A stretch of DNA of 45,161 nucleotides from assembly GCA_009379955.1 (NCBI GenBank), contig WHST01000045.1, positions 1-45,161 of the forward strand, given 5' to 3'. The DNA comes from Streptosporangiales bacterium (lineage in GTDB: Bacteria; Actinomycetota; Actinomycetes; Streptosporangiales; WHST01). Both the position numbers and the translations under genes were made by a program. How positions within the stretch are numbered: position 1 is the first letter of the stretch; the number at the start of each line of letters is the position of its first letter. The notes under the pieces were generated by a model. That model was not told the origin of the DNA. It saw nothing but the letters and a program-made list of their open reading frames with translations, and did not search any database. Shown piece by piece: positions 1-45,161 of the stretch.

Positions 1-111
1 TACGCCGTCCTCCGCGAACTCCAGGCCCTACTCGGCGTCTGGACCGGCGCTTGCCGTCTCTGCCTGCAACCCGTCCTGCCACGCCCACCCACCCCCGCAG
101 ACTCGACATAA
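1..111 (+). CDS. C-terminal end of an unidentified protein (partial)
   Basis: An open frame enters from the left edge and ends at a TAA at 109-111, giving 36 residues. The tail carries a C-x-x-C pair (Ala-Cys-Arg-Leu-Cys-Leu) followed by a proline-rich end. It converges on the DUF3046 gene and a stem-loop lies just after its stop, which suits a real gene end. Too little is visible to name a family, and a chance open frame in GC-rich DNA is possible. Confidence 0.35.
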   Translation, partial: YAVLRELQALLGVWTGACRLCLQPVLPRPPTPADST

Positions 112-121
112 CAAAGTACTA

Positions 122-147
122 CTAGGGCGCGTTGGTAAACGCCCTAG
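122..147. terminator. Bidirectional stem-loop between convergent genes
   Basis: Eight-base arms (122-129 and 140-147) are perfect inverted repeats around a 10-base loop. It lies between the partial gene ending at 111 and the DUF3046 gene; the DUF3046 stop codon sits in the right arm. It has no T-tract, as is common for actinobacterial terminators. Confidence 0.5.
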
Positions 148-344
148 CGTTCGCGGTCGGGGAGCTCGAGCGCGTCGCAGACCGCCCGCCAGATCACCTT
201 GGTCTCGTAGCCGGCGTCGAACGCCTGGTGGACGGTGCGGCCACCGAGTGCGGCGATGACGTAGTCGCGGGAGAACGAGTCGACGTACGCGCTGCCCAGC
301 TGCTGTTCCATCCGAGCCCAGAACTCGGTCCGCCACAGTGCCAT
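144..344 (-). CDS. DUF3046 family protein
   Basis: A 66-residue protein with the DUF3046 pattern: an N-terminal L-W-R-T-E-F-W segment, a central alanine-leucine-GGRT stretch, and the ending K-V-I-W-R-A-V-C-D-A-L-E-L-P. The family is confined to actinobacteria, often lies near recA/recX, and has no known biochemical role. The ATG at 344 puts the conserved TEFW motif near the N-terminus as in relatives; an ATG at 353 is an alternative. It is divergent from the MFS gene starting at 488. Confidence 0.8.
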   Translation of the reverse strand: MALWRTEFWARMEQQLGSAYVDSFSRDYVIAALGGRTVHQAFDAGYETKVIWRAVCDALELPDRER

Positions 345-381
345 GCCGACCATTGTCCGCGATCGCCGCCGGACCCGGAAA

Positions 382-417
382 CGGACGTCATTTCGTCCGC
401 GGACACCCACGGTGTCC
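382..417. promoter_or_regulatory. Two adjacent inverted repeats upstream of the MFS/oxidase operon
   Basis: In the divergent intergenic region there are two perfect dyads: 6-base arms at 382-387/394-399 and 7-base arms at 401-407/411-417 with a 3-base spacer. Position and symmetry suit an operator for the 488-2943 operon, but no cognate regulator gene is adjacent, so the role is inferred. Confidence 0.35.
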
Positions 418-487
418 ATGGTTCCCCGTCAGTGTCCGTCCCTGGCAGGATGTCCCGGTCAACCGATTGACTACCGGGAGCCACGCG

Positions 488-1807
488 ATGCAGCCGACCA
501 AGCCGCTCGACGACTCACCGATCACCGCGTTCCACGTACGCGCCTGCCTCTATACGGTCGGCGGTTTCGTGTGCGACGGCTACATCCTCGGCACGATCGG
601 ACTCGCGCTGCCGCAGATCACCGAGCAGATGAGCCTGAACACGGTGTGGCAGGGCCTGCTCGGCGCGTCCGCGCTCATCGGCATCTTCGTCGGGGCGTTC
701 GTCTTCGGACCGATCACCGACAAGGTCGGCCGGCAGAAGATGCTCGTCTTCGACCTCGTCCTGTTCATCATCGCGTCGATCCTGCAGCTGTTCGTGGACG
801 GCCCGGTCGCCCTGTTCGTGCTGCGCTTCCTGCTCGGCGTCGCGATCGGCGCCGACTACGCGATCGGTCCCGCGCTGCTCTCGGAGTTCGTGCCCAAGCG
901 CAGGCGTGGCCGCCTGCTGGCTAGTCTCAACGCCACCTGGACGGTCGGCTTCGTCGCGGCGTACGGCGTCGGCATCCTCGTACGGGGCCCGCTCGGCGAC
1001 GACGCGTGGCGCTGGTTGCTCGCCAGCAGCGCGATCCCCGCGATCATCACCCTGCTGCTGCGACTCGGCACACCCGAGTCGCCGCGGTGGCTGGTCAGCA
1101 AGGGTCGCGTCGAGGAGGCACGCAAGGTCGTCGACGACTACTTCGGCCCCGAGTACGAACTGGAGCCGCCGCAGGAGGAGGGCACGCGCACCCGCTACCG
1201 CGAGCTGTTCTCCCGTCGCTACCTCGGCCGTACGGTCTTCGCGGGCATGTTCTGGTTCTGCCAGGTCTTCCCGTACTTCGGCATCGGCACGTTCCTGCCG
1301 AGCATCATCGAGGCGTTCGGCATCGGCAGCGGCGTGCTGGGCGAGGTGCTCTTCAACCTGTTCCTGCTCGCCGGCGCGGCCGCGGGTTGGTTGGTGATGG
1401 ACGCGATCAGCAGGCGGTCGTTCGTCATCTGGTCGTTCGTGATCGTCGGCGTGGCGCTGCTCGTCCTCGGACTCAACCCCGACGCGTCGCTGTGGATCCT
1501 GATCCCGACCTTCCTGGTCGTCGCCTTCGTCATCTCCGCGGCCGCCGACCTGGAGAGCGTCTACCCGTCGGAGATCTTCCCCACCGAGGTGCGCGCGTCG
1601 GGCGTCGGCATCGCGGCCGGGGTGAGCCGGGCGGGTGCGGCGATCAGCACGTTCGTGCTCCCCTCGGTGCTCGACGGATTCGGCGTCGGGCCGACGATGC
1701 TCATCCTCGCCGGCGTCGTCGGCGTCGGCATCGTCATCTCCATCCCGCTCGCCCCGGAGACGCGCGCGCTCACGCTCCACGAGGCGGCGCAGCGGGAGCG
1801 GCGCTGA
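488..1807 (+). CDS. MFS transporter (metabolite:H+ symporter / sugar-porter type)
   Basis: A 439-residue integral membrane protein with about 12 hydrophobic segments. The signature D-K-V-G-R-Q-K lies in the loop between helices 2 and 3, a P-E-S-P-R-W-L segment follows helix 6, and an S-E-I-F-P-T-E-V-R-A motif follows helix 10; all are typical of the sugar/aromatic-acid porter branch. The ATG at 488 is chosen over longer frames because GGGAG lies 7 bases upstream at 476-480. Its stop overlaps the start of the flavin amine oxidase by one base, so the two are probably co-translated. It may import the oxidase's substrate (inference). The exact substrate cannot be read from sequence. Confidence 0.85.
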   Translation: MQPTKPLDDSPITAFHVRACLYTVGGFVCDGYILGTIGLALPQITEQMSLNTVWQGLLGASALIGIFVGAFVFGPITDKVGRQKMLVFDLVLFIIASILQLFVDGPVALFVLRFLLGVAIGADYAIGPALLSEFVPKRRRGRLLASLNATWTVGFVAAYGVGILVRGPLGDDAWRWLLASSAIPAIITLLLRLGTPESPRWLVSKGRVEEARKVVDDYFGPEYELEPPQEEGTRTRYRELFSRRYLGRTVFAGMFWFCQVFPYFGIGTFLPSIIEAFGIGSGVLGEVLFNLFLLAGAAAGWLVMDAISRRSFVIWSFVIVGVALLVLGLNPDASLWILIPTFLVVAFVISAAADLESVYPSEIFPTEVRASGVGIAAGVSRAGAAISTFVLPSVLDGFGVGPTMLILAGVVGVGIVISIPLAPETRALTLHEAAQRERR

Positions 1808-2943
1808 TGGCTCCCCCCTACGACGTCATCGTGGTCGGCGTCGGCGGCATGGGCAGCGCGGCGGCGTACCACCTCGCGTCGCGAGGGCAGCTGGTGCTCG
1901 GCCTCGAACGCTTCACCGCGGGCCACGACAAGGGATCGAGCCACGGCAGGTCCCGGGTGACCAGGCAGGCGTACCACGAGCACCCCTCGTACGTCCCGCT
2001 CGTGCTGCGGGCGTACGAGCTGTGGCGGCAGGCCGAACGCGACTCAGGACGGTCGCTCCTCACGGTGACCGGCGGCGTCATGATCAGCGACCCGGGCGCC
2101 GGGCTGGCGACCGGCGGGCAGCGCAGCGCCGAGCAGTGGGGACTGCCGTACGAGATCCTCACCGCGCCCGAGATCCGCCGCCGCTTCCCCACCCTGTCGC
2201 CCGCCGACACCGAGGTCGGGCTGTACGAGCCGAACACCGGCTTCGTCCGGCCGGAGGAGTCGGTGCTCGCGCACAGCGACCTCGCCGCGCGGGCCGGAGC
2301 GGACCTGCGGTACGGCGAGCAGGTCCTCGACTGGACCTCCGATGCCGGCGGCGTGAGCGTCACGACGACGAGCGGACGGCACACCGCGGGACGGCTGCTG
2401 TTCTGCGCGGGCGCCTGGTCACCCGGGCTGCTCCGCGAGCTCGAGGTGCCGATGGTCGTCGAGCGCCAGGTGATGCACTGGTTCGAGCCGACCGGCGGCA
2501 CGGCGCCGTACGAGTCGCACCCGATCTTCCTCTGGGGCGACACCGACGACGAGCTGATCTACGGCTTCCCGGCGCACGACGGCGACACCAGCGTGAAGGT
2601 GGCGTTCTACCGTCGGCCGCACACCACCGACCCCGACCACGTCGACCGCACCGTCCACGCCGCGGAGATCGAGGAGATCCGCGACTTCCTCGCCCCGCGC
2701 GTCCCGTCGCTCGCCGGGCGGCACGCGACGTCGAAGGCGTGCCTCTACACCATGACGCCCGACCACGCGTTCGTCATCGGCCACCACCCTGGCCGCGACA
2801 ACGTCGTCGTCGCCTGCGGGTTCTCCGGGCACGGCTTCAAGTTCGCCCCGCTGGTCGGCGAGGTGCTCGCCGACCTCGTCGTCGACGGGCACACCCGGCA
2901 CGACATCGCCCTCTTCGACCCGACCAGGTTCGCGACCGGCTGA
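1807..2943 (+). CDS. solA: FAD-dependent amine oxidase, monomeric sarcosine / N-methyltryptophan oxidase family
   Basis: A 378-residue flavoenzyme of the DAO superfamily, near the usual length of SolA/MSOX (about 372-390). The N-terminus has the Rossmann dinucleotide motif G-V-G-G-M-G-S-A-A-A, followed by an S-S-H-G-R-S-R segment. Near the C-terminus, Cys312 in K-A-C-L-Y-T-M-T-P-D matches the cysteine that binds FAD covalently in monomeric sarcosine oxidase. The family oxidises N-methyl amino acids to the amino acid, formaldehyde and H2O2. The start overlaps the MFS stop by one base (TGATG). Whether sarcosine, N-methyltryptophan or another secondary amine is the substrate is open, so the gene symbol is tentative. 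Confidence 0.8.
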   Translation: MAPPYDVIVVGVGGMGSAAAYHLASRGQLVLGLERFTAGHDKGSSHGRSRVTRQAYHEHPSYVPLVLRAYELWRQAERDSGRSLLTVTGGVMISDPGAGLATGGQRSAEQWGLPYEILTAPEIRRRFPTLSPADTEVGLYEPNTGFVRPEESVLAHSDLAARAGADLRYGEQVLDWTSDAGGVSVTTTSGRHTAGRLLFCAGAWSPGLLRELEVPMVVERQVMHWFEPTGGTAPYESHPIFLWGDTDDELIYGFPAHDGDTSVKVAFYRRPHTTDPDHVDRTVHAAEIEEIRDFLAPRVPSLAGRHATSKACLYTMTPDHAFVIGHHPGRDNVVVACGFSGHGFKFAPLVGEVLADLVVDGHTRHDIALFDPTRFATG

Positions 2944-2969
2944 CGCTCCCTGCGACTAGCGTCGGTCGC

Positions 2970-3224
2970 ATGACACTCATCGAATGGGCCGGGCTCTGCG
3001 CCGACGAGCTCGGGCTCGACCTCGCGACGGAGAAGACCGACGTCGACCGGGTCCTCGACCTCGCCAGGGACGCCGCGCACCAGGTCGCGCGACCGGCCGC
3101 GCCGCTCACCACGTACCTGCTGGGCATCGCGGTGGGCCGCGGCGCCGATCCCGCCGACGCGGCCGCGCGGCTGACCGCCCTAGCGAACAGTCGCCCGACT
3201 GATCAGAACTCCGGCGGGTCGTAG
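2970..3224 (+). CDS. Small DUF6457-like protein
   Basis: An 84-residue soluble protein starting T-L-I-E-W-A, with alternating charged and alanine/leucine stretches (D-R-V-L-D-L-A-R-D-A-A-H) and the segment P-A-A-P-L-T-T-Y-L-L-G. This resembles the DUF6457 domain, often found beside or fused to molybdenum-cofactor guanylyltransferases; no such enzyme is in view. It lies 26 bases after the oxidase and its 3' end overlaps the convergent glucosidase gene by 22 bases. The family assignment is from memory and moderately sure. Confidence 0.65.
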   Translation: MTLIEWAGLCADELGLDLATEKTDVDRVLDLARDAAHQVARPAAPLTTYLLGIAVGRGADPADAAARLTALANSRPTDQNSGGS

Positions 3225-5227
3225 CCCGCCGAGGTTCTGACCAGGTCGCAGCCGGACGCGGACACGAGCCGGCCGTCGCGGTCGACCTCGACGGTCAGGC
3301 GGTCGGCGCCGACGACCAGGCCGTCGACGCGCAGCGCGCCCACCGGCGTCGGCGACGCGGGCCGCAGGTCGACGACGCCGCCGGGGATGTCGGGCCGCAG
3401 CCCGAGCAGCACCAGCAGCACGCTGACCGCGGACGCCGCCGCCCACGCCTGTGGGCGGCACGACGCGGGGTACGGCGTCGCGGGGTTCGCGCCCTCGCGT
3501 GCGTCGCCGGCGAAGAGCTCGGGCAGCCGGTGGTCGAACCCCGGGGCCGCGCGCACCAGACCCGCGGCGAGCGCGGCGGCGCGGGCACTGTGCCCCTCGC
3601 GCATCAGGCCGGTCGCGACGACCGCGGTGTCGTGCGGCCACACGGTGCCGCAGTGGTACGAGAGCGGCGAGTAGCCGCCGCTGTCGGCCGACATCGTGCG
3701 CAGGCCGAAGCCGCTGTCCATGTCCGGCGACGTGACCCGTTCGGCGACGAGCGCCGCCTCGCGCGCGTCGAGCAGGCCGGTGCCGAGCAGGTGCCCGATG
3801 TTGCTCGTGACGGCGTCGGCCGGACGCTTGTCGCCGTCGAGCGCGAGCGCGGGGTACGCGCCTCGCTCGTCCTCGACCCAGAACCTCTCCCGGAACGCCG
3901 TCGCCAGCGCGTCCGCGTAGACCCGCAGCCGCTCCGCCCCCGGTCGGCCGAACGCGTCGAGCAGCGCCGCCGCGGCCCGCGCCGCCTCGTGCGCGTAGCC
4001 CTGCACCTCGCACAGGGCGATCGGTCCCTCGGCGATCCCGCCGTCGCGGAAGCGCACCGCGTCGGGTGAGTCCTTCCAGCCCTGGTTGGCCAGGCCGTGG
4101 CCCGACTCGTCGACGTACTCGAGGAAGCCGTCGCCGTCGGGGTCGGCGTGCTCGAGCAGCCAGGTCGCGGCGGCCTCCAGGTGGGGCAGGAGCGGCTCGA
4201 CCTCCTCGGGCGCCAGGCCCCAGCGCCAGGCGTCGTGCAGCAGGATCATCCAGAGCGGCGTCGCGTCGACGGTGCCGTAGTACGCCGGCGGCAGCAGGAG
4301 GCCCCCGCGACCGACCAGCGCCTCGCGGCGCAGCTCGTGGGGGATCTTGCCCGGCGCCTCCGCCGTGTCCGGGTCGTGCCGCGTGCCCTGGAAGGCGACC
4401 AGCGCGCGCAGCGTCGACGCGGCGAGGTCGGTGCCCAGCGGGAGCAGCATCCGCGCCGCCCACAGGCTGTCGCGGCCGAAGAGGGTGAAGTACCACGGCG
4501 CACCCGCCGCGAGGAAGGTCTCGCCGGGTCGTGCCGCGGTGGCGAGTCGGAGCGCGTCGAGGTCGGCGAGCGACCAGTCGAGCAGGACCGCCAGTCTCCG
4601 GTCGTCCGCCTCGACGAGGGGACGTGACCAGGGCACAGCCGTCGTCGCCGGGACGACCACCCGCCCGGGGTCGGCCACCCGCAGCCGCCAGCGCAGGACG
4701 ACCTCGCCGGCGTCGACCGCCGCGCCCTCGCCGGTCAGCTCCACGCGCACGGCGTCATCGTCCCCGGCAGCCCAGCCGAATCCGTCGGGCAGCACGTCTG
4801 GGGCGACGTCGGGCGCAGCTCCACCGCCGCGCACCACCGCCATGGCCGCGAGGTCGGTCGCGACCGCGAGTCGTACCTCCGTCGCGACGGCGACGGCGGC
4901 CGTCGACGAGAGCTCGATCTCCTCGGTCAGGCCGTCGGCCTCGATCGTGCGGCGACGGGTCAGCCGCACCGTCGGGTCGCCCCCGGAGTCGCCGAGATCG
5001 CGGACGATCCCGACGTAGGTCACCTCACCCGGTCCGCCGTCGTGCACCACCAGCGGGTCGGGCTCGCAGCCGCCGACGAGCACCCGCGCGTACGCGAGCA
5101 CGCGGATGTCGGCGTGGAACGCGCCCTGGACGCCACCGCGCCTGACCTGCCCGTCGCGGCCGCTCAGCACGACCGTCGGCGCGCGCAGGCTCACGGACAG
5201 GTCGTGCAGGAAGGGTTGGCGGTCCAC
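3203..5227 (-). CDS. Glycogen-debranching-type amylo-alpha-1,6-glucosidase family protein
   Basis: A 674-residue protein of two parts: an N-terminal beta-sandwich (about residues 1-270, with S-G-R-D-G-Q and H-A-D-I-R-V-L near the start), then an (alpha/alpha)6 toroid typical of debranching enzymes and related six-hairpin glycosidases. Toroid landmarks are W-Y-F-T-L-F-G-R-D-S, the H-E-L-R-R-E segment, N-Q-G-W-K-D-S and S-Y-H-C-G-T-V-W-P-H-D-T. It probably acts on alpha-glucan or oligosaccharide branches in the cytoplasm. The GTG at 5227 starts just before the family's conserved beginning; the longer open frame upstream is arginine-rich shadow and includes the 5252-5286 hairpin. Substrate not provable here. 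Confidence 0.78.
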   Translation of the reverse strand: MDRQPFLHDLSVSLRAPTVVLSGRDGQVRRGGVQGAFHADIRVLAYARVLVGGCEPDPLVVHDGGPGEVTYVGIVRDLGDSGGDPTVRLTRRRTIEADGLTEEIELSSTAAVAVATEVRLAVATDLAAMAVVRGGGAAPDVAPDVLPDGFGWAAGDDDAVRVELTGEGAAVDAGEVVLRWRLRVADPGRVVVPATTAVPWSRPLVEADDRRLAVLLDWSLADLDALRLATAARPGETFLAAGAPWYFTLFGRDSLWAARMLLPLGTDLAASTLRALVAFQGTRHDPDTAEAPGKIPHELRREALVGRGGLLLPPAYYGTVDATPLWMILLHDAWRWGLAPEEVEPLLPHLEAAATWLLEHADPDGDGFLEYVDESGHGLANQGWKDSPDAVRFRDGGIAEGPIALCEVQGYAHEAARAAAALLDAFGRPGAERLRVYADALATAFRERFWVEDERGAYPALALDGDKRPADAVTSNIGHLLGTGLLDAREAALVAERVTSPDMDSGFGLRTMSADSGGYSPLSYHCGTVWPHDTAVVATGLMREGHSARAAALAAGLVRAAPGFDHRLPELFAGDAREGANPATPYPASCRPQAWAAASAVSVLLVLLGLRPDIPGGVVDLRPASPTPVGALRVDGLVVGADRLTVEVDRDGRLVSASGCDLVRTSAGYDPPEF

Positions 5228-5251
5228 CGGCGCACGGTACCGCTGATGTCG

Positions 5252-5286
5252 CGGTGCCTCACACCCCCCGATGGTGTGAGGCACCG
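5252..5286 (-). terminator. Strong hairpin after the DHA2 exporter gene
   Basis: Perfect 14-base arms (5252-5265 and 5273-5286) flank a 7-base loop. It lies 14 bases past the exporter stop and before the glucosidase start at 5227, so it should end exporter transcription. No T-run follows. Confidence 0.7.
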
Positions 5287-5300
5287 ACGTCGTTGCGCGC

Positions 5301-6823
5301 TCAGGCGACCTCGACGAGCTCCCGCGGCTCGTCGTCCTGCGGCGCCGCCGTGCGCAGCGGCACCGCCTTGATCGCCCAGGCCACGACGAAGGCGACCAGC
5401 GCGACACCTGTCGCCATCAGGAACACCCCCTGCGTCGCGTGCGTGACGGCGTGCTCGAGCGCCTCGCGTACGGGCGCGGGCAGCTGCGCGATCGTCGCCG
5501 GGTCGATGCCGCTCCCCGCCGCCGCGGCCTGGCCGCCCGCTCCACCGAGCGAGTCCCGCAGCCGGCTGTTGAACACGGCGCCGAAGATCGCGACGCCGAT
5601 CGATCCGCCGATCGTCTGGAAGAACTGCGGCGTGCTGCTCGCCACGCCCATGTCGGACGGGTCGACGCTGTTCTGCGGAAGCAGCCGGGTGATCTGCATC
5701 AGCAGGCCCATGCCGAGCCCGAGCACCACCATGAAGGCGGTCGTGGCCAGGTCGGCGGAGCTCTCGGTGAGCCGCGAGAGCAGGAACAGACCCACGCTCA
5801 TGGCCGCGGCACCGACGATCGGCAGGGCACGGTAGCGCCCCGTCCGGCCGATGATCTGACCCGACACCAGCGACATCACCATCGCGCCGGCCATCATCGG
5901 CACGAGGAGCAGACCGCTGTTCGTCGCGGACGCGCCCTGCACGATCTGCATGAACAGCGGCAGGAAGGTGACCGCGCCGAGCATCCCGAACCCGACGAGG
6001 AACGCGAGCGCCGACGACACCGAGAAGTTGCGGTGCCGGAACACGTGCAGCGGCAGGATCGGCTCGGCCGCGCGCGACTCGACCACCAGGAAGGCGACGA
6101 GCGCACCGACGGCGAGACCGATGATCGTGGCCGACCCCCCCAGGCGTACTCGGTGCCACCCCAGGTCGTCACCAGCACGATGGCCGTGGACGCCGCGGCG
6201 AGCAGCCCCGCGCCGAGGAAGTCGATCCGGTGCGCACTCGTCCGCTTCGGCAGCCGGAGGGTGACGGCGACGAGCGCGAGCGCGAGGATGCCCAGCGGCA
6301 GGTTGATGTAGAACGTCCAGCGCCAGCTCAGATGGTCGGTGATGAGGCCGCCGAGCAGCGGTCCGCTGATCATCGACACCGCCATCGTCGCCACGAAGTA
6401 GCCCTGCAGCTTCGCCCGTTCGCGCGGCGCCACCATGTCGCCGATGGTCGCCATCACGCCGACGATCAGGCCACCCGCACCGAGACCCTGGATCGCGCGG
6501 AAGGCGATCAGCTGGGTCATGTCCTGCGCCATCCCGGACAGGGCAGACCCCACGAGGAACAGGACGATGCCGAGCAGCAGCAGCCGCTTGCGGCCGAACA
6601 TGTCGCCGAGCTTGCCGTACAGCGGCGTCACCACGGTGACCGCAAGCATGTACGCCGTGACGACCCAGGCCAGGTGCTCGGCGCCGCCGAGGTCACCGAC
6701 GATCCGCGGCATCGCAGTGCCCACGATCGTCATGTCGAGCTGCGCGAGCAGCATCACGATGAGGAGCCCGGGAAGGACGGTGAGCAGCCCGCGGCGCGTG
6801 AGCTGAGGTGCGGAGTGGGTCAC
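5301..6823 (-). pseudogene. DHA2 (EmrB/QacA) family MFS exporter, interrupted by a -1 frameshift
   Basis: The product would be about 507 residues with 14 membrane segments. The N-terminal frame (6823 down to about 6140) has the motif-C-like opening L-D-M-T-I-V-G-T-A-M-P-R-I, G-K-L-G-D-M-F-G-R-K-R and W-R-W-T-F-Y-I-N-L-P. After E-Y-A-W-G-G the frame is lost at a run of seven C (6135-6141; seven G in the coding sense). The other frame then continues the family pattern (S-A-T-I-I-G, P-I-L-P-L-H-V-F-R-H-R-N-F) to the stop at 5301. One extra G would restore a single frame, so this is a recent mutation, a phase-variable tract or a sequencing error. A divergent TetR gene probably controls it. The family expels drugs using proton force. 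Confidence 0.8.
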
Positions 6824-6856
6824 GGTTCTCTCTCGCTTGCTTGTCGGCCGGTCAGT

Positions 6857-6878
6857 GCTTACCTGCCATACGGTAAGC
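6857..6878. promoter_or_regulatory. Candidate TetR operator between tetR and the exporter
   Basis: Seven-base perfect arms (6857-6863 and 6872-6878) surround an 8-base centre in the 98-bp divergent region. Palindromes of this size between a TetR gene and an exporter are typical autoregulatory operators. AAGGTGAG at 6911-6918 serves as the tetR ribosome-binding site. Confidence 0.6.
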
Positions 6879-6921
6879 TGAAGCTAGCCGGTCGTCAAGT
6901 AAGTTCGAGTAAGGTGAGCCC

Positions 6922-7509
6922 ATGAGCACGGAAGGCACCCGCGAGCGCATCCAGCAGGTGGCGCTCGACCTCTTCGGCGAGCAGGGCTACGACAAGACCT
7001 CGCTGCGCGAGATCGCCGAGCGGCTCGAGGTGACCAAGGCAGCCCTCTACTACCACTTCAAGAGCAAGGAGGCGATCCTCGAGAGCCTCCTCGAGGACCA
7101 CCTCAGCGAGATCGAGCGGCTCGTCGACTGGGCCGCCGACCGGCCCGGCGACGTCGAGACGCGCCAGCAGTTCGTCGAGCGCTACGCGACCATCGTCGTG
7201 CACCGGGCCAAGGTCATGCGGTTCCTCCAGCAGGGGTCGAGCGCCCTGAAGGACTCCGACATGGGCCGCCGCTTCAAGGAGTCGATGAAGCGGGTCAACG
7301 AGATCCTCCGCGACGAGGACGCCCCGCTCGTCGACCAGGTGCGGGCGCTCGGCGCGGTGCTCTCGATCCATGTCGGGTCGATGGTGTTCGGCGCGGGCAG
7401 CGAGACCCCGTTCGGCCCCGGCGGCGACCACGACCCCGCGGAGGTGCACGCGGCCGTCACCCAGGTCGCGCGGGAGATGATCGCCGCCAACGGTTCAGGC
7501 CCCGCCTGA
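6922..7509 (+). CDS. TetR family transcriptional regulator
   Basis: A 195-residue protein. The N-terminal helix-turn-helix is clear: R-I-Q-Q-V-A-L-D-L-F-G-E-Q-G-Y, then T-S-L-R-E-I-A-E-R-L, then T-K-A-A-L-Y-Y-H-F-K-S-K-E recognition-helix region (about residues 8-55). The rest is the helical ligand-binding and dimer domain. It is divergent from the broken DHA2 exporter with a palindrome between them, so it most likely represses that gene and itself, relieved by an exported compound. If the exporter is truly dead, the regulator may be a leftover. Confidence 0.92.
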   Translation: MSTEGTRERIQQVALDLFGEQGYDKTSLREIAERLEVTKAALYYHFKSKEAILESLLEDHLSEIERLVDWAADRPGDVETRQQFVERYATIVVHRAKVMRFLQQGSSALKDSDMGRRFKESMKRVNEILRDEDAPLVDQVRALGAVLSIHVGSMVFGAGSETPFGPGGDHDPAEVHAAVTQVAREMIAANGSGPA

Positions 7510-7510
7510 C

Positions 7511-7619
7511 CCCGGGGTCCCCGCTCGTGGTGCCCACCCCCACCGGGGTCCCCAACGGTGGAGTCCGCCCCTGCCGGGGTCCCCAACGGTCGCTCGGGGT
7601 GCGGTGCCCGGCCGGGGTC
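7511..7619. repeat. Short GC-rich direct repeats between tetR and the methyltransferase
   Basis: The 17-base unit beginning CCGGGGTCCCCAACGG occurs at 7543-7559 and 7574-7590. Shorter matches of its core lie at 7511-7522 and 7612-7619, the last inside the methyltransferase stop region. The first unit also sits in a hairpin (arms 7540-7545 and 7556-7561). The block lies between two convergent genes and may act as terminator or REP-like element. Confidence 0.55.
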
Positions 7620-8214
7620 AGGGCTCTTCCGGCGCCCGCGCCACCAGGACGCGGTCGATCGCCGTCCCTTCCGGAGTCTCGCGGAGCACCTCGCCCAGGC
7701 GCTCGACGGCGAGGCCCTCCGCCGTGCGGCGGTGCTCGTCCTCGGTGTGCAGCAGCGCCGGGTTCTTCGGCCCGCCGACGCCGTCGGTGAGGTTGCGCAG
7801 GTCGTGCCCGACCACCACGAGGCGGCCGCCGGGCGCCAGCCACCGGCGCGCTCGCGCGAGCACGTCGTCCGGCAGGTGGATGAACGCGACCAGGACGAGA
7901 TCGAAGACCGTGCCGGGCCGCGGCGCCCAGTCGAGCACGTCGGCGACGACCCAGTCGACGTCGGCACCGGTCTCGACGGCCCCGGCCCGGCCGCGCTCGA
8001 TGCCCACCGGCGAGAAGTCGACCGCCGTGACCCGCCACCCGCGCGCGGCCAGCCATACCGCGTGCCTGCCCTCGCCCGCACCGACGTCGAGAGCGCGCCC
8101 GGCCGGCAGCGGCTCGACCACCTCGGCGACCGTCACGTTCGGCGTCGCGGACCACAACCGGTCGGTCGCCGCGTACTTCGCGTCCCAGTGGACCGCGTCA
8201 CGCACCTTCGCCAT
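7618..8214 (-). CDS. Class I SAM-dependent methyltransferase
   Basis: A 198-residue protein. The SAM-binding motif I is D-V-G-A-G-E-G-R-H-A, followed by a V-T-A-V-D-F-S-P strand end (acidic residue of motif II), F-D-L-V-L-V-A-F-I-H-L and a L-A-P-G-G-R-L-V-V-V-G-H strand. The fold is that of small-molecule methyltransferases similar to tellurite-resistance TehB and UbiE types. Its start lies inside the 3' end of panB (overlap 8198-8214), so it is the last gene of the pantothenate operon by position. The ATG at 8223 is an alternative start. The acceptor is unknown; the link with pantothenate synthesis may be only positional. Confidence 0.85.
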   Translation of the reverse strand: MAKVRDAVHWDAKYAATDRLWSATPNVTVAEVVEPLPAGRALDVGAGEGRHAVWLAARGWRVTAVDFSPVGIERGRAGAVETGADVDWVVADVLDWAPRPGTVFDLVLVAFIHLPDDVLARARRWLAPGGRLVVVGHDLRNLTDGVGGPKNPALLHTEDEHRRTAEGLAVERLGEVLRETPEGTAIDRVLVARAPEEP

Positions 8215-9094
8215 GCGCACCATTCTGGAGCGCGTGGCGGAACTCCGCGAGCTCTGCCGGGTCGATCGGGTACGCGTGCTCGGGTCCGGGGAAACGCCGG
8301 GCGCGCACGTCGTCGGCATACGCCGTCACTCCGGCGTCCATCTGGTCCTGCAGGTCGGCGTACCGCTTGACGAACCGCGCGCCCGCACCGTCGCGGATGC
8401 CGAGCAGGTCGTGGAACACCAGCACCTGGCCGTCGGTCGCTGCACCCGCGCCGATGCCGATGACCGGCACGTCGAGGGTCTCGACCACCGCCGCAGCGAC
8501 CTCGGCAGGCACGGCCTCGAACACGATCGAGAAGCAACCCGCCTCCTGCAGTGCCCTCGCGTCCTCCGCGATCCGGTACGCGGCGGCCGCCGACCTGCCC
8601 TGGGCCTTCCAGCCGCCTAGGGCCGTCGCCGTCTGCGGCGTCAGGCCGACGTGTCCCATGACGGGGATGCCCGCGTCGACGATCGCCCGCGCCCGCGCCC
8701 GCGGGGTGGGCCCGCCGCCCTCGAGCTTGACGGCGTCACAGCCGGCCTCCTTGACGTACCTGACGGCACTGGTCACCGCCTGCTCGTCGCTCACCTCGTA
8801 CGAGCCGAACGGCAGATCGCCGACGAGCAGCGGCCGGTGCAGGCCGCGGCGGACGGCGCGGGCCAGGACGAGCATGTCGTCGAGCGTGACCTGCGTGGTC
8901 GTACCGTCGTAGCCGAGCACGGTCGTGGCGGCCGAGTCACCCACGAGCACGACGTCGACCCCGGCGCGTTCGGCGGCGACCGCCGACGGGTGGTCGTACG
9001 CCGTGACCATGACGATCGGCTCGCCGCGCTCCCGCAGTTCGGCGAGGTACGGCAGCGAGACCCTGCTCGCCCGCACGGTCGGTGGGCTGCTCAT
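8198..9094 (-). CDS. panB: 3-methyl-2-oxobutanoate hydroxymethyltransferase
   Basis: A 298-residue cytoplasmic enzyme that adds a hydroxymethyl group from methylene-tetrahydrofolate to 2-oxoisovalerate, giving ketopantoate, the first step of pantothenate synthesis. Landmarks are V-T-A-Y-D near the N-terminus, L-V-G-D-S-A-A-T-T-V-L-G-Y (metal site region), the D-L-P-F-G-S-Y strand, V-K-L-E-G-G, G-H-V-G-L-T-P-Q, the S-I-V-F-E-A-V-P segment with the catalytic glutamate, and I-G-I-G-A-G. Length fits the family. Its ATG overlaps the panC stop by four bases (ATGA), showing translational coupling. Confidence 0.96.
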   Translation of the reverse strand: MSSPPTVRASRVSLPYLAELRERGEPIVMVTAYDHPSAVAAERAGVDVVLVGDSAATTVLGYDGTTTQVTLDDMLVLARAVRRGLHRPLLVGDLPFGSYEVSDEQAVTSAVRYVKEAGCDAVKLEGGGPTPRARARAIVDAGIPVMGHVGLTPQTATALGGWKAQGRSAAAAYRIAEDARALQEAGCFSIVFEAVPAEVAAAVVETLDVPVIGIGAGAATDGQVLVFHDLLGIRDGAGARFVKRYADLQDQMDAGVTAYADDVRARRFPGPEHAYPIDPAELAEFRHALQNGAHGEGA

Positions 9095-9954
9095 GCGCCA
9101 CTCCCCAACATGTCGATGACGGTGTTGTCGATCAGCCGGACGGGACCCACCCGCGCGGCCACCACGACCAGGGCCGTGCCGTCGACGACCCGCAGCGGCG
9201 CGAGCGTCCCCGGGTCGACCACGGCGAGGTACTCGGGCTCGACGGCGAGGTCGGCCATCGCCGCGACGGCGGCCTTCTCGATCGTGTCGGCGTCGCGCAC
9301 GCCGCCGGCCACAGCGGCCTCGGCGGCGTCGAGACCGCGGCGCAGCGCGAGCGCACGCCTGCGGTCGTCGCCCAGCAGCCGCACGTTACGACTCGACAGC
9401 GCGAGGCCGTCCGGCTCCCTGACCGTGGGGCACACCTCGACCCGCACGGGGAGGTTCAGGTCGCGGACGGCGGTGCGCACGACGACGGACTGCTGCGCGT
9501 CCTTCTGCCCGAAGTACGCGACGTCGGGCTGGACCATCGCGAAGAGCTTCGTCACCACGGTGGTCACGCCGTGGAAGTGGTCGGCGCCGCGCTGGGCGCC
9601 CTCCAGGCTCCCGGTCAGCGGACCGGTGACGCGCACCGTCGTCGTGAAGCCGTCCGGGTACACGACGTCGGCCGGCGGCGCGAACAGCACGTCGACCCCG
9701 GCGCGCTCGGCGAGGGCGGCGTCGCGCCGCTCGTCGCGGGGGTACGCCTCGAGGTCGGCCGACTCGTCGAACTGGGCGGGGTTCACGAACAGCGACATCA
9801 CGACGACGTCGCACGCGGCCCGCGCCCGCCGGATGAGCGACAGGTGCCCCTCGTGCAGGAACCCCATCGTCGGTACGAGCCCGATCGTCTGCCCGGCGAG
9901 GCGCGACGGCCGCAGCTCGGCGCGCAGGTCCTCGACGGTACGTACGGTCTTCAC
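9091..9954 (-). CDS. panC: Pantoate--beta-alanine ligase (pantothenate synthetase)
   Basis: A 287-residue enzyme that joins pantoate and beta-alanine with ATP. It shows the adenylate-forming signature P-T-M-G-F-L-H-E-G-H-L-S-L-I (HIGH-type motif), F-V-N-P-A-Q-F, D-V-A-Y-F-G-Q-K-D-A-Q-Q and the ATP-loop A-L-S-S-R-N. The GTG at 9954 is the start: GGAGGT lies seven bases upstream and the start overlaps the preceding gene's stop by four bases (GTGA). A longer open frame is shadow. It is coupled on both sides, to the DUF2520 gene and to panB. Confidence 0.96.
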   Translation of the reverse strand: MKTVRTVEDLRAELRPSRLAGQTIGLVPTMGFLHEGHLSLIRRARAACDVVVMSLFVNPAQFDESADLEAYPRDERRDAALAERAGVDVLFAPPADVVYPDGFTTTVRVTGPLTGSLEGAQRGADHFHGVTTVVTKLFAMVQPDVAYFGQKDAQQSVVVRTAVRDLNLPVRVEVCPTVREPDGLALSSRNVRLLGDDRRRALALRRGLDAAEAAVAGGVRDADTIEKAAVAAMADLAVEPEYLAVVDPGTLAPLRVVDGTALVVVAARVGPVRLIDNTVIDMLGSGA

Positions 9955-10685
9955 GGGTGTGACCTCCGATCGGCGAGCGCGCGCGTGGCGTCGGCAAGGG
10001 CGTCGAACAGCGACAGCAGGTCGGGCGCGCGCTCGGCGACCGCCGTCCGCTGCGCGGTGACGGTGGCCTCGTCGCCGCGCGCGATCGGGCCGGTGAGCGC
10101 GCGCTCGGCGCCCTGCGACGCCCAGTTCGCCGCGGCCGCCTCGACCAGCGGGACGAGCAGCGTGCGCGGCACGCCGACCTCGGCCATCAGGCGTTCCGCG
10201 CACGCCTCCACGGTGACGAGGAAGTTCGCGGCGAACGAGGCCGCCGCGTGGTACAGCGCACGGTCGGCATCCGCGACCTCGGCGGCGGTCATGCCAAGCG
10301 TCCCGGCGAGCCGGCGGGCGAAGGCGAGAGCGCGCTCCGACGTGCCCGCGACGGTGCAGCCCGCGCCGGCGAACGTCGCGCCACGCTCAGGGACGGTCAT
10401 CAGCGGATGCAGCACGAAGCCCTCGCGCCCGCCCAGGACACCGGTGCCCTGGGCACCCGAGCAGTGACCGAGCAGCGGACCTGGCACCACCGCAGCGGCA
10501 GCCTGGGGGATCGCGGCGTCGGGAACGCAGAGGAGTACGGCGGCGAACCCGTCGCCGTCGGGATCGGTGCCGTCGAACCCCCGGCCGTACGGGCCGGCGG
10601 CGCCCGGTAGGGCGGCGGCCACGGCGGAGCCGAGTCGGCCCGCGCCGACCACGGCCACCCGCGGGTGACACGAAGCGTCGTTCAT
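9951..10685 (-). CDS. Rossmann-like / DUF2520 protein, first gene of the pantothenate operon
   Basis: A 244-residue protein with an N-terminal NAD(P)-binding Rossmann fold (V-A-V-V-G-A-G-R-L-G-S-A-V-A-A-A-L), a second-half segment L-G-H-C-S-G-A-Q-G and H-P-L-M-T-V, then a mostly helical DUF2520 domain with Y-H-A-A-A-S-F-A-A-N-F. The layout is like 6-phosphogluconate-dehydrogenase-type reductases and ketopantoate reductase (PanE). It is directly coupled to panC (GTGA overlap). No classical panE is in view, so it may supply the ketopantoate-to-pantoate reduction step; this is inference from context and fold. Confidence 0.82.
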   Translation of the reverse strand: MNDASCHPRVAVVGAGRLGSAVAAALPGAAGPYGRGFDGTDPDGDGFAAVLLCVPDAAIPQAAAAVVPGPLLGHCSGAQGTGVLGGREGFVLHPLMTVPERGATFAGAGCTVAGTSERALAFARRLAGTLGMTAAEVADADRALYHAAASFAANFLVTVEACAERLMAEVGVPRTLLVPLVEAAAANWASQGAERALTGPIARGDEATVTAQRTAVAERAPDLLSLFDALADATRALADRRSHP

Positions 10686-10766
10686 CTGGATCCAGCTCCC
10701 TGAGGGATGCCGGTCCGCTGGTGCGGTCGGACTGTGGTGGTGCGCTCTCCCGTCCGTCCCTTTGGC

Positions 10767-10796
10767 AGGTGACGGCGAGACGTACGCCTGTCACCT
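10767..10796 (-). terminator. Imperfect hairpin after padR
   Basis: Seven-base arms (10767-10773 and 10790-10796) with a further 4-base inner stem and one bulged base. It lies 17 bases past the padR stop and before the DUF2520 gene on the same strand, so it probably separates the two transcripts. Confidence 0.5.
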
Positions 10797-10812
10797 TATC
10801 AATCGAGGTCGC

Positions 10813-11127
10813 TCAGCCGAGGACGTCGCCGACGGTGCGGGTGAACTGACGCCACTCGGCGCGGTGCCTGCTCAGCGCCTTGGCGCCGGCGGTGGTGAGC
10901 CGGTACGTGCGCCGGCGGCGTCCGTCGACGACCTGCCAGGAGCCGCGGATGTAGCCGGCGGTCTCGAGCCTGCGCAGCGCCGGGTAGACGCTGCCCGTGT
11001 TGAGGTCGAGCTCGCCGCCCGAGCCGGACTTGATCGAGGTGATCACGGCGTAGCCGTGCAGCGGCTCGTGTTCGAGGACCGCGAGGATCATCGGTTCGAG
11101 GTGACCGCGCACGGCGTTGGGATCCAT
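10813..11127 (-). CDS. PadR family transcriptional regulator
   Basis: A 104-residue winged-helix protein. It has the PadR pattern I-L-A-V-L-E-H-E-P-L-H-G-Y-A-V-I-T-S-I, then L-N-T-G-S-V-Y-P-A-L-R-R-L-E-T-A-G-Y-I, and a wing with R-R-R-R-T-Y-R-L-T-T-A-G-A-K-A-L. The ATG at 11127 is chosen because the longer frame runs across the divergent promoter. It is divergent from the membrane protein/multicopper oxidase pair and probably represses that operon and itself, responding to an unknown ligand. Confidence 0.92.
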   Translation of the reverse strand: MDPNAVRGHLEPMILAVLEHEPLHGYAVITSIKSGSGGELDLNTGSVYPALRRLETAGYIRGSWQVVDGRRRRTYRLTTAGAKALSRHRAEWRQFTRTVGDVLG

Positions 11128-11213
11128 CACACCAATATAAGGGACCTGGCAATCTATGTCAGCAGTCGTCATATAGTCTGTGTCTACTGGTGGGGGCCAG
11201 ACAGGGGAGTGCA
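11128..11213. promoter_or_regulatory. Divergent promoter region, padR and multicopper oxidase operon
   Basis: An 86-bp region, AT-richer than its surroundings. It holds a TATAGT hexamer at 11172-11177, a possible -10 for the plus strand, and an imperfect dyad around 11154-11176 (outer arms CTAT and ATAG), a candidate PadR site. AGGGGAG at 11203-11209 is the ribosome-binding site of the next gene. Confidence 0.4.
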
Positions 11214-11657
11214 ATGGAACAGGCGACCGTCGACGCACCGACCAGGCCCCAGGCGCGCACCCGCGTCACCTGGGCACTACTCGCGGTGGTTCTCGGCATC
11301 CACGCGGCAGCGGCCGTCGCGCAGCCGATCTTCGCGGGCGTGTACCTGAACGGCGAGCTCGAGGCCATGAGCTACCACGGCACGATCGGCAGCAGCCTCG
11401 TCGCCGTGACGATGATCGGGATGGCTCCCGCGGCCCTCCTGTTCTGGCTCGTCGGCAAGGGCCCATGGTGGTACATGCTCGCCGCGGTGGTGCTCTTCTT
11501 CGCCGAGGGGCTGCAGATCGGCATGGGCTACAGCCGCCAGTTCGCCCTGCACATCCCGCTCGGCGTGTTCATCGTGGGCATCGCCATCGCCCTGTTCTGG
11601 AATGTCGTCGCCTGGCGCGTGCGGCTCGGCCGGCAGTACCGGCGAGCACGCTCGTGA
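11214..11657 (+). CDS. Four-helix membrane protein of unknown function
   Basis: A 147-residue protein with a short polar N-terminus and about four hydrophobic segments (roughly residues 20-40, 55-78, 82-102 and 110-132). No known catalytic motif is visible. Its stop overlaps the start of the multicopper oxidase by four bases (GTGA), so the two are co-translated. It could help hold or supply the exported oxidase, but this is a guess from position only. Confidence 0.75.
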   Translation: MEQATVDAPTRPQARTRVTWALLAVVLGIHAAAAVAQPIFAGVYLNGELEAMSYHGTIGSSLVAVTMIGMAPAALLFWLVGKGPWWYMLAAVVLFFAEGLQIGMGYSRQFALHIPLGVFIVGIAIALFWNVVAWRVRLGRQYRRARS

Positions 11658-13183
11658 GCGTCTCCCGTCGCGGCTTCCTCGGACTCGCCGGCGGGCTCGG
11701 CGCCGCGCTCGCACTGCCCGGCTGCGCCGCCCTGGTACGCGAGGTGCAGACCGGCGAGCTGCTGCGCAGCACCGCGAAGCTTCCCCGTCCGTTCTCCGTG
11801 CCCCTGCCGATACCGCCCGTCGCGACGCGCAGCCGTCGGACGTCCGACATCGACTTCTACGACATCACGGCCAGGGAGACCGAGGCCGAGATCCTGCCCG
11901 GGGTGCGCACGAGGATCCTCGGGTACGACGGCATCTTCCCCGGGCCGACGATCGTGTCGCGTCGTGGCCGCCGGACTGTCGTCCGCCACGCCAACGAGCT
12001 GACCGTGCCGATGGTCGTCCACCTGCACGGCGGGCATACCCCGCCGGAGAGCGACGGCTTTCCCGTCGACCTGGTGTTCCCCCGCGGCTACGAGAGTCCC
12101 GAGTCCGGCCACGACGGCCGCATCGCGCGCGGGTCGCGGCAGTACTCGTACCCGATGCGCCAGCGCGCCGCGACGCTCTGGTACCACGACCACCGGATGG
12201 ACTTCACCGGGCCGCAGGTCTACCGCGGGCTGGCCGGCTTCCACCTGGTCCACGACGACGAGGAGGACGCCCTCCCGCTGCCGAAGGGCGACCACGACGT
12301 CCCGCTGATGATCTGCGACCGGGCGTTCGACGAGGACGGCACGTTCCTCTACCCGTCCCTCGACCCCGCACTGCGCACCAGACGCGGCGTCGCGAACGCG
12401 TACATGGAGGGCGTGCTCGGCGACGTCGTGCTCGTCAACGGCGCACCGTGGCCCGAGATGGAGGTCACGGCGACGCGCTACCGGTTCCGCATCCTCAACG
12501 CGTCGAACGCGCGCCGCTACCGGCTGGCCCTGACGCCGAAGCCGGGCAGCGGCAGCCCGTTCGTCCAGGTGGGGTCGGACGGCGGCCTGCTCGCCGCTCC
12601 GCACGAGCTGGGCACCGTGCCGATCGCCCCGGCCGAGCGCTTCGACGTGGTGATCGACTTCTCCGCGTACCCCGTCGGCTCGACGGTGACCCTGACCAAC
12701 GAGCTGGGCGACGCCGAGGGCACCACGCAGGTCATGCGGTTCCGGGTGACCCGCAAGGAGAAGGACGACAGCCGTGTGCCCGCGAAGCTGAGCGAGTTCG
12801 AGGTCCTACGACCCGAGCAGGCGAAGGTCGAGCGGCGCTTCAGGTTCGGCCGCGACGACCTGAGCCAGCACCAGATGTGGACCATCAACGGCAGGCTCTT
12901 CGACCCGGCGCGCATGGATGCGCGACCTCGGCTCGGCCAGGTCGAGCGCTGGCGTTTCGTCACCGACCTCCACCACCCCGTACACCTGCACCTCGACAGC
13001 TTCCAGGTGCAGCGCGACGCCGACAACGACAACGGGTGGAAGGACACCGTCGACGTACGCCCCGGCGAGGTCGTCGATGTCCTCGTGAGGTTCACCGACT
13101 ACGCCGGGGCGTACGTCTTCCACTGCCACAACCTCGAACACGAGGACATGGCGATGATGGCCGCCTTCGAGACCGTCGCGTAG
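11654..13183 (+). CDS. Tat-exported multicopper oxidase (CotA / bilirubin-oxidase type)
   Basis: A 509-residue three-cupredoxin oxidase. The twin-arginine signal S-R-R-G-F-L-G-L precedes a hydrophobic core and an L-P-G-C that could be a lipobox (Cys24), so the enzyme may be membrane-tethered. All four copper motifs are present: H-L-H-G-G-H (123-128), W-Y-H-D-H (176-180), H-P-V-H-L-H (441-446) and H-C-H-N-L-E-H with a Met axial ligand near 501. Such enzymes oxidise phenols, bilirubin, aminophenols or metals with O2 reduced to water. GTG start with GTGA coupling to the membrane protein. Regulated probably by the divergent PadR. The natural substrate is not evident. Confidence 0.9.
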   Translation: MSVSRRGFLGLAGGLGAALALPGCAALVREVQTGELLRSTAKLPRPFSVPLPIPPVATRSRRTSDIDFYDITARETEAEILPGVRTRILGYDGIFPGPTIVSRRGRRTVVRHANELTVPMVVHLHGGHTPPESDGFPVDLVFPRGYESPESGHDGRIARGSRQYSYPMRQRAATLWYHDHRMDFTGPQVYRGLAGFHLVHDDEEDALPLPKGDHDVPLMICDRAFDEDGTFLYPSLDPALRTRRGVANAYMEGVLGDVVLVNGAPWPEMEVTATRYRFRILNASNARRYRLALTPKPGSGSPFVQVGSDGGLLAAPHELGTVPIAPAERFDVVIDFSAYPVGSTVTLTNELGDAEGTTQVMRFRVTRKEKDDSRVPAKLSEFEVLRPEQAKVERRFRFGRDDLSQHQMWTINGRLFDPARMDARPRLGQVERWRFVTDLHHPVHLHLDSFQVQRDADNDNGWKDTVDVRPGEVVDVLVRFTDYAGAYVFHCHNLEHEDMAMMAAFETVA

Positions 13184-13184
13184 C

Positions 13185-14813
13185 TCAGAACACGGGGACG
13201 TTCTTGAACGTCCCCGAGCGCGGGGTCGCGACGTCGACCTTCGTCACACCCTCGTCGGGGGCGGCGTAGGTGGCCGAGAGGTAGAGCGTCTGGCCGGCGC
13301 TGACAGAGTACCGCCCGAAGTCGACCGAGCAGAGACACTCCTTGCCGTGGCTCGCCGGCAGGTAGCGCTTGCTGTTCGGCCGGTCGAGGAGGTCGACGCC
13401 GGTGACCTCGTCGTAGAGAACGGTGTCCTTCGCGAAGAGACCCCGCAGCCGCACGCCCTCGGGTGGCGCCTTGACGCCGAACTCGAGCGTGGCCAGGCTG
13501 CCGTGGCGGTGCACTCCGTACATCTCGACGACGAGCTCCTGCGAACCGAGCTTCACCGTGCGGGTGGCGTACGCCTTGGTCGGCGTCGGCACCTCGCCCG
13601 GCTCCCGGGTCTCGTTGGTCGTGGGCTTGGACTGATCCGTCGGCCCGGGGGTGGGCGTCGAGTCAGGACCGTTGCGGTACACCGTCTCGACCCGCCGGTT
13701 CTGGGCGCGTCCCTGCGGGTTGTCCTTGCCGCTGACCGTGTTGGGCGCCACGGGGTCGGCCTCACCGTAGCCCTTCGCCACCAAGGAGATGCCCGATCCC
13801 CTGAGGCTCTTCGCCAGCTCCGCTCGCACGACGGCAGCGCGGCGCTCGGAGAGCTTCTTGTTGTAGGCGGTGGACCCCTTGCTGTCCGTGTAGCCGTTGA
13901 CCTGGACGGGGCCTTCGGCCTCCTTGCGCAGGATCTCGGCCGTCTCGGCGATGCGTGCCTTGGCCTTGCTCGTCAGCGTCCATTTGTTGAAGTCGAACAG
14001 GACGTCGGCGGCGAGCACGACCTTGCCCCGGCGCTTGGTGACCGACTTGTCGAGGTTGGCGACCGGCGCGTCGATGTCCACGACGGGAGCGGTCGCTGCC
14101 GGACCCTCCGAGTCGAGATCCTCGATGACGACCCCCGGCTCGGTGGTCGACGTCGGCTTCTTCGCCTCGAGCAACGCCTGCGGCGGCGCACCGTCGGTGA
14201 TCGGGACACCGCGGAGCACGCCGAACTTCGGCAGCACCACGTCGATCTGGGAGAGGTCGGAGGGCGGCGCTGCGAACTGCGCGCTCACGAGCGTGGTCGC
14301 GAAGGACGCGAGGTCCGGGTTGTCGGAGCACAGGCACTTGCCCTCACCGTCTCGCGCGACGAGGTACGCCTTGCGGGCGGCCGAGTCGACCAGCGTGAGA
14401 CCGGTGGACTTGTAGGCCGACGGGTCGTCCGCATCCGTGTGGTCCTTGGTGAACAGGCCGATCGGCCGCAACGACCTGCCTTCGGCGTCGTCTCCGACGA
14501 TGTTCATGCCCAGGATCAACCGTGTCTCGTCACCCTGCCGGTAGACGCCGTACACCGAGGCCTGGAGGAACGGCCCGCCGTCGGCCGAGGCGGCCCCGCT
14601 CTCCTTCGTCCCGATCGCCCACACCTTCTGTGCGACCGGCGCGGGCAGGCCGTCGGCCGTGGTCGCCGTCGACGATCGCGAGGCCGATCCGGTCGGTTGC
14701 GACGAGGGTGAGCCGGCTGACCCGGCTCCCGTGATCCCGTCACATCCTGCCGCCACCATGACGACGGCGGCCACCGCCACTGCGCTGCGAACCACTCTCT
14801 GGTGCATCTGCAT
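13185..14813 (-). CDS. OmpA-family lipoprotein with two C-x-C domains (A-OmpA-B architecture)
   Basis: A 542-residue secreted lipoprotein (lipobox ending A-A-G-C, Cys24). After a Ser/Thr/Pro linker comes domain A (about 60-210: A-S-V-Y-G-V-Y-R, K-C-L-C-S at 159-163, F-G-V-L-R-G-V-P). An OmpA-type domain follows at about 262-380, with L-F-D-F-N-K, G-Y-T-D-S-K-G and the family's peptidoglycan-contact residues Asp310 and Arg325. A proline/threonine linker then leads to domain B (425-542: C-L-C-S at 493-496, G-Q-T-L-Y-L-S-A-T-Y-A-A-P, S-G-T-F-K-N-V-P). OmpA domains bind peptidoglycan non-covalently, so it should link membrane and wall. ATG at 14813 has GGGAG upstream; the longer frame is shadow. 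It is colinear with the 31164-32309 product over residues 1-380. Function of A and B unknown. Confidence 0.88.
   Translation of the reverse strand: MQMHQRVVRSAVAVAAVVMVAAGCDGITGAGSAGSPSSQPTGSASRSSTATTADGLPAPVAQKVWAIGTKESGAASADGGPFLQASVYGVYRQGDETRLILGMNIVGDDAEGRSLRPIGLFTKDHTDADDPSAYKSTGLTLVDSAARKAYLVARDGEGKCLCSDNPDLASFATTLVSAQFAAPPSDLSQIDVVLPKFGVLRGVPITDGAPPQALLEAKKPTSTTEPGVVIEDLDSEGPAATAPVVDIDAPVANLDKSVTKRRGKVVLAADVLFDFNKWTLTSKAKARIAETAEILRKEAEGPVQVNGYTDSKGSTAYNKKLSERRAAVVRAELAKSLRGSGISLVAKGYGEADPVAPNTVSGKDNPQGRAQNRRVETVYRNGPDSTPTPGPTDQSKPTTNETREPGEVPTPTKAYATRTVKLGSQELVVEMYGVHRHGSLATLEFGVKAPPEGVRLRGLFAKDTVLYDEVTGVDLLDRPNSKRYLPASHGKECLCSVDFGRYSVSAGQTLYLSATYAAPDEGVTKVDVATPRSGTFKNVPVF
13193..13216 (+). 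terminator. Hairpin 10 bases past the multicopper oxidase stop
   Basis: Eleven-base arms (13193-13203 and 13206-13216) are perfect inverted repeats with a 2-base centre. It is inside the last codons of the convergent OmpA lipoprotein gene, which starts its 3' end just one base after the oxidase stop. It probably ends the oxidase transcript; only its position supports this. Confidence 0.5.
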
Positions 14814-14878
14814 TATTCTGCTCCCTGGTCTGGTGCCGCATCTGATGCACCCCACCGGGGATGAGTTCGTGCCGCCTG

Positions 14879-16036
14879 TCAGCTCGCCGGCTGGACCTTC
14901 GCCTGGACGCGGACGACGGGAGCCTTCACCGGAGCGCCCTTGCCGTCGGGCTCCGCCACAGACACCGAGTCGTAGGACGAGCCGGGCAGTGGTGACGGCG
15001 CATCGGGCTCCGGCAGTGCACCCTTCCTGATCGGGACTCCAGGGAACACGCCGATGTGCGGCAGCACCACGTCCATCGCCTCGACCTCCGTGGCCGGTGC
15101 CGCGAAGGTGGCGGCGACGATCGTCGTGCCGTAGGCGTAGAGGGTCGGGTCGACCGAGCACAGGCACTTGCCACCGGCGACCCGTGCGACCTGGTGGGCG
15201 GTACCTCGCGTCGCGTCGACGAGCGTGATGCCGGTGGACTCGCCCTCGGACGGGTCGTCGGCCGCCTCGTTCGACGCGGCGAACAGCCCGGCGCTGCCGG
15301 CCGCCTCCTCGTACGGCAGCGTGCCGTCGAGACCCACGCCGAGGTACACGTAGACGTGGGAGCCACGGCGGTAGATGCCGTACACCGACGCCACGACGTA
15401 GACCTCGGTGCCGGAGTACTCGCCCCCCTTGGCCTGGATCACCTTGCTGGCGACGGGTTCCGGCAGACCGGGCGGCGACTCCAGCGTGGCGCGAGGGCTC
15501 GCCTCCGCCGTCACAGGAACGTCGGCGAACGTACCCACCTGGGGCACCGACACGTCCACGGCCTCGACGCCCTTCGGCGGCGCGGCGTAGGTCGCGGTCA
15601 GGTACATCGTCTGGCCGCTGCCGACGGTGTACGGCCGGGACGTGCAGTAGCACCCACCCGCGAAGGTGGCGGGCAGGTAGCGCTTCTTCCCCACCGGATC
15701 GCGGACGGTGACGCCGCTGACGTCCTCCGCCGCCTCCCTCCTGCTGAGCGTGCTGCCGATGCCGAACTCGTCATCGCCGAGGTTGGTCACGCCGAACTCC
15801 AGCGTCACGTACCTCCCGTGCCGGTACAGCTCGAACACCGACCACCGGCCGCGCTGCTCGTCCCAGGCGACGTTCTTGGTGGCGTCCGGGTCGGCCTTCG
15901 CGGGCGTGGGGAGGGCGGACGGCGGACTGCCGACGGGTTCGGGAGTCGAGGTGCTGCGCGCCACGGTTTCGCCCGAGCACCCGGAGACGAGGAGGCAGAC
16001 CGTCCCGAGGACGACACCGAGGAAGCGTCGTAGCAC
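14879..16036 (-). CDS. Lipoprotein with two C-x-C domains (B-A architecture, no OmpA domain)
   Basis: A 385-residue lipoprotein (lipobox L-V-S-G-C, Cys20). Domain B comes first (about 62-175: V-F-E-L-Y-R-H-G, G-C-Y-C-T at 128-132, G-Q-T-M-Y-L-T-A-T-Y-A-A-P). Domain A follows (about 185-340: V-A-S-V-Y-G-I-Y-R-R, K-C-L-C-S at 290-294, G-V-F-P-G-V-P-I). The C-terminus K-A-P-V-V-R-V-Q-A-K resembles the linker that precedes OmpA in the two OmpA paralogues, then stops. It looks as if the OmpA part was lost or never gained. GTG at 16036 is the only in-frame start after an upstream stop. It lies 65 bases upstream of the 542-residue paralogue on the same strand. No known fold was recognised. Confidence 0.82.
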   Translation of the reverse strand: MLRRFLGVVLGTVCLLVSGCSGETVARSTSTPEPVGSPPSALPTPAKADPDATKNVAWDEQRGRWSVFELYRHGRYVTLEFGVTNLGDDEFGIGSTLSRREAAEDVSGVTVRDPVGKKRYLPATFAGGCYCTSRPYTVGSGQTMYLTATYAAPPKGVEAVDVSVPQVGTFADVPVTAEASPRATLESPPGLPEPVASKVIQAKGGEYSGTEVYVVASVYGIYRRGSHVYVYLGVGLDGTLPYEEAAGSAGLFAASNEAADDPSEGESTGITLVDATRGTAHQVARVAGGKCLCSVDPTLYAYGTTIVAATFAAPATEVEAMDVVLPHIGVFPGVPIRKGALPEPDAPSPLPGSSYDSVSVAEPDGKGAPVKAPVVRVQAKVQPAS

Positions 16037-16076
16037 GCCGCCATGTTCTCACGGTCGTCTCACGGTCGCGCGCGGC

Positions 16077-16724
16077 CTACGGCGGCGGCGTGATCGTCAC
16101 GTGGATGGCGAGGAAGCGGGCGGGCATCTGCTCGAGGACCCGCTGCCGGGGATCGGGCACGGAGTGCAGACGCCGCTCGGCGAGCGGGACGAGGGGAGCC
16201 AGCCGCGGGTCGGCGAGGACGGCGTCGACGGCCTGCCGGTCGCCACCGCAGACGAGCGTCACGAGGTCGCCGGCCGCGGGCAGCAGGATGCGCGCGGCCG
16301 TGTCGGCGGCGGCCCCGAACGCCTCGCGCGCCTGCTGCTCCCTGCGGCGGGCGAAGCGGCGCTGCGACCAGCCGCCGGCCTTGGACCTGCCCTGGACGTG
16401 ACGGCTGCCCACCTTGGAGGTCACGAGCCGCTCGCCCGCGAACACCCCGGCGGCGTACCCGCCGCGACGGACGAGCAGCACGCCCACCCGGCGCTCGGCG
16501 GTCGCGTGCGCGACGAGGCCGCCGTACGGGACGTCGTCGCGCACGGCGAGGGGAGGGAACGGCACCGCGCACGTGGCCACCGTGCCGTCGGCGGCGGTCA
16601 CGGTGACCGTGTCGGCGGACGCCACCCAGGACGTCTCCCCGTGCCGCTCACCGAACCCGTCCAGCCACCGCGACAGCCGCTTCGACGCCACCTCGACGGT
16701 GTCGGCCGGATCCCGGCCGGTCAC
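16077..16724 (-). CDS. acVLRF1-type peptidyl-tRNA hydrolase (Vms1-like release factor)
   Basis: About 215 residues. The core signature is K-V-G-S-R-H-V-Q-G-R followed by S-K-A-G-G-W-S-Q-R-R-F-A-R-R-R (about residues 104-128), which matches the VLRF1 clade with its GSxxxQ-like active loop and basic helix. Vms1/ANKZF1-type enzymes cut peptidyl-tRNA on stalled ribosomes; the actinobacterial branch is thought to do likewise. GTG at 16724 and GTG at 16691 are both possible starts; neither has a strong ribosome-binding site. bldC lies just upstream on the same strand. Confidence 0.8.
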   Translation of the reverse strand: MTGRDPADTVEVASKRLSRWLDGFGERHGETSWVASADTVTVTAADGTVATCAVPFPPLAVRDDVPYGGLVAHATAERRVGVLLVRRGGYAAGVFAGERLVTSKVGSRHVQGRSKAGGWSQRRFARRREQQAREAFGAAADTAARILLPAAGDLVTLVCGGDRQAVDAVLADPRLAPLVPLAERRLHSVPDPRQRVLEQMPARFLAIHVTITPPP

Positions 16725-16770
16725 GGGGGTTCGGTCGTGGCGGCGAACGCCACGGTGTCGGGCCGGGGTG

Positions 16771-16989
16771 TCAGGCGGACGACTCGTCCTCGTTCGCCCC
16801 GTGGGGGACGCCCTCGAGCAGTGCCCTGACCTCCGATTCGAGGTATCGGCGGTGACCGCCCAGCGTGCGGATCGACGAGAGCTTGCCGGCCTTCGCCCAT
16901 CGCGTGACGGTCTTCGGGTCGACACGGAACATCGCCGCCACCTCGGCTGGTGTCAGCAGCGCCTCTGCGTCGCTCTTGCGAGTGCCCAT
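16771..16989 (-). CDS. bldC: BldC, MerR-like developmental regulator
   Basis: A 72-residue DNA-binding protein: L-L-T-P-A-E-V-A-A-M-F-R-V-D-P-K-T-V-T-R-W forms the helix-turn-helix, and R-T-L-G-G-H-R-R-Y the wing. Unlike MerR it has no effector domain. In Streptomyces BldC binds direct repeats cooperatively and holds back sporulation. The ATG at 16989 is preceded by AGGAGAAG. Its presence suggests a filamentous or related actinobacterium, although BldC-like proteins also occur in non-sporulating lineages. Confidence 0.95.
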   Translation of the reverse strand: MGTRKSDAEALLTPAEVAAMFRVDPKTVTRWAKAGKLSSIRTLGGHRRYLESEVRALLEGVPHGANEDESSA

Positions 16990-17175
16990 ATGGACCTTCT
17001 CCTGTTACCGGTCTACGACCCCCCGTCGCACCCACGGGACATATCCTAGTTTTAGGGTGATTTGTCAGGCTTGTCACCAGGAATGTCCCGTAGCGCAGTG
17101 TCTCACGCTTACGCGCATCATGACAGCTTGTGCCGGCCGAACCCCGGCCAGTGCTGGCGCGCACCCACGGGACGC
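16990..17175. promoter_or_regulatory. bldC upstream region
   Basis: A 186-bp gap with no open frame of note. The part at 17041-17075 is AT-richer; read on the minus strand it has two TGACA pentamers nine bases apart, then a TAGGAT hexamer, so it may hold the bldC promoter. Spacing to a -35 is not ideal and the assignment is weak. Confidence 0.3.
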
Positions 17176-18072
17176 CTAGTTCGCGGTCTCGTGGCGCTCC
17201 ACGGTCACCCATCTGGCCACGATGGCCTGGTAGTGCCCTGCGGCGCCCTCGGCGTCACCGGCGGCGAGCGCGGCGAGTCCCTCCGCGACGTCGTCCACCG
17301 ACCGGTCGGTCAGCAGGAAGCCGTCGTCGACCAGCTCCACGAGCCCGCCGTAGTCGAGCTCGACGAGCGCATGCGGGTGGAACTCCTCCAGCCAGCGACC
17401 GAGGCCCTCGACCTCCTCGATGATCGTCCCCTCCACCGTCTTCCGCAGGACCGCGAGCGCCCGCGCGAGCCGCTTCCTCGCGTCGGGCATCCTGGTCAGG
17501 TAGCTCATCGTCCGGTCGGGACCGGTGTCAGGGGTCGCTTCGGCCGCCGACGCCTTCCCCGCGTCCTCGGCCGCCTGCTCGGCGGCCTCGTCGGGGACCA
17601 GGACGAGACGCCGCTCGGCGGGCCGGAAGAGGATGAACCACGACAACGGGACGTGCCAGCGCGCGTCACGGATGTGGCGGCGTTCGACGACCTCCGCACC
17701 CGTCCGCTCGATCTGTCGATCGGCTATCGTCCGCGACTCGGCGGGCACCGCGGCGTCGACGACCTCGGCCGGGAGATCGGTGTCGAGCGTCGCGTACGCG
17801 AGCACCGACCTGCTCCGCGTCTCGAGCGGGCAGATGTAGGTGGTCTCGTCGATGCGTCGCACCAGGGCCTGATCGCTCTCCCGCTCGGGCACCAGCACCG
17901 GCGGTGTCGAGGCGAGACCCCGGCGCACCCGGTCGAGCTCGTCGGCGAGGACCGCGCGCGGATCGGGCAGGCTCGTCTCGGGATCGGAGTACATCGCCCA
18001 CGCGGCGAGCGCGGGCTCGCGGAACGCCGCGAGCGGCTCGTACACACGCAGGTAGGCCGAGTAGGGCGGCAT
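17176..18072 (-). CDS. Conserved actinobacterial hypothetical protein near bldC
   Basis: A 298-residue soluble protein starting P-P-Y-S-A-Y-L-R-V-Y-E-P-L-A-A-F, with a conserved-looking middle (R-D-A-R-W-H-V-P-L-S-W-F, followed by R-L-V-L-V-P) and an acidic helical C-terminus (L-V-E-L-D-Y-G-G-L-V). No signal peptide, membrane segment or catalytic motif is visible. I recall similar proteins encoded beside bldC in other actinobacteria, but no function is known. The ATG at 18072 is the natural start of the conserved part; the longer frame upstream is antisense to the next lipoprotein's 3' region. Confidence 0.75.
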   Translation of the reverse strand: MPPYSAYLRVYEPLAAFREPALAAWAMYSDPETSLPDPRAVLADELDRVRRGLASTPPVLVPERESDQALVRRIDETTYICPLETRSRSVLAYATLDTDLPAEVVDAAVPAESRTIADRQIERTGAEVVERRHIRDARWHVPLSWFILFRPAERRLVLVPDEAAEQAAEDAGKASAAEATPDTGPDRTMSYLTRMPDARKRLARALAVLRKTVEGTIIEEVEGLGRWLEEFHPHALVELDYGGLVELVDDGFLLTDRSVDDVAEGLAALAAGDAEGAAGHYQAIVARWVTVERHETAN

Positions 18073-18119
18073 ACCAGCATCGTCGCATGTTCGACGGGGT
18101 GACCGAACCCGATGACGCG

Positions 18120-19229
18120 TCAGCCCCGCGGCACCAGCCGCGCGGTGAGCGGCGCCGGTCGCCTGAACCAGGACGGCCGGGCGACCTTGCTCTTCGGCTT
18201 GCGTGGCCGCATGCTCACCCGGCCCGCGGTCGACAGCGTGAGTTTCGCGGACCTGATGGTCTGCGGTACCTCGAACGCGACCGTGGACGACGAGGTGCTC
18301 GACGTGCCGACACCCAGTGGCTGTGTCGTGACCTTGCCGACCGTGCGCAGCCGTCCCGCCCTGCCGACCCGCACCCTGATCTGCCGGTTCGGCGCCAGGG
18401 TGACGTGGCAGGAGGCGACGCTCGCGCCGCACAGCGTCGCCGCGTCGACCGTGACGTAGAGCCAGGCCTTGCCGCGCCTGGCCCAGGTGCCGTTGGGTCC
18501 GAACGGCCGCAGCGACACCGTGACGTCCCGCACGGTCGTGACCACACCCTCTCCGCCCGCGACGCCGACGGTGGTCACCTCCCCGTCCGGCAGTGCGGGA
18601 CTCCAGTCGCGGGACGGGTAGAAGGACGTCACGGCGTCCTGGCCCCGCTTGCCCGTGCGCAGGTCGAGCCACTGTGTCCTGCCGGAGTCGAGGATCTTCA
18701 GCCGAACGGGCTCGCCCTCCGGCGCGCAGACGATCAACAGGGTGCCCTTGGTGACATCGACGTATATCGGAGGGCGGGCGGACCGCCCGACGCTCAGCCA
18801 TTGCCGGTACTTCTTGCCCTGCAGAGACCCGATCTGCCTGCCGCCCCTGGGCAGGTCGTGCTCCACGGCGACGTTCTTCGCGAAGTCCGCGACGACGAAC
18901 TCATGCCCTGCCGGTGCGCGTACCGGCCCGGGGATGCCCAGCTTGCGCGCGACACCCGCGCTGACCTCGCGCACGGTGCCCACCGACTGCTGGTGCAGGA
19001 CGAAGTGCGGCCCGATGACGAGCCCGGTGGGCTTGCCGAGCGAGCGCCGGGATCCGAGCAGTCGCACGTCGCCGCTCTGGACCGACGCGGCGTACTCGGT
19101 CGACACGACGGGGTTCGGCGTCTCCCGAGGCCCGCGGGTCTGTGTGGCCTCCTTCGCGGCGAGACCGCACGACGAGGCGACGACGGCACAGGTGGCGAGG
19201 ACCGCGACGATCCCGACTCTCCCGCGCAT
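18120..19229 (-). CDS. Secreted lipoprotein of unknown function
   Basis: A 369-residue protein with a basic start (R-G-R-V), a hydrophobic core and the lipobox V-A-S-S-C (signal peptidase II type). The mature part is rich in beta-prone segments and ends in a basic stretch (R-P-R-K-P-K-S-K). A Cys pair occurs in L-C-G-A-S-V-A-S-C. It lacks the C-x-C domain of its neighbours. GAGGGG precedes the ATG at 19229; an upstream in-frame start at 19286 would bury the signal. It lies between the C-x-C lipoprotein at 19299 and the bldC-side gene at 18072, all on one strand. No family recognised. Confidence 0.75.
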   Translation of the reverse strand: MRGRVGIVAVLATCAVVASSCGLAAKEATQTRGPRETPNPVVSTEYAASVQSGDVRLLGSRRSLGKPTGLVIGPHFVLHQQSVGTVREVSAGVARKLGIPGPVRAPAGHEFVVADFAKNVAVEHDLPRGGRQIGSLQGKKYRQWLSVGRSARPPIYVDVTKGTLLIVCAPEGEPVRLKILDSGRTQWLDLRTGKRGQDAVTSFYPSRDWSPALPDGEVTTVGVAGGEGVVTTVRDVTVSLRPFGPNGTWARRGKAWLYVTVDAATLCGASVASCHVTLAPNRQIRVRVGRAGRLRTVGKVTTQPLGVGTSSTSSSTVAFEVPQTIRSAKLTLSTAGRVSMRPRKPKSKVARPSWFRRPAPLTARLVPRG

Positions 19230-19298
19230 CCTGGCCCCTCGACGAGACGGCAAGCAGCCCCAGGATGGCACGAATGGCGCGGCCACGGTCGGCGTCCC

Positions 19299-19898
19299 TC
19301 ACTCCTCGACGGCGACCTCGGTGAACGTTCCAGCGGTCGGGATGCGGACGTCGAGCGTCCGCACCCCGGCGCGGGGGGCACCGAACGTCGCGGTGAGCAG
19401 CTGGGTGGCGCCGGGCTCGATGACGGCACTGTCGAGGTCCGTCGAGCACACGCACTCGCCGCCGGACTCCGCAGGCGACGAGCGCAGCTCGGTGGCCGGG
19501 TCGTACAGCGTGACGCCACTGGCGTCGAACTCCCGCTCGCCGGCACTCAGGGTCCGGCCCAGGCTGGTCGGCTCGGTGGAACGGTTCCGCACCCCGAACT
19601 CGAGGACCGCCAGCTCACCGTCGCGCCGGAGCGCGTAGATCTCGACCCGGATCGCGGGACCGTCGGTCCTGCTGCCACCCACCCTCGTGTTCCGGTACGC
19701 GAGGGTGCGGGTGGGCGACGGTGAGGCGCTGCCGGTCTCGCTCGTGGCCGATGGCGACGGCGTGGTCGGAGACGGCGGCGTGGTCGGAGACGACGGCGAC
19801 GACCGCTGCCCCGGCTCGGGTCGATCGGGCGAACAGCCCGTGGTGGCGACGGCCACCAGGCATGCCACCACCGCCAGCAGAGCGGCACGACGACCCAT
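19299..19898 (-). CDS. Small lipoprotein with one C-x-C domain (type B)
   Basis: A 199-residue lipoprotein (lipobox T-T-G-C, Cys22), then a long Ser/Thr/Pro linker (about 25-65) and one type-B domain: R-V-E-I-Y-A-L-R-R-D-G, V-L-E-F-G-V-R-N, E-C-V-C-S at 148-152, L-L-T-A-T-F-G-A-P, and A-G-T-F-T-E-V. The linker is of the kind that spans the cell wall. GAGAGGGA precedes the ATG at 19898. It is divergent from the Tad operon with a 347-bp region between them. It is the shortest member of the five-gene lipoprotein family in this window. Confidence 0.82.
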   Translation of the reverse strand: MGRRAALLAVVACLVAVATTGCSPDRPEPGQRSSPSSPTTPPSPTTPSPSATSETGSASPSPTRTLAYRNTRVGGSRTDGPAIRVEIYALRRDGELAVLEFGVRNRSTEPTSLGRTLSAGEREFDASGVTLYDPATELRSSPAESGGECVCSTDLDSAVIEPGATQLLTATFGAPRAGVRTLDVRIPTAGTFTEVAVEE

Positions 19899-20245
19899 CA
19901 GCGTTCCCTCTCGTCGGCGCACACTGTCCGTAGCGACACGGATGGCCACCGCGTCGATGGCGAGATCGGGTCAGCAACGTACCGCGAGCACCATCGAGCA
20001 CGGCCCTGTTCCGGGTCGTATGGGCGTATAAGGCTGCATTCCACAGCAATAAGGAACTTGTGGACTGTTTCGCTATCTATCGGGCAGACATCCTTACGCG
20101 TACTACCGTCGGTACCCATCGGGACCCTCTGACGGCCACAATGAGGACCGGCGAGCACCGTCGGGATCCGGAGATCACGCACCGGTCACCGAGTGCCAGC
20201 GGTAGTTCGCGAGTCGGGAAGTGCCGGTCTCGGAAGGTGGGTCCG
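19899..20245. promoter_or_regulatory. 347-bp divergent regulatory region ahead of the Tad operon
   Basis: No gene is evident here. The stretch 20020-20100 is clearly AT-richer than the rest of the window. ATAAGG occurs at 20028-20033 and 20049-20054, 21 bases (two helical turns) apart, and a dyad (20033-20036/20044-20047) lies between them. TATCTAT near 20073-20079 could be a -10 for the plus strand. Another dyad (TCCGT/ACGGA) lies at 19926-19941. This is the likely control point for both the lipoprotein and pilus genes. Confidence 0.4.
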
Positions 20246-21178
20246 ATGACGCCGGTCGTGGTGACCGCTGACGTCCCCCGTACGGGGAGCATCACGAGCA
20301 CGACTGCCGTGCGCCTGCCCCCGGTCGCCCCGTCGAGCGCCGCCACGAAGGAACAGGTCATCGACATCATTCGCGAGCAGGCGGAGGCAGGTGGCGGCAC
20401 GGTCATCTGCGTCTACCCGTCCTGGCGCGCCCAGCCCGCCGAGCGCACCGTTCGCCTCGCGCGCACCGCCCTCGCACCCGCCCGCATCGTCAGCGTCCCT
20501 TCGAGCCTGCCGCCGCTCGCCCTGTCACTGGCGGTCGACCTGCTCGCTCACCTCGGCCGCTACGTGCCGCCGGGCATCCTCGTCGCGATGCTGCCCCGCC
20601 TCGAGCAGATGGTCCTGTCCGGAGCGTGGGTGCGCAGCGCCACCCGCCTGCAGCACATCCCGACGACGATGGGCCACCACCTGCGTTCCTACCTGCCCGG
20701 TGCGAGCTTCGTGGCGACGGCGGCACCGCAGCAGGGGCTGGTGTCGACCCACGCGTTCCAACCGAGTCAGGTCGCACGGCCGCACGAGCCGATCCACCTG
20801 CTGGTGTCTCCGCACGGTGGCGGCACCGACGACTGGGTACGCGCCAACCTGGTGCCTGCGCTCCGACCGTCGGTGGTCAGGTCACTGCCGCCACAGCCGC
20901 TGGGCGAGGGCTACTGGGGGAACAAGAAGCACGTCGAGTTCCTCGCGTACAGCGGGCATGCCGACGTCCTCACCCGAGCGGTCCGCAGCATCCGGTACCG
21001 TCCGTGCTCCTGGTGTGGGGAGCTCGTGTCGGCCGACCCGTGCCCCTTCTGCTACATGTCCGCGCGCGGCGCCGCCTTCCGACCGTCCCAGACCCTCCCC
21101 GAGGGGCACCAACCCCCGCCCGAGAATCCGTTGCTCACTCCCGCGTCGAGTGGTTCGGCGCGCCCATCCCACACATAG
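20246..21178 (+). CDS. Unrecognised protein with C-terminal double C-x-x-C motif, first gene of the Tad operon
   Basis: A 310-residue protein with no signal peptide. The main part (about 35-235) is alpha/beta in character, with G-G-T-V-I-C-V-Y-P-S-W-R and later P-I-H-L-L-V-S-P-H-G-G-G. Near residue 255-275 it has P-C-S-W-C-G and then D-P-C-P-F-C, a likely zinc-ribbon knuckle. The tail is proline-rich. AAGGTGG lies before the ATG at 20246. It is 10 bases upstream of cpaB and so probably belongs to the pilus operon. I do not recognise the family; a cytoplasmic pilus-linked or regulatory role is inference. Confidence 0.7.
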   Translation: MTPVVVTADVPRTGSITSTTAVRLPPVAPSSAATKEQVIDIIREQAEAGGGTVICVYPSWRAQPAERTVRLARTALAPARIVSVPSSLPPLALSLAVDLLAHLGRYVPPGILVAMLPRLEQMVLSGAWVRSATRLQHIPTTMGHHLRSYLPGASFVATAAPQQGLVSTHAFQPSQVARPHEPIHLLVSPHGGGTDDWVRANLVPALRPSVVRSLPPQPLGEGYWGNKKHVEFLAYSGHADVLTRAVRSIRYRPCSWCGELVSADPCPFCYMSARGAAFRPSQTLPEGHQPPPENPLLTPASSGSARPSHT

Positions 21179-21188
21179 GTGATCATTG

Positions 21189-21917
21189 ATGAACCCCAGG
21201 CAGAGACGAGGCGCCGCCCTCATGATCGTCGCCACACTCGGCGCGATCGTGGTCTTCGTCACGGTGTTGAGCTACGTGAGCTCGGTGCGGGCCGAGGTCG
21301 GCGACCTGGTGACGGTGCTCAAGCTCAAGCAGGATGTGGCCGCCAACGGCGCCGTCACGAAGGCACAGGTCGAGGAGGCCGAGGTACCCAAGCGCTGGCT
21401 GAGCGGACCGTTCGTCTCGGACACGCGTGACCTCGACGGCAAGGTCGCGGTCAACGAGCTGAAGAAGGGCTCGTACCTGCAGACGAGCATGATCATCGAC
21501 GCGCCCTCCCTGCGCCCGGGACAACGGGAGATCGCCATCATGATCGACGCGGAGACCGGTGTCGCCGGCAAGGTCACGTCGGGATCGGTCGTCGACGTGT
21601 ACGCCACCTACACCGAGAGCACCGGTACCCGCAGCAAGTCGTGCGCCACCCAGTTGCTCTCCCACGCGCGCGTCATCGAGGTGGGCAGGCTGCGCACCGA
21701 GAAGGGCGAGGGCGGGAACGAGGATTCCCAGGCAGACCTGAGTCAGGTCGTGCCCGTCACCTTCGCGCTGAGCCAGCGGGACACCAAGCGGCTCGCGTGG
21801 GCCGAGGGCTACGCCACGAAGGTACGACTCGCCCTCATCGGTCCGGGAACCACGGAAGACGAACCGGATACCGGGGAAGTGTGCTCGATCGACCCGGTCA
21901 AGGAACAGACGCCATGA
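21189..21917 (+). CDS. cpaB: CpaB/RcpC-like Flp pilus assembly protein with SAF domain
   Basis: A 242-residue protein: an N-terminal membrane anchor (about 11-31), then a SAF-like domain (about 45-105: K-A-Q-V-E-E-A-E-V-P-K-R-W-L, L-K-K-G-S-Y-L-Q), then the RcpC-type beta domain with A-I-M-I-D-A-E-T-G-V-A-G and G-S-V-V-D-V-Y. In Gram-negative Tad systems RcpC/CpaB works with the outer-membrane secretin; in actinobacteria, which lack that secretin, the homologue probably acts on the outer face of the membrane. The ATG at 21189 is preceded by AGGTGA; a TTG one codon upstream is less likely. Confidence 0.85.
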   Translation: MNPRQRRGAALMIVATLGAIVVFVTVLSYVSSVRAEVGDLVTVLKLKQDVAANGAVTKAQVEEAEVPKRWLSGPFVSDTRDLDGKVAVNELKKGSYLQTSMIIDAPSLRPGQREIAIMIDAETGVAGKVTSGSVVDVYATYTESTGTRSKSCATQLLSHARVIEVGRLRTEKGEGGNEDSQADLSQVVPVTFALSQRDTKRLAWAEGYATKVRLALIGPGTTEDEPDTGEVCSIDPVKEQTP

Positions 21918-21939
21918 TGCTCACTCCGGAGGCCGGCTC

Positions 21940-21981
21940 ATGACACCCGCGACCGTCGACGAACGGGAGGCGCACCGGTGA
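21940..21981 (+). CDS. Possible 13-residue leader ORF between cpaB and tadZ
   Basis: ATG at 21940 is preceded by GGAGG (21928-21932) at the ideal distance of seven bases. The frame ends in a TGA that overlaps the GTG of the tadZ-tadE gene (GTGA, 21978-21981). The arrangement would load ribosomes onto the fusion gene. A chance origin cannot be ruled out; tadZ also has its own GGGAGG at 21965-21970. Confidence 0.3.
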   Translation: MTPATVDEREAHR

Positions 21982-23558
21982 GCTACATGGTGCTGCTGTG
22001 CACGGCGGAAGAGACGACGAGCGGCCGGTTGCGTGCGCAGATCGCCGAGCTGCCCGACATCCACCTCAGCAGCGTCCTGGCCGGCTCGAGCAGTGTCGTG
22101 CCCTACCTCGCCGACAACGGCGGCATCGACTGCCTGCTCCTCGACGAGAGCTTCGGACCGCTGCCGCCGGCCGAGCTGATCCGCGAGGTCACGGGCCGCT
22201 ATCCGCACGTCGCGGTGATCATGCTGGTCGCCGAGGCGACCGCGGGCGTTCTCGGCTCGGCCATGGAGGCCGGTGCCCGCGGCGTCCTCGTCGCGAAGCC
22301 GTCGCTCGAGGACCTCGAGACCAAGATCAGCGGGGTCGCCGAATGGTCGCGCACGATGCGCCGGCACATCGAGGGCTACTCCACGGAGCAGTCGATGGCC
22401 GGCACCACCGGGCGCATCGTGGTGGTGGCAGGCAGCAAGGGCGGCACGGGCACCACGACCCTGGCGGTCCACCTCGCCCTGGCCGCGACGAGCGCCCGCA
22501 GATCGGTCTGCCTCGTCGACATGGACCTCCAGGCCGGCGACGTGCCGACCTATCTCGACATCACCCACCGCCGCAGCATCGTCGACCTCGCGGAGGCTGC
22601 GGACGAGATCAGCGGCACGGTGCTCGCCGACACGCTCTTCGCGCACCGCGCCGGGCCACACGTGCTCCTCGCGCCACGTGACGGCGAACGTGCCGAGGAC
22701 GTGTCGAGCACCGCCACCCGCCAGCTGCTCGGCAGCCTGCGGTCGCGGTACGACCTCGTCATCGTCGACTGCGGCGCCTACGTCACGGACGCCGCCGCCA
22801 TGGCCACCGAGATCGCCGACTTCGCCGTCATCACGGTCACCCCCGACATGCCCGCACTCCGTGGCGCCCGCCGGCTGGTGGAGATGTGGGAGCGCCTCCA
22901 GGTCCGCAAGCGCGACGACCTGGCCGTGGTCGTCAACCGGCACCACAGGCAGAGCGAGATCCAACCCGACTTCGTCCGCAAGGTCCTCGGCTTCCGCGTG
23001 CTCACGGCCACCGTGCCTTCGGTCTTCCGCGGCCTGGAGTCCGCGGCGAACACCGGCACCCCGTCCGAGGTCGAGAACCCCGCGTTCCGCAAGGCGATGG
23101 GTCGGATGTTGCGCGAGATCGGTGCGCTCCAGGGACCGCCGCACGGCGCGGTGCAGACGGTGAACGTGCCCGCTCCGGCACCGGCCGGCAAGGGCAAGCG
23201 CAAGAAGAAGACCAGGCCCAGGCAGGCGGGGCAGGCCACGATCGAGTTCGTCGCGATGCTCCCGTTCATCGCCATCCTGGTGATCGTGCTGTGGGAGTCG
23301 CTGCTGCTCGGCATGGCGATGATGACGGCCAGCCATGCGGCCAACGAAGGTGCCAGAGCCGCGGCGGTGGGGCTGGCACCCGACAAGGTCCGCGAGCGCG
23401 CCCACGAGCGCATGCCGGGTGACTGGTCGAAACGCTCCACGATCGACTACCGCGAGGGCGACGACAAGGTCACGGTGTCGCTGCGTGTGCCCGTCCTGAT
23501 GCCCCGCATCGAGGCCCCGTGGCACATGACGGCCTCGGCGGAGGTGGTGCACGAATGA
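21978..23558 (+). CDS. TadZ/CpaE-like ATPase fused to a TadE-like pseudopilin
   Basis: A 526-residue two-part protein. Residues 1-120 resemble a receiver-like domain without the full phospho-Asp set (D-C-L-L-L-D at 51-56). Residues 145-390 are a MinD/ParA-type ATPase with deviant Walker A G-S-K-G-G-T-G-T-T-T (152-161) and D-M-D-L-Q-A-G-D-V. A basic linker (K-G-K-R-K-K-K) leads to a TadE segment from about 416: G418 then Q-A-T-I-E-F and a membrane helix (423-445). TadZ localises Tad pili; TadE is a minor pseudopilin. The two are normally separate. The G|QATIEF site with Glu at +5 fits prepilin-peptidase cleavage that would release the ATPase. GTG start, GGGAGG seven bases upstream. Confidence 0.85.
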   Translation: MSYMVLLCTAEETTSGRLRAQIAELPDIHLSSVLAGSSSVVPYLADNGGIDCLLLDESFGPLPPAELIREVTGRYPHVAVIMLVAEATAGVLGSAMEAGARGVLVAKPSLEDLETKISGVAEWSRTMRRHIEGYSTEQSMAGTTGRIVVVAGSKGGTGTTTLAVHLALAATSARRSVCLVDMDLQAGDVPTYLDITHRRSIVDLAEAADEISGTVLADTLFAHRAGPHVLLAPRDGERAEDVSSTATRQLLGSLRSRYDLVIVDCGAYVTDAAAMATEIADFAVITVTPDMPALRGARRLVEMWERLQVRKRDDLAVVVNRHHRQSEIQPDFVRKVLGFRVLTATVPSVFRGLESAANTGTPSEVENPAFRKAMGRMLREIGALQGPPHGAVQTVNVPAPAPAGKGKRKKKTRPRQAGQATIEFVAMLPFIAILVIVLWESLLLGMAMMTASHAANEGARAAAVGLAPDKVRERAHERMPGDWSKRSTIDYREGDDKVTVSLRVPVLMPRIEAPWHMTASAEVVHE

Positions 23559-23917
23559 CGACGTCACGTCGGTATGCGCGGGGCTCACGCGGTCAGGCGA
23601 CGATCGAGACCGTCGCCTACCTGCCCCTGCTGTTCGCCATCTTCTTCACGGTCGTCGAGGTCTTCGCCTACTTCATGACCATGGAGCAGGTCGACAACGC
23701 CGCGCGGACCGGTGCGCGGGTGGAGAGCCAGGGCTTCAACGGGAGTGTGGCCGCCCGCAGGGCGTTGCCGGAGTCGGTCCGCAAGCAGGGATCCACGATC
23801 GTGGTCAACAGCGACGGCGTGACCGCGACGGCGACCGTCACCGGGCAGGTGCCGATCATCTTCAACGGACCGATCGACTGGAAGGTCACCCGTACCGTCC
23901 AGATGCCGGTGGGTTGA
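23555..23917 (+). CDS. TadE-like minor pseudopilin
   Basis: A 120-residue protein with a short basic leader, the processing site G13|Q-A-T-I-E-T (Glu at +5), and a single hydrophobic helix (Y-L-P-L-L-F-A-I-F-F-T-V-V-E-V). The C-terminal half is a small beta-rich domain outside the membrane. TadE proteins are processed by the prepilin peptidase and needed for pilus assembly. Its ATG overlaps the previous stop (ATGA) and GAGGTGG precedes it. It is the second TadE in a row, after the TadE part of the fusion. Confidence 0.88.
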   Translation: MTTSRRYARGSRGQATIETVAYLPLLFAIFFTVVEVFAYFMTMEQVDNAARTGARVESQGFNGSVAARRALPESVRKQGSTIVVNSDGVTATATVTGQVPIIFNGPIDWKVTRTVQMPVG

Positions 23918-23919
23918 CC

Positions 23920-25251
23920 ATGAGCCTCAAGGACCGCGTCGACAACGGCGACTCCCCCGCGGCGACCGACGAGTCCGTCGGGGTCGCGCACTGGCGCGAG
24001 CGCCTGCTCGACGAGATCGACTTCACCGAGCTCGCCGGGCTCGACGTGCCGCAGCGACGTGCCCGGCTGGAACGCGTCACCGGCCACATCGTCAGCCGCG
24101 AGGGCCCCGTCCTGTCGAACCGCGAGCGCGCGGCACTCATCCGCCGCATCGTCGACGAGGCCCTGGGGCTCGGCGTGCTCGAGCCGCTCCTCGCAGACGA
24201 GACGATCACCGAGATCATGGTCAACGGCCGCAACGACGTCTACATCGAGCGCAACGGCCTCATCCAGCGCATCGACACCGAGTTCACGAGCGACGAGCAG
24301 CTCTACCAGACCATCGACCGCATCGTGTCGCAGGTCAACCGCCGCGTCGACGAGTCGAGTCCGATGGTCGACGCGAGGCTGCCCACCGGTGAACGGGTCA
24401 ACGTCATCGTCCCGCCGCTCGCCCTGTCCGGGCCGACGCTGACCATCCGTCGCTTCCCCCGGCCGTACCCGATGGACGAGCTCGTCCGGCTGGGGACGAT
24501 CGACGTGCCGACCGCCGGCCTGCTCGCGGCCATGGTGCGCGCGCGGTTCAACGTCGTGATCTCCGGCGGCACGGGCACCGGCAAGACCACCTTCCTCAAC
24601 GCGCTGTCCGGGCTCATCCCCGAAGAGGAGCGCATCGTCACCATCGAGGACGCGGCGGAGCTCCAACTCCAGCAGGACCACGTGGTGCGGCTGGAGTCCA
24701 GACCGCCGAACGTCGAGGGCAAGGGAGCGATACCGATCCGCGAGCTGGTGCGCAACTCGCTGCGCATGCGCCCCGACCGGATCATCGTCGGCGAGGTCCG
24801 CGGTGCCGAGACGCTCGACATGCTGCAGGCGATGAACACCGGGCACGACGGCTCGCTCGTCACCGTGCACGCGAACTCGACGGATGACGCCATCTACCGA
24901 CTCGAGACCCTCGCGAGCATGAGCGAGGTCAACATCCCGTACGACGCGGTACGCGACCAGATCAACAGCGCGGTCCACGTCATCGTGCACCTCGACAGGG
25001 GGATCGACGGCAGCCGCAGGATCGTCGAGGTGGCCGGCATCGCGTCCCGCCGCAGGGAGAACTTCCAGCTCCAGACACTCCTGGAGTTCGAGCCGGAGCC
25101 CATGGGTCCCGAGCGGATCGTGCGCGGGGAGTTCGTCCACCGGCCGATCCCCCCGGCGATGGCCAAGCGCCTCACCTATGCCGGCGAGGCGGTGCCCGCG
25201 ACCTTCGGTGTGTCCTCCGTGGACGACCGCAACAAGCGGGAGGCCACGTGA
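23920..25251 (+). CDS. tadA: TadA/CpaF-type pilus assembly ATPase
   Basis: A 443-residue secretion-superfamily ATPase that powers pilus extension (and in some species retraction) from the cytoplasmic face. Walker A is G-G-T-G-T-G-K-T-T (216-224), the Asp box T-I-E-D-A-A-E (241-247), Walker B R-I-I-V-G-E-V-R-G (287-295) and the His box G-H-D-G-S-L-V-T-V-H-A-N-S (308-320). The N-terminal domain carries I-T-E-I-M-V-N-G, typical of CpaF. All key residues are intact. The ATG at 23920 is two codons after an alternative TTG. It overlaps the tadB start by four bases. Confidence 0.95.
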   Translation: MSLKDRVDNGDSPAATDESVGVAHWRERLLDEIDFTELAGLDVPQRRARLERVTGHIVSREGPVLSNRERAALIRRIVDEALGLGVLEPLLADETITEIMVNGRNDVYIERNGLIQRIDTEFTSDEQLYQTIDRIVSQVNRRVDESSPMVDARLPTGERVNVIVPPLALSGPTLTIRRFPRPYPMDELVRLGTIDVPTAGLLAAMVRARFNVVISGGTGTGKTTFLNALSGLIPEEERIVTIEDAAELQLQQDHVVRLESRPPNVEGKGAIPIRELVRNSLRMRPDRIIVGEVRGAETLDMLQAMNTGHDGSLVTVHANSTDDAIYRLETLASMSEVNIPYDAVRDQINSAVHVIVHLDRGIDGSRRIVEVAGIASRRRENFQLQTLLEFEPEPMGPERIVRGEFVHRPIPPAMAKRLTYAGEAVPATFGVSSVDDRNKREAT

Positions 25252-26180
25252 CGGGCAACGTCCTGCTCCCGATCGGTGCCATGGTCGTGGTTCTCGGCCT
25301 CGCCCTGCTGGGGGTGTGGCAGTACGGCAGGGGCCTCGACCAGAAGGGATCCCTGGCCGCACGCAACCCGCTCAGCGACGCCGAGCGCCGGGCGCGCCGG
25401 CCGATGGCGCGGCTCGACAAGGCGCTGGCCCGTACGGCACTCGGCCAGTCGGTCGGTCGGCGTATCGCGGCCGCGGGTGTCCAGGTCCGCGTCTCGACCT
25501 TCGTGATGACACTGTTCCTGGTGGCCGTCGGGGCCGTGGCGGCCGCGTGGCGCTGGCTCGCACCGTTGTTCGGCGTGGTCGCCGCCATCGTCGTCGTCTG
25601 GGTGTTCCTGCAGTACCTCCGCCAGATGGAGGAACGTCGCAAGGAGGCCTTCATCGGCCAGCTGCCGGAGCTCGCCCGGGTGCTCTCGAACGCCTTCTCC
25701 GCCGGCCTCGCCCTCCGCACGGCGGTCGAGATGGCCGCGGACGAGCTCGACGAGCCGGCACGCACCGAGCTCCAGATCACCGCGCACTCGCTGCGGCTCG
25801 GCCAGTCGACCGAGCAGGCACTCGCCGATCTCGGCGACCGGCTGCCGTCGCGGGAGCTGTCGGTCCTGGTGAGCACGCTCATCATCTCGTCCAGGGCGGG
25901 CGGTTCGATGGTCACGGCCCTGCGCAACCTGTCCAGCACGCTCGAAGCCCGCAAGGAGGTGCGTCGCGAGGTCAAGACGACCATGGCTCAGGCCGTGTAC
26001 ACCGGCTACCTGATCGGCGCGATGGGTGTCGGCATGCTGTTCCTGGTCAACTACATCATTCCGAACGGGCTCGCGACCATGACCTCCGATCCGGTCGGCC
26101 TGGTCATCCTCGTCATCAGCACGGCACTGTTCGCGACCGGCGTCGTGGTGGTCAACCGGATGAGCAGGATCGACCTGTGA
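25248..26180 (+). CDS. tadB: TadB-like inner-membrane platform protein
   Basis: A 310-residue type II secretion F-domain protein. Hydrophobic segments lie near residues 5-22, 85-105, 108-125, and two at the C-terminus (about 245-265 and 275-300). The T2SSF core includes Q-L-P-E-L-A-R-V-L-S-N-A-F-S-A-G-L-A-L and S-S-R-A-G-G-S-M-V-T-A-L-R-N-L. It forms the membrane platform moved by TadA. GTG start overlaps the tadA stop (GTGA), and its own stop touches the tadC start. Confidence 0.92.
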   Translation: MTGNVLLPIGAMVVVLGLALLGVWQYGRGLDQKGSLAARNPLSDAERRARRPMARLDKALARTALGQSVGRRIAAAGVQVRVSTFVMTLFLVAVGAVAAAWRWLAPLFGVVAAIVVVWVFLQYLRQMEERRKEAFIGQLPELARVLSNAFSAGLALRTAVEMAADELDEPARTELQITAHSLRLGQSTEQALADLGDRLPSRELSVLVSTLIISSRAGGSMVTALRNLSSTLEARKEVRREVKTTMAQAVYTGYLIGAMGVGMLFLVNYIIPNGLATMTSDPVGLVILVISTALFATGVVVVNRMSRIDL

Positions 26181-27097
26181 TGACCACGCTGCTCGTCCTC
26201 GGCTGCGCGGTGGGCGCGGCGCTCTGCACGGTGCTCGCGGCTCGCGGCTGGCTGCTGGTCACGACACAGCCATCGGTGCCGCGGTACTTCTCGATGTCCG
26301 AGCGCAGGCGACGAGCCGCCAGGCTGCCCAAGGACGAGAAGGGGCCGCTGAGCAAGATCGTCGAGTCGGTCGGGCGGCCCTTCGCCGGACTGCTGGGTTC
26401 CCTGCTCGGCCCCGAGCGCACCGAGCGCTACCGGCAACGGCTGGGGCGGTCGGGTCGCGCCGGTGCGGTGCCGGTCGAGGTCTACCTCGCGAGGAAGGCC
26501 GGCTCGGTCATCCTGTTCGGCCTCTTCGCGGTCGTCTTCTTCTTCGCCAGGCAGTGGTTCCTCGGCGTCGTCTTCCTGCTGATCGGGTGGTTCTGGCTCG
26601 ATCTCATGCTCTGGGCGTACGCCCGCAGGCGCGCCACCGAGATCGAGAAGGCGTTGCCCGACTTCCTCGACGTGCTGTCGGTGACGGTCAGTGCCGGTCT
26701 CGGCTTCCGCCGCGCGCTGTGGCGGGTGTGCGAGAGCATGCCCGGCCCGCTCGCGGAGGAGTTCACGCTCGCCCTCCAGCAGATGGACCTCGGCACCAGT
26801 CGCAGGGACGCGCTGCGGCAGATCAGGAGCCGCACGTCGTCGCCGACGCTGTCGCAGTTCCTGACCGCGATCCTGCAGGCCGAGGAGCTCGGTGCCCCGC
26901 TGTCGGATGCCCTCATCGAGATCAGCGTCGACATGCGGCGCAACACCTCGCAGGAGGCCCGGCGGCGCGCGGCCCGTACGGCGCCACGCATCCAGCTGGT
27001 GGTCACGTTCCTGATGGTGCCTGCCGCACTCATCCTGCTGCTCGGCGCCATCATCCTCTCGATGTCCCAGGGAGGAGGAGTCGGTGTTCTCGGTTAG
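26180..27097 (+). CDS. tadC: TadC-like inner-membrane platform protein
   Basis: A 305-residue second F-domain platform protein. Two central membrane segments (about 95-125) are followed by A-L-P-D-F-L-D-V-L-S-V-T-V-S-A-G-L-G-F-R-R-A-L and Q-A-E-E-L-G-A-P-L-S-D-A-L, and a hydrophobic C-terminus. It pairs with TadB. The ATG at 26180 overlaps the tadB stop by one base; a GTG one codon upstream is also possible. The 3' end overlaps the histidine kinase gene by 14 bases, and the GGAGGAGGAG inside its last codons serves the kinase. Confidence 0.92.
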   Translation: MTTLLVLGCAVGAALCTVLAARGWLLVTTQPSVPRYFSMSERRRRAARLPKDEKGPLSKIVESVGRPFAGLLGSLLGPERTERYRQRLGRSGRAGAVPVEVYLARKAGSVILFGLFAVVFFFARQWFLGVVFLLIGWFWLDLMLWAYARRRATEIEKALPDFLDVLSVTVSAGLGFRRALWRVCESMPGPLAEEFTLALQQMDLGTSRRDALRQIRSRTSSPTLSQFLTAILQAEELGAPLSDALIEISVDMRRNTSQEARRRAARTAPRIQLVVTFLMVPAALILLLGAIILSMSQGGGVGVLG

Positions 27098-28346
27098 CTC
27101 CTCCTACACCCTGCAACCCAGGGCGGCGCAGCTGTGCCGGCTGCTCCTGCGGGTACGGCTCGTCATCGCGCTGTTCGCCCTGCTGCTGCTGGTGACCCAC
27201 CCGCTGAGCGCGCGCTTCGTCGTCGCGTTCCTCGGCGCGTTCGTCACCTCGCTGCTCGCCTACGTGTTCTGGCGCCGCATCACCCAGGTACTTCAACGAC
27301 ACCCCATCCTCGCCGGCCTCGACGTCGTGGTCTCGTTCATCGTGCTCGGCCTCGGCGGATCGTCGACCCCGTTCCTGCTGCTCACCGTGATCACGTCGGC
27401 GATCGCGGGGCTTCTGTACCGGTGGGGAGGCGTGCTCTACATCTCCACGCTGCAGGTGATCTGCTACTTCACGGTCCTGTTCTTCCAACCGGGCTCGACC
27501 GAGATGTGGAACTTCCAGACCGTCGTCGGTCAGCCGTTGTACTACCCGCTCGCGGGGTTCCTCGGGGTGTGGGTCCGCCGACTGCTCGACGAGACCGCCT
27601 CGACCGACCAGCTGCGGCGGGAGGCGGAAGTCCTCGCGGCGGCGGCCGAGGAGCGGGCACGGCTGGCCCGCGAGATGCACGACTCGCTCGCGAAGACCGT
27701 CCGTGGCATCGAGTTCGCCGCGACCGCGCTGCCGCGATGGGTCGAGCGCGACCCGGAACGCGCCGGCACCGAGGCGCGGCGCATCGCGTCCGCCGCGGCC
27801 ATCGCGTCCAGGGAGGCCAGGGACCTACTGTCGGAGCTGCGGGCGGCCGCCGACGGCGTGGAGCGGCCCCTCGTGCCCACCCTGACGTCCCTCGTCACCG
27901 AGTGGTCGGCACGCACGGGCATCCCGACCGAGCTCAGCACCGCGAGCGACGTCGAGCTGCCCGCGCGCAACCGCTACGAGATGACGGCGACCCTCGCCGA
28001 GGCGCTCTCCAACATCGAACGTCACGCGGCGGCGTCCCGGGTCTCGGTGACGCTGGCACCCGTCGACGGCACGCTCCGCCTCGTCGTCACCGACGACGGG
28101 CGTGGCTTCGCCCTCGAACAACGAGACGAGCTTGTGCGGGAGGGCCACTACGGGCTCCTCGGCATGAGCGAGCGCGCCAGGCGCGCGGGCGGCGCCCTGA
28201 CGGTCGACTCGCATCCCGGTCAGGGCACGACGATCACGCTCTCGGTGCCGCTGCCGGACCCGACCTCCACCGCCCGCGGCCACGTCGATCCGTCGACACC
28301 GGCTCCACCCGTTCCATCCACCCACGAACCGGTCAAGGCACGGTGA
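27084..28346 (+). CDS. NarL-type sensor histidine kinase in the Tad operon
   Basis: A 420-residue kinase. The N-terminal half has about five to six membrane segments (residues 22-165) with little outside loop, suggesting it senses something in or near the membrane. The HisKA_3 dimer region has the phospho-acceptor His199 in R-E-M-H-D-S-L-A-K-T. The ATPase domain shows E-A-L-S-N-I-E-R-H-A (N box) and D-D-G-R-G-F (G box), with G-L-L-G-M-S-E-R-A after. A Pro/Thr-rich tail ends the protein. GTG start with a very strong GGAGGAGGAG. Its stop overlaps the response regulator start (GTGA), so the two form a pair. Confidence 0.93.
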   Translation: MFSVSSSYTLQPRAAQLCRLLLRVRLVIALFALLLLVTHPLSARFVVAFLGAFVTSLLAYVFWRRITQVLQRHPILAGLDVVVSFIVLGLGGSSTPFLLLTVITSAIAGLLYRWGGVLYISTLQVICYFTVLFFQPGSTEMWNFQTVVGQPLYYPLAGFLGVWVRRLLDETASTDQLRREAEVLAAAAEERARLAREMHDSLAKTVRGIEFAATALPRWVERDPERAGTEARRIASAAAIASREARDLLSELRAAADGVERPLVPTLTSLVTEWSARTGIPTELSTASDVELPARNRYEMTATLAEALSNIERHAAASRVSVTLAPVDGTLRLVVTDDGRGFALEQRDELVREGHYGLLGMSERARRAGGALTVDSHPGQGTTITLSVPLPDPTSTARGHVDPSTPAPPVPSTHEPVKAR

Positions 28347-29068
28347 CATCAGGCATGCTTCGCGTCATGGTCGTGGACGACAACCCGATCGTCCGATCCG
28401 GTCTGGTCTCGCTGCTGGAGGCGAGCGGTGAGGTCGAGATCGCGGCCGAGGCCACCGACGGCCGGCAGGCCGTCGATCTGGCGTCGACCTTCGACGACCT
28501 CGACCTCATCCTGCTCGACGTGCGCATGCCGGAGATGGACGGTGTCGAGGCGGTCAAGCAGCTGAGCGGGCGCTGCACCGTCGTCATGCTCACCAACACC
28601 GAGGACGCCTCGACCGTTCAGGCCGCGATCCGCAACGGGGCAAGCGGGTACCTCGTGCACGGCACCTTCGGCGTCGACGAGCTCCAGACCTACATCCGCT
28701 CCGCCGTCGCGGGTGCGAACCCACTCTCTCCGCCCGCCGCCGCAGCCGTCATGAGCGCTCTTCGCGAGTCTCCCGTCGCGACCGCCGCGCCGGCCGACGT
28801 CAGCTCCGCCGCGGCGATCGAGGCGATGCTCAGCTCGCGGGAGGCCGAGGTGATGAGCCTGATCACGCAGGGCAAGTCGAACAGCGAGATCGCCGCCGAC
28901 CTCTTCCTGAGCGAGAAGACGGTGAAGAACCATGTCAACCGGATCTACGCCAAGCTCGGCGTCGCGTCGCGAGGCGCCGCCATCGCACGATGGATCGGCA
29001 CCGACGTCGCTGCCGGAAGACCGCCGGAGGCAGGTAGCACTGCCGGCTCCGGGGGCCCAGGGACCTAG
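28343..29068 (+). CDS. NarL/LuxR-type response regulator in the Tad operon
   Basis: A 241-residue regulator. The receiver domain has D-D at 12-13 and the phospho-acceptor Asp59 in L-I-L-L-D-V-R-M-P-E-M-D-G. The C-terminal LuxR helix-turn-helix is L-S-S-R-E-A-E-V-M-S-L-I-T-Q-G-K-S-N then S-E-I-A-A-D-L-F-L-S-E-K-T-V-K-N-H. A glycine-rich tail follows. GTG at 28343 overlaps the kinase stop; ATG at 28355 is an alternative. The likely target is the pilin promoter just downstream (inference). Confidence 0.93.
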   Translation: MTSGMLRVMVVDDNPIVRSGLVSLLEASGEVEIAAEATDGRQAVDLASTFDDLDLILLDVRMPEMDGVEAVKQLSGRCTVVMLTNTEDASTVQAAIRNGASGYLVHGTFGVDELQTYIRSAVAGANPLSPPAAAAVMSALRESPVATAAPADVSSAAAIEAMLSSREAEVMSLITQGKSNSEIAADLFLSEKTVKNHVNRIYAKLGVASRGAAIARWIGTDVAAGRPPEAGSTAGSGGPGT

Positions 29069-29072
29069 TCAG

Positions 29073-29113
29073 ACTTGGGCCCCTCCACGTCCCCAAGTTG
29101 GGACCCGGGGCCC
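29073..29113 (+). terminator. Two mutually exclusive hairpins ahead of the Flp pilin gene
   Basis: Arms 29073-29079 and 29092-29098 form a 7-base stem. The overlapping arm 29077-29083 can instead pair with 29107-29113 (7 bases). The two stems share 29077-29079 and so exclude each other. This lies just past the response regulator stop. It may be a terminator, an attenuator, or an mRNA processing/stability element that lets pilin mRNA rise above the rest of the operon. Confidence 0.5.
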
Positions 29114-29190
29114 TTCGCGGAGCGAGCGTGAGGGCATAACTTCGGTGACAACAACAGGGACACACGCACACACTCCCCACAGGAGAAACG

Positions 29191-29463
29191 ATGAACACCA
29201 AGATGCTCTCGCTCTACTGCTCCGCACAGATCTCGGTCCGCAACTTCGTCGACACCCAGGCGACAGCGCTCAGGGAGCGTCGGGAGAGCGGCCAGGCGAC
29301 GCTCGAGTACGTCGCGCTCATCGTTCTCCTCGCCGCGGCGCTCGCGGTCGGCTTCATCGCGATGCAGGGCATCACCAAGGGCCCGCTCGTCGACTTCGTG
29401 CAGAACGTGATCAAGGCCGGTCTCAACGCCGCACTCAAGGCGCTCGGGATCACCGTCGAGTAA
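29191..29463 (+). CDS. Flp-family major pilin
   Basis: A 90-residue prepilin. A 34-residue leader ends in E-S-G, then the mature start Q-A-T-L-E-Y with Glu at +5 and Tyr at +6, the Flp signature. One hydrophobic helix follows (V-A-L-I-V-L-L-A-A-A-L-A-V-G-F), then an amphipathic C-terminus ending in G-I-T-V-E. AGGAGA lies four bases before the ATG. Flp pilins polymerise into thin adhesive fibres after cutting by the prepilin peptidase (36058-36720). It stands directly after the kinase/regulator pair and a hairpin block, which suits separate high-level expression. Confidence 0.92.
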   Translation: MNTKMLSLYCSAQISVRNFVDTQATALRERRESGQATLEYVALIVLLAAALAVGFIAMQGITKGPLVDFVQNVIKAGLNAALKALGITVE

Positions 29464-29486
29464 GACGATCTGACGGCGGCACAGCG

Positions 29487-30488
29487 GTGAAGCGGTACAA
29501 GCGCGGCGAGGAAGGCGGGGTCTACCCCGTCTTCCTCGTCGCGTTCATGGTCGTGATCGCCATGGCGGCGGTGCTGATGCACGTGGGCAAGGCCGGTGAC
29601 ATGCGCACCAGGGCGCAGACGGCCGCCGACGCCGCCGCACTCGGCGCGGTCGCCGAGATCCGCGACCGGGCTCTCGGCCTCCTCGTCCAGGGCATGATCC
29701 CCTGGGCCGGCTACAGCCCCGAGACCACCCCCGACGCGGCGCGCAGGTACGCCAAGCGCAACGACGCCACCGTTACCCACGTCGACCACCGCGGCATCTT
29801 CGCCAACTACGCTGTCGTCGACGTCCGCGGCGACGAGCGGCTGCAGGGGATCTTCGAGAAGTTCCGCGGCGGACGCGCCGAGGCCGACGCGATCGCCAAG
29901 GTCGACTTCCCCGAGTGCACCCCGTTCCCGCTGGCGGATCCGCTGGGCGAGAACCCGGCCGCGATCAGGGGACTCCTGTGCGACGGCACGTACGTGCCGA
30001 TCGGCTCGAGTCCCAAGACATGGATCCGCCTGTTCACCATCCGGCTCGTCGCGAAGGCTCCCAAGAAGGAGCCGCTCGCGATCAGCCCACTCGGCACCGG
30101 CCGGCAGGTCCCGTCATCCGCCGGCAGCGCGGACCTGTGCGCACAGGTCGGCTTCAACGCCGGTTTCCGGGAACGCCACCTGCTCATCACCGCCGTCGCC
30201 GTCGCCCTGGCCGAGTCGAGCTGCCGCCCGACCGCCCAGAACACCAACACCAACGGCACGGGCGACTTCGGGCTCTGGCAGATCAACAGCATCCACGGCT
30301 ATCCGCTGTCGTGCCTCTACAACGCCCAGTGCAACGCCAACGCCGCCTACCGCATCTACAGCGACAGCGGCAACTTCCTGCCCTGGTGCACCTACGAGAA
30401 ACCCGCCTGCGGCGGCGTCGGCAACGGGTCGTACCGGCAGCACATCACCGCTGCGACGGCGGCCGTCGATCGGCTCGGCAAGGCCTAG
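29487..30488 (+). CDS. TadG-like membrane-anchored protein with C-terminal lytic-transglycosylase domain
   Basis: A 333-residue protein with an N-terminal TadG-like part: helix at about 12-33, then G-D-M-R-T-R-A-Q-T-A-A-D-A-A-A-L-G-A, the classic TadE/G motif. A middle region (70-210) of unknown fold follows. The C-terminus (about 215-333) is a lysozyme-like SLT domain: A-L-A-E-S-S-C with catalytic Glu243, then G-D-F-G-L-W-Q-I-N-S-I-H-G-Y. Eight or more cysteines suggest disulfides outside the cell. It would cut peptidoglycan strands where the pilus passes the wall. GTG start, 24 bases after the pilin stop. Unlike the TadE proteins it lacks a clear G|xxxxE site. Confidence 0.88.
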   Translation: MKRYKRGEEGGVYPVFLVAFMVVIAMAAVLMHVGKAGDMRTRAQTAADAAALGAVAEIRDRALGLLVQGMIPWAGYSPETTPDAARRYAKRNDATVTHVDHRGIFANYAVVDVRGDERLQGIFEKFRGGRAEADAIAKVDFPECTPFPLADPLGENPAAIRGLLCDGTYVPIGSSPKTWIRLFTIRLVAKAPKKEPLAISPLGTGRQVPSSAGSADLCAQVGFNAGFRERHLLITAVAVALAESSCRPTAQNTNTNGTGDFGLWQINSIHGYPLSCLYNAQCNANAAYRIYSDSGNFLPWCTYEKPACGGVGNGSYRQHITAATAAVDRLGKA

Positions 30489-30549
30489 GGCGCCCTGGTG
30501 TTCCCACCGTGATGTGTAGCTGTGCTTCGGCGGACCCGCGCCGGCGCGT

Positions 30550-31158
30550 TCAGCCGATCGCGACGTCCTTGAACGTGCCGACGTGCGGGATGGCGACGTC
30601 CACGCTGGTCACGTCGTCCGGTGGGGCGGCGAAGGTGGCGTTGAGGTAGAGGGTCTGCCCGCCGGCGACACCACGCGTACCCGAGCACAGACAGTGCATG
30701 CCGGACGTGGGATGTGCGGGGTCGCGGTAGCGCGCGGTGAGGTGCTTCTTCTTGTTCTTGCCGTCGACGAGATAGACGCCGCTCACGTTCGACGCGCCAC
30801 CTCGGCCGAGGTCGTCACCGAAGGTGCCCAGCTCGTCGGTCTCGTTCTTCGCGCCGAAGTCGAGGGTGACGTACGCACCGTTGCGGCGGAGCTCGTAGAG
30901 GTGGAAGGTCCACTTGCCCCTGCCGCTCGACCCTGCGGCACCGACGGTCGCGGCCTTGCTCGCGATCGTCTTGCTCGGGGTGGGTATGCCGGTCGCCTGC
31001 GGAGCGGACGACGACGGAGTGGCGCTCGGGGCCGACGGAGTGGCCGGCGTCGTCGAGGACGTGCCACCACCGCCGCCCGACCCACCGCAACCGGCGAGCA
31101 GCAGGCTGCCACACACGAGCGCCACCACGCCGACCGCCAGCCGCTGCCCTCTCGCCAT
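30550..31158 (-). CDS. Small lipoprotein with one C-x-C domain (type B), partner of the OmpA lipoprotein
   Basis: A 202-residue lipoprotein (lipobox L-L-A-G-C, Cys24), a glycine- then Ser/Pro/Thr-rich linker (25-65), and one type-B domain: F-H-L-Y-E-L-R-R-N-G, T-L-D-F-G-A-K-N, H-C-L-C-S at 155-159, G-Q-T-L-Y-L-N-A-T-F-A-A-P and V-G-T-F-K-D-V. The ribosome-binding site AGGTGAGG overlaps the stop of the upstream OmpA lipoprotein gene, so both are one operon. Together they match the single 542-residue protein at 13185-14813. It converges on the transglycosylase gene. Confidence 0.85.
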   Translation of the reverse strand: MARGQRLAVGVVALVCGSLLLAGCGGSGGGGGTSSTTPATPSAPSATPSSSAPQATGIPTPSKTIASKAATVGAAGSSGRGKWTFHLYELRRNGAYVTLDFGAKNETDELGTFGDDLGRGGASNVSGVYLVDGKNKKKHLTARYRDPAHPTSGMHCLCSGTRGVAGGQTLYLNATFAAPPDDVTSVDVAIPHVGTFKDVAIG

Positions 31159-31163
31159 GACCC

Positions 31164-32309
31164 TCACCTGCGGTAGACGATCTCGACTCGGCGGTTCAGC
31201 GCCCGGCCCTCGGGGTTGTCGCTGCCCTTGACCGTGTTGGCGGCGACCGGGTCCTTCTCTCCGTAACCCTTGGCGGTCAACGTGATCCCCGTACCCGAGA
31301 GCAGCGGACCGAGCTCCTTGCGCACGGCATCGGCACGCCGCTTCGACAGCGACAGGTTGTAGGAGTCGGATCCCTTGCTGTCGGTGTAGCCGCGGACCTC
31401 GACCGGCCCGCTCGCGTTCTTGCGCAGGATCGCGGCGGCCTCGGCGATGCGTGACCTCGCCTTGCCGGTCAGCGTCGCCTTGTCGAAGGCGAACAGCACG
31501 TCGGCGGCGAGGGTGACCTTGCCCTTCTCCTCGCGCACCGACAGGTCGATGTTGGCGGTCTCGGCCGAGATGTCGACGACAGGGGCCTTCGCGGCCGGTG
31601 CCGTGGAGTGCGGCTGTGCCACGAGGACGGCCGGCATCGTCTGACCGGGCTCGGGAGTGGGGAGCGGCGTGGCCGGCGGCGCCCCGTCGGTGATCGGGAC
31701 GTCGCGGAACAGGCCGAACGTGGGCAGGTAGACGCTCATCGTCGACACGTCGACTGCCGGAACGGCGTAGGTCGCCGAGACCAGGGTGGTCATGCCCGTA
31801 CCGAACTTGGGGTTGGTCGAGCACAGGCACTTGTTGTCCGCGTCACGGGCGACGAGATACGCCTTGCCCGCCTTCATGTCGAGGAGGTTCATGCCGGTCG
31901 ACTCGTTGAGCGACGGGTCCTGGTCCTCGAGGTCGCTCGGCGCGCTGAGCAGGAAGGTCATGCCCCCGACGAATCCCGCGGGTGCGTCGCCGGCCACCCG
32001 CAACCCCACCTGGAGCTGCGCGTTCTCACCGTCTCGGTAGATGCCGTAGACCGATGCGACCAGGTACGTGCTCGCCGCCGGAAACGCCGAGCCTGCCGTG
32101 TCCTCGTACGGGACCTGTGCCACGCGCTCGGCGACCGGCTGCCGCTGTCCGTCCGGGGTGGCGGTGTTCGACGCGGGCGAGGAGCTCTGCGGCGCAGAGC
32201 TCGACGGTGACGGGTCGTCACCACCACCGAACAGGCCACAAGCGCTGACGCTGACGGCAGCGCCGAGCACGGCAGCCGTCCTGATCGTCCTGCGCACGCG
32301 GATACCCAT
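31164..32309 (-). CDS. OmpA-family lipoprotein with one C-x-C domain (A-OmpA architecture)
   Basis: A 381-residue lipoprotein (lipobox S-V-S-A-C, Cys24). Domain A spans about 75-210 (V-A-S-V-Y-G-I-Y-R, K-C-L-C-S at 160-164, F-G-L-F-R-D-V-P-I). The linker K-A-P-V-V-D-I-S leads to an OmpA domain (262-381) with L-F-A-F-D-K, G-Y-T-D-S-K-G-S and conserved Asp310 and Arg325, the residues that grip peptidoglycan in this family. Residues 1-380 align with the 542-residue paralogue without net length change. OmpA domains on actinobacterial lipoproteins should tie the membrane surface to the wall. It heads an operon with the type-B lipoprotein five bases downstream. Confidence 0.9.
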   Translation of the reverse strand: MGIRVRRTIRTAAVLGAAVSVSACGLFGGGDDPSPSSSAPQSSSPASNTATPDGQRQPVAERVAQVPYEDTAGSAFPAASTYLVASVYGIYRDGENAQLQVGLRVAGDAPAGFVGGMTFLLSAPSDLEDQDPSLNESTGMNLLDMKAGKAYLVARDADNKCLCSTNPKFGTGMTTLVSATYAVPAVDVSTMSVYLPTFGLFRDVPITDGAPPATPLPTPEPGQTMPAVLVAQPHSTAPAAKAPVVDISAETANIDLSVREEKGKVTLAADVLFAFDKATLTGKARSRIAEAAAILRKNASGPVEVRGYTDSKGSDSYNLSLSKRRADAVRKELGPLLSGTGITLTAKGYGEKDPVAANTVKGSDNPEGRALNRRVEIVYRR

Positions 32310-32460
32310 GACAACAGGTGAATCTACCGGACCCGACCACGACTGTCAGGGCGTCGCACACAGGGCAAGACGGGAATGTCGCGTGGGACCGCCTGACGCG
32401 AGTGCGCAGGCATTAGGGTCATGCACGTTCGACTGCCGACCGACGACGAGGTGGACGCAC

Positions 32461-32880
32461 GTGTCACTGAGCAGCGCCGGCGTCGTCCGTACGGCCCTCG
32501 CATCCCTCGCCTTCACCCTGCTCCTCGTCTTCCTGCTCGCCGCGGTCGCGAACGCCCTCGGCTCCGCCGGGGTGCCCGTCGAGGCCGTGCAGGTCGCCGG
32601 GTTCGTGCTCGCGAGCCTGGCCAGGATCTACGCGGGCGTGCTCGGTGGTCGCGCGGCCAGGCGTGCCGACCTTTCGGTCGCCGGCGCGGTGTTGACGGGG
32701 ACGGTCGGCTGCGCGGTCGGGTACATCGCCTTCGAACTGCTGAACTCCGTGACCGAGGTCGTCCTGCTCGCCAGGGAGCTCACGTTCGGGTGGAGCATGC
32801 TCTACGGGATCCTGCTGTGGCTGCCCGCGGGCGCGATCGGCGGCTACCTCGGTGGCCGCCGCAAGGCACGACGCCGCTAG
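32461..32880 (+). CDS. Small integral membrane protein of unknown function
   Basis: A 139-residue protein with four hydrophobic segments (about 10-30, 38-60, 70-92 and 105-125) and a basic C-terminus (G-G-R-R-K-A-R-R-R). GAGGTGG lies six bases before the GTG at 32461. It is divergent from the OmpA lipoprotein operon, with 151 bp between, and 86 bp upstream of the pilin-fusion gene. No family motif seen; a TIGR04086-like or DUF-type small membrane protein is possible but not shown. Confidence 0.7.
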   Translation: MSLSSAGVVRTALASLAFTLLLVFLLAAVANALGSAGVPVEAVQVAGFVLASLARIYAGVLGGRAARRADLSVAGAVLTGTVGCAVGYIAFELLNSVTEVVLLARELTFGWSMLYGILLWLPAGAIGGYLGGRRKARRR

Positions 32881-32966
32881 TCCGGTGCCGATGGGTCCGT
32901 GGGCCCAGCCCGAATTGGAGCGCAGGACTCTCGTTGCCGGGACGCCGCGGACCTAGTGTGACGGTC

Positions 32967-34445
32967 ATGGTGGGATCGGCGAGATGGCGCAATGCGCGGC
33001 GCAACCGTCAACGGGGGGCCGCGACTGTCGAGTATCTCGCCGTCCTGCTCATTCTCGCGTCCTCGCTCTCCGTCGGCCTCGTCACCGGGCTCGCCAAGGG
33101 CGCGCTCGTCGACCAGGTGAACTTCGCGCTGTGCAAGAGCATGGTGAAGGCCGTCCGCGTCCTCGGCGTCGAGGTCGAGAACACGTGCGTCGCGCCGATG
33201 CCGAAGAACATGCCGCCGTGCGTGACGTACAAGCAGGACCGCCTGTTGGGCGCCAACGGCACGTTCCGCTTCATCCGCGGCGAGCTGACCGGCAAGGACA
33301 CGATCGTCGACCTCGTCGACCCGGTGACGGGCGACGAGTCGGCCCTCGTCTTCCTGAGCAACGAGGCCGGCGTCGGGCTCGAGTACAACGACAGCGTGTC
33401 CAAGGGCAAGTTCACCAGCGCGATGGAGAGCAGGGGTCTGTCGCCCCAGGGGAAGCTCATGCTGCAGGGCGGCACCGGCGTCGTGTACGAGTTCGACTCG
33501 CACGAGGACGCGCAGAACTTCCTCGACTCGCGCCGCGGCAACCTGTTCACCCGCGGGCTCGGCGTCATCACCGGCGGCAAGGCCGACGCGCTCTTCGACG
33601 GCGCCCGCAACCTCTTCAACGACATCACCGGGAACGACGACGACGATGCTCCGACTCCGTCGGGCCTCACCGCCGATCTCGCCATCCAGGCCGAGGCCGG
33701 GCTCAGCTACGAGACCGGCACCCAGAGCCAGACGAACGGCGCGAGCTTCCGCCTCGATGCGACCGCGAACGGCGAGGCGCGCGGGCAGTTCCGCTACAAC
33801 TTCGACGGTACGTCCCAGATCGAGGTGCGCTTCGAGGGCGAGGTCGGCCTGGAGGGCGGCGTCGGCGCGAACGAGCACCTCAAGGACCAGATCCCCCTGC
33901 TCGGCGACCTGAGCGTGACCGGGGGCGGCAACCTCGCCGGCGCGGTCGGCTACCGGCTCCGGTTCGACAAGCACGGCAACCCGACGCAGTTCGTGCTCAC
34001 CACCGAGTCCGGCGGCGGCCTCCAGTGGAAGGCCGGCGCCAACCGCGGCCACGCCGGCGGCCAGGACGGCGAGCTGACGGTCAACACGTACACGCTCGAC
34101 CTGACCAACCCGGAGAACATGGACGCCTTCGCGGACTCGTTCCCGGCGCTCGCGGCGGGTCAGCTCGCGAGCCCGATCTCGCCCGTCGCCATCCTCACGA
34201 CCGACAACCCGATCTCGCGGCGGCTGAAGGAGAACAGCGTCCAGTACGAGCAGGTGTACGACACCGAGGGCGACATGCTCGGCGTCGACTCACCGGACAG
34301 CGCGAACGAGAAGGGCCTGAAGATCAAGGGCGTCGGGATCGGCTTCAACGACGAGACCGCCAAGCGGACCCTCAGGACCGCCCGCTACATCGACCACAGC
34401 CAGCCCGGCTCGACCTGGCAGAATCTCGCCAAATGCGAGGGTTGA
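32967..34445 (+). CDS. Flp-like pilin head fused to a large extracellular domain
   Basis: A 492-residue protein. Residues 1-71 look like a whole Flp pilin: basic leader, G17|A-A-T-V-E-Y (Glu at +5), hydrophobic helix (24-43), then K-G-A-L-V-D-Q-V and L-G-V-E-V-E, matching the major pilin (29191-29463) almost end to end. A cysteine-bearing joint (N-T-C, P-P-C-V-T-Y) leads to about 420 residues of new sequence: a mixed part to 230 (F-L-S-N-E-A-G-V-G-L-E), an acidic hinge (N-D-D-D-D-A-P-T-P), then glycine-rich beta repeats (E-V-R-F-E-G-E-V-G-L-E-G-G-V-G). It is most easily read as a tip or side adhesin carried by the pilus. It lies 2.5 kb past the main operon and overlaps the next lipoprotein gene by 13 bases. 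Confidence 0.85.
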   Translation: MVGSARWRNARRNRQRGAATVEYLAVLLILASSLSVGLVTGLAKGALVDQVNFALCKSMVKAVRVLGVEVENTCVAPMPKNMPPCVTYKQDRLLGANGTFRFIRGELTGKDTIVDLVDPVTGDESALVFLSNEAGVGLEYNDSVSKGKFTSAMESRGLSPQGKLMLQGGTGVVYEFDSHEDAQNFLDSRRGNLFTRGLGVITGGKADALFDGARNLFNDITGNDDDDAPTPSGLTADLAIQAEAGLSYETGTQSQTNGASFRLDATANGEARGQFRYNFDGTSQIEVRFEGEVGLEGGVGANEHLKDQIPLLGDLSVTGGGNLAGAVGYRLRFDKHGNPTQFVLTTESGGGLQWKAGANRGHAGGQDGELTVNTYTLDLTNPENMDAFADSFPALAAGQLASPISPVAILTTDNPISRRLKENSVQYEQVYDTEGDMLGVDSPDSANEKGLKIKGVGIGFNDETAKRTLRTARYIDHSQPGSTWQNLAKCEG

Positions 34446-35059
34446 CGAGACGGGATCGAGGCAGTGGCCCACGCGGCACCGGGGCGCTGCGTACGGCCGG
34501 CGCCCTCGTGCTGCTGCTGGCCGTGGTCGCCGGCTGCCGCGGCGGTGAAGGGCCCGAGGCGTCGCCGTCGCCCACCGTCACGCCGCTGCCGGGCAGCGTC
34601 CAGGTCAGGGACTTCAGCTTCGTCCCGCCGGACGGCCTGACCAAGGTCGGGGAGCGCAGCAAGCAACAGAACACCAACGCCAGCTACGAGATGGTCGGCA
34701 CGGCCAAACCACCGATGTCGCCGCCACGGTTCGACGTCTTCGTGGAGAAGGGCGACGTCGGCTCGGCGAAGGTCCGCGCGGCGGCGATCGTCGACCTGGC
34801 AAACCTCCAGCTCGACGACGCGAAGATCGTGCGGAACGAGCGCGTCAAGGTGCCCGGCGCCGTCGACGCGCGACTGATCGAGATCACGTTCGTCTGCGGG
34901 GGTACTTCCGGCAAGGCGAAGATCCCGTGCCGGCAGTTCGAGGTGCTCGTCCAGACGGCGCAGAAGCCGCAGTACGGCCTGCGCTACGGCATGCCGCAGA
35001 AGCATTACGACAAGGCCGCCGTCGACGCGCTGACCGACTCCCTGCGGGTCATCGCCTGA
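34433..35059 (+). CDS. Lipoprotein coupled to the pilin-fusion gene
   Basis: A 208-residue lipoprotein: basic N-terminus, hydrophobic core and lipobox V-V-A-G-C. A short Ser/Pro/Thr linker follows, then a domain of about 160 residues starting F-S-F-V-P-P-D-G-L, with I-E-I-T-F-V-C-G-G-T-S and I-P-C-R-Q-F-E-V-L (two cysteines). The overall pattern resembles small surface lipoproteins of the LpqN/PsbP-like kind, but that is only a weak likeness. It has no good ribosome-binding site and starts inside the end of the pilin-fusion gene, so its translation depends on that gene. A partner or chaperone role is inferred. Confidence 0.75.
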   Translation: MRGLTRRDRGSGPRGTGALRTAGALVLLLAVVAGCRGGEGPEASPSPTVTPLPGSVQVRDFSFVPPDGLTKVGERSKQQNTNASYEMVGTAKPPMSPPRFDVFVEKGDVGSAKVRAAAIVDLANLQLDDAKIVRNERVKVPGAVDARLIEITFVCGGTSGKAKIPCRQFEVLVQTAQKPQYGLRYGMPQKHYDKAAVDALTDSLRVIA

Positions 35060-35076
35060 CCCCGCGGCCTCGACAC

Positions 35077-35124
35077 GTGAACGGCACCCTCACCCCATCG
35101 GGGCACGGTGAGGGTGCCGTTCAC
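35077..35124. terminator. 18-bp perfect hairpin terminator
   Basis: Arms 35077-35094 and 35107-35124 are perfect inverted repeats with a 12-base loop. It starts 18 bases past the lipoprotein stop and is followed by the convergent DUF3592 gene, so it can end transcription from both sides. It is the longest perfect stem in the window. Confidence 0.8.
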
Positions 35125-35231
35125 AGGTGCGCTCCGAGGATCGTCAGTGGAGTCACCTCACCGACGTGGACTGCGAGCCTATTGACGAGTCAGTGCCAGG
35201 CGTGGCTCTGGCGACGCGTGCTACTGACAAC

Positions 35232-35672
35232 TCAGCTGAGCCGCGCGAGGAGTGCGGAGGCTGCGATCACGAGGACGAACAGCGCGATGGCGAAGCCCGC
35301 GGCGTACGCCACGACGCCGGCGCCCCTGGCGGTGTCGACGTACGCCTCGGCCGGGTCACGCGGGTCGTACGCCACGCGCACCCGCTGGCCGGCCTCCGCC
35401 ACCGGCGGGTTGGACGCCACGCGGCTCTCGGTCTGCACCTCGCGGCCGTCGGTCGTACGGAAGGCCAGCACCGGCGCGTACGTCGTGGGACGGCGACCTG
35501 CACGGGCCGTGCCCGAGTCGCGCGTGCGCACGTCGACCACGACACCGGGCACGCGGACGGCCCTGCGCCGCCCCGCGACCTGGCGCACCAGGCCGGTGCC
35601 GGTCACGACGGTGAGGAAGAACGAGCCGACCGTGATGATGACGGACGCGAGCAGCACGTAGTCGAGGTCCAT
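35232..35672 (-). CDS. DUF3592-like membrane protein
   Basis: A 146-residue protein with a hydrophobic segment at each end (about 6-28 and 120-143) and a soluble middle of beta type (V-V-V-D-V-R-T-R-D, Y-A-P-V-L-A-F-R-T-T-D-G-R-E-V, V-R-V-A-Y-D-P-R-D-P), the DUF3592 pattern. Role unknown. The AGGTGA before the ATG at 35672 overlaps the stop region of the DUF192 gene, so it is the last gene of a three-gene operon with DUF192 and the prepilin peptidase. Confidence 0.82.
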   Translation of the reverse strand: MDLDYVLLASVIITVGSFFLTVVTGTGLVRQVAGRRRAVRVPGVVVDVRTRDSGTARAGRRPTTYAPVLAFRTTDGREVQTESRVASNPPVAEAGQRVRVAYDPRDPAEAYVDTARGAGVVAYAAGFAIALFVLVIAASALLARLS

Positions 35673-35676
35673 CGGG

Positions 35677-36036
35677 TCACCTGGTCGCGTCGTACTCGAT
35701 CTCGAGCCGGTCACCGCGGGAGACGCCCCACCGTTCGAGCGCACCCCACTCGGCCTCGAGGACATGCCGCGCCCGCAGCCGGTTGCGACCGAGTCGGTTG
35801 CGTTTCATCCGCACGATGGCGATGACCGTCCACGACCTGTCGAGGTAGGCCACGTCGAGGGGGAAGCGCATCTGGAACGTGTGCACTCCACTGCACGGAC
35901 TGATCAGGAACGCGCCCTCGACGCCGTTCCTGCCGAGCAGCCCGCGGGTGCGCTTCTTGTGCGACGCGGCGACCTCGAGCGGCGCGATGCGGGTGCCGTC
36001 CTTCTTCAGCCAGCCGCGCCCGTTGTGCAGCTTCAC
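35677..36036 (-). CDS. DUF192 family protein
   Basis: A 119-residue protein with the family core R-T-R-G-L-L-G-R-N, A-F-L-I-S-P-C-S-G-V-H-T-F-Q-M-R-F-P-L-D-V-A-Y-L-D, and the ending H-V-L-E-A-E-W-G-A. DUF192 genes are common beside Tad loci and prepilin peptidases in actinobacteria, yet no biochemical role is settled. GTG start at 36036 with GGGACGGG upstream. It lies 21 bases after the prepilin peptidase, four bases before the DUF3592 gene. Confidence 0.9.
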   Translation of the reverse strand: MKLHNGRGWLKKDGTRIAPLEVAASHKKRTRGLLGRNGVEGAFLISPCSGVHTFQMRFPLDVAYLDRSWTVIAIVRMKRNRLGRNRLRARHVLEAEWGALERWGVSRGDRLEIEYDATR

Positions 36037-36057
36037 CGTCTGCCCGTCCCTTCGTGC

Positions 36058-36720
36058 TCAGTTGACGAGGATCGCGATCAACGCACCCGCCAGCATGAAC
36101 GGCCCGAACGGGATCGCCGTCTTCCTGGTACCCCGCCTGCTGATGACCAGCGCGAGGGCGAAGAGCCCGCCGAGCAACACACCGTAGAACGTGCCGGCGA
36201 AGCACGCCCCGGCCCCCAGCCAGCCGAGGTAGATGCCGAGGAGGCCGGCGAGCTTCACGTCACCCCACCCGAAGGCGCCGGGACCGATCAGGCCGCTGAG
36301 CAGGAACAGCAGGGCGTACAGCACCCACAGCACGGCCATGCCGACCACGGCGGTGAGCAGGGACCACCAGCCCTCGAAGAACGCGGCGCCGGCGAGGAGC
36401 GCGAGCGCGATCGGGTAGGACGGCAGGGTCAGCCGGTCGGGCAGCCGGTACTCGACCACGTCGATCGCGGCGAGTGCCACACCGACGACGGCGAAATAGA
36501 GGTAGGCGGGCAGTGCCGGGGTGAGACCGAACCGCAGGGTGAACGCGACGAACGCCCCGGCGCACGCGAGCGGCACGAGCACGTCGCGGGGCCCGGTGAC
36601 CGCGGGCCGCCACGCGGCTCGCAGCGACCGCCCGGCGATCCTCGCCGCCACGAGAACGCCGGCCACCAGTCCCGCGAGACCGGCCAGCACGGGCCACATG
36701 TACGTCAGCACCGTCGCCAC
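36058..36720 (-). CDS. A24-type prepilin peptidase
   Basis: About 220 residues with seven to eight membrane helices. The two catalytic aspartates of the A24 family are Asp87 ([12 protein letters not shown]) and Asp154 in the G-x-G-D motif G-W-G-D-V-K-L. It lacks the cytoplasmic zinc/methylase domain of PilD, as usual for Tad systems. It should cut the leaders of the Flp pilin, the pilin-fusion, and the TadE proteins after Gly. GTG at 36720 has AGGAGAG too close; GTG at 36711 has better spacing and may be the true start. It is divergent from vdh. Confidence 0.92.
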
Positions 36721-36857
36721 CTCTCCTGTCCCGGCAATCTACCGAGCCGGCGGCTGCCGCGGTGCCGCTCACCACGGCGCTGTGGACGGTCGGGGTCCTA
36801 AGCTTGGCCGTGGCACCCGCGTCACCATGCGTGGGCGAAGGACAGGAGACAACAACC

Positions 36858-37988
36858 ATGTCTGAGTCCGACCGCATCGAGACCTACCAGGTCCAGTCGG
36901 AGACGGTCATACCACGGACGACCGGGGTGTTCGCGAGGCACACCGGGCACGAGCAGGTCGTCTACTGCCACGACGAGCCGAGCGGGCTGCGGGCGATCAT
37001 CGCCATCTACAGCACCGCACTCGGTCCCGCACTCGGCGGCACCCGCTTCCATCCGTACCTCGACGAGACCGACGCGCTGGACGACGTGCTCAACCTCTCC
37101 CGCGCCATGGCGTACAAGGCGGCCATCACCGGCCTCGATCTCGGCGGCGGCAAGGCCGTGATCATCGGTGACCCGAGCGTGCACAAGACCGAGGCGTTGC
37201 TGCGAGCGTACGGTCGGTACGTCCAGTCCCTGGGTGGCCGCTACCTCACCGCCTGTGACGTGGGCACCTACGTCGAGGACATGGACGTCGTCGCGCGCGA
37301 GTGCCGCTATGTCACCGGACGCTCCACCGAGCACGGCGGCGCCGGCGACTCGAGCGTGCTCACCGCATACGGCGTGTTCCAGGGCATGCGGGCCGCCGCG
37401 GCACGCGTCTGGGGCTCCCCCGAGCTGCGCGGCCGGCGGGTCGGCGTGGCCGGCGTCGGCAAGGTCGGCAGGCACCTGGTCGAGCACCTGGTCGACGACG
37501 GCGCTCGCGTGGTGGTGACCGACGTCGCCACCGAGCGCCTCGAGCGGCTCACCGCGGCCCACCCGGGCGTCGAGACGGCCGACGACACCGCGGCCCTCGT
37601 CCGGCTCCCCCTGGACGTCTACGCGCCGTGCGCTCTCGGTGGCGCGCTCGACGACGACACCGTGCAGATCCTGTCCGCGGCGGTCGTGTGCGGCGCCGCG
37701 AACAACCAGCTCGCCCGCCCGGGCATCGAGAAGCTCCTCGACGAGCGACGCATCCTCTACGCGCCGGACTACGTGGTGAACGCCGGTGGGCTCGTCCAGG
37801 TGGCCGACGAGATCGAGGGCTTCAGCTTCGAGCGGGCGAGGAAGCGGGTCGAGGGCATCTACGCCACGGCGTCGCAGGTCTTCGCGGTCGCGACCGAGGA
37901 GAACGTCCCCCCTTCCGTCGCCGCCGACCGGATGGCCGAACGCCGGATGAGCGCGATCGGCCGCCTCCGCGGTATCCACATCGGGTGA
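36858..37988 (+). CDS. vdh: Valine/leucine dehydrogenase (Glu/Leu/Phe/Val dehydrogenase family)
   Basis: A 376-residue NAD-dependent enzyme that deaminates branched-chain amino acids to 2-oxo acids. The N-terminal catalytic domain has [10 protein letters not shown], the two lysine motifs A-M-A-Y-K-A-A and D-L-G-G-G-K-A-V-I, and the T-A-C-D-V-G-T segment. The C-terminal Rossmann domain has [12 protein letters not shown] and [12 protein letters not shown] (CAGGAG) lies before the ATG. In Streptomyces vdh is followed by a DUF3073 gene, purM and purF, as here, so I use vdh; substrate preference (Val or Leu) is not shown. Confidence 0.92.
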
Positions 37989-38103
37989 GCATCGGACGAC
38001 AAACGGCCATGTGCCGTCGCCGACTCGACCGTCGACACGATACGGTGGGACTCAACCAGACCGGCCAACCCGTGCGGCCGGAACGTGACTCATGTACGCG
38101 AAT

Positions 38104-38120
38104 CGGGGTTGCAAGCCCCG
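38104..38120 (+). other. Small stem-loop in the DUF3073 leader
   Basis: Five-base arms (38104-38108 and 38116-38120) flank a 7-base loop, ending just before the GAGGGGG ribosome-binding site at 38125-38131. It may affect translation start; evidence is only structural. Confidence 0.25.
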
Positions 38121-38139
38121 CGTTGAGGGGGTCGAGCCA

Positions 38140-38367
38140 ATGGGGCGCGGCCGGGCAAAGGCCAAGCAGACGAAGGTCGCCCGCAAGCTCAAGTACAGCA
38201 GCGGTAACACCGACCTGTCACAGCTTGCTGAAGAGCTAGGCGCGGCGTCGCCGACTCCACCGCCGAGGGCGGACGAGCCGGCGGACCGCGGCGACGAGGC
38301 TCGATACACCGACGACGACCTCGTCGCGAAGTACTCCGACTACGCCGACGACGTCGACCGCCGCTGA
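38140..38367 (+). CDS. DUF3073 family protein
   Basis: A 75-residue protein with the invariant start M-G-R-G-R-A-K-A-K-Q-T-K-V-A-R-K-L-K-Y and an acidic tail (Y-T-D-D-D-L-V-A-K-Y-S-D-Y). The basic head and acidic tail suggest binding to nucleic acid or ribosome, but the function is unknown. Found only in actinobacteria, next to purM. GAGGGGG lies eight bases before the ATG at 38140. It converges on purM with a 31-bp gap that shows no strong terminator. Confidence 0.93.
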   Translation: MGRGRAKAKQTKVARKLKYSSGNTDLSQLAEELGAASPTPPPRADEPADRGDEARYTDDDLVAKYSDYADDVDRR

Positions 38368-38398
38368 CCAGGCGTCGGCTGAGGTACGGCTGCGCCGG

Positions 38399-39469
38399 TC
38401 AGCTCGGGTGAGCCCCGGTCAGACGCACCTCGCCGGCTCCGGCGACCACCTCACCGGCGACCCAGGCGGGCACCTTGCGCCCGACCAGCACCGCGAGGGC
38501 ACGGTCGACGTCGCCCTGAGCCAGCACGGCCAGCATGCCGACGCCGAGGTTGAACGTCCGCTCCATCTCCTCCCGGTCGATGCGTCCGCGAGCCTCGATC
38601 AGCGCGAAGATCGCCTGGGGGGTCCAGGTGGACCTGTCGACGACCGCGTCGAGCGTGGCCGGGAGCATCCGGGCGAGGTTCGCCGCGAGGCCACCGCCGG
38701 TGACGTGCGCGAACGCGTGCACCTCGGTCTCCGCGGCCAGGGTGAGGCAGTCCTGCGCGTAGATCCGGGTCGGGACGAGCAGCTCGTCACCGAGTGAGCG
38801 GTCGAGCTCGTCGGGCTCCGCGTCGAGCGTCATGCGCCCCATCCGGAGCAGTGCGTGCCTGGCCAGGGCGTACCCGTTGGAGTGCATGCCGGACGAGCCG
38901 AGTGCCACGACGACGTCGCCCGGACGGACCCGTTCCGGCCCGAGGATGGCGTCCTCGTCGACGATGCCGGTGCCAGCACCCGCCAGGTCGTACTCCTGCG
39001 GCTGCATGATGCCCGGGTGCTCGGCCGTCTCGCCGCCGACGAGGGCGCAGCCGGCGATGCGGCAACCGGCGGCGATACCGCCGACGATCGCCGAGATCCG
39101 CTCCGGCACGACCTGGCCGCACGCGATGTAGTCGGTCATGAACAGCGGCTCGGCACCGCACACGACGAGGTCGTCGACCACCATGCCGACGAGGTCCTGG
39201 CCGATCGTGTCGTGCCGGTCGAGTGCCTGCGCGACGGCGAGCTTCGTGCCGACGCCGTCGGTCGAGGTCGCGAGCACGGGCGACTTGTACCTGCTCGTAT
39301 CCAGGCGGAACAGGCCGGCGAACCCGCCGAGGTCGCCGAGCACCTCGGGCCGGGTCGCCGACCTGACCTGTTCGGCCATCAGGGCGACCGCCCTGTCACC
39401 CGCGTCGATGTCGACACCGGCCTCCGCGTACGTCGCCGCCCCGCCGGTGTCGTCAGTTCCCGAGCTCAT
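38399..39469 (-). CDS. purM: Phosphoribosylformylglycinamidine cyclo-ligase (AIR synthetase)
   Basis: A 356-residue enzyme closing the imidazole ring in purine synthesis (FGAM to AIR, ATP used). Landmarks: T-Y-A-E-A-G-V-D-I-D-A-G-D near the start, L-A-T-S-T-D-G-V-G-T-K-L, D-L-V-V-C-G-A-E-P-L-F, G-G-E-T-A-E-H-P-G, L-G-S-S-G-M-H-S-N-G-Y-A-L and A-F-A-H-V-T-G-G-G-L. Length is usual. Its ATG overlaps the purF stop by four bases (ATGA), so it is translated with purF. Confidence 0.97.
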   Translation of the reverse strand: MSSGTDDTGGAATYAEAGVDIDAGDRAVALMAEQVRSATRPEVLGDLGGFAGLFRLDTSRYKSPVLATSTDGVGTKLAVAQALDRHDTIGQDLVGMVVDDLVVCGAEPLFMTDYIACGQVVPERISAIVGGIAAGCRIAGCALVGGETAEHPGIMQPQEYDLAGAGTGIVDEDAILGPERVRPGDVVVALGSSGMHSNGYALARHALLRMGRMTLDAEPDELDRSLGDELLVPTRIYAQDCLTLAAETEVHAFAHVTGGGLAANLARMLPATLDAVVDRSTWTPQAIFALIEARGRIDREEMERTFNLGVGMLAVLAQGDVDRALAVLVGRKVPAWVAGEVVAGAGEVRLTGAHPS

Positions 39470-40974
39470 GATGAGGTCTCAGCTCCCGCCGCCTGCTTCT
39501 CGACCGTCCACGTGCCCTCGAGGAGGTGCTTGCCCAGCGCTCCCTCCTCGGGGAGCGGGATCGGGTAGTCACCGTCGAAGCAGGCCATGCACAACCGGTC
39601 CTTCGGGATGGTAGTCGCCTCGATGAGACCTTCCAACGAGATGTACCCGAGCGAATCGGCTCCCAGCGAGGTTCGGATCTCGTCGACGGACAGGCCGGCG
39701 GCGATCAGCTCGGCGCGCGAGGCGAAGTCGATCCCGTAGAAGCACGGCCAGCGCACCGGTGGGCTGGCGATCCGGATATGGACCTCGGCCGCGCCCGCCT
39801 CGCGGAGCATCCGGACGATCGCGCGCTGGGTGTTGCCACGCACGATCGAGTCGTCGACCACGACCAGCCGCTTGCCGGCCACGGCCTCACGCAGCGGGTT
39901 GAGCTTCAGCCGGATGCCGAGCTGACGGATGGTCTGGCTGGGCTGGATGAAGGTGCGGCCGACGTAGGAGTTCTTGGTGAGCCCCTGCCCGTACACGATC
40001 CCGCTGGCCTGGGCGAACCCGATGGCCGCGGGTGTACCGGACTCCGGGGTGGGGATCACCAGGTCGGCGTCGGCCGGTGCCTCCCCGGCGAGCCGCCGGC
40101 CGATCTCGACCCGGCTCGCGTGCACGCTGCGGCCCGCGATCGTGGTGTCGGGACGGGCGAGGTAGACGTACTCGAAGATGCATCCCTTGGGCGCGGGCTC
40201 GGCGAACCGCCGCGACCGCAGGCCGTGCTCGTCGATGATGATCATCTCGCCGGGCTCGACGTCGCGGACGTACGCCGCGCCGAGGATGTCGAGCGCACAG
40301 GTCTCGCTGGCGACGGCCCACCCGCCCGCGAGGCGGCCGAGCGAGAGCGGCCGGACGCCCTGGGGGTCGCGGGCGGCGTACAGGGTGTTCTCGTCCATGA
40401 ACACCAGCGAGAACGCGCCGCGGACGGCGGGCAGCAGCTCCATCGCCGCCGCCTCCACTGAGGTGTCCTGGTTGCGCGCGAGCAGCTCGGTGAGGACTCC
40501 GGTGTCGGTCGTGGACTCCTCCCCCAGGCCGGGGAACATCACGGCCTCGGCCATCACCTTGCGCGCGCGGCGCGACAGCTCCTCGGTGTTGGTGAGGTTG
40601 CCGTTGTGGGCGAGTGCCACGCCCCCCATGCCCGTCGAGCGGAACGTCGGCTGCGCGTTCGCCCACACCGAGGAACCGGTCGTCGAGTACCTGCAGTGCC
40701 CGATGGCGACGTGTCCGGACAGGGAGGCGAGCGTCGACTCGTCGAATACCTGGGCCACGAGGCCCATGTCCTTCACCACGAGGATCTGACGCCCGTCGCC
40801 GACGGCGATGCCCGCCGACTCCTGCCCGCGATGCTGCAGGGCGTAGGTGCCGAAGTAGGCGAGCTTGGCGACCTCCTCGCCCGGAGCCCAGACACCCAGC
40901 ACACCGCAGGCATCCTGCGGTCCACGGTCGGAGGGATCGATCTCGTGCGTCAACCTGCCGTCGCGCGAAGACAC
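39466..40974 (-). CDS. purF: Amidophosphoribosyltransferase
   Basis: A 502-residue enzyme making 5-phosphoribosylamine from PRPP and glutamine, the committed step of purine synthesis. The Ntn glutaminase nucleophile is Cys23 in P-Q-D-A-C-G-V-L-G, behind a short propeptide that must be removed. L-Q-H-R-G-Q-E-S-A-G follows. The PRPP loop is L-V-V-V-D-D-S-I-V-R-G-N-T, and cysteines fit the iron-sulfur class (C-I-F-E-Y-V-Y near the middle, R-L-C-M-A-C-F near the end). GTG at 40974 has no ribosome-binding site but a -10-like element six bases upstream, so the mRNA may be leaderless. Confidence 0.97.
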   Translation of the reverse strand: MSSRDGRLTHEIDPSDRGPQDACGVLGVWAPGEEVAKLAYFGTYALQHRGQESAGIAVGDGRQILVVKDMGLVAQVFDESTLASLSGHVAIGHCRYSTTGSSVWANAQPTFRSTGMGGVALAHNGNLTNTEELSRRARKVMAEAVMFPGLGEESTTDTGVLTELLARNQDTSVEAAAMELLPAVRGAFSLVFMDENTLYAARDPQGVRPLSLGRLAGGWAVASETCALDILGAAYVRDVEPGEMIIIDEHGLRSRRFAEPAPKGCIFEYVYLARPDTTIAGRSVHASRVEIGRRLAGEAPADADLVIPTPESGTPAAIGFAQASGIVYGQGLTKNSYVGRTFIQPSQTIRQLGIRLKLNPLREAVAGKRLVVVDDSIVRGNTQRAIVRMLREAGAAEVHIRIASPPVRWPCFYGIDFASRAELIAAGLSVDEIRTSLGADSLGYISLEGLIEATTIPKDRLCMACFDGDYPIPLPEEGALGKHLLEGTWTVEKQAAGAETSS

Positions 40975-40986
40975 GTCCGCAGTCTA
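40975..40986 (-). promoter_or_regulatory. Possible -10 element of a leaderless purF mRNA
   Basis: On the minus strand TAGACT occupies 40986-40981, six bases before the GTG start at 40974. That spacing would put the first transcribed base on the start codon. No Shine-Dalgarno-like sequence lies between. The -35 region is weak. Confidence 0.4.
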
Positions 40987-41120
40987 TGCAGACGCGGTGC
41001 CGGCTGCCGCCGGAGGGAACCGGGACCGCGGAAACATGCGTCGACTCCGCGGGTCTGGACCCACTACCCTACGTGCATTCATCGGTCCGGCAGTCTGGTC
41101 GGATCTCGAGGGGAGCTCAG

Positions 41121-41309
41121 GTGCGAGCTAGTGTCATCACCGCAGTGGTCTTCATGGCGATCTGGCTGGTGGCCGGGATCGCCTGGGACACGACCATGGG
41201 CTACCTGCTCATGGGTCTCATCGCCTGGGGCGCGGTCGGGTTCATCGCCGCGATGCTGGTGAGCCGGGTCGTGGCCGGCCGCAGGGACGAGGCCGACGAG
41301 TACGAGTAG
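41121..41309 (+). CDS. Small two-helix membrane protein
   Basis: A 62-residue protein with two hydrophobic segments (about 5-20 and 26-48) and a charged tail (R-R-D-E-A-D-E-Y-E). GGGGAG lies six bases before the GTG at 41121. It is divergent from purF and convergent with the membrane protein at 41326. Composition is clearly that of a real membrane protein, but no family was recognised. Confidence 0.65.
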   Translation: MRASVITAVVFMAIWLVAGIAWDTTMGYLLMGLIAWGAVGFIAAMLVSRVVAGRRDEADEYE

Positions 41310-41325
41310 AGCGGCGCGCCCGCGG

Positions 41326-41859
41326 CTACGCGGATGACCGGTGCGATCCCACGGAGCGAGACGGGCGACGCCCACGGGTGTCGTCCGCACCCGCGGCGAC
41401 GGGGACGAACGCCAGCAGCAGGCCGACGACGGCGACGTAGGTGCCCACCGTCGCTCCACCAGGGGTGAGCTGGGTCGACGCACCGACACCGACGAGCACG
41501 GTGAGGCCCACGCCGGCGGCGTACGCGTGCCAGCCGTACGTCCAGCGGTCGGCTGTCGCGAGCGCCGCGCAGGTGACGGCCAGCAGCCCCACCATGATCG
41601 CCACGCCGGTCGGGCTCAGCGAGGCGTAACGCTCCACGTCGGCCAGCCCGAGTTCCAGCACGTCCTCGCGGGGCTCACTCGCCCGGCCCCACGGGAGCAC
41701 CAGCGACGCGGCCGTGAGCGCGAGCCCGACGGCGCCGAGCGCACGGACGTCGGCGCCGTCGGCCTTCGAGCGGTCGAGCCGGTCACGGAGCTCCGTGACC
41801 CGCGCGGCGGCGGCCTGGAGCCGTTCGGCGAGCGCGGGAACGCGCGGGTCATCACTCAT
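41326..41859 (-). CDS. Membrane protein, C-terminal partner of the NHL protein
   Basis: A 177-residue protein. An acidic, alanine-rich helical N-terminus (likely coiled coil, residues 8-35) precedes four membrane segments; the first ends in A-S-L-V-L-P-W-G-R. The tail is basic. It has the same length and layout as the protein at 44048-44581, which ends its first helix in L-L-L-P-W-A-R, so the two look like paralogues. Its start overlaps the end of the NHL gene by eight bases. Function unknown. Confidence 0.75.
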   Translation of the reverse strand: MSDDPRVPALAERLQAAAARVTELRDRLDRSKADGADVRALGAVGLALTAASLVLPWGRASEPREDVLELGLADVERYASLSPTGVAIMVGLLAVTCAALATADRWTYGWHAYAAGVGLTVLVGVGASTQLTPGGATVGTYVAVVGLLLAFVPVAAGADDTRGRRPSRSVGSHRSSA

Positions 41860-43837
41860 CGGCCGACATCCGCACCCGGACGACGCCGGCGGCGCCCGCG
41901 AGATAGACCGTGTCACCGTCGACGGCCACGTCGACGGGGCGCCCGATGCTGCCGGTGCCGGGATCGGCGTCCACTCCCCCGCCGATCGGGCCGGCCGTGC
42001 CGTCGCCGGCCGCGACGTCGGTGCCACCGGTGGGTCGCACCCGCAGCAGCAGGCCGGCCAGGTCCCCTTGTGGCAGGGCGTACACCGTGCCGTCTCCCGC
42101 GACGCCGAAGTCGGTGACGCCGACGTCAGGACGGTCGTCGGGGTTGCCGGACAGCGTGGGGACGACCTGGTACGGCGGTAGCACCGCACTGCTGCGCCGG
42201 GTGATCACCGGCTCGGGCTCGGCCCCGTCACCGGACAGCCGGTACACCCCGCTCTCGGAGCCGGTGGGGCGGAGTCCGTACCACTGGTCGCCCTCACCCC
42301 GGACGAGTGCGCTGAAGTCCCCGTCCCACGGGAGCCGGTCGAGCTTCGTGCCGTCGAGCCGGAACGTCTCGGATCCCGACGAGAACACGACGGTGCGATC
42401 GCGGGCGTCGTATGCCGCCCCCGAGACTCCCTCGCCGCGGAGCGGGAGCCCGGTGTCGAACGACTCGCCCGCATTGCTCGTGACCAGCGGTTCGACGTCG
42501 CCGCGCCGGTCCACGAGGAAGAGCACGGCGCCGTCCGGATCTCCCCCGGAGTACCCGCACCACACGAGCAGTTGGTCACCTGCCGGGGCGATGCCGCCGA
42601 TCTCGGCGTCCGCCGGCGGCTCGAACACCCGGCGGCCGCGCCCGCCGGAGGAGACGTACACGGCCTCGTCGGTGGCGTATGCGAATCTCTCGCGACCGAG
42701 CGACGCCACGTGCAGTGCCGGCGCCTCGGTCAGCCGGGTCACGTCGTCGACCTGGCCGGGAGCGACGACCTCACGGCACGCGCCGGGAGTCACGCGTCCT
42801 GCCGCGCTCGACGGGATGCGGTAGACCTCGCCGGTACCCATGGCGGACGCGTACGCGTTGCCGGCGGCGTCGGTGGTGAGGGCCTGCGACGGCAGGAAGC
42901 CGGGATCGAGCTCGGCCAGGCCGCCGTCCGCCCGCAGCACCCGCAGCCGTACCTGCCCCCGGAATCCGAGCTGCTCCCTCGACCTGGTCTCGGCCACCAG
43001 GACCGAGCCGTCGGGCCTGGCCAGCATCGCGGTAACGGGTCCCACGTACGAGTCGACCGCGCTGCCGGTCGCGCAGGCGGGATCGAGTGGTCCGCCGGCC
43101 ACGGTGTCGATGGTGCCGTCGGGGTCGATCGCGCGGATGCGACGGTTGCCGCTGTCGGCGACGTAGACGGTGCCGTCTCCGGTCACGGTGAGGGCGCTCG
43201 GCTCGTCCAGCATGGCCTCCGTCGCGGGCCCGCCGTCACCGGCGAACCCGGCCGCGCCGGTGCCGGCCACCACCCGCAGGTCGTTGTCGCCCACCCGGCC
43301 GGCCCGCACGGCGCCGGCGTCGAGGGCGTAGACGCGGTTGTCGTCGGTCGCGACGTAGACGGTGCCGTCGGCTGCGACGGCGAGGTCGTACATGGTGCCG
43401 ACGGTCTCGCTGGTCAGCACACTGCGGACCGCGCCCGACCGCCGTTCGTAACTGAAGAGGTCGTCGTGGCCCTGGCCGAGCACCCGCCCGTCGCCGGTGG
43501 CGACGAGACGCCGGGGTATCGGCACGTCCTCACCGGCGGGTGCCGGCCAGAGGCGCAGGCGGCCGCTGCGACCGACCTCGACGATGCGAGTCGACTGCGC
43601 GATCAGCAGGTCACCCGACGGCTCGACCGCCATGGGCGAGGCCGGCCGCAGCTGCGCGCGCGTGGCGGGCCCGCCGAGCACCCCGCGTGCCGAGTCGGAC
43701 CTCGCGCCCGCGACCTTGACGACCTCGTCGGCGGGCGGCTGCTCGTCCGTCGCCGTGAGGAAGGAGACGGCCGACCCCGCACCCACGCCGACGACGACCG
43801 CCAGCGTGCCCCCGAGCAGAGATCGGCGCCAGGTCAC
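41852..43837 (-). CDS. Membrane-anchored NHL-repeat beta-propeller protein
   Basis: A 661-residue protein: a basic start (T-W-R-R-S), one hydrophobic anchor (about 8-28), then an extracellular part built of NHL-type blades. The clearest are G-A-A-G-F-A-G-D-G-G-P-A-T-E-A, D-G-T-V-Y-V-A-D-S-G-N-R-R-I-R and V-D-V-A-V-D-G-D-T-V-Y-L-A-G. NHL propellers usually bind proteins, sugars or nucleic acids. GTG at 43837 is chosen since it overlaps the stop of the small ORF upstream (GTGA) and begins the signal anchor; the longer frame runs into the 107-bp repeat. It stands between two similar membrane proteins on the same strand. Confidence 0.82.
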   Translation of the reverse strand: MTWRRSLLGGTLAVVVGVGAGSAVSFLTATDEQPPADEVVKVAGARSDSARGVLGGPATRAQLRPASPMAVEPSGDLLIAQSTRIVEVGRSGRLRLWPAPAGEDVPIPRRLVATGDGRVLGQGHDDLFSYERRSGAVRSVLTSETVGTMYDLAVAADGTVYVATDDNRVYALDAGAVRAGRVGDNDLRVVAGTGAAGFAGDGGPATEAMLDEPSALTVTGDGTVYVADSGNRRIRAIDPDGTIDTVAGGPLDPACATGSAVDSYVGPVTAMLARPDGSVLVAETRSREQLGFRGQVRLRVLRADGGLAELDPGFLPSQALTTDAAGNAYASAMGTGEVYRIPSSAAGRVTPGACREVVAPGQVDDVTRLTEAPALHVASLGRERFAYATDEAVYVSSGGRGRRVFEPPADAEIGGIAPAGDQLLVWCGYSGGDPDGAVLFLVDRRGDVEPLVTSNAGESFDTGLPLRGEGVSGAAYDARDRTVVFSSGSETFRLDGTKLDRLPWDGDFSALVRGEGDQWYGLRPTGSESGVYRLSGDGAEPEPVITRRSSAVLPPYQVVPTLSGNPDDRPDVGVTDFGVAGDGTVYALPQGDLAGLLLRVRPTGGTDVAAGDGTAGPIGGGVDADPGTGSIGRPVDVAVDGDTVYLAGAAGVVRVRMSADE

Positions 43838-43944
43838 GAGCCGTCCTCCGAAGCGAGCATCGCAGCGGTCCGAAGCGCACACCTCAGCCACCCACCCAGC
43901 GAGCGAGGAGCGGAACGGAGGAGGACAGCGGGGAACACAGTCAC
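43834..43944 (-). CDS. 36-codon ORF in the second copy of a 107-bp tandem repeat
   Basis: GTG at 43944 to TGA at 43834, overlapping the previous ORF's stop and the NHL gene's start by GTGA on both sides. The peptide (V-T-V-F-P-A-V-L-L-R-S-A-P) is identical to that of the next copy. Whether it is made is unknown; it may only pass ribosomes through the repeat. Confidence 0.3.
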   Translation of the reverse strand: MTVFPAVLLRSAPRSLGGWLRCALRTAAMLASEDGS

Positions 43945-44047
43945 GAGCCGTCCTCCGAAGCGAGCATCGCAGCGGTCCGAAGCGCACACCTCAGCCACCC
44001 ACCCAGCGAGCGAGGAGCGGAACGGAGGAGGACGGCGGGGAACACAG
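43834..44047. repeat. Tandem duplication, 107-bp unit, two copies
   Basis: Copy 1 is 43834-43940 and copy 2 is 43941-44047, with a short TCACG restart at 44048. The only difference I find is A at 43927 versus G at 44034, a silent change (GCT/GCC, Ala) in the minus-strand ORF. The ends fall on the GTGA start/stop overlaps, so recombination between these short repeats could have made it. Confidence 0.92.
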
Positions 44048-44051
44048 TCAC
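43941..44051 (-). CDS. 36-codon ORF in the first-read copy of the 107-bp tandem repeat
   Basis: GTG at 44051 overlaps the stop of the upstream membrane protein (GTGA, 44048-44051), and its TGA at 43941 overlaps the next small ORF. The peptide has two hydrophobic stretches and a cysteine (W-L-R-C-A-L-R) but no known motif. It could be a real coupled small gene or a repeat element that happens to be open. Confidence 0.3.
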   Translation of the reverse strand: MTVFPAVLLRSAPRSLGGWLRCALRTAAMLASEDGS

Positions 44052-44581
44052 GGGACCCTCGCCGCCCAGAACCCGAACCGGGTGGCCGCGAGTGCGCCGC
44101 ACCCGGCGAGGACCAGCGACAGGGCGAGGCCGGCGTAGAGACCCGCGGCCGGGCCCGCGACGCCGCTGATCGCCGACGAGGAGTCGACCACGCGCCACCA
44201 CGACCAGCCCGTGGCCGCCGCGAGTGCGAGGCCGGCGCCGGTCACCGCCCAGGCCATGGTCGCGCCGACGTCGCGGAGCGTGAGCGCGACGGCGACGATG
44301 ACGACCGTGACCACGTACAGCAGCCGGAACGCGACGGTGCCGTCGGTGTGCAGGCCGAACGCGACGCCGGCGAGGTCGGCGTTCTCGAAGCGCGCCCACG
44401 GCAGCAGCAGGGTGACGCCGTCGGCGACGAGGACCGCGAGGGTGAGCCACCACAGCCAGACGCGCCGGGGCAGGGCGGCCACGCGTCCCTCCAGCTCGGC
44501 GACGTCGTGCTCGACCTGCTGGACGAGCTGCGCGAGCCGGGTGACGGTGGGCTCGTCGTCGGAGACGGAGTGCTCACTCAT
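44048..44581 (-). CDS. Membrane protein, N-terminal partner of the NHL protein
   Basis: A 177-residue protein with an acidic N-terminus predicted as coiled coil (L-A-Q-L-V-Q-Q-V-E-H-D-V-A-E-L-E) and four membrane segments, the first ending L-L-L-P-W-A-R-F. It has the same length and pattern as the protein at 41326-41859. Its ATG at 44581 overlaps the SCP-like gene by eight bases, and its stop overlaps the small ORF (GTGA). Function unknown; it may form a membrane complex with the NHL protein (inference). Confidence 0.75.
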   Translation of the reverse strand: MSEHSVSDDEPTVTRLAQLVQQVEHDVAELEGRVAALPRRVWLWWLTLAVLVADGVTLLLPWARFENADLAGVAFGLHTDGTVAFRLLYVVTVVIVAVALTLRDVGATMAWAVTGAGLALAAATGWSWWRVVDSSSAISGVAGPAAGLYAGLALSLVLAGCGALAATRFGFWAARVP

Positions 44582-44948
44582 GGCGATCCTCGACCGGTAG
44601 GTGGGCGGAGAGGTCGGCACGGCCTCCGGTGGCACGGACGCGGGCGTCGCCGAGTGCCGTGTGCCAGTCGAGGCGACCGGTGGCCAGCAGCAGCCAGGTC
44701 ACGGGATCGGTCTCGACGACGTTCGGCGGCGTGCCGCGGGTGTGACGGGGGCCTGCGACGCACTGCACGGCGACGTACGGCGGGACGCGCAGCTCCACGG
44801 ACCTCCCCGGTGCCCGCCTGGCCAGCGTGCGGGCGAGATGGCGGACGGCCGCCGCGAGATCGGCCCGCGCCGGCTCCTCGTCCGCGTCGAGCGCCGCGAC
44901 GACCCGATGCACCGTGGCATCGAGGTCGACCGCAGGCTGACTCGGCAT
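44574..44948 (-). CDS. Sterol-carrier-like protein (bacterial SCP orthologue)
   Basis: A 124-residue soluble protein: alpha-helical N-terminus (V-H-R-V-V-A-A-L-D, L-A-A-A-V-R-H-L-A-R-T-L), then V-E-L-R-V-P-P-Y-V-A-V-Q-C, H-T-R-G-T-P-P-N-V-V-E-T and D-P-V-T-W-L-L-L-A-T-G-R, the hallmarks of the actinobacterial SCP family. Such genes often lie near purF in this phylum. It may bind a lipid or other hydrophobic ligand, unproven. It heads the coupled chain that runs to 41326. Confidence 0.85.
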   Translation of the reverse strand: MPSQPAVDLDATVHRVVAALDADEEPARADLAAAVRHLARTLARRAPGRSVELRVPPYVAVQCVAGPRHTRGTPPNVVETDPVTWLLLATGRLDWHTALGDARVRATGGRADLSAHLPVEDRHE

Positions 44949-45007
44949 GAGGACAGTTTATGGCGTGCGTGCGCGGCGACGACGGCTTCACCTCACGGAC
45001 CCGGACC

Positions 45008-45157
45008 TCACCTCGTCCCTGCACGAGGTGAAGTCCCCGTTGATCACGTCAACCACTGGGGGACCCTGGCGGGCCATCCCCTACGGGTGAAAAGTAGGGG
45101 GTGGCCCGCGGTGTCCCTGGCGACGGCGTGATCACAACGGTGCGGTAGAGCCCGCAC
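45008..45157. other. Cluster of four hairpins at the right edge
   Basis: In 150 bp there are four stems: 45008-45016/45023-45031 (9 bp), 45033-45043/45049-45064 (11 bp with a bulge), 45069-45084/45094-45109 (16 bp with one G-T pair) and 45140-45145/45152-45157 (6 bp). The third has the look of a terminator. The 213 bp from 44949 to the edge hold no supported gene; this may be a terminator cluster for a minus-strand gene beyond the window or a structured RNA. Confidence 0.5.
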
Positions 45158-45161
45158 GTCA

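Follow-up and report, generated by a model that had tools for sequence, protein, structure and literature searches.

The window, which is the whole stretch of 45,161 nucleotides analysed here, carries a tad pilus locus in which tadZ and tadE form one gene (Table 1). The initial annotation had described both as a single open frame, and this was confirmed by two Pfam matches above the cut-off: AAA_31 at residues 146–316 (52.2 bits, cut-off 27) and TadE at residues 418–460, the latter by a narrow margin (24.6 bits, cut-off 22.9). The sequence GGGAGG was located at positions 21965–21970, 7 nt 5' of the start codon.

Table 1. Features of the tad locus and of the fused gene. The slash marks the predicted cut of the prepilin peptidase.
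Feature	Positions	Strand	Support or remark
CpaB/RcpC	21186–21917	+	PF16976, PF08666
tadZ-tadE fusion gene, 526 aa, GTG start	21978–23558	+	Uninterrupted open frame; Pfam AAA_31 and TadE
Receiver-like N-terminal domain, residues 1–132 (~130)	21978–22373	+	AlphaFold2 model, high pLDDT
MinD/ParA-type ATPase domain, residues 146–380, closing with helix 368–380	22413–23117	+	Pfam, PDB sequence match, model, fold search
Disordered basic linker, residues 391–419, with leader-like KGKRKKKTRPRQAG	23148–23234	+	pLDDT <50
Three in-frame GTG codons (23151, 23160, 23166)	23151–23168	+	Sole candidate internal starts in the linker
Gly418, residue -1 of the predicted cut (AG/QATIEF)	23229–23231	+	Invariant in 81/81 fused and 109/109 separate genes
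TadE minor-pilin domain: helix 418–463, then pilin-like head, three strands	23229–23555	+	PF07811; model
tadE2 (second minor pilin), 13-aa leader, SRG/QATIET	23555–23917	+	PF07811, 42.1 bits
TadA/CpaF ATPase	23914–25251	+	PF00437
TadB platform protein	25248–26180	+	PF00482
TadC platform protein	26177–27097	+	PF00482
Flp-type major pilin, 34-aa leader, ESG/QATLEY	29191–29463	+	Class III site
TadG-like protein with lysozyme-like domain (Tad + SLT_3)	29487–30488	+	Domain search
A24 prepilin peptidase, short TadV type, 220 aa	36058–36720	-	PF01478, 45.3 bits (cut-off 26.5)

Architecture of the fused gene

The first part of the protein has the organization of TadZ/CpaE, with a receiver-like domain followed by a MinD/ParA-type ATPase that contains a deviant Walker A motif (KGGTGTTT, residues 154–161), and its gene lies inside a tad locus. 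The Response_reg match in the N-terminus (residues 45–117) was weak and under the cut-off. Comparison of the ATPase part with PDB sequences retrieved 3ea0 (E=7.7e-17), and the best solved-structure match to the AlphaFold2 model of the fusion was 3fkq (395 columns in the fold search), a two-domain protein from Eubacterium rectale, which we take to be the TadZ of this organism. The domain architecture of E. rectale TadZ has been described (PMC13170226). Two narrower families were matched under their cut-offs, TIGR03815 (the actinobacterial Ssd equivalog) with 80.9 bits (curated cut-off 154.45) and NF041390 (the Rv3655c subfamily of TadE) with 26.2 bits (cut-off 40). Judged by this comparison, the TadZ part is related to the Ssd equivalog and is not a member of it. 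The linker is the longest stretch of the fusion model with pLDDT below 50, and the pilin helix begins exactly at residue 418.

The stop codon of the fusion (TGA) is overlapped by the ATG of tadE2 (ATGA). Immediately after the tad platform genes lies a histidine kinase gene (27084–28346, plus strand), a possible regulator of the pilus. Directly 3' of the Flp pilin gene, a TadG-like N-terminus and an SLT_3 domain are combined in one protein (29487–30488, plus strand), which may make an opening for the pilus in the cell wall. A gene for a protein with an OmpA-family domain (31164–32309, minus strand) is found close to the tad locus, on the opposite strand.

Distribution and history of the fusion

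TadZ relatives were sought in the genome collection and in the order and class to which the window belongs, and 194 loci were classed by their open frames. A survey of related genomes had been proposed in the initial annotation, and it revealed the fusion in several actinobacterial families: 81 of the 190 classifiable loci were fused and 109 were separate (in four more no TadE was found), although these counts are not prevalences, because a fused query was used to retrieve the loci by similarity. The nearest relative, sister locus L021 from a separate assembly (an Actinophytocola MAG), is fused and 82% identical. Over 20 genera within the window's order have fused genes, which also occur in Wenjunlia, part of Streptomyces and at least four other families of the class. 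As judged from these genes, it is an old fusion, frequent in the order and with a scattered occurrence in Streptomyces and other families. Within the window's own genus the locus appears patchy, no close homologue of the window's TadZ having been found in the same-genus genomes G001 and G002 (three genomes were covered by the genus and family searches). The plasmid search retrieved distant TadZ relatives only, none of which covers the query.

The initial annotation had considered a sequence error that hides a stop codon between the two parts, and the window's sequence does come from a single draft assembly, but a lost stop codon or a frameshift was ruled out by the independently assembled sister and by 79 further fused loci, including two from complete-genome records (L032 and L035), so that the probability of an assembly artefact is negligible. 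The TadZ-TadE fusion is therefore real, and it is a widespread and old variant of the Tad system and not a new kind of system.

In a tree of 87 rows without outgroup, the label fused or separate changed at least six times, and fusion could not be told apart from fission. Once 17 unfused distant TadZ rows were included as outgroup, seven label changes were obtained, at least five of which are required by well-supported branches, and fusion was the state of all the earliest ingroup branches; the root of the ingroup is unsure, because several basal rows have long branches. These sequences are most simply read as a single old fusion with about six later splits. After every split TadE is found with the same site, preceded by its own short leader, which indicates that the two parts are able to function as separate proteins. 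In many of the split pairs, the tadE start overlaps the tadZ stop by 4 or 8 nt (ATGA/GTGA type), and such overlapping genes are probably co-translated or translationally coupled. Hence, the proposal that the fusion secures equal amounts of both products was not borne out, and neither was the idea of a control point that separate-gene systems lack, since the split relatives probably achieve the same coupling. A control point through the fusion is possible.

The site at the joint and the prepilin peptidase

Gly418 is followed by Q-A-T-I-E423-F, and the glutamate at +5 reported in the initial annotation was confirmed from the sequence. The joint thus has the elements of a class III signal, with Gly or Ala at -1, Glu at +5 and about 20 hydrophobic residues after the site (AG/QATIEFVAMLPFIAILVIVLWESL). 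Prepilin leaders end in Gly or Ala (PMC10191384), and those of described pilins are short and hydrophilic, with 6–51 residues (PMC6916266). With the full-length product as substrate, the leader of the fusion would comprise 418 residues.

Across the aligned junctions of the 81 fusions, no column of the examined TadE segment other than Gly(-1) was fully invariant, and the median identity in the first ~45 mature TadE residues was 48%. All four glycine codons (GGC, GGT, GGG and GGA) are in use at this position, which indicates that the residue is conserved at the protein level. Asp(-3) was found in 75 of the 81 fusions. Linkers of 7–128 residues were observed, and the basic leader-like stretch had a median charge of +3 in fused and in separate genes alike. 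Glu+5 was replaced in 10 of the 81 fusions (7 Asp, 2 Gly and 1 Gln) and in 0 of the 109 separate genes (p=0.00014, without correction for kinship); the latter count presumes the placement chosen by the aligner, which left gaps at +1/+2 in some separate sequences. Nine of these ten fusions (L102, L103, L113, L119, L126, L163, L170, L171, L177 and L178) belong to one genus, and the adjoining TadE2 kept its Glu+5 in all eight cases that could be read. An association of Glu+5 loss with short linkers (p=0.0003 overall) was discarded as confounded by genus; inside g56 the linker lengths overlap fully.

The A24 peptidase that the initial annotation had assigned to the window was corroborated by the PF01478 match above the cut-off. 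The protein belongs to the TadV type, with two motif regions for the catalytic Asp (one of them GWGD) and no methylase domain, and it is the only PF01478 match detected in the genome. An A24 peptidase was found in 326 of the 342 genomes of the window's order, and there is no fused genome among those that lack it. Because the enzyme is near-universal in the order, its presence in the fused genomes is weak evidence.

Three other candidate class III sites are present in the window, namely those of TadE2, of Flp and of a 493-aa protein. The sequences after the predicted cuts in the first two are nearly identical to the QATIEF of the fusion. The 493-aa protein (32964–34445, plus strand) has a class III-type N-terminus (RNRQRG/AATVEYLAVLLILASS, with the site QRG/AATVEY) and a long C-terminal part without Pfam match, and it is possibly a large minor pilin or a pilus-borne adhesin.

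Proposed fate of the two halves

The best explanation is a TadZ-TadE precursor that would be cleaved after Gly418 by the A24 peptidase, a reading to which we assign a probability of about 0.7. The hydrophobic helix 418–440 would insert into the membrane with its N-terminus inside and its C-terminus outside, so that the folded TadZ part stays in the cytoplasm, at the usual place of a prepilin leader. In described systems the leader lies on the cytoplasmic side, and the active site of the peptidase is on the same side, near the membrane (PMC10191384). The predicted topology permits the cut, because the TadZ part would be cytoplasmic and therefore on the side of the active site. The A24 enzyme, with its active site facing the cytoplasm near the membrane, could then cut after Gly418. 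The freed TadZ, with a short basic tail, would join the ring around the TadA motor, and the mature TadE, starting with QATIEFV, would join a minor-pilin complex with TadE2. In the Caulobacter model, CpaE forms a ring around the motor, with six CpaE dimers per machine, for which a 1:1 synthesis with a tip pilin would be no obvious match (PMC13170226).

A cut is more likely than none, given that all the fusions have Gly(-1) while the linker drifts, and that the site was kept through about six splits. The prepilin peptidase needs this glycine, and an uncut linker has no evident need of it, so the invariance speaks for a cut, even if the residue could in principle be kept at the start of the helix for some other reason. 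Against cleavage, a folded leader of 418 residues falls outside the published range, and in some relatives the linker has only 7–12 residues, which leaves little room for the peptidase. The replacement of Glu+5 in ten fusions also weighs against it, since the fused TadE of some relatives may have ceased to be an ordinary assembled pilin. A more elaborate scheme is conceivable, to which we give a low probability, in which the uncut precursor is a functional intermediate. The TadE part would bring TadZ to the membrane, the base would be built, and the A24 cut would then release the pilin to the tip complex, thereby timing pilus initiation; in the subgroup lacking Glu+5 the fusion may have turned into a permanent tether.

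A rival reading, also of low probability, is that the fusion is left uncut and that TadZ is anchored in the membrane at the pilus base by the TadE helix, in place of the amphipathic helix proposed for CpaE. The Caulobacter model places the two parts together at the inner membrane (PMC13170226), and fusion of a cytoplasmic protein with a membrane partner is found in PilM-PilN of C. difficile (PMC6916266). The short linkers and the loss of Glu+5 in one genus also fit with an anchor. However, besides the invariant glycine, the TadZ part appears in the model to retain its own C-terminal helix (368–380), and about six independent splits gave rise to separate genes that keep the site. In type II secretion, Glu5 is likewise missing from the minor pseudopilin nearest the tip. 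The fused TadE may be the tip-most subunit, or a tether in the genus with Glu+5 loss.

A further, improbable alternative is that TadE is made behind a leader of about 22–27 residues from an internal GTG (23151, 23160 or 23166), whether or not the full-length product is made too. The initial annotation advised a check for an internal start near 23150–23220, and the three in-frame codons are indeed well placed, the resulting leaders being of normal length, but none of them has a Shine-Dalgarno match. In the sister L021 the single GTG of the linker is at -17, a non-homologous position. Among the relatives, a linker ATG with a Shine-Dalgarno-like motif was observed in L109, L165 and L166, and such motifs were commoner before start codons of the linker (31%) than before start-like codons within the ATPase part (11%). 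On the other hand, start codons make up 1.8% of the linker codons as compared with 6.0% in the ATPase part, a difference to which amino-acid composition contributes, and 42 of the 81 fusion linkers have no ATG, GTG or TTG. The latter result rules out an internal start as the family-wide source of TadE, and with it the notion that TadE might be made only in this way fails as a general explanation. Internal initiation is unlikely in the window's gene, and a linker start codon may be used in single relatives.

No description of a TadZ-TadE fusion was found in the open-access literature searched, where it is apparently undescribed. Like the fusion, TadZ/CpaE proteins combine a receiver-like domain with a MinD/ParA-type ATPase and are encoded between cpaB/rcpC and tadA, but those described end after the ATPase, whereas the window's gene adds a basic linker at the C-terminus, together with a complete TadE pilin. 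The TadV-cut TadE of A. actinomycetemcomitans and the TadE/TadF of M. luteus and M. tuberculosis share with the fusion the G/xxxxE site, the hydrophobic helix and the small pilin head, and their systems, like the window's genome, have an A24 peptidase without methylase domain; the difference lies in the leader, which in the fusion is an entire ATPase. To our knowledge, the joint of C. difficile PilM-PilN contains no prepilin-peptidase site. This type IV pilus protein resembles the fusion in that a cytoplasmic ring protein is joined to a membrane partner of the same machine, but no processing has been proposed at its joint (PMC6916266). Neighbouring tad genes are also joined in the single TadB/TadC ORF of tad-2 in the actinobacterium M. 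luteus, although in that case both parts are platform proteins and no cleavage site was reported (PMC4322843).

If the precursor is cut as we propose, it would be a prepilin-peptidase substrate whose leader is a complete and separately useful enzyme, and A24 peptidases would be able to process polyproteins. The fusion would also provide a natural way to study how TadZ and the minor pilins are linked in Gram-positive Tad pili, which is poorly understood.

The separate TadZ of Streptomyces often ends in a GDRGSxxxRRR-like tail, as in loci L024, L060, L076 and L093, and some fused Streptomyces genes carry this motif just ahead of the real site. The tail resembles a duplicated prepilin leader motif and is probably a remnant of the old joint.

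What the first reader, a model, noticed from the sequence alone, without database searches (positions are those of the whole stretch)
32967..34445. A second Flp-type pilin fused to a 420-residue ectodomain
Residues 17-71 follow the major Flp pilin (residues 34-90) over its whole mature length, with only a two-residue gap: same cut site, same helix, same K-G-x-L-V-D and L-G-x-x-V-E landmarks. Then comes a large domain with an acidic hinge and glycine-rich beta repeats. It could be built into or capped on the Flp fibre by the same machine, like a tip adhesin, receptor-binder or toxin carrier. The following lipoprotein gene overlaps it by 13 bases and may be its partner.
Basis: partly seen in the sequence, partly recalled or inferred. 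Interest (0 to 1): 0.85.

Follow-up and report, generated by a model that had tools for sequence, protein, structure and literature searches.

The report
Giant pilin from toxin-bearing pilus family
A soil-type actinomycete makes a pilus-building protein whose small pilin 'plug' carries a large outer domain with its own lipoprotein partner; relatives occur widely in Actinobacteria, and the same plug is also found on antibacterial-type toxins, which suggests that these pili can display or deliver large protein cargo.

Summary
Confirmed: the 492-residue protein starts with a genuine Flp-type pilin head (40% identity to the window's own Flp pilin; 0 of 2,000 block shuffles reach the score) fused to a ~420-residue ectodomain, and its gene overlaps a lipoprotein gene by 13 bases. 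It belongs to an unnamed family, found in several actinobacterial lineages, that no Pfam, NCBIfam or PDB sequence search recognises. All 23 aligned members keep four cysteines, three just after the head and one at the C-terminal end. In 19 related genomes, head/ectodomain matches occur in exactly the nine that carry the orthologous tad ATPase (p about 1e-5). Gene order CpaB...TadC-Flp-TadG-OmpA-giant pilin is conserved. The lipoprotein is a recurrent partner with a predicted PsbP/Mog1/Eag-like fold. In relatives the same head also carries polymorphic toxins (pretoxin-HINT plus nuclease, deaminase or colicin D; RHS; calpain), some with Imm7/SUKH immunity genes. Best reading: a modular minor pilin of a Tad pilus, probably at its tip, helped by its lipoprotein; a link to toxin delivery is plausible but unproven, and no such toxin was detected in this genome. 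Cleavage, disulfides and fibre incorporation are untested; the ectodomain model was too poor to assign a fold.

The parts
32967..34445 (+). giant Flp-headed pilin-like protein (492 aa), the finding
   Evidence: aligns over its full length with 22 relatives
32967..33017 (+). basic class III leader, residues 1-17, predicted cut after Gly17
   Evidence: sequence G|AATVEY
33018..33179 (+). Flp-like helical head, residues 18-71
33180..34442 (+). ectodomain, residues 72-492; Cys74, Cys85 and Cys490 invariant across 23 rows of the alignment, Cys56 in the neck positionally kept
34433..35059 (+). partner lipoprotein (208 aa), 13-base overlap; predicted PsbP/Mog1/DcrB/Eag-like fold
32464..32880 (+). small multi-pass membrane protein (138 aa), weakly like those beside other family members
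   Evidence: DUF3792 E 0.006, below cut-off
31164..32309 (-). OmpA-domain lipoprotein; a homologue recurs in nearly all close-relative loci
29487..30488 (+). TadG-like protein with a C-terminal lysozyme-like (SLT_3) domain
29191..29463 (+). major Flp pilin (90 aa)
   Evidence: DUF4244, weak
28346..29068 (+). response regulator (start approximate)
   Evidence: by inspection of the sequence; not scanned
27084..28346 (+). sensor histidine kinase
26183..27097 (+). TadC (T2SSF)
25248..26180 (+). TadB (T2SSF)
23914..25251 (+). TadA/CpaF ATPase
23519..23917 (+). TadE-like pseudopilin
21978..23558 (+). CpaE/TadZ-type ATPase fused in frame to a TadE-like domain
21186..21917 (+). RcpC/CpaB
36058..36720 (-). 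A24 prepilin peptidase

Best explanation
The protein is a modular minor pilin of a Tad (T4c) pilus. Its Flp-type head is cut after Gly17 by the A24 peptidase encoded nearby and its helix is inserted in the membrane. The ectodomain folds outside, its C-terminal cysteine tied back to the pilin neck by disulfide bonds, and is held or chaperoned by the membrane-anchored lipoprotein encoded by the overlapping gene. The Tad machine then builds it into the fibre, most likely at the tip because of its size, where the ectodomain is the contact or adaptor surface. Shown here: head homology, conserved cysteines, linkage to the tad locus, recurrent lipoprotein. Inferred: cleavage, disulfide pairing, chaperone role, tip position, contact function. 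In relatives the same heads also carry polymorphic toxins, so these pili may in some species display or deliver toxins alongside this conserved subunit.
For: Head homology and cut site. In 19 genomes of the order chosen before their state for the profile was known, head/ectodomain matches occur in exactly the 9 with the orthologous TadA and in none of the other 10 (8 of the 9 have ectodomain-length copies; Fisher p = 1/92,378). The two genomes of the same genus lack both. The gene lies 7-24 kb from tadA in most carriers, in conserved order CpaB-CpaE-TadE-TadA-TadB-TadC-HK-Flp-TadG-OmpA-[Flp-headed wall hydrolase]-giant pilin. Four positionally conserved cysteines in 23 of 23 members, one at the C-terminal end. 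It diverges at the same pace as TadG and Flp (50% against 48% and 47%; 69% against 69%), as expected of a pilus component. The lipoprotein homologue follows 6 of the 7 other close relatives; over the order, full-length lipoprotein matches at strong E-values occur in 8 genomes, 7 with an intact giant pilin and 1 with a degraded one. About 21 of 35 members in all have a lipoprotein directly downstream (read partly by eye). Tip minor pilins with large domains are described for Tad pili (PMC12075869; PMC12607857).
Against: No experiment shows cleavage or presence in a fibre. Curated Flp_Fap (PF04964) does not detect the head, nor the window's own Flp. In distant carriers the gene is often not beside recognisable tad genes. 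The structure model is poor (pLDDT 40.6), so fold and binding function are unknown. Several copies per genome in relatives would also fit a display substrate rather than a single tip subunit.
Confidence: 0.58

Rival explanations
1. The ectodomain is itself an envelope-acting effector (for example a beta-rich binding or pore protein) exported on a Flp head, and the overlapping lipoprotein is its immunity protein, protecting the producer's own surface.
For: Effector-immunity-like gene overlap; true Flp-headed toxins beside relatives, some with immunity genes; the lipoprotein fold resembles the T6SS immunity proteins Tli4/TplEi and Tsi3 more weakly (Z 7-9); several divergent copies per locus.
Against: The whole length is conserved over distant lineages without a variable C-terminal toxin part; no catalytic motif or toxin family; divergence matches core pilus proteins rather than an arms race; several carriers have no lipoprotein next door.
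Confidence: 0.17
2. A membrane-anchored pseudopilin or assembly factor of the Tad machine, processed like a pilin but never entering the fibre; the ectodomain helps the pilus cross the thick wall together with the OmpA lipoprotein and the wall hydrolase.
For: Strict co-occurrence with tad; constant company of OmpA-domain lipoproteins and NlpC/P60 or SLT hydrolases.
Against: Copy number varies, and it is far rarer than Flp-type heads: long matches in about 15 of 396 sampled genomes against 154 with Flp-type heads, so it is not a core factor of Tad machines in the phylum.
Confidence: 0.18
3. The class III head is only a generic export and membrane-anchor signal; the protein is a free-standing surface protein unrelated to pilus function.
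For: Distant copies outside tad loci; scattered Flp-headed proteins in some genomes.
Against: Presence tracks the tad ATPase exactly in the 19-genome sample; the head resembles Flp over the whole mature pilin, not just its signal.
Confidence: 0.07

Closest known systems
Kil Tad pilus 'Tips' of Myxococcus xanthus (KilL/M/N minor pilins; PMC12075869)
   Same: Large minor pilins with extra C-terminal domains, predicted disulfides and a Tad machine; several interchangeable versions; linked to contact killing.
   Different: Kil tips are three-protein complexes in a diderm and use small Flp-type adapters; here the large domain is fused directly to a Flp-type head, in an actinobacterium, with a lipoprotein partner. 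No sequence relationship was tested.
CpaL/TadG minor pilins with a vWA domain (PMC12607857)
   Same: Tad-linked pilin head plus large module, predicted at the tip.
   Different: No vWA family found here; the head is Flp-type; a separate TadG is encoded in the same locus.
Modular T4a pilins PilB/PilC of Streptococcus sanguinis (PMC8179133, PMC9934059; as summarised in PMC10191384)
   Same: Cargo domain grafted on a pilin in a monoderm.
   Different: Different pilus class; known adhesive domains.
Flp pilins associated with ARC (CD38-like) polymorphic toxins, one passing mention (PMC12605009)
   Same: Flp-type pilin domain as carrier of a toxin.
   Different: The passage found does not treat the conserved non-toxic ectodomain, its lipoprotein or the dependence on tad.
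Eag chaperones, DcrB, PsbP, LpqN and MTC28 (Mog1/PsbP fold), for the lipoprotein
   Same: Predicted fold (VIA Z about 11-13); Eag chaperones bind the transmembrane segments of T6SS toxins (PDB 6xrf, 6xrr).
   Different: No sequence match; this one is an exported lipoprotein; the model has pLDDT 54.

Membership tests
Tad/Flp (T4c) pilin | Class III leader with G|xxxxE and aromatic residue at +6, then a hydrophobic helix | tested here: met
   G|AATVEY in the window protein; 20 of 23 aligned members have Glu and 3 have Gln at +5
Tad/Flp (T4c) pilin | Similarity to a bona fide Flp over the mature pilin | tested here: met
   40% identity, E 3.6e-8; 0 of 2,000 shuffles
Tad/Flp (T4c) pilin | Linkage to or co-occurrence with a tad machine and A24 peptidase | tested here: met
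Tad/Flp (T4c) pilin | Match to curated Flp_Fap PF04964 | tested here: not met
   no match in the genome, not even the major Flp, so this model is uninformative for the lineage; the related DUF4244 is hit weakly by 3 of 8 relatives and by the window's Flp
Tad/Flp (T4c) pilin | Cleavage and assembly into a fibre | not testable with these tools
   needs experiment
Modular Tad tip pilin (KilN/CpaL type) | Pilin head plus large extra domain | tested here: met
Modular Tad tip pilin (KilN/CpaL type) | TadE/TadG-type head | tested here: not met
   no TadE or Tad Pfam hit to P0001; the head is Flp-type, so it is described as a variant and not filed as a KilN/CpaL orthologue
Modular Tad tip pilin (KilN/CpaL type) | vWA/MIDAS or other known adhesive domain | tested here: inconclusive
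   no Pfam, NCBIfam or PDB sequence match; model too poor
Modular Tad tip pilin (KilN/CpaL type) | Location at the pilus tip | not testable with these tools
   needs immuno-EM or cryo-EM
Polymorphic toxin | Variable C-terminal toxin domain | tested here: not met
   C-terminus conserved with an invariant Cys; no toxin family. Sister Flp-headed proteins do meet it
Polymorphic toxin | Cognate immunity gene downstream | tested here: inconclusive
   downstream lipoprotein matches no immunity family by sequence; fold only loosely like Tsi3/Tli4
PsbP/Mog1/LpqN fold (lipoprotein) | Fold match covering most of the domain, well above background | tested here: met
   Foldseek best E 1e-4; VIA Z about 11-13 over about 115-140 residues for EagT6, PsbP, DcrB, LpqN and MTC28; model pLDDT 54
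PsbP/Mog1/LpqN fold (lipoprotein) | Sequence match to a named Pfam family of that fold | tested here: not met
   no Pfam match for any of 7 homologues

The most novel reading that the evidence does not exclude
In Actinobacteria the Tad/Flp pilus machine is also a toxin-delivery device: polymorphic toxins with immunity genes are loaded through Flp-type pilin heads, and the conserved giant Flp-headed pilin with its PsbP/Eag-like lipoprotein is the dedicated, non-toxic tip or adaptor of that device.
Probability: 0.35. Interest if true: 0.92.

Novelty: new variant of a known kind. Interest (0 to 1): 0.72.

Why it matters
It defines an undescribed actinobacterial family of giant pilins tied to Tad pili and gives its anatomy (four conserved cysteines, lipoprotein partner). 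It also exposes a modular scheme in which one pilin head carries a conserved surface domain, wall hydrolases or polymorphic toxins. If Tad pili of monoderm bacteria carry toxins this way, it would be a contact-weapon route absent from the held text of the 2012 catalogue of polymorphic toxin trafficking, where Flp, Tad and pilin do not occur (PMC3482391), and it can be tested directly by deleting tadA.

Tried and rejected
Sequence look-ups of the ectodomain in Pfam, NCBIfam and PDB gave only noise. A scan of the genome-contig collection with the alignment found only two relatives, and plasmids none. The idea that the window protein is a toxin was considered and ranked below the pilin reading. 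A first small-membrane-protein comparison used the wrong frame and was redone. A script check for CpaE-TadE fusion in relatives failed to recognise their ATPases, so the fusion remains untested elsewhere. A weak third Flp-like match in the genome (C202, E 0.11) was fetched and showed no Flp-headed gene.

Full report
WHAT IS THERE. The reading frame 32967-34445 encodes 492 residues. Its first 71 residues match the window's own Flp pilin (29191-29463) with one two-residue gap. The Smith-Waterman score is 119, while 2,000 shuffles that keep the composition of the leader, motif, hydrophobic and following blocks reach at most 73. Searching the Flp pilin against the whole 6.6 Mb genome returns this gene at E = 3.6e-8. 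The expected cut, G|AATVEY, has Glu at +5, and an A24 prepilin peptidase gene lies 1.6 kb beyond the end of the gene (36058-36720, minus strand). The lipoprotein gene 34433-35059 overlaps by 13 bases.

SURROUNDINGS. Upstream is a full set of actinobacterial tad genes: RcpC/CpaB, CpaE, TadE, TadA, TadB, TadC, histidine kinase, response regulator, Flp and TadG. TadG here carries a lysozyme-like domain. An OmpA-domain lipoprotein (minus strand) and a small membrane protein lie between TadG and the giant pilin.

THE FAMILY. A protein search in 60 relatives gave three full-length homologues at 28-30% identity, and a profile search of the order gave eight genomes with close members. Further searches and reading of the loci showed a second subfamily, related over the whole length (hhalign probability 99.7%, E = 4e-27), and members outside the order and class: about 15 of 396 phylum genomes, the window's own included, have long matches. 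A 23-row alignment keeps Gly17, Cys74, Cys85 and Cys490 invariant. Counted on the mature proteins, every member has cysteines near 35-43, 43-57 and 56-73 and one within eight residues of the C-terminus. The natural inference is two disulfides, one in the neck and one tying the C-terminus back to the neck; the pairing is not shown. No Pfam, NCBIfam or PDB sequence family matches the ectodomain. Weak DUF4244 hits were obtained for three relatives and for the window's own Flp.

LINK TO TAD. Nineteen genomes of the order were taken from the list, where none had matched the single-sequence search; their state for the family profile was not known. The orthologous TadA (66-71% identity) is in nine; profile matches for the head or ectodomain are in exactly those nine and in none of the other ten. 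The chance of this split is 1/92,378, without correction for phylogeny. Eight of the nine have ectodomain-length copies; G005 has only head matches. Both other genomes of the window's genus lack the orthologous TadA and the family, while G003 has both. In most carriers the gene is 7-24 kb from tadA. Gene order is conserved, with a Flp-headed protein of about 226 residues (an NlpC/P60 hydrolase in L209; also NlpC/P60 in L006 and L007, weakly SLT in L033) between OmpA and the giant pilin. In more distant lineages the gene can stand apart from recognisable tad genes.

THE LIPOPROTEIN. Homologues follow six of the seven other close members. Over 346 genomes of the order, strong long matches occur in eight genomes, seven with an intact giant pilin and one (G659) with a degraded copy. 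Across all members examined, about 21 of 35 have a lipoprotein immediately downstream, and small membrane proteins are another common neighbour (partly read by eye). The predicted model is modest (pLDDT 54, pTM 0.51), but the best hits consistently share one fold: PsbP, Mog1, DcrB, LpqN, MTC28 and the Eag chaperones EagT6 and SciW (Foldseek E from 1e-4; VIA Z about 11-13). Eag proteins bind transmembrane segments of T6SS toxins (PDB entries 6xrf and 6xrr), so a chaperone role is suggested, not shown. Immunity proteins Tli4/TplEi and Tsi3 score lower (Z 7-9).

THE SAME HEAD ON OTHER CARGO. Flp-type heads occur in 154 of 396 actinobacterial genomes, many on short frames of pilin size. Long versions carry pretoxin-HINT plus Tox-REase-3, Toxin-deaminase, Colicin_D or Ntox24; RHS repeats; calpain; Abhydrolase_8; a possible metallopeptidase; a Tox-REase-5-like end; NlpC/P60; and SLT. 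One genome (G011) has 15 profile matches, most on separate contigs. Downstream genes include Imm7 (E 1e-34) and SUKH-1 immunity proteins, so several are proper polymorphic toxin systems. The one published hint found is a sentence linking ARC toxins to 'Flp pilins' (PMC12605009). The window's genome shows no Flp-headed toxin: only the Flp pilin and the giant pilin match the head profile.

HOW IT MOST LIKELY WORKS. See Best explanation. The pace of change supports a pilus component: between related genomes the giant pilin is as divergent as TadG and Flp (50, 48 and 47%; 69 and 69%), not faster as an arms-race toxin would be. Tad pili with large tip minor pilins are described in Myxococcus (PMC12075869) and predicted for Caulobacter CpaL (PMC12607857). 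This case differs in the Flp-type rather than TadE/G-type head, in the lineage and in the lipoprotein partner.

LIMITS. Nothing here shows cleavage, assembly, location or binding. The ectodomain model (pLDDT 40.6) is unfit for fold assignment and its fold search is disregarded. Associations are not corrected for shared ancestry. Counts of downstream lipoproteins were partly made by eye. The literature search covers open-licence papers only.

Noticed in passing
21978-23558 (+): The CpaE/TadZ-type ATPase and a TadE-like pseudopilin (GQATIEFVAM at about 23229) lie in one uninterrupted frame: a cytoplasmic ATPase fused to a prepilin. Whether relatives share the fusion was not established.
   Followed up: partly
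29487-30488 (+): TadG-like protein carries a C-terminal lysozyme-like SLT_3 domain; in relatives the wall hydrolase is a separate Flp-headed NlpC/P60 or SLT-like protein, suggesting a swap of the same function.
   Followed up: partly
L007:7812-9425, L028:17807-19903, L032:4275-5954, L190, L192, L195, L205, L207, L098, L113: Flp-type pilin heads fused to polymorphic-toxin domains (PT-HINT, nuclease, deaminase, Colicin_D, Ntox24; RHS-like repeats in L098 and L113 by inspection), several with Imm7 or SUKH immunity genes downstream.
   Followed up: yes
13185-15770, 14879-16048, 19299-19970, 30550-31842, 31164-32309 (all -): Five related lipoprotein-like genes in one window share a repeated domain with a conserved CLCS motif and a final T/F-F-x-x-V-P/A strand; two appear to carry an OmpA domain.
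   Followed up: no
L064:9084-9774: Genome G659 keeps an intact partner lipoprotein beside a broken copy of the giant pilin.
   Followed up: partly
L197:2427-2939 and L199:7640-8173: Two related unnamed genes of about 170-178 aa, each directly after a Flp-headed HINT toxin with a similar C-terminus; probably an undescribed immunity family.
   Followed up: no
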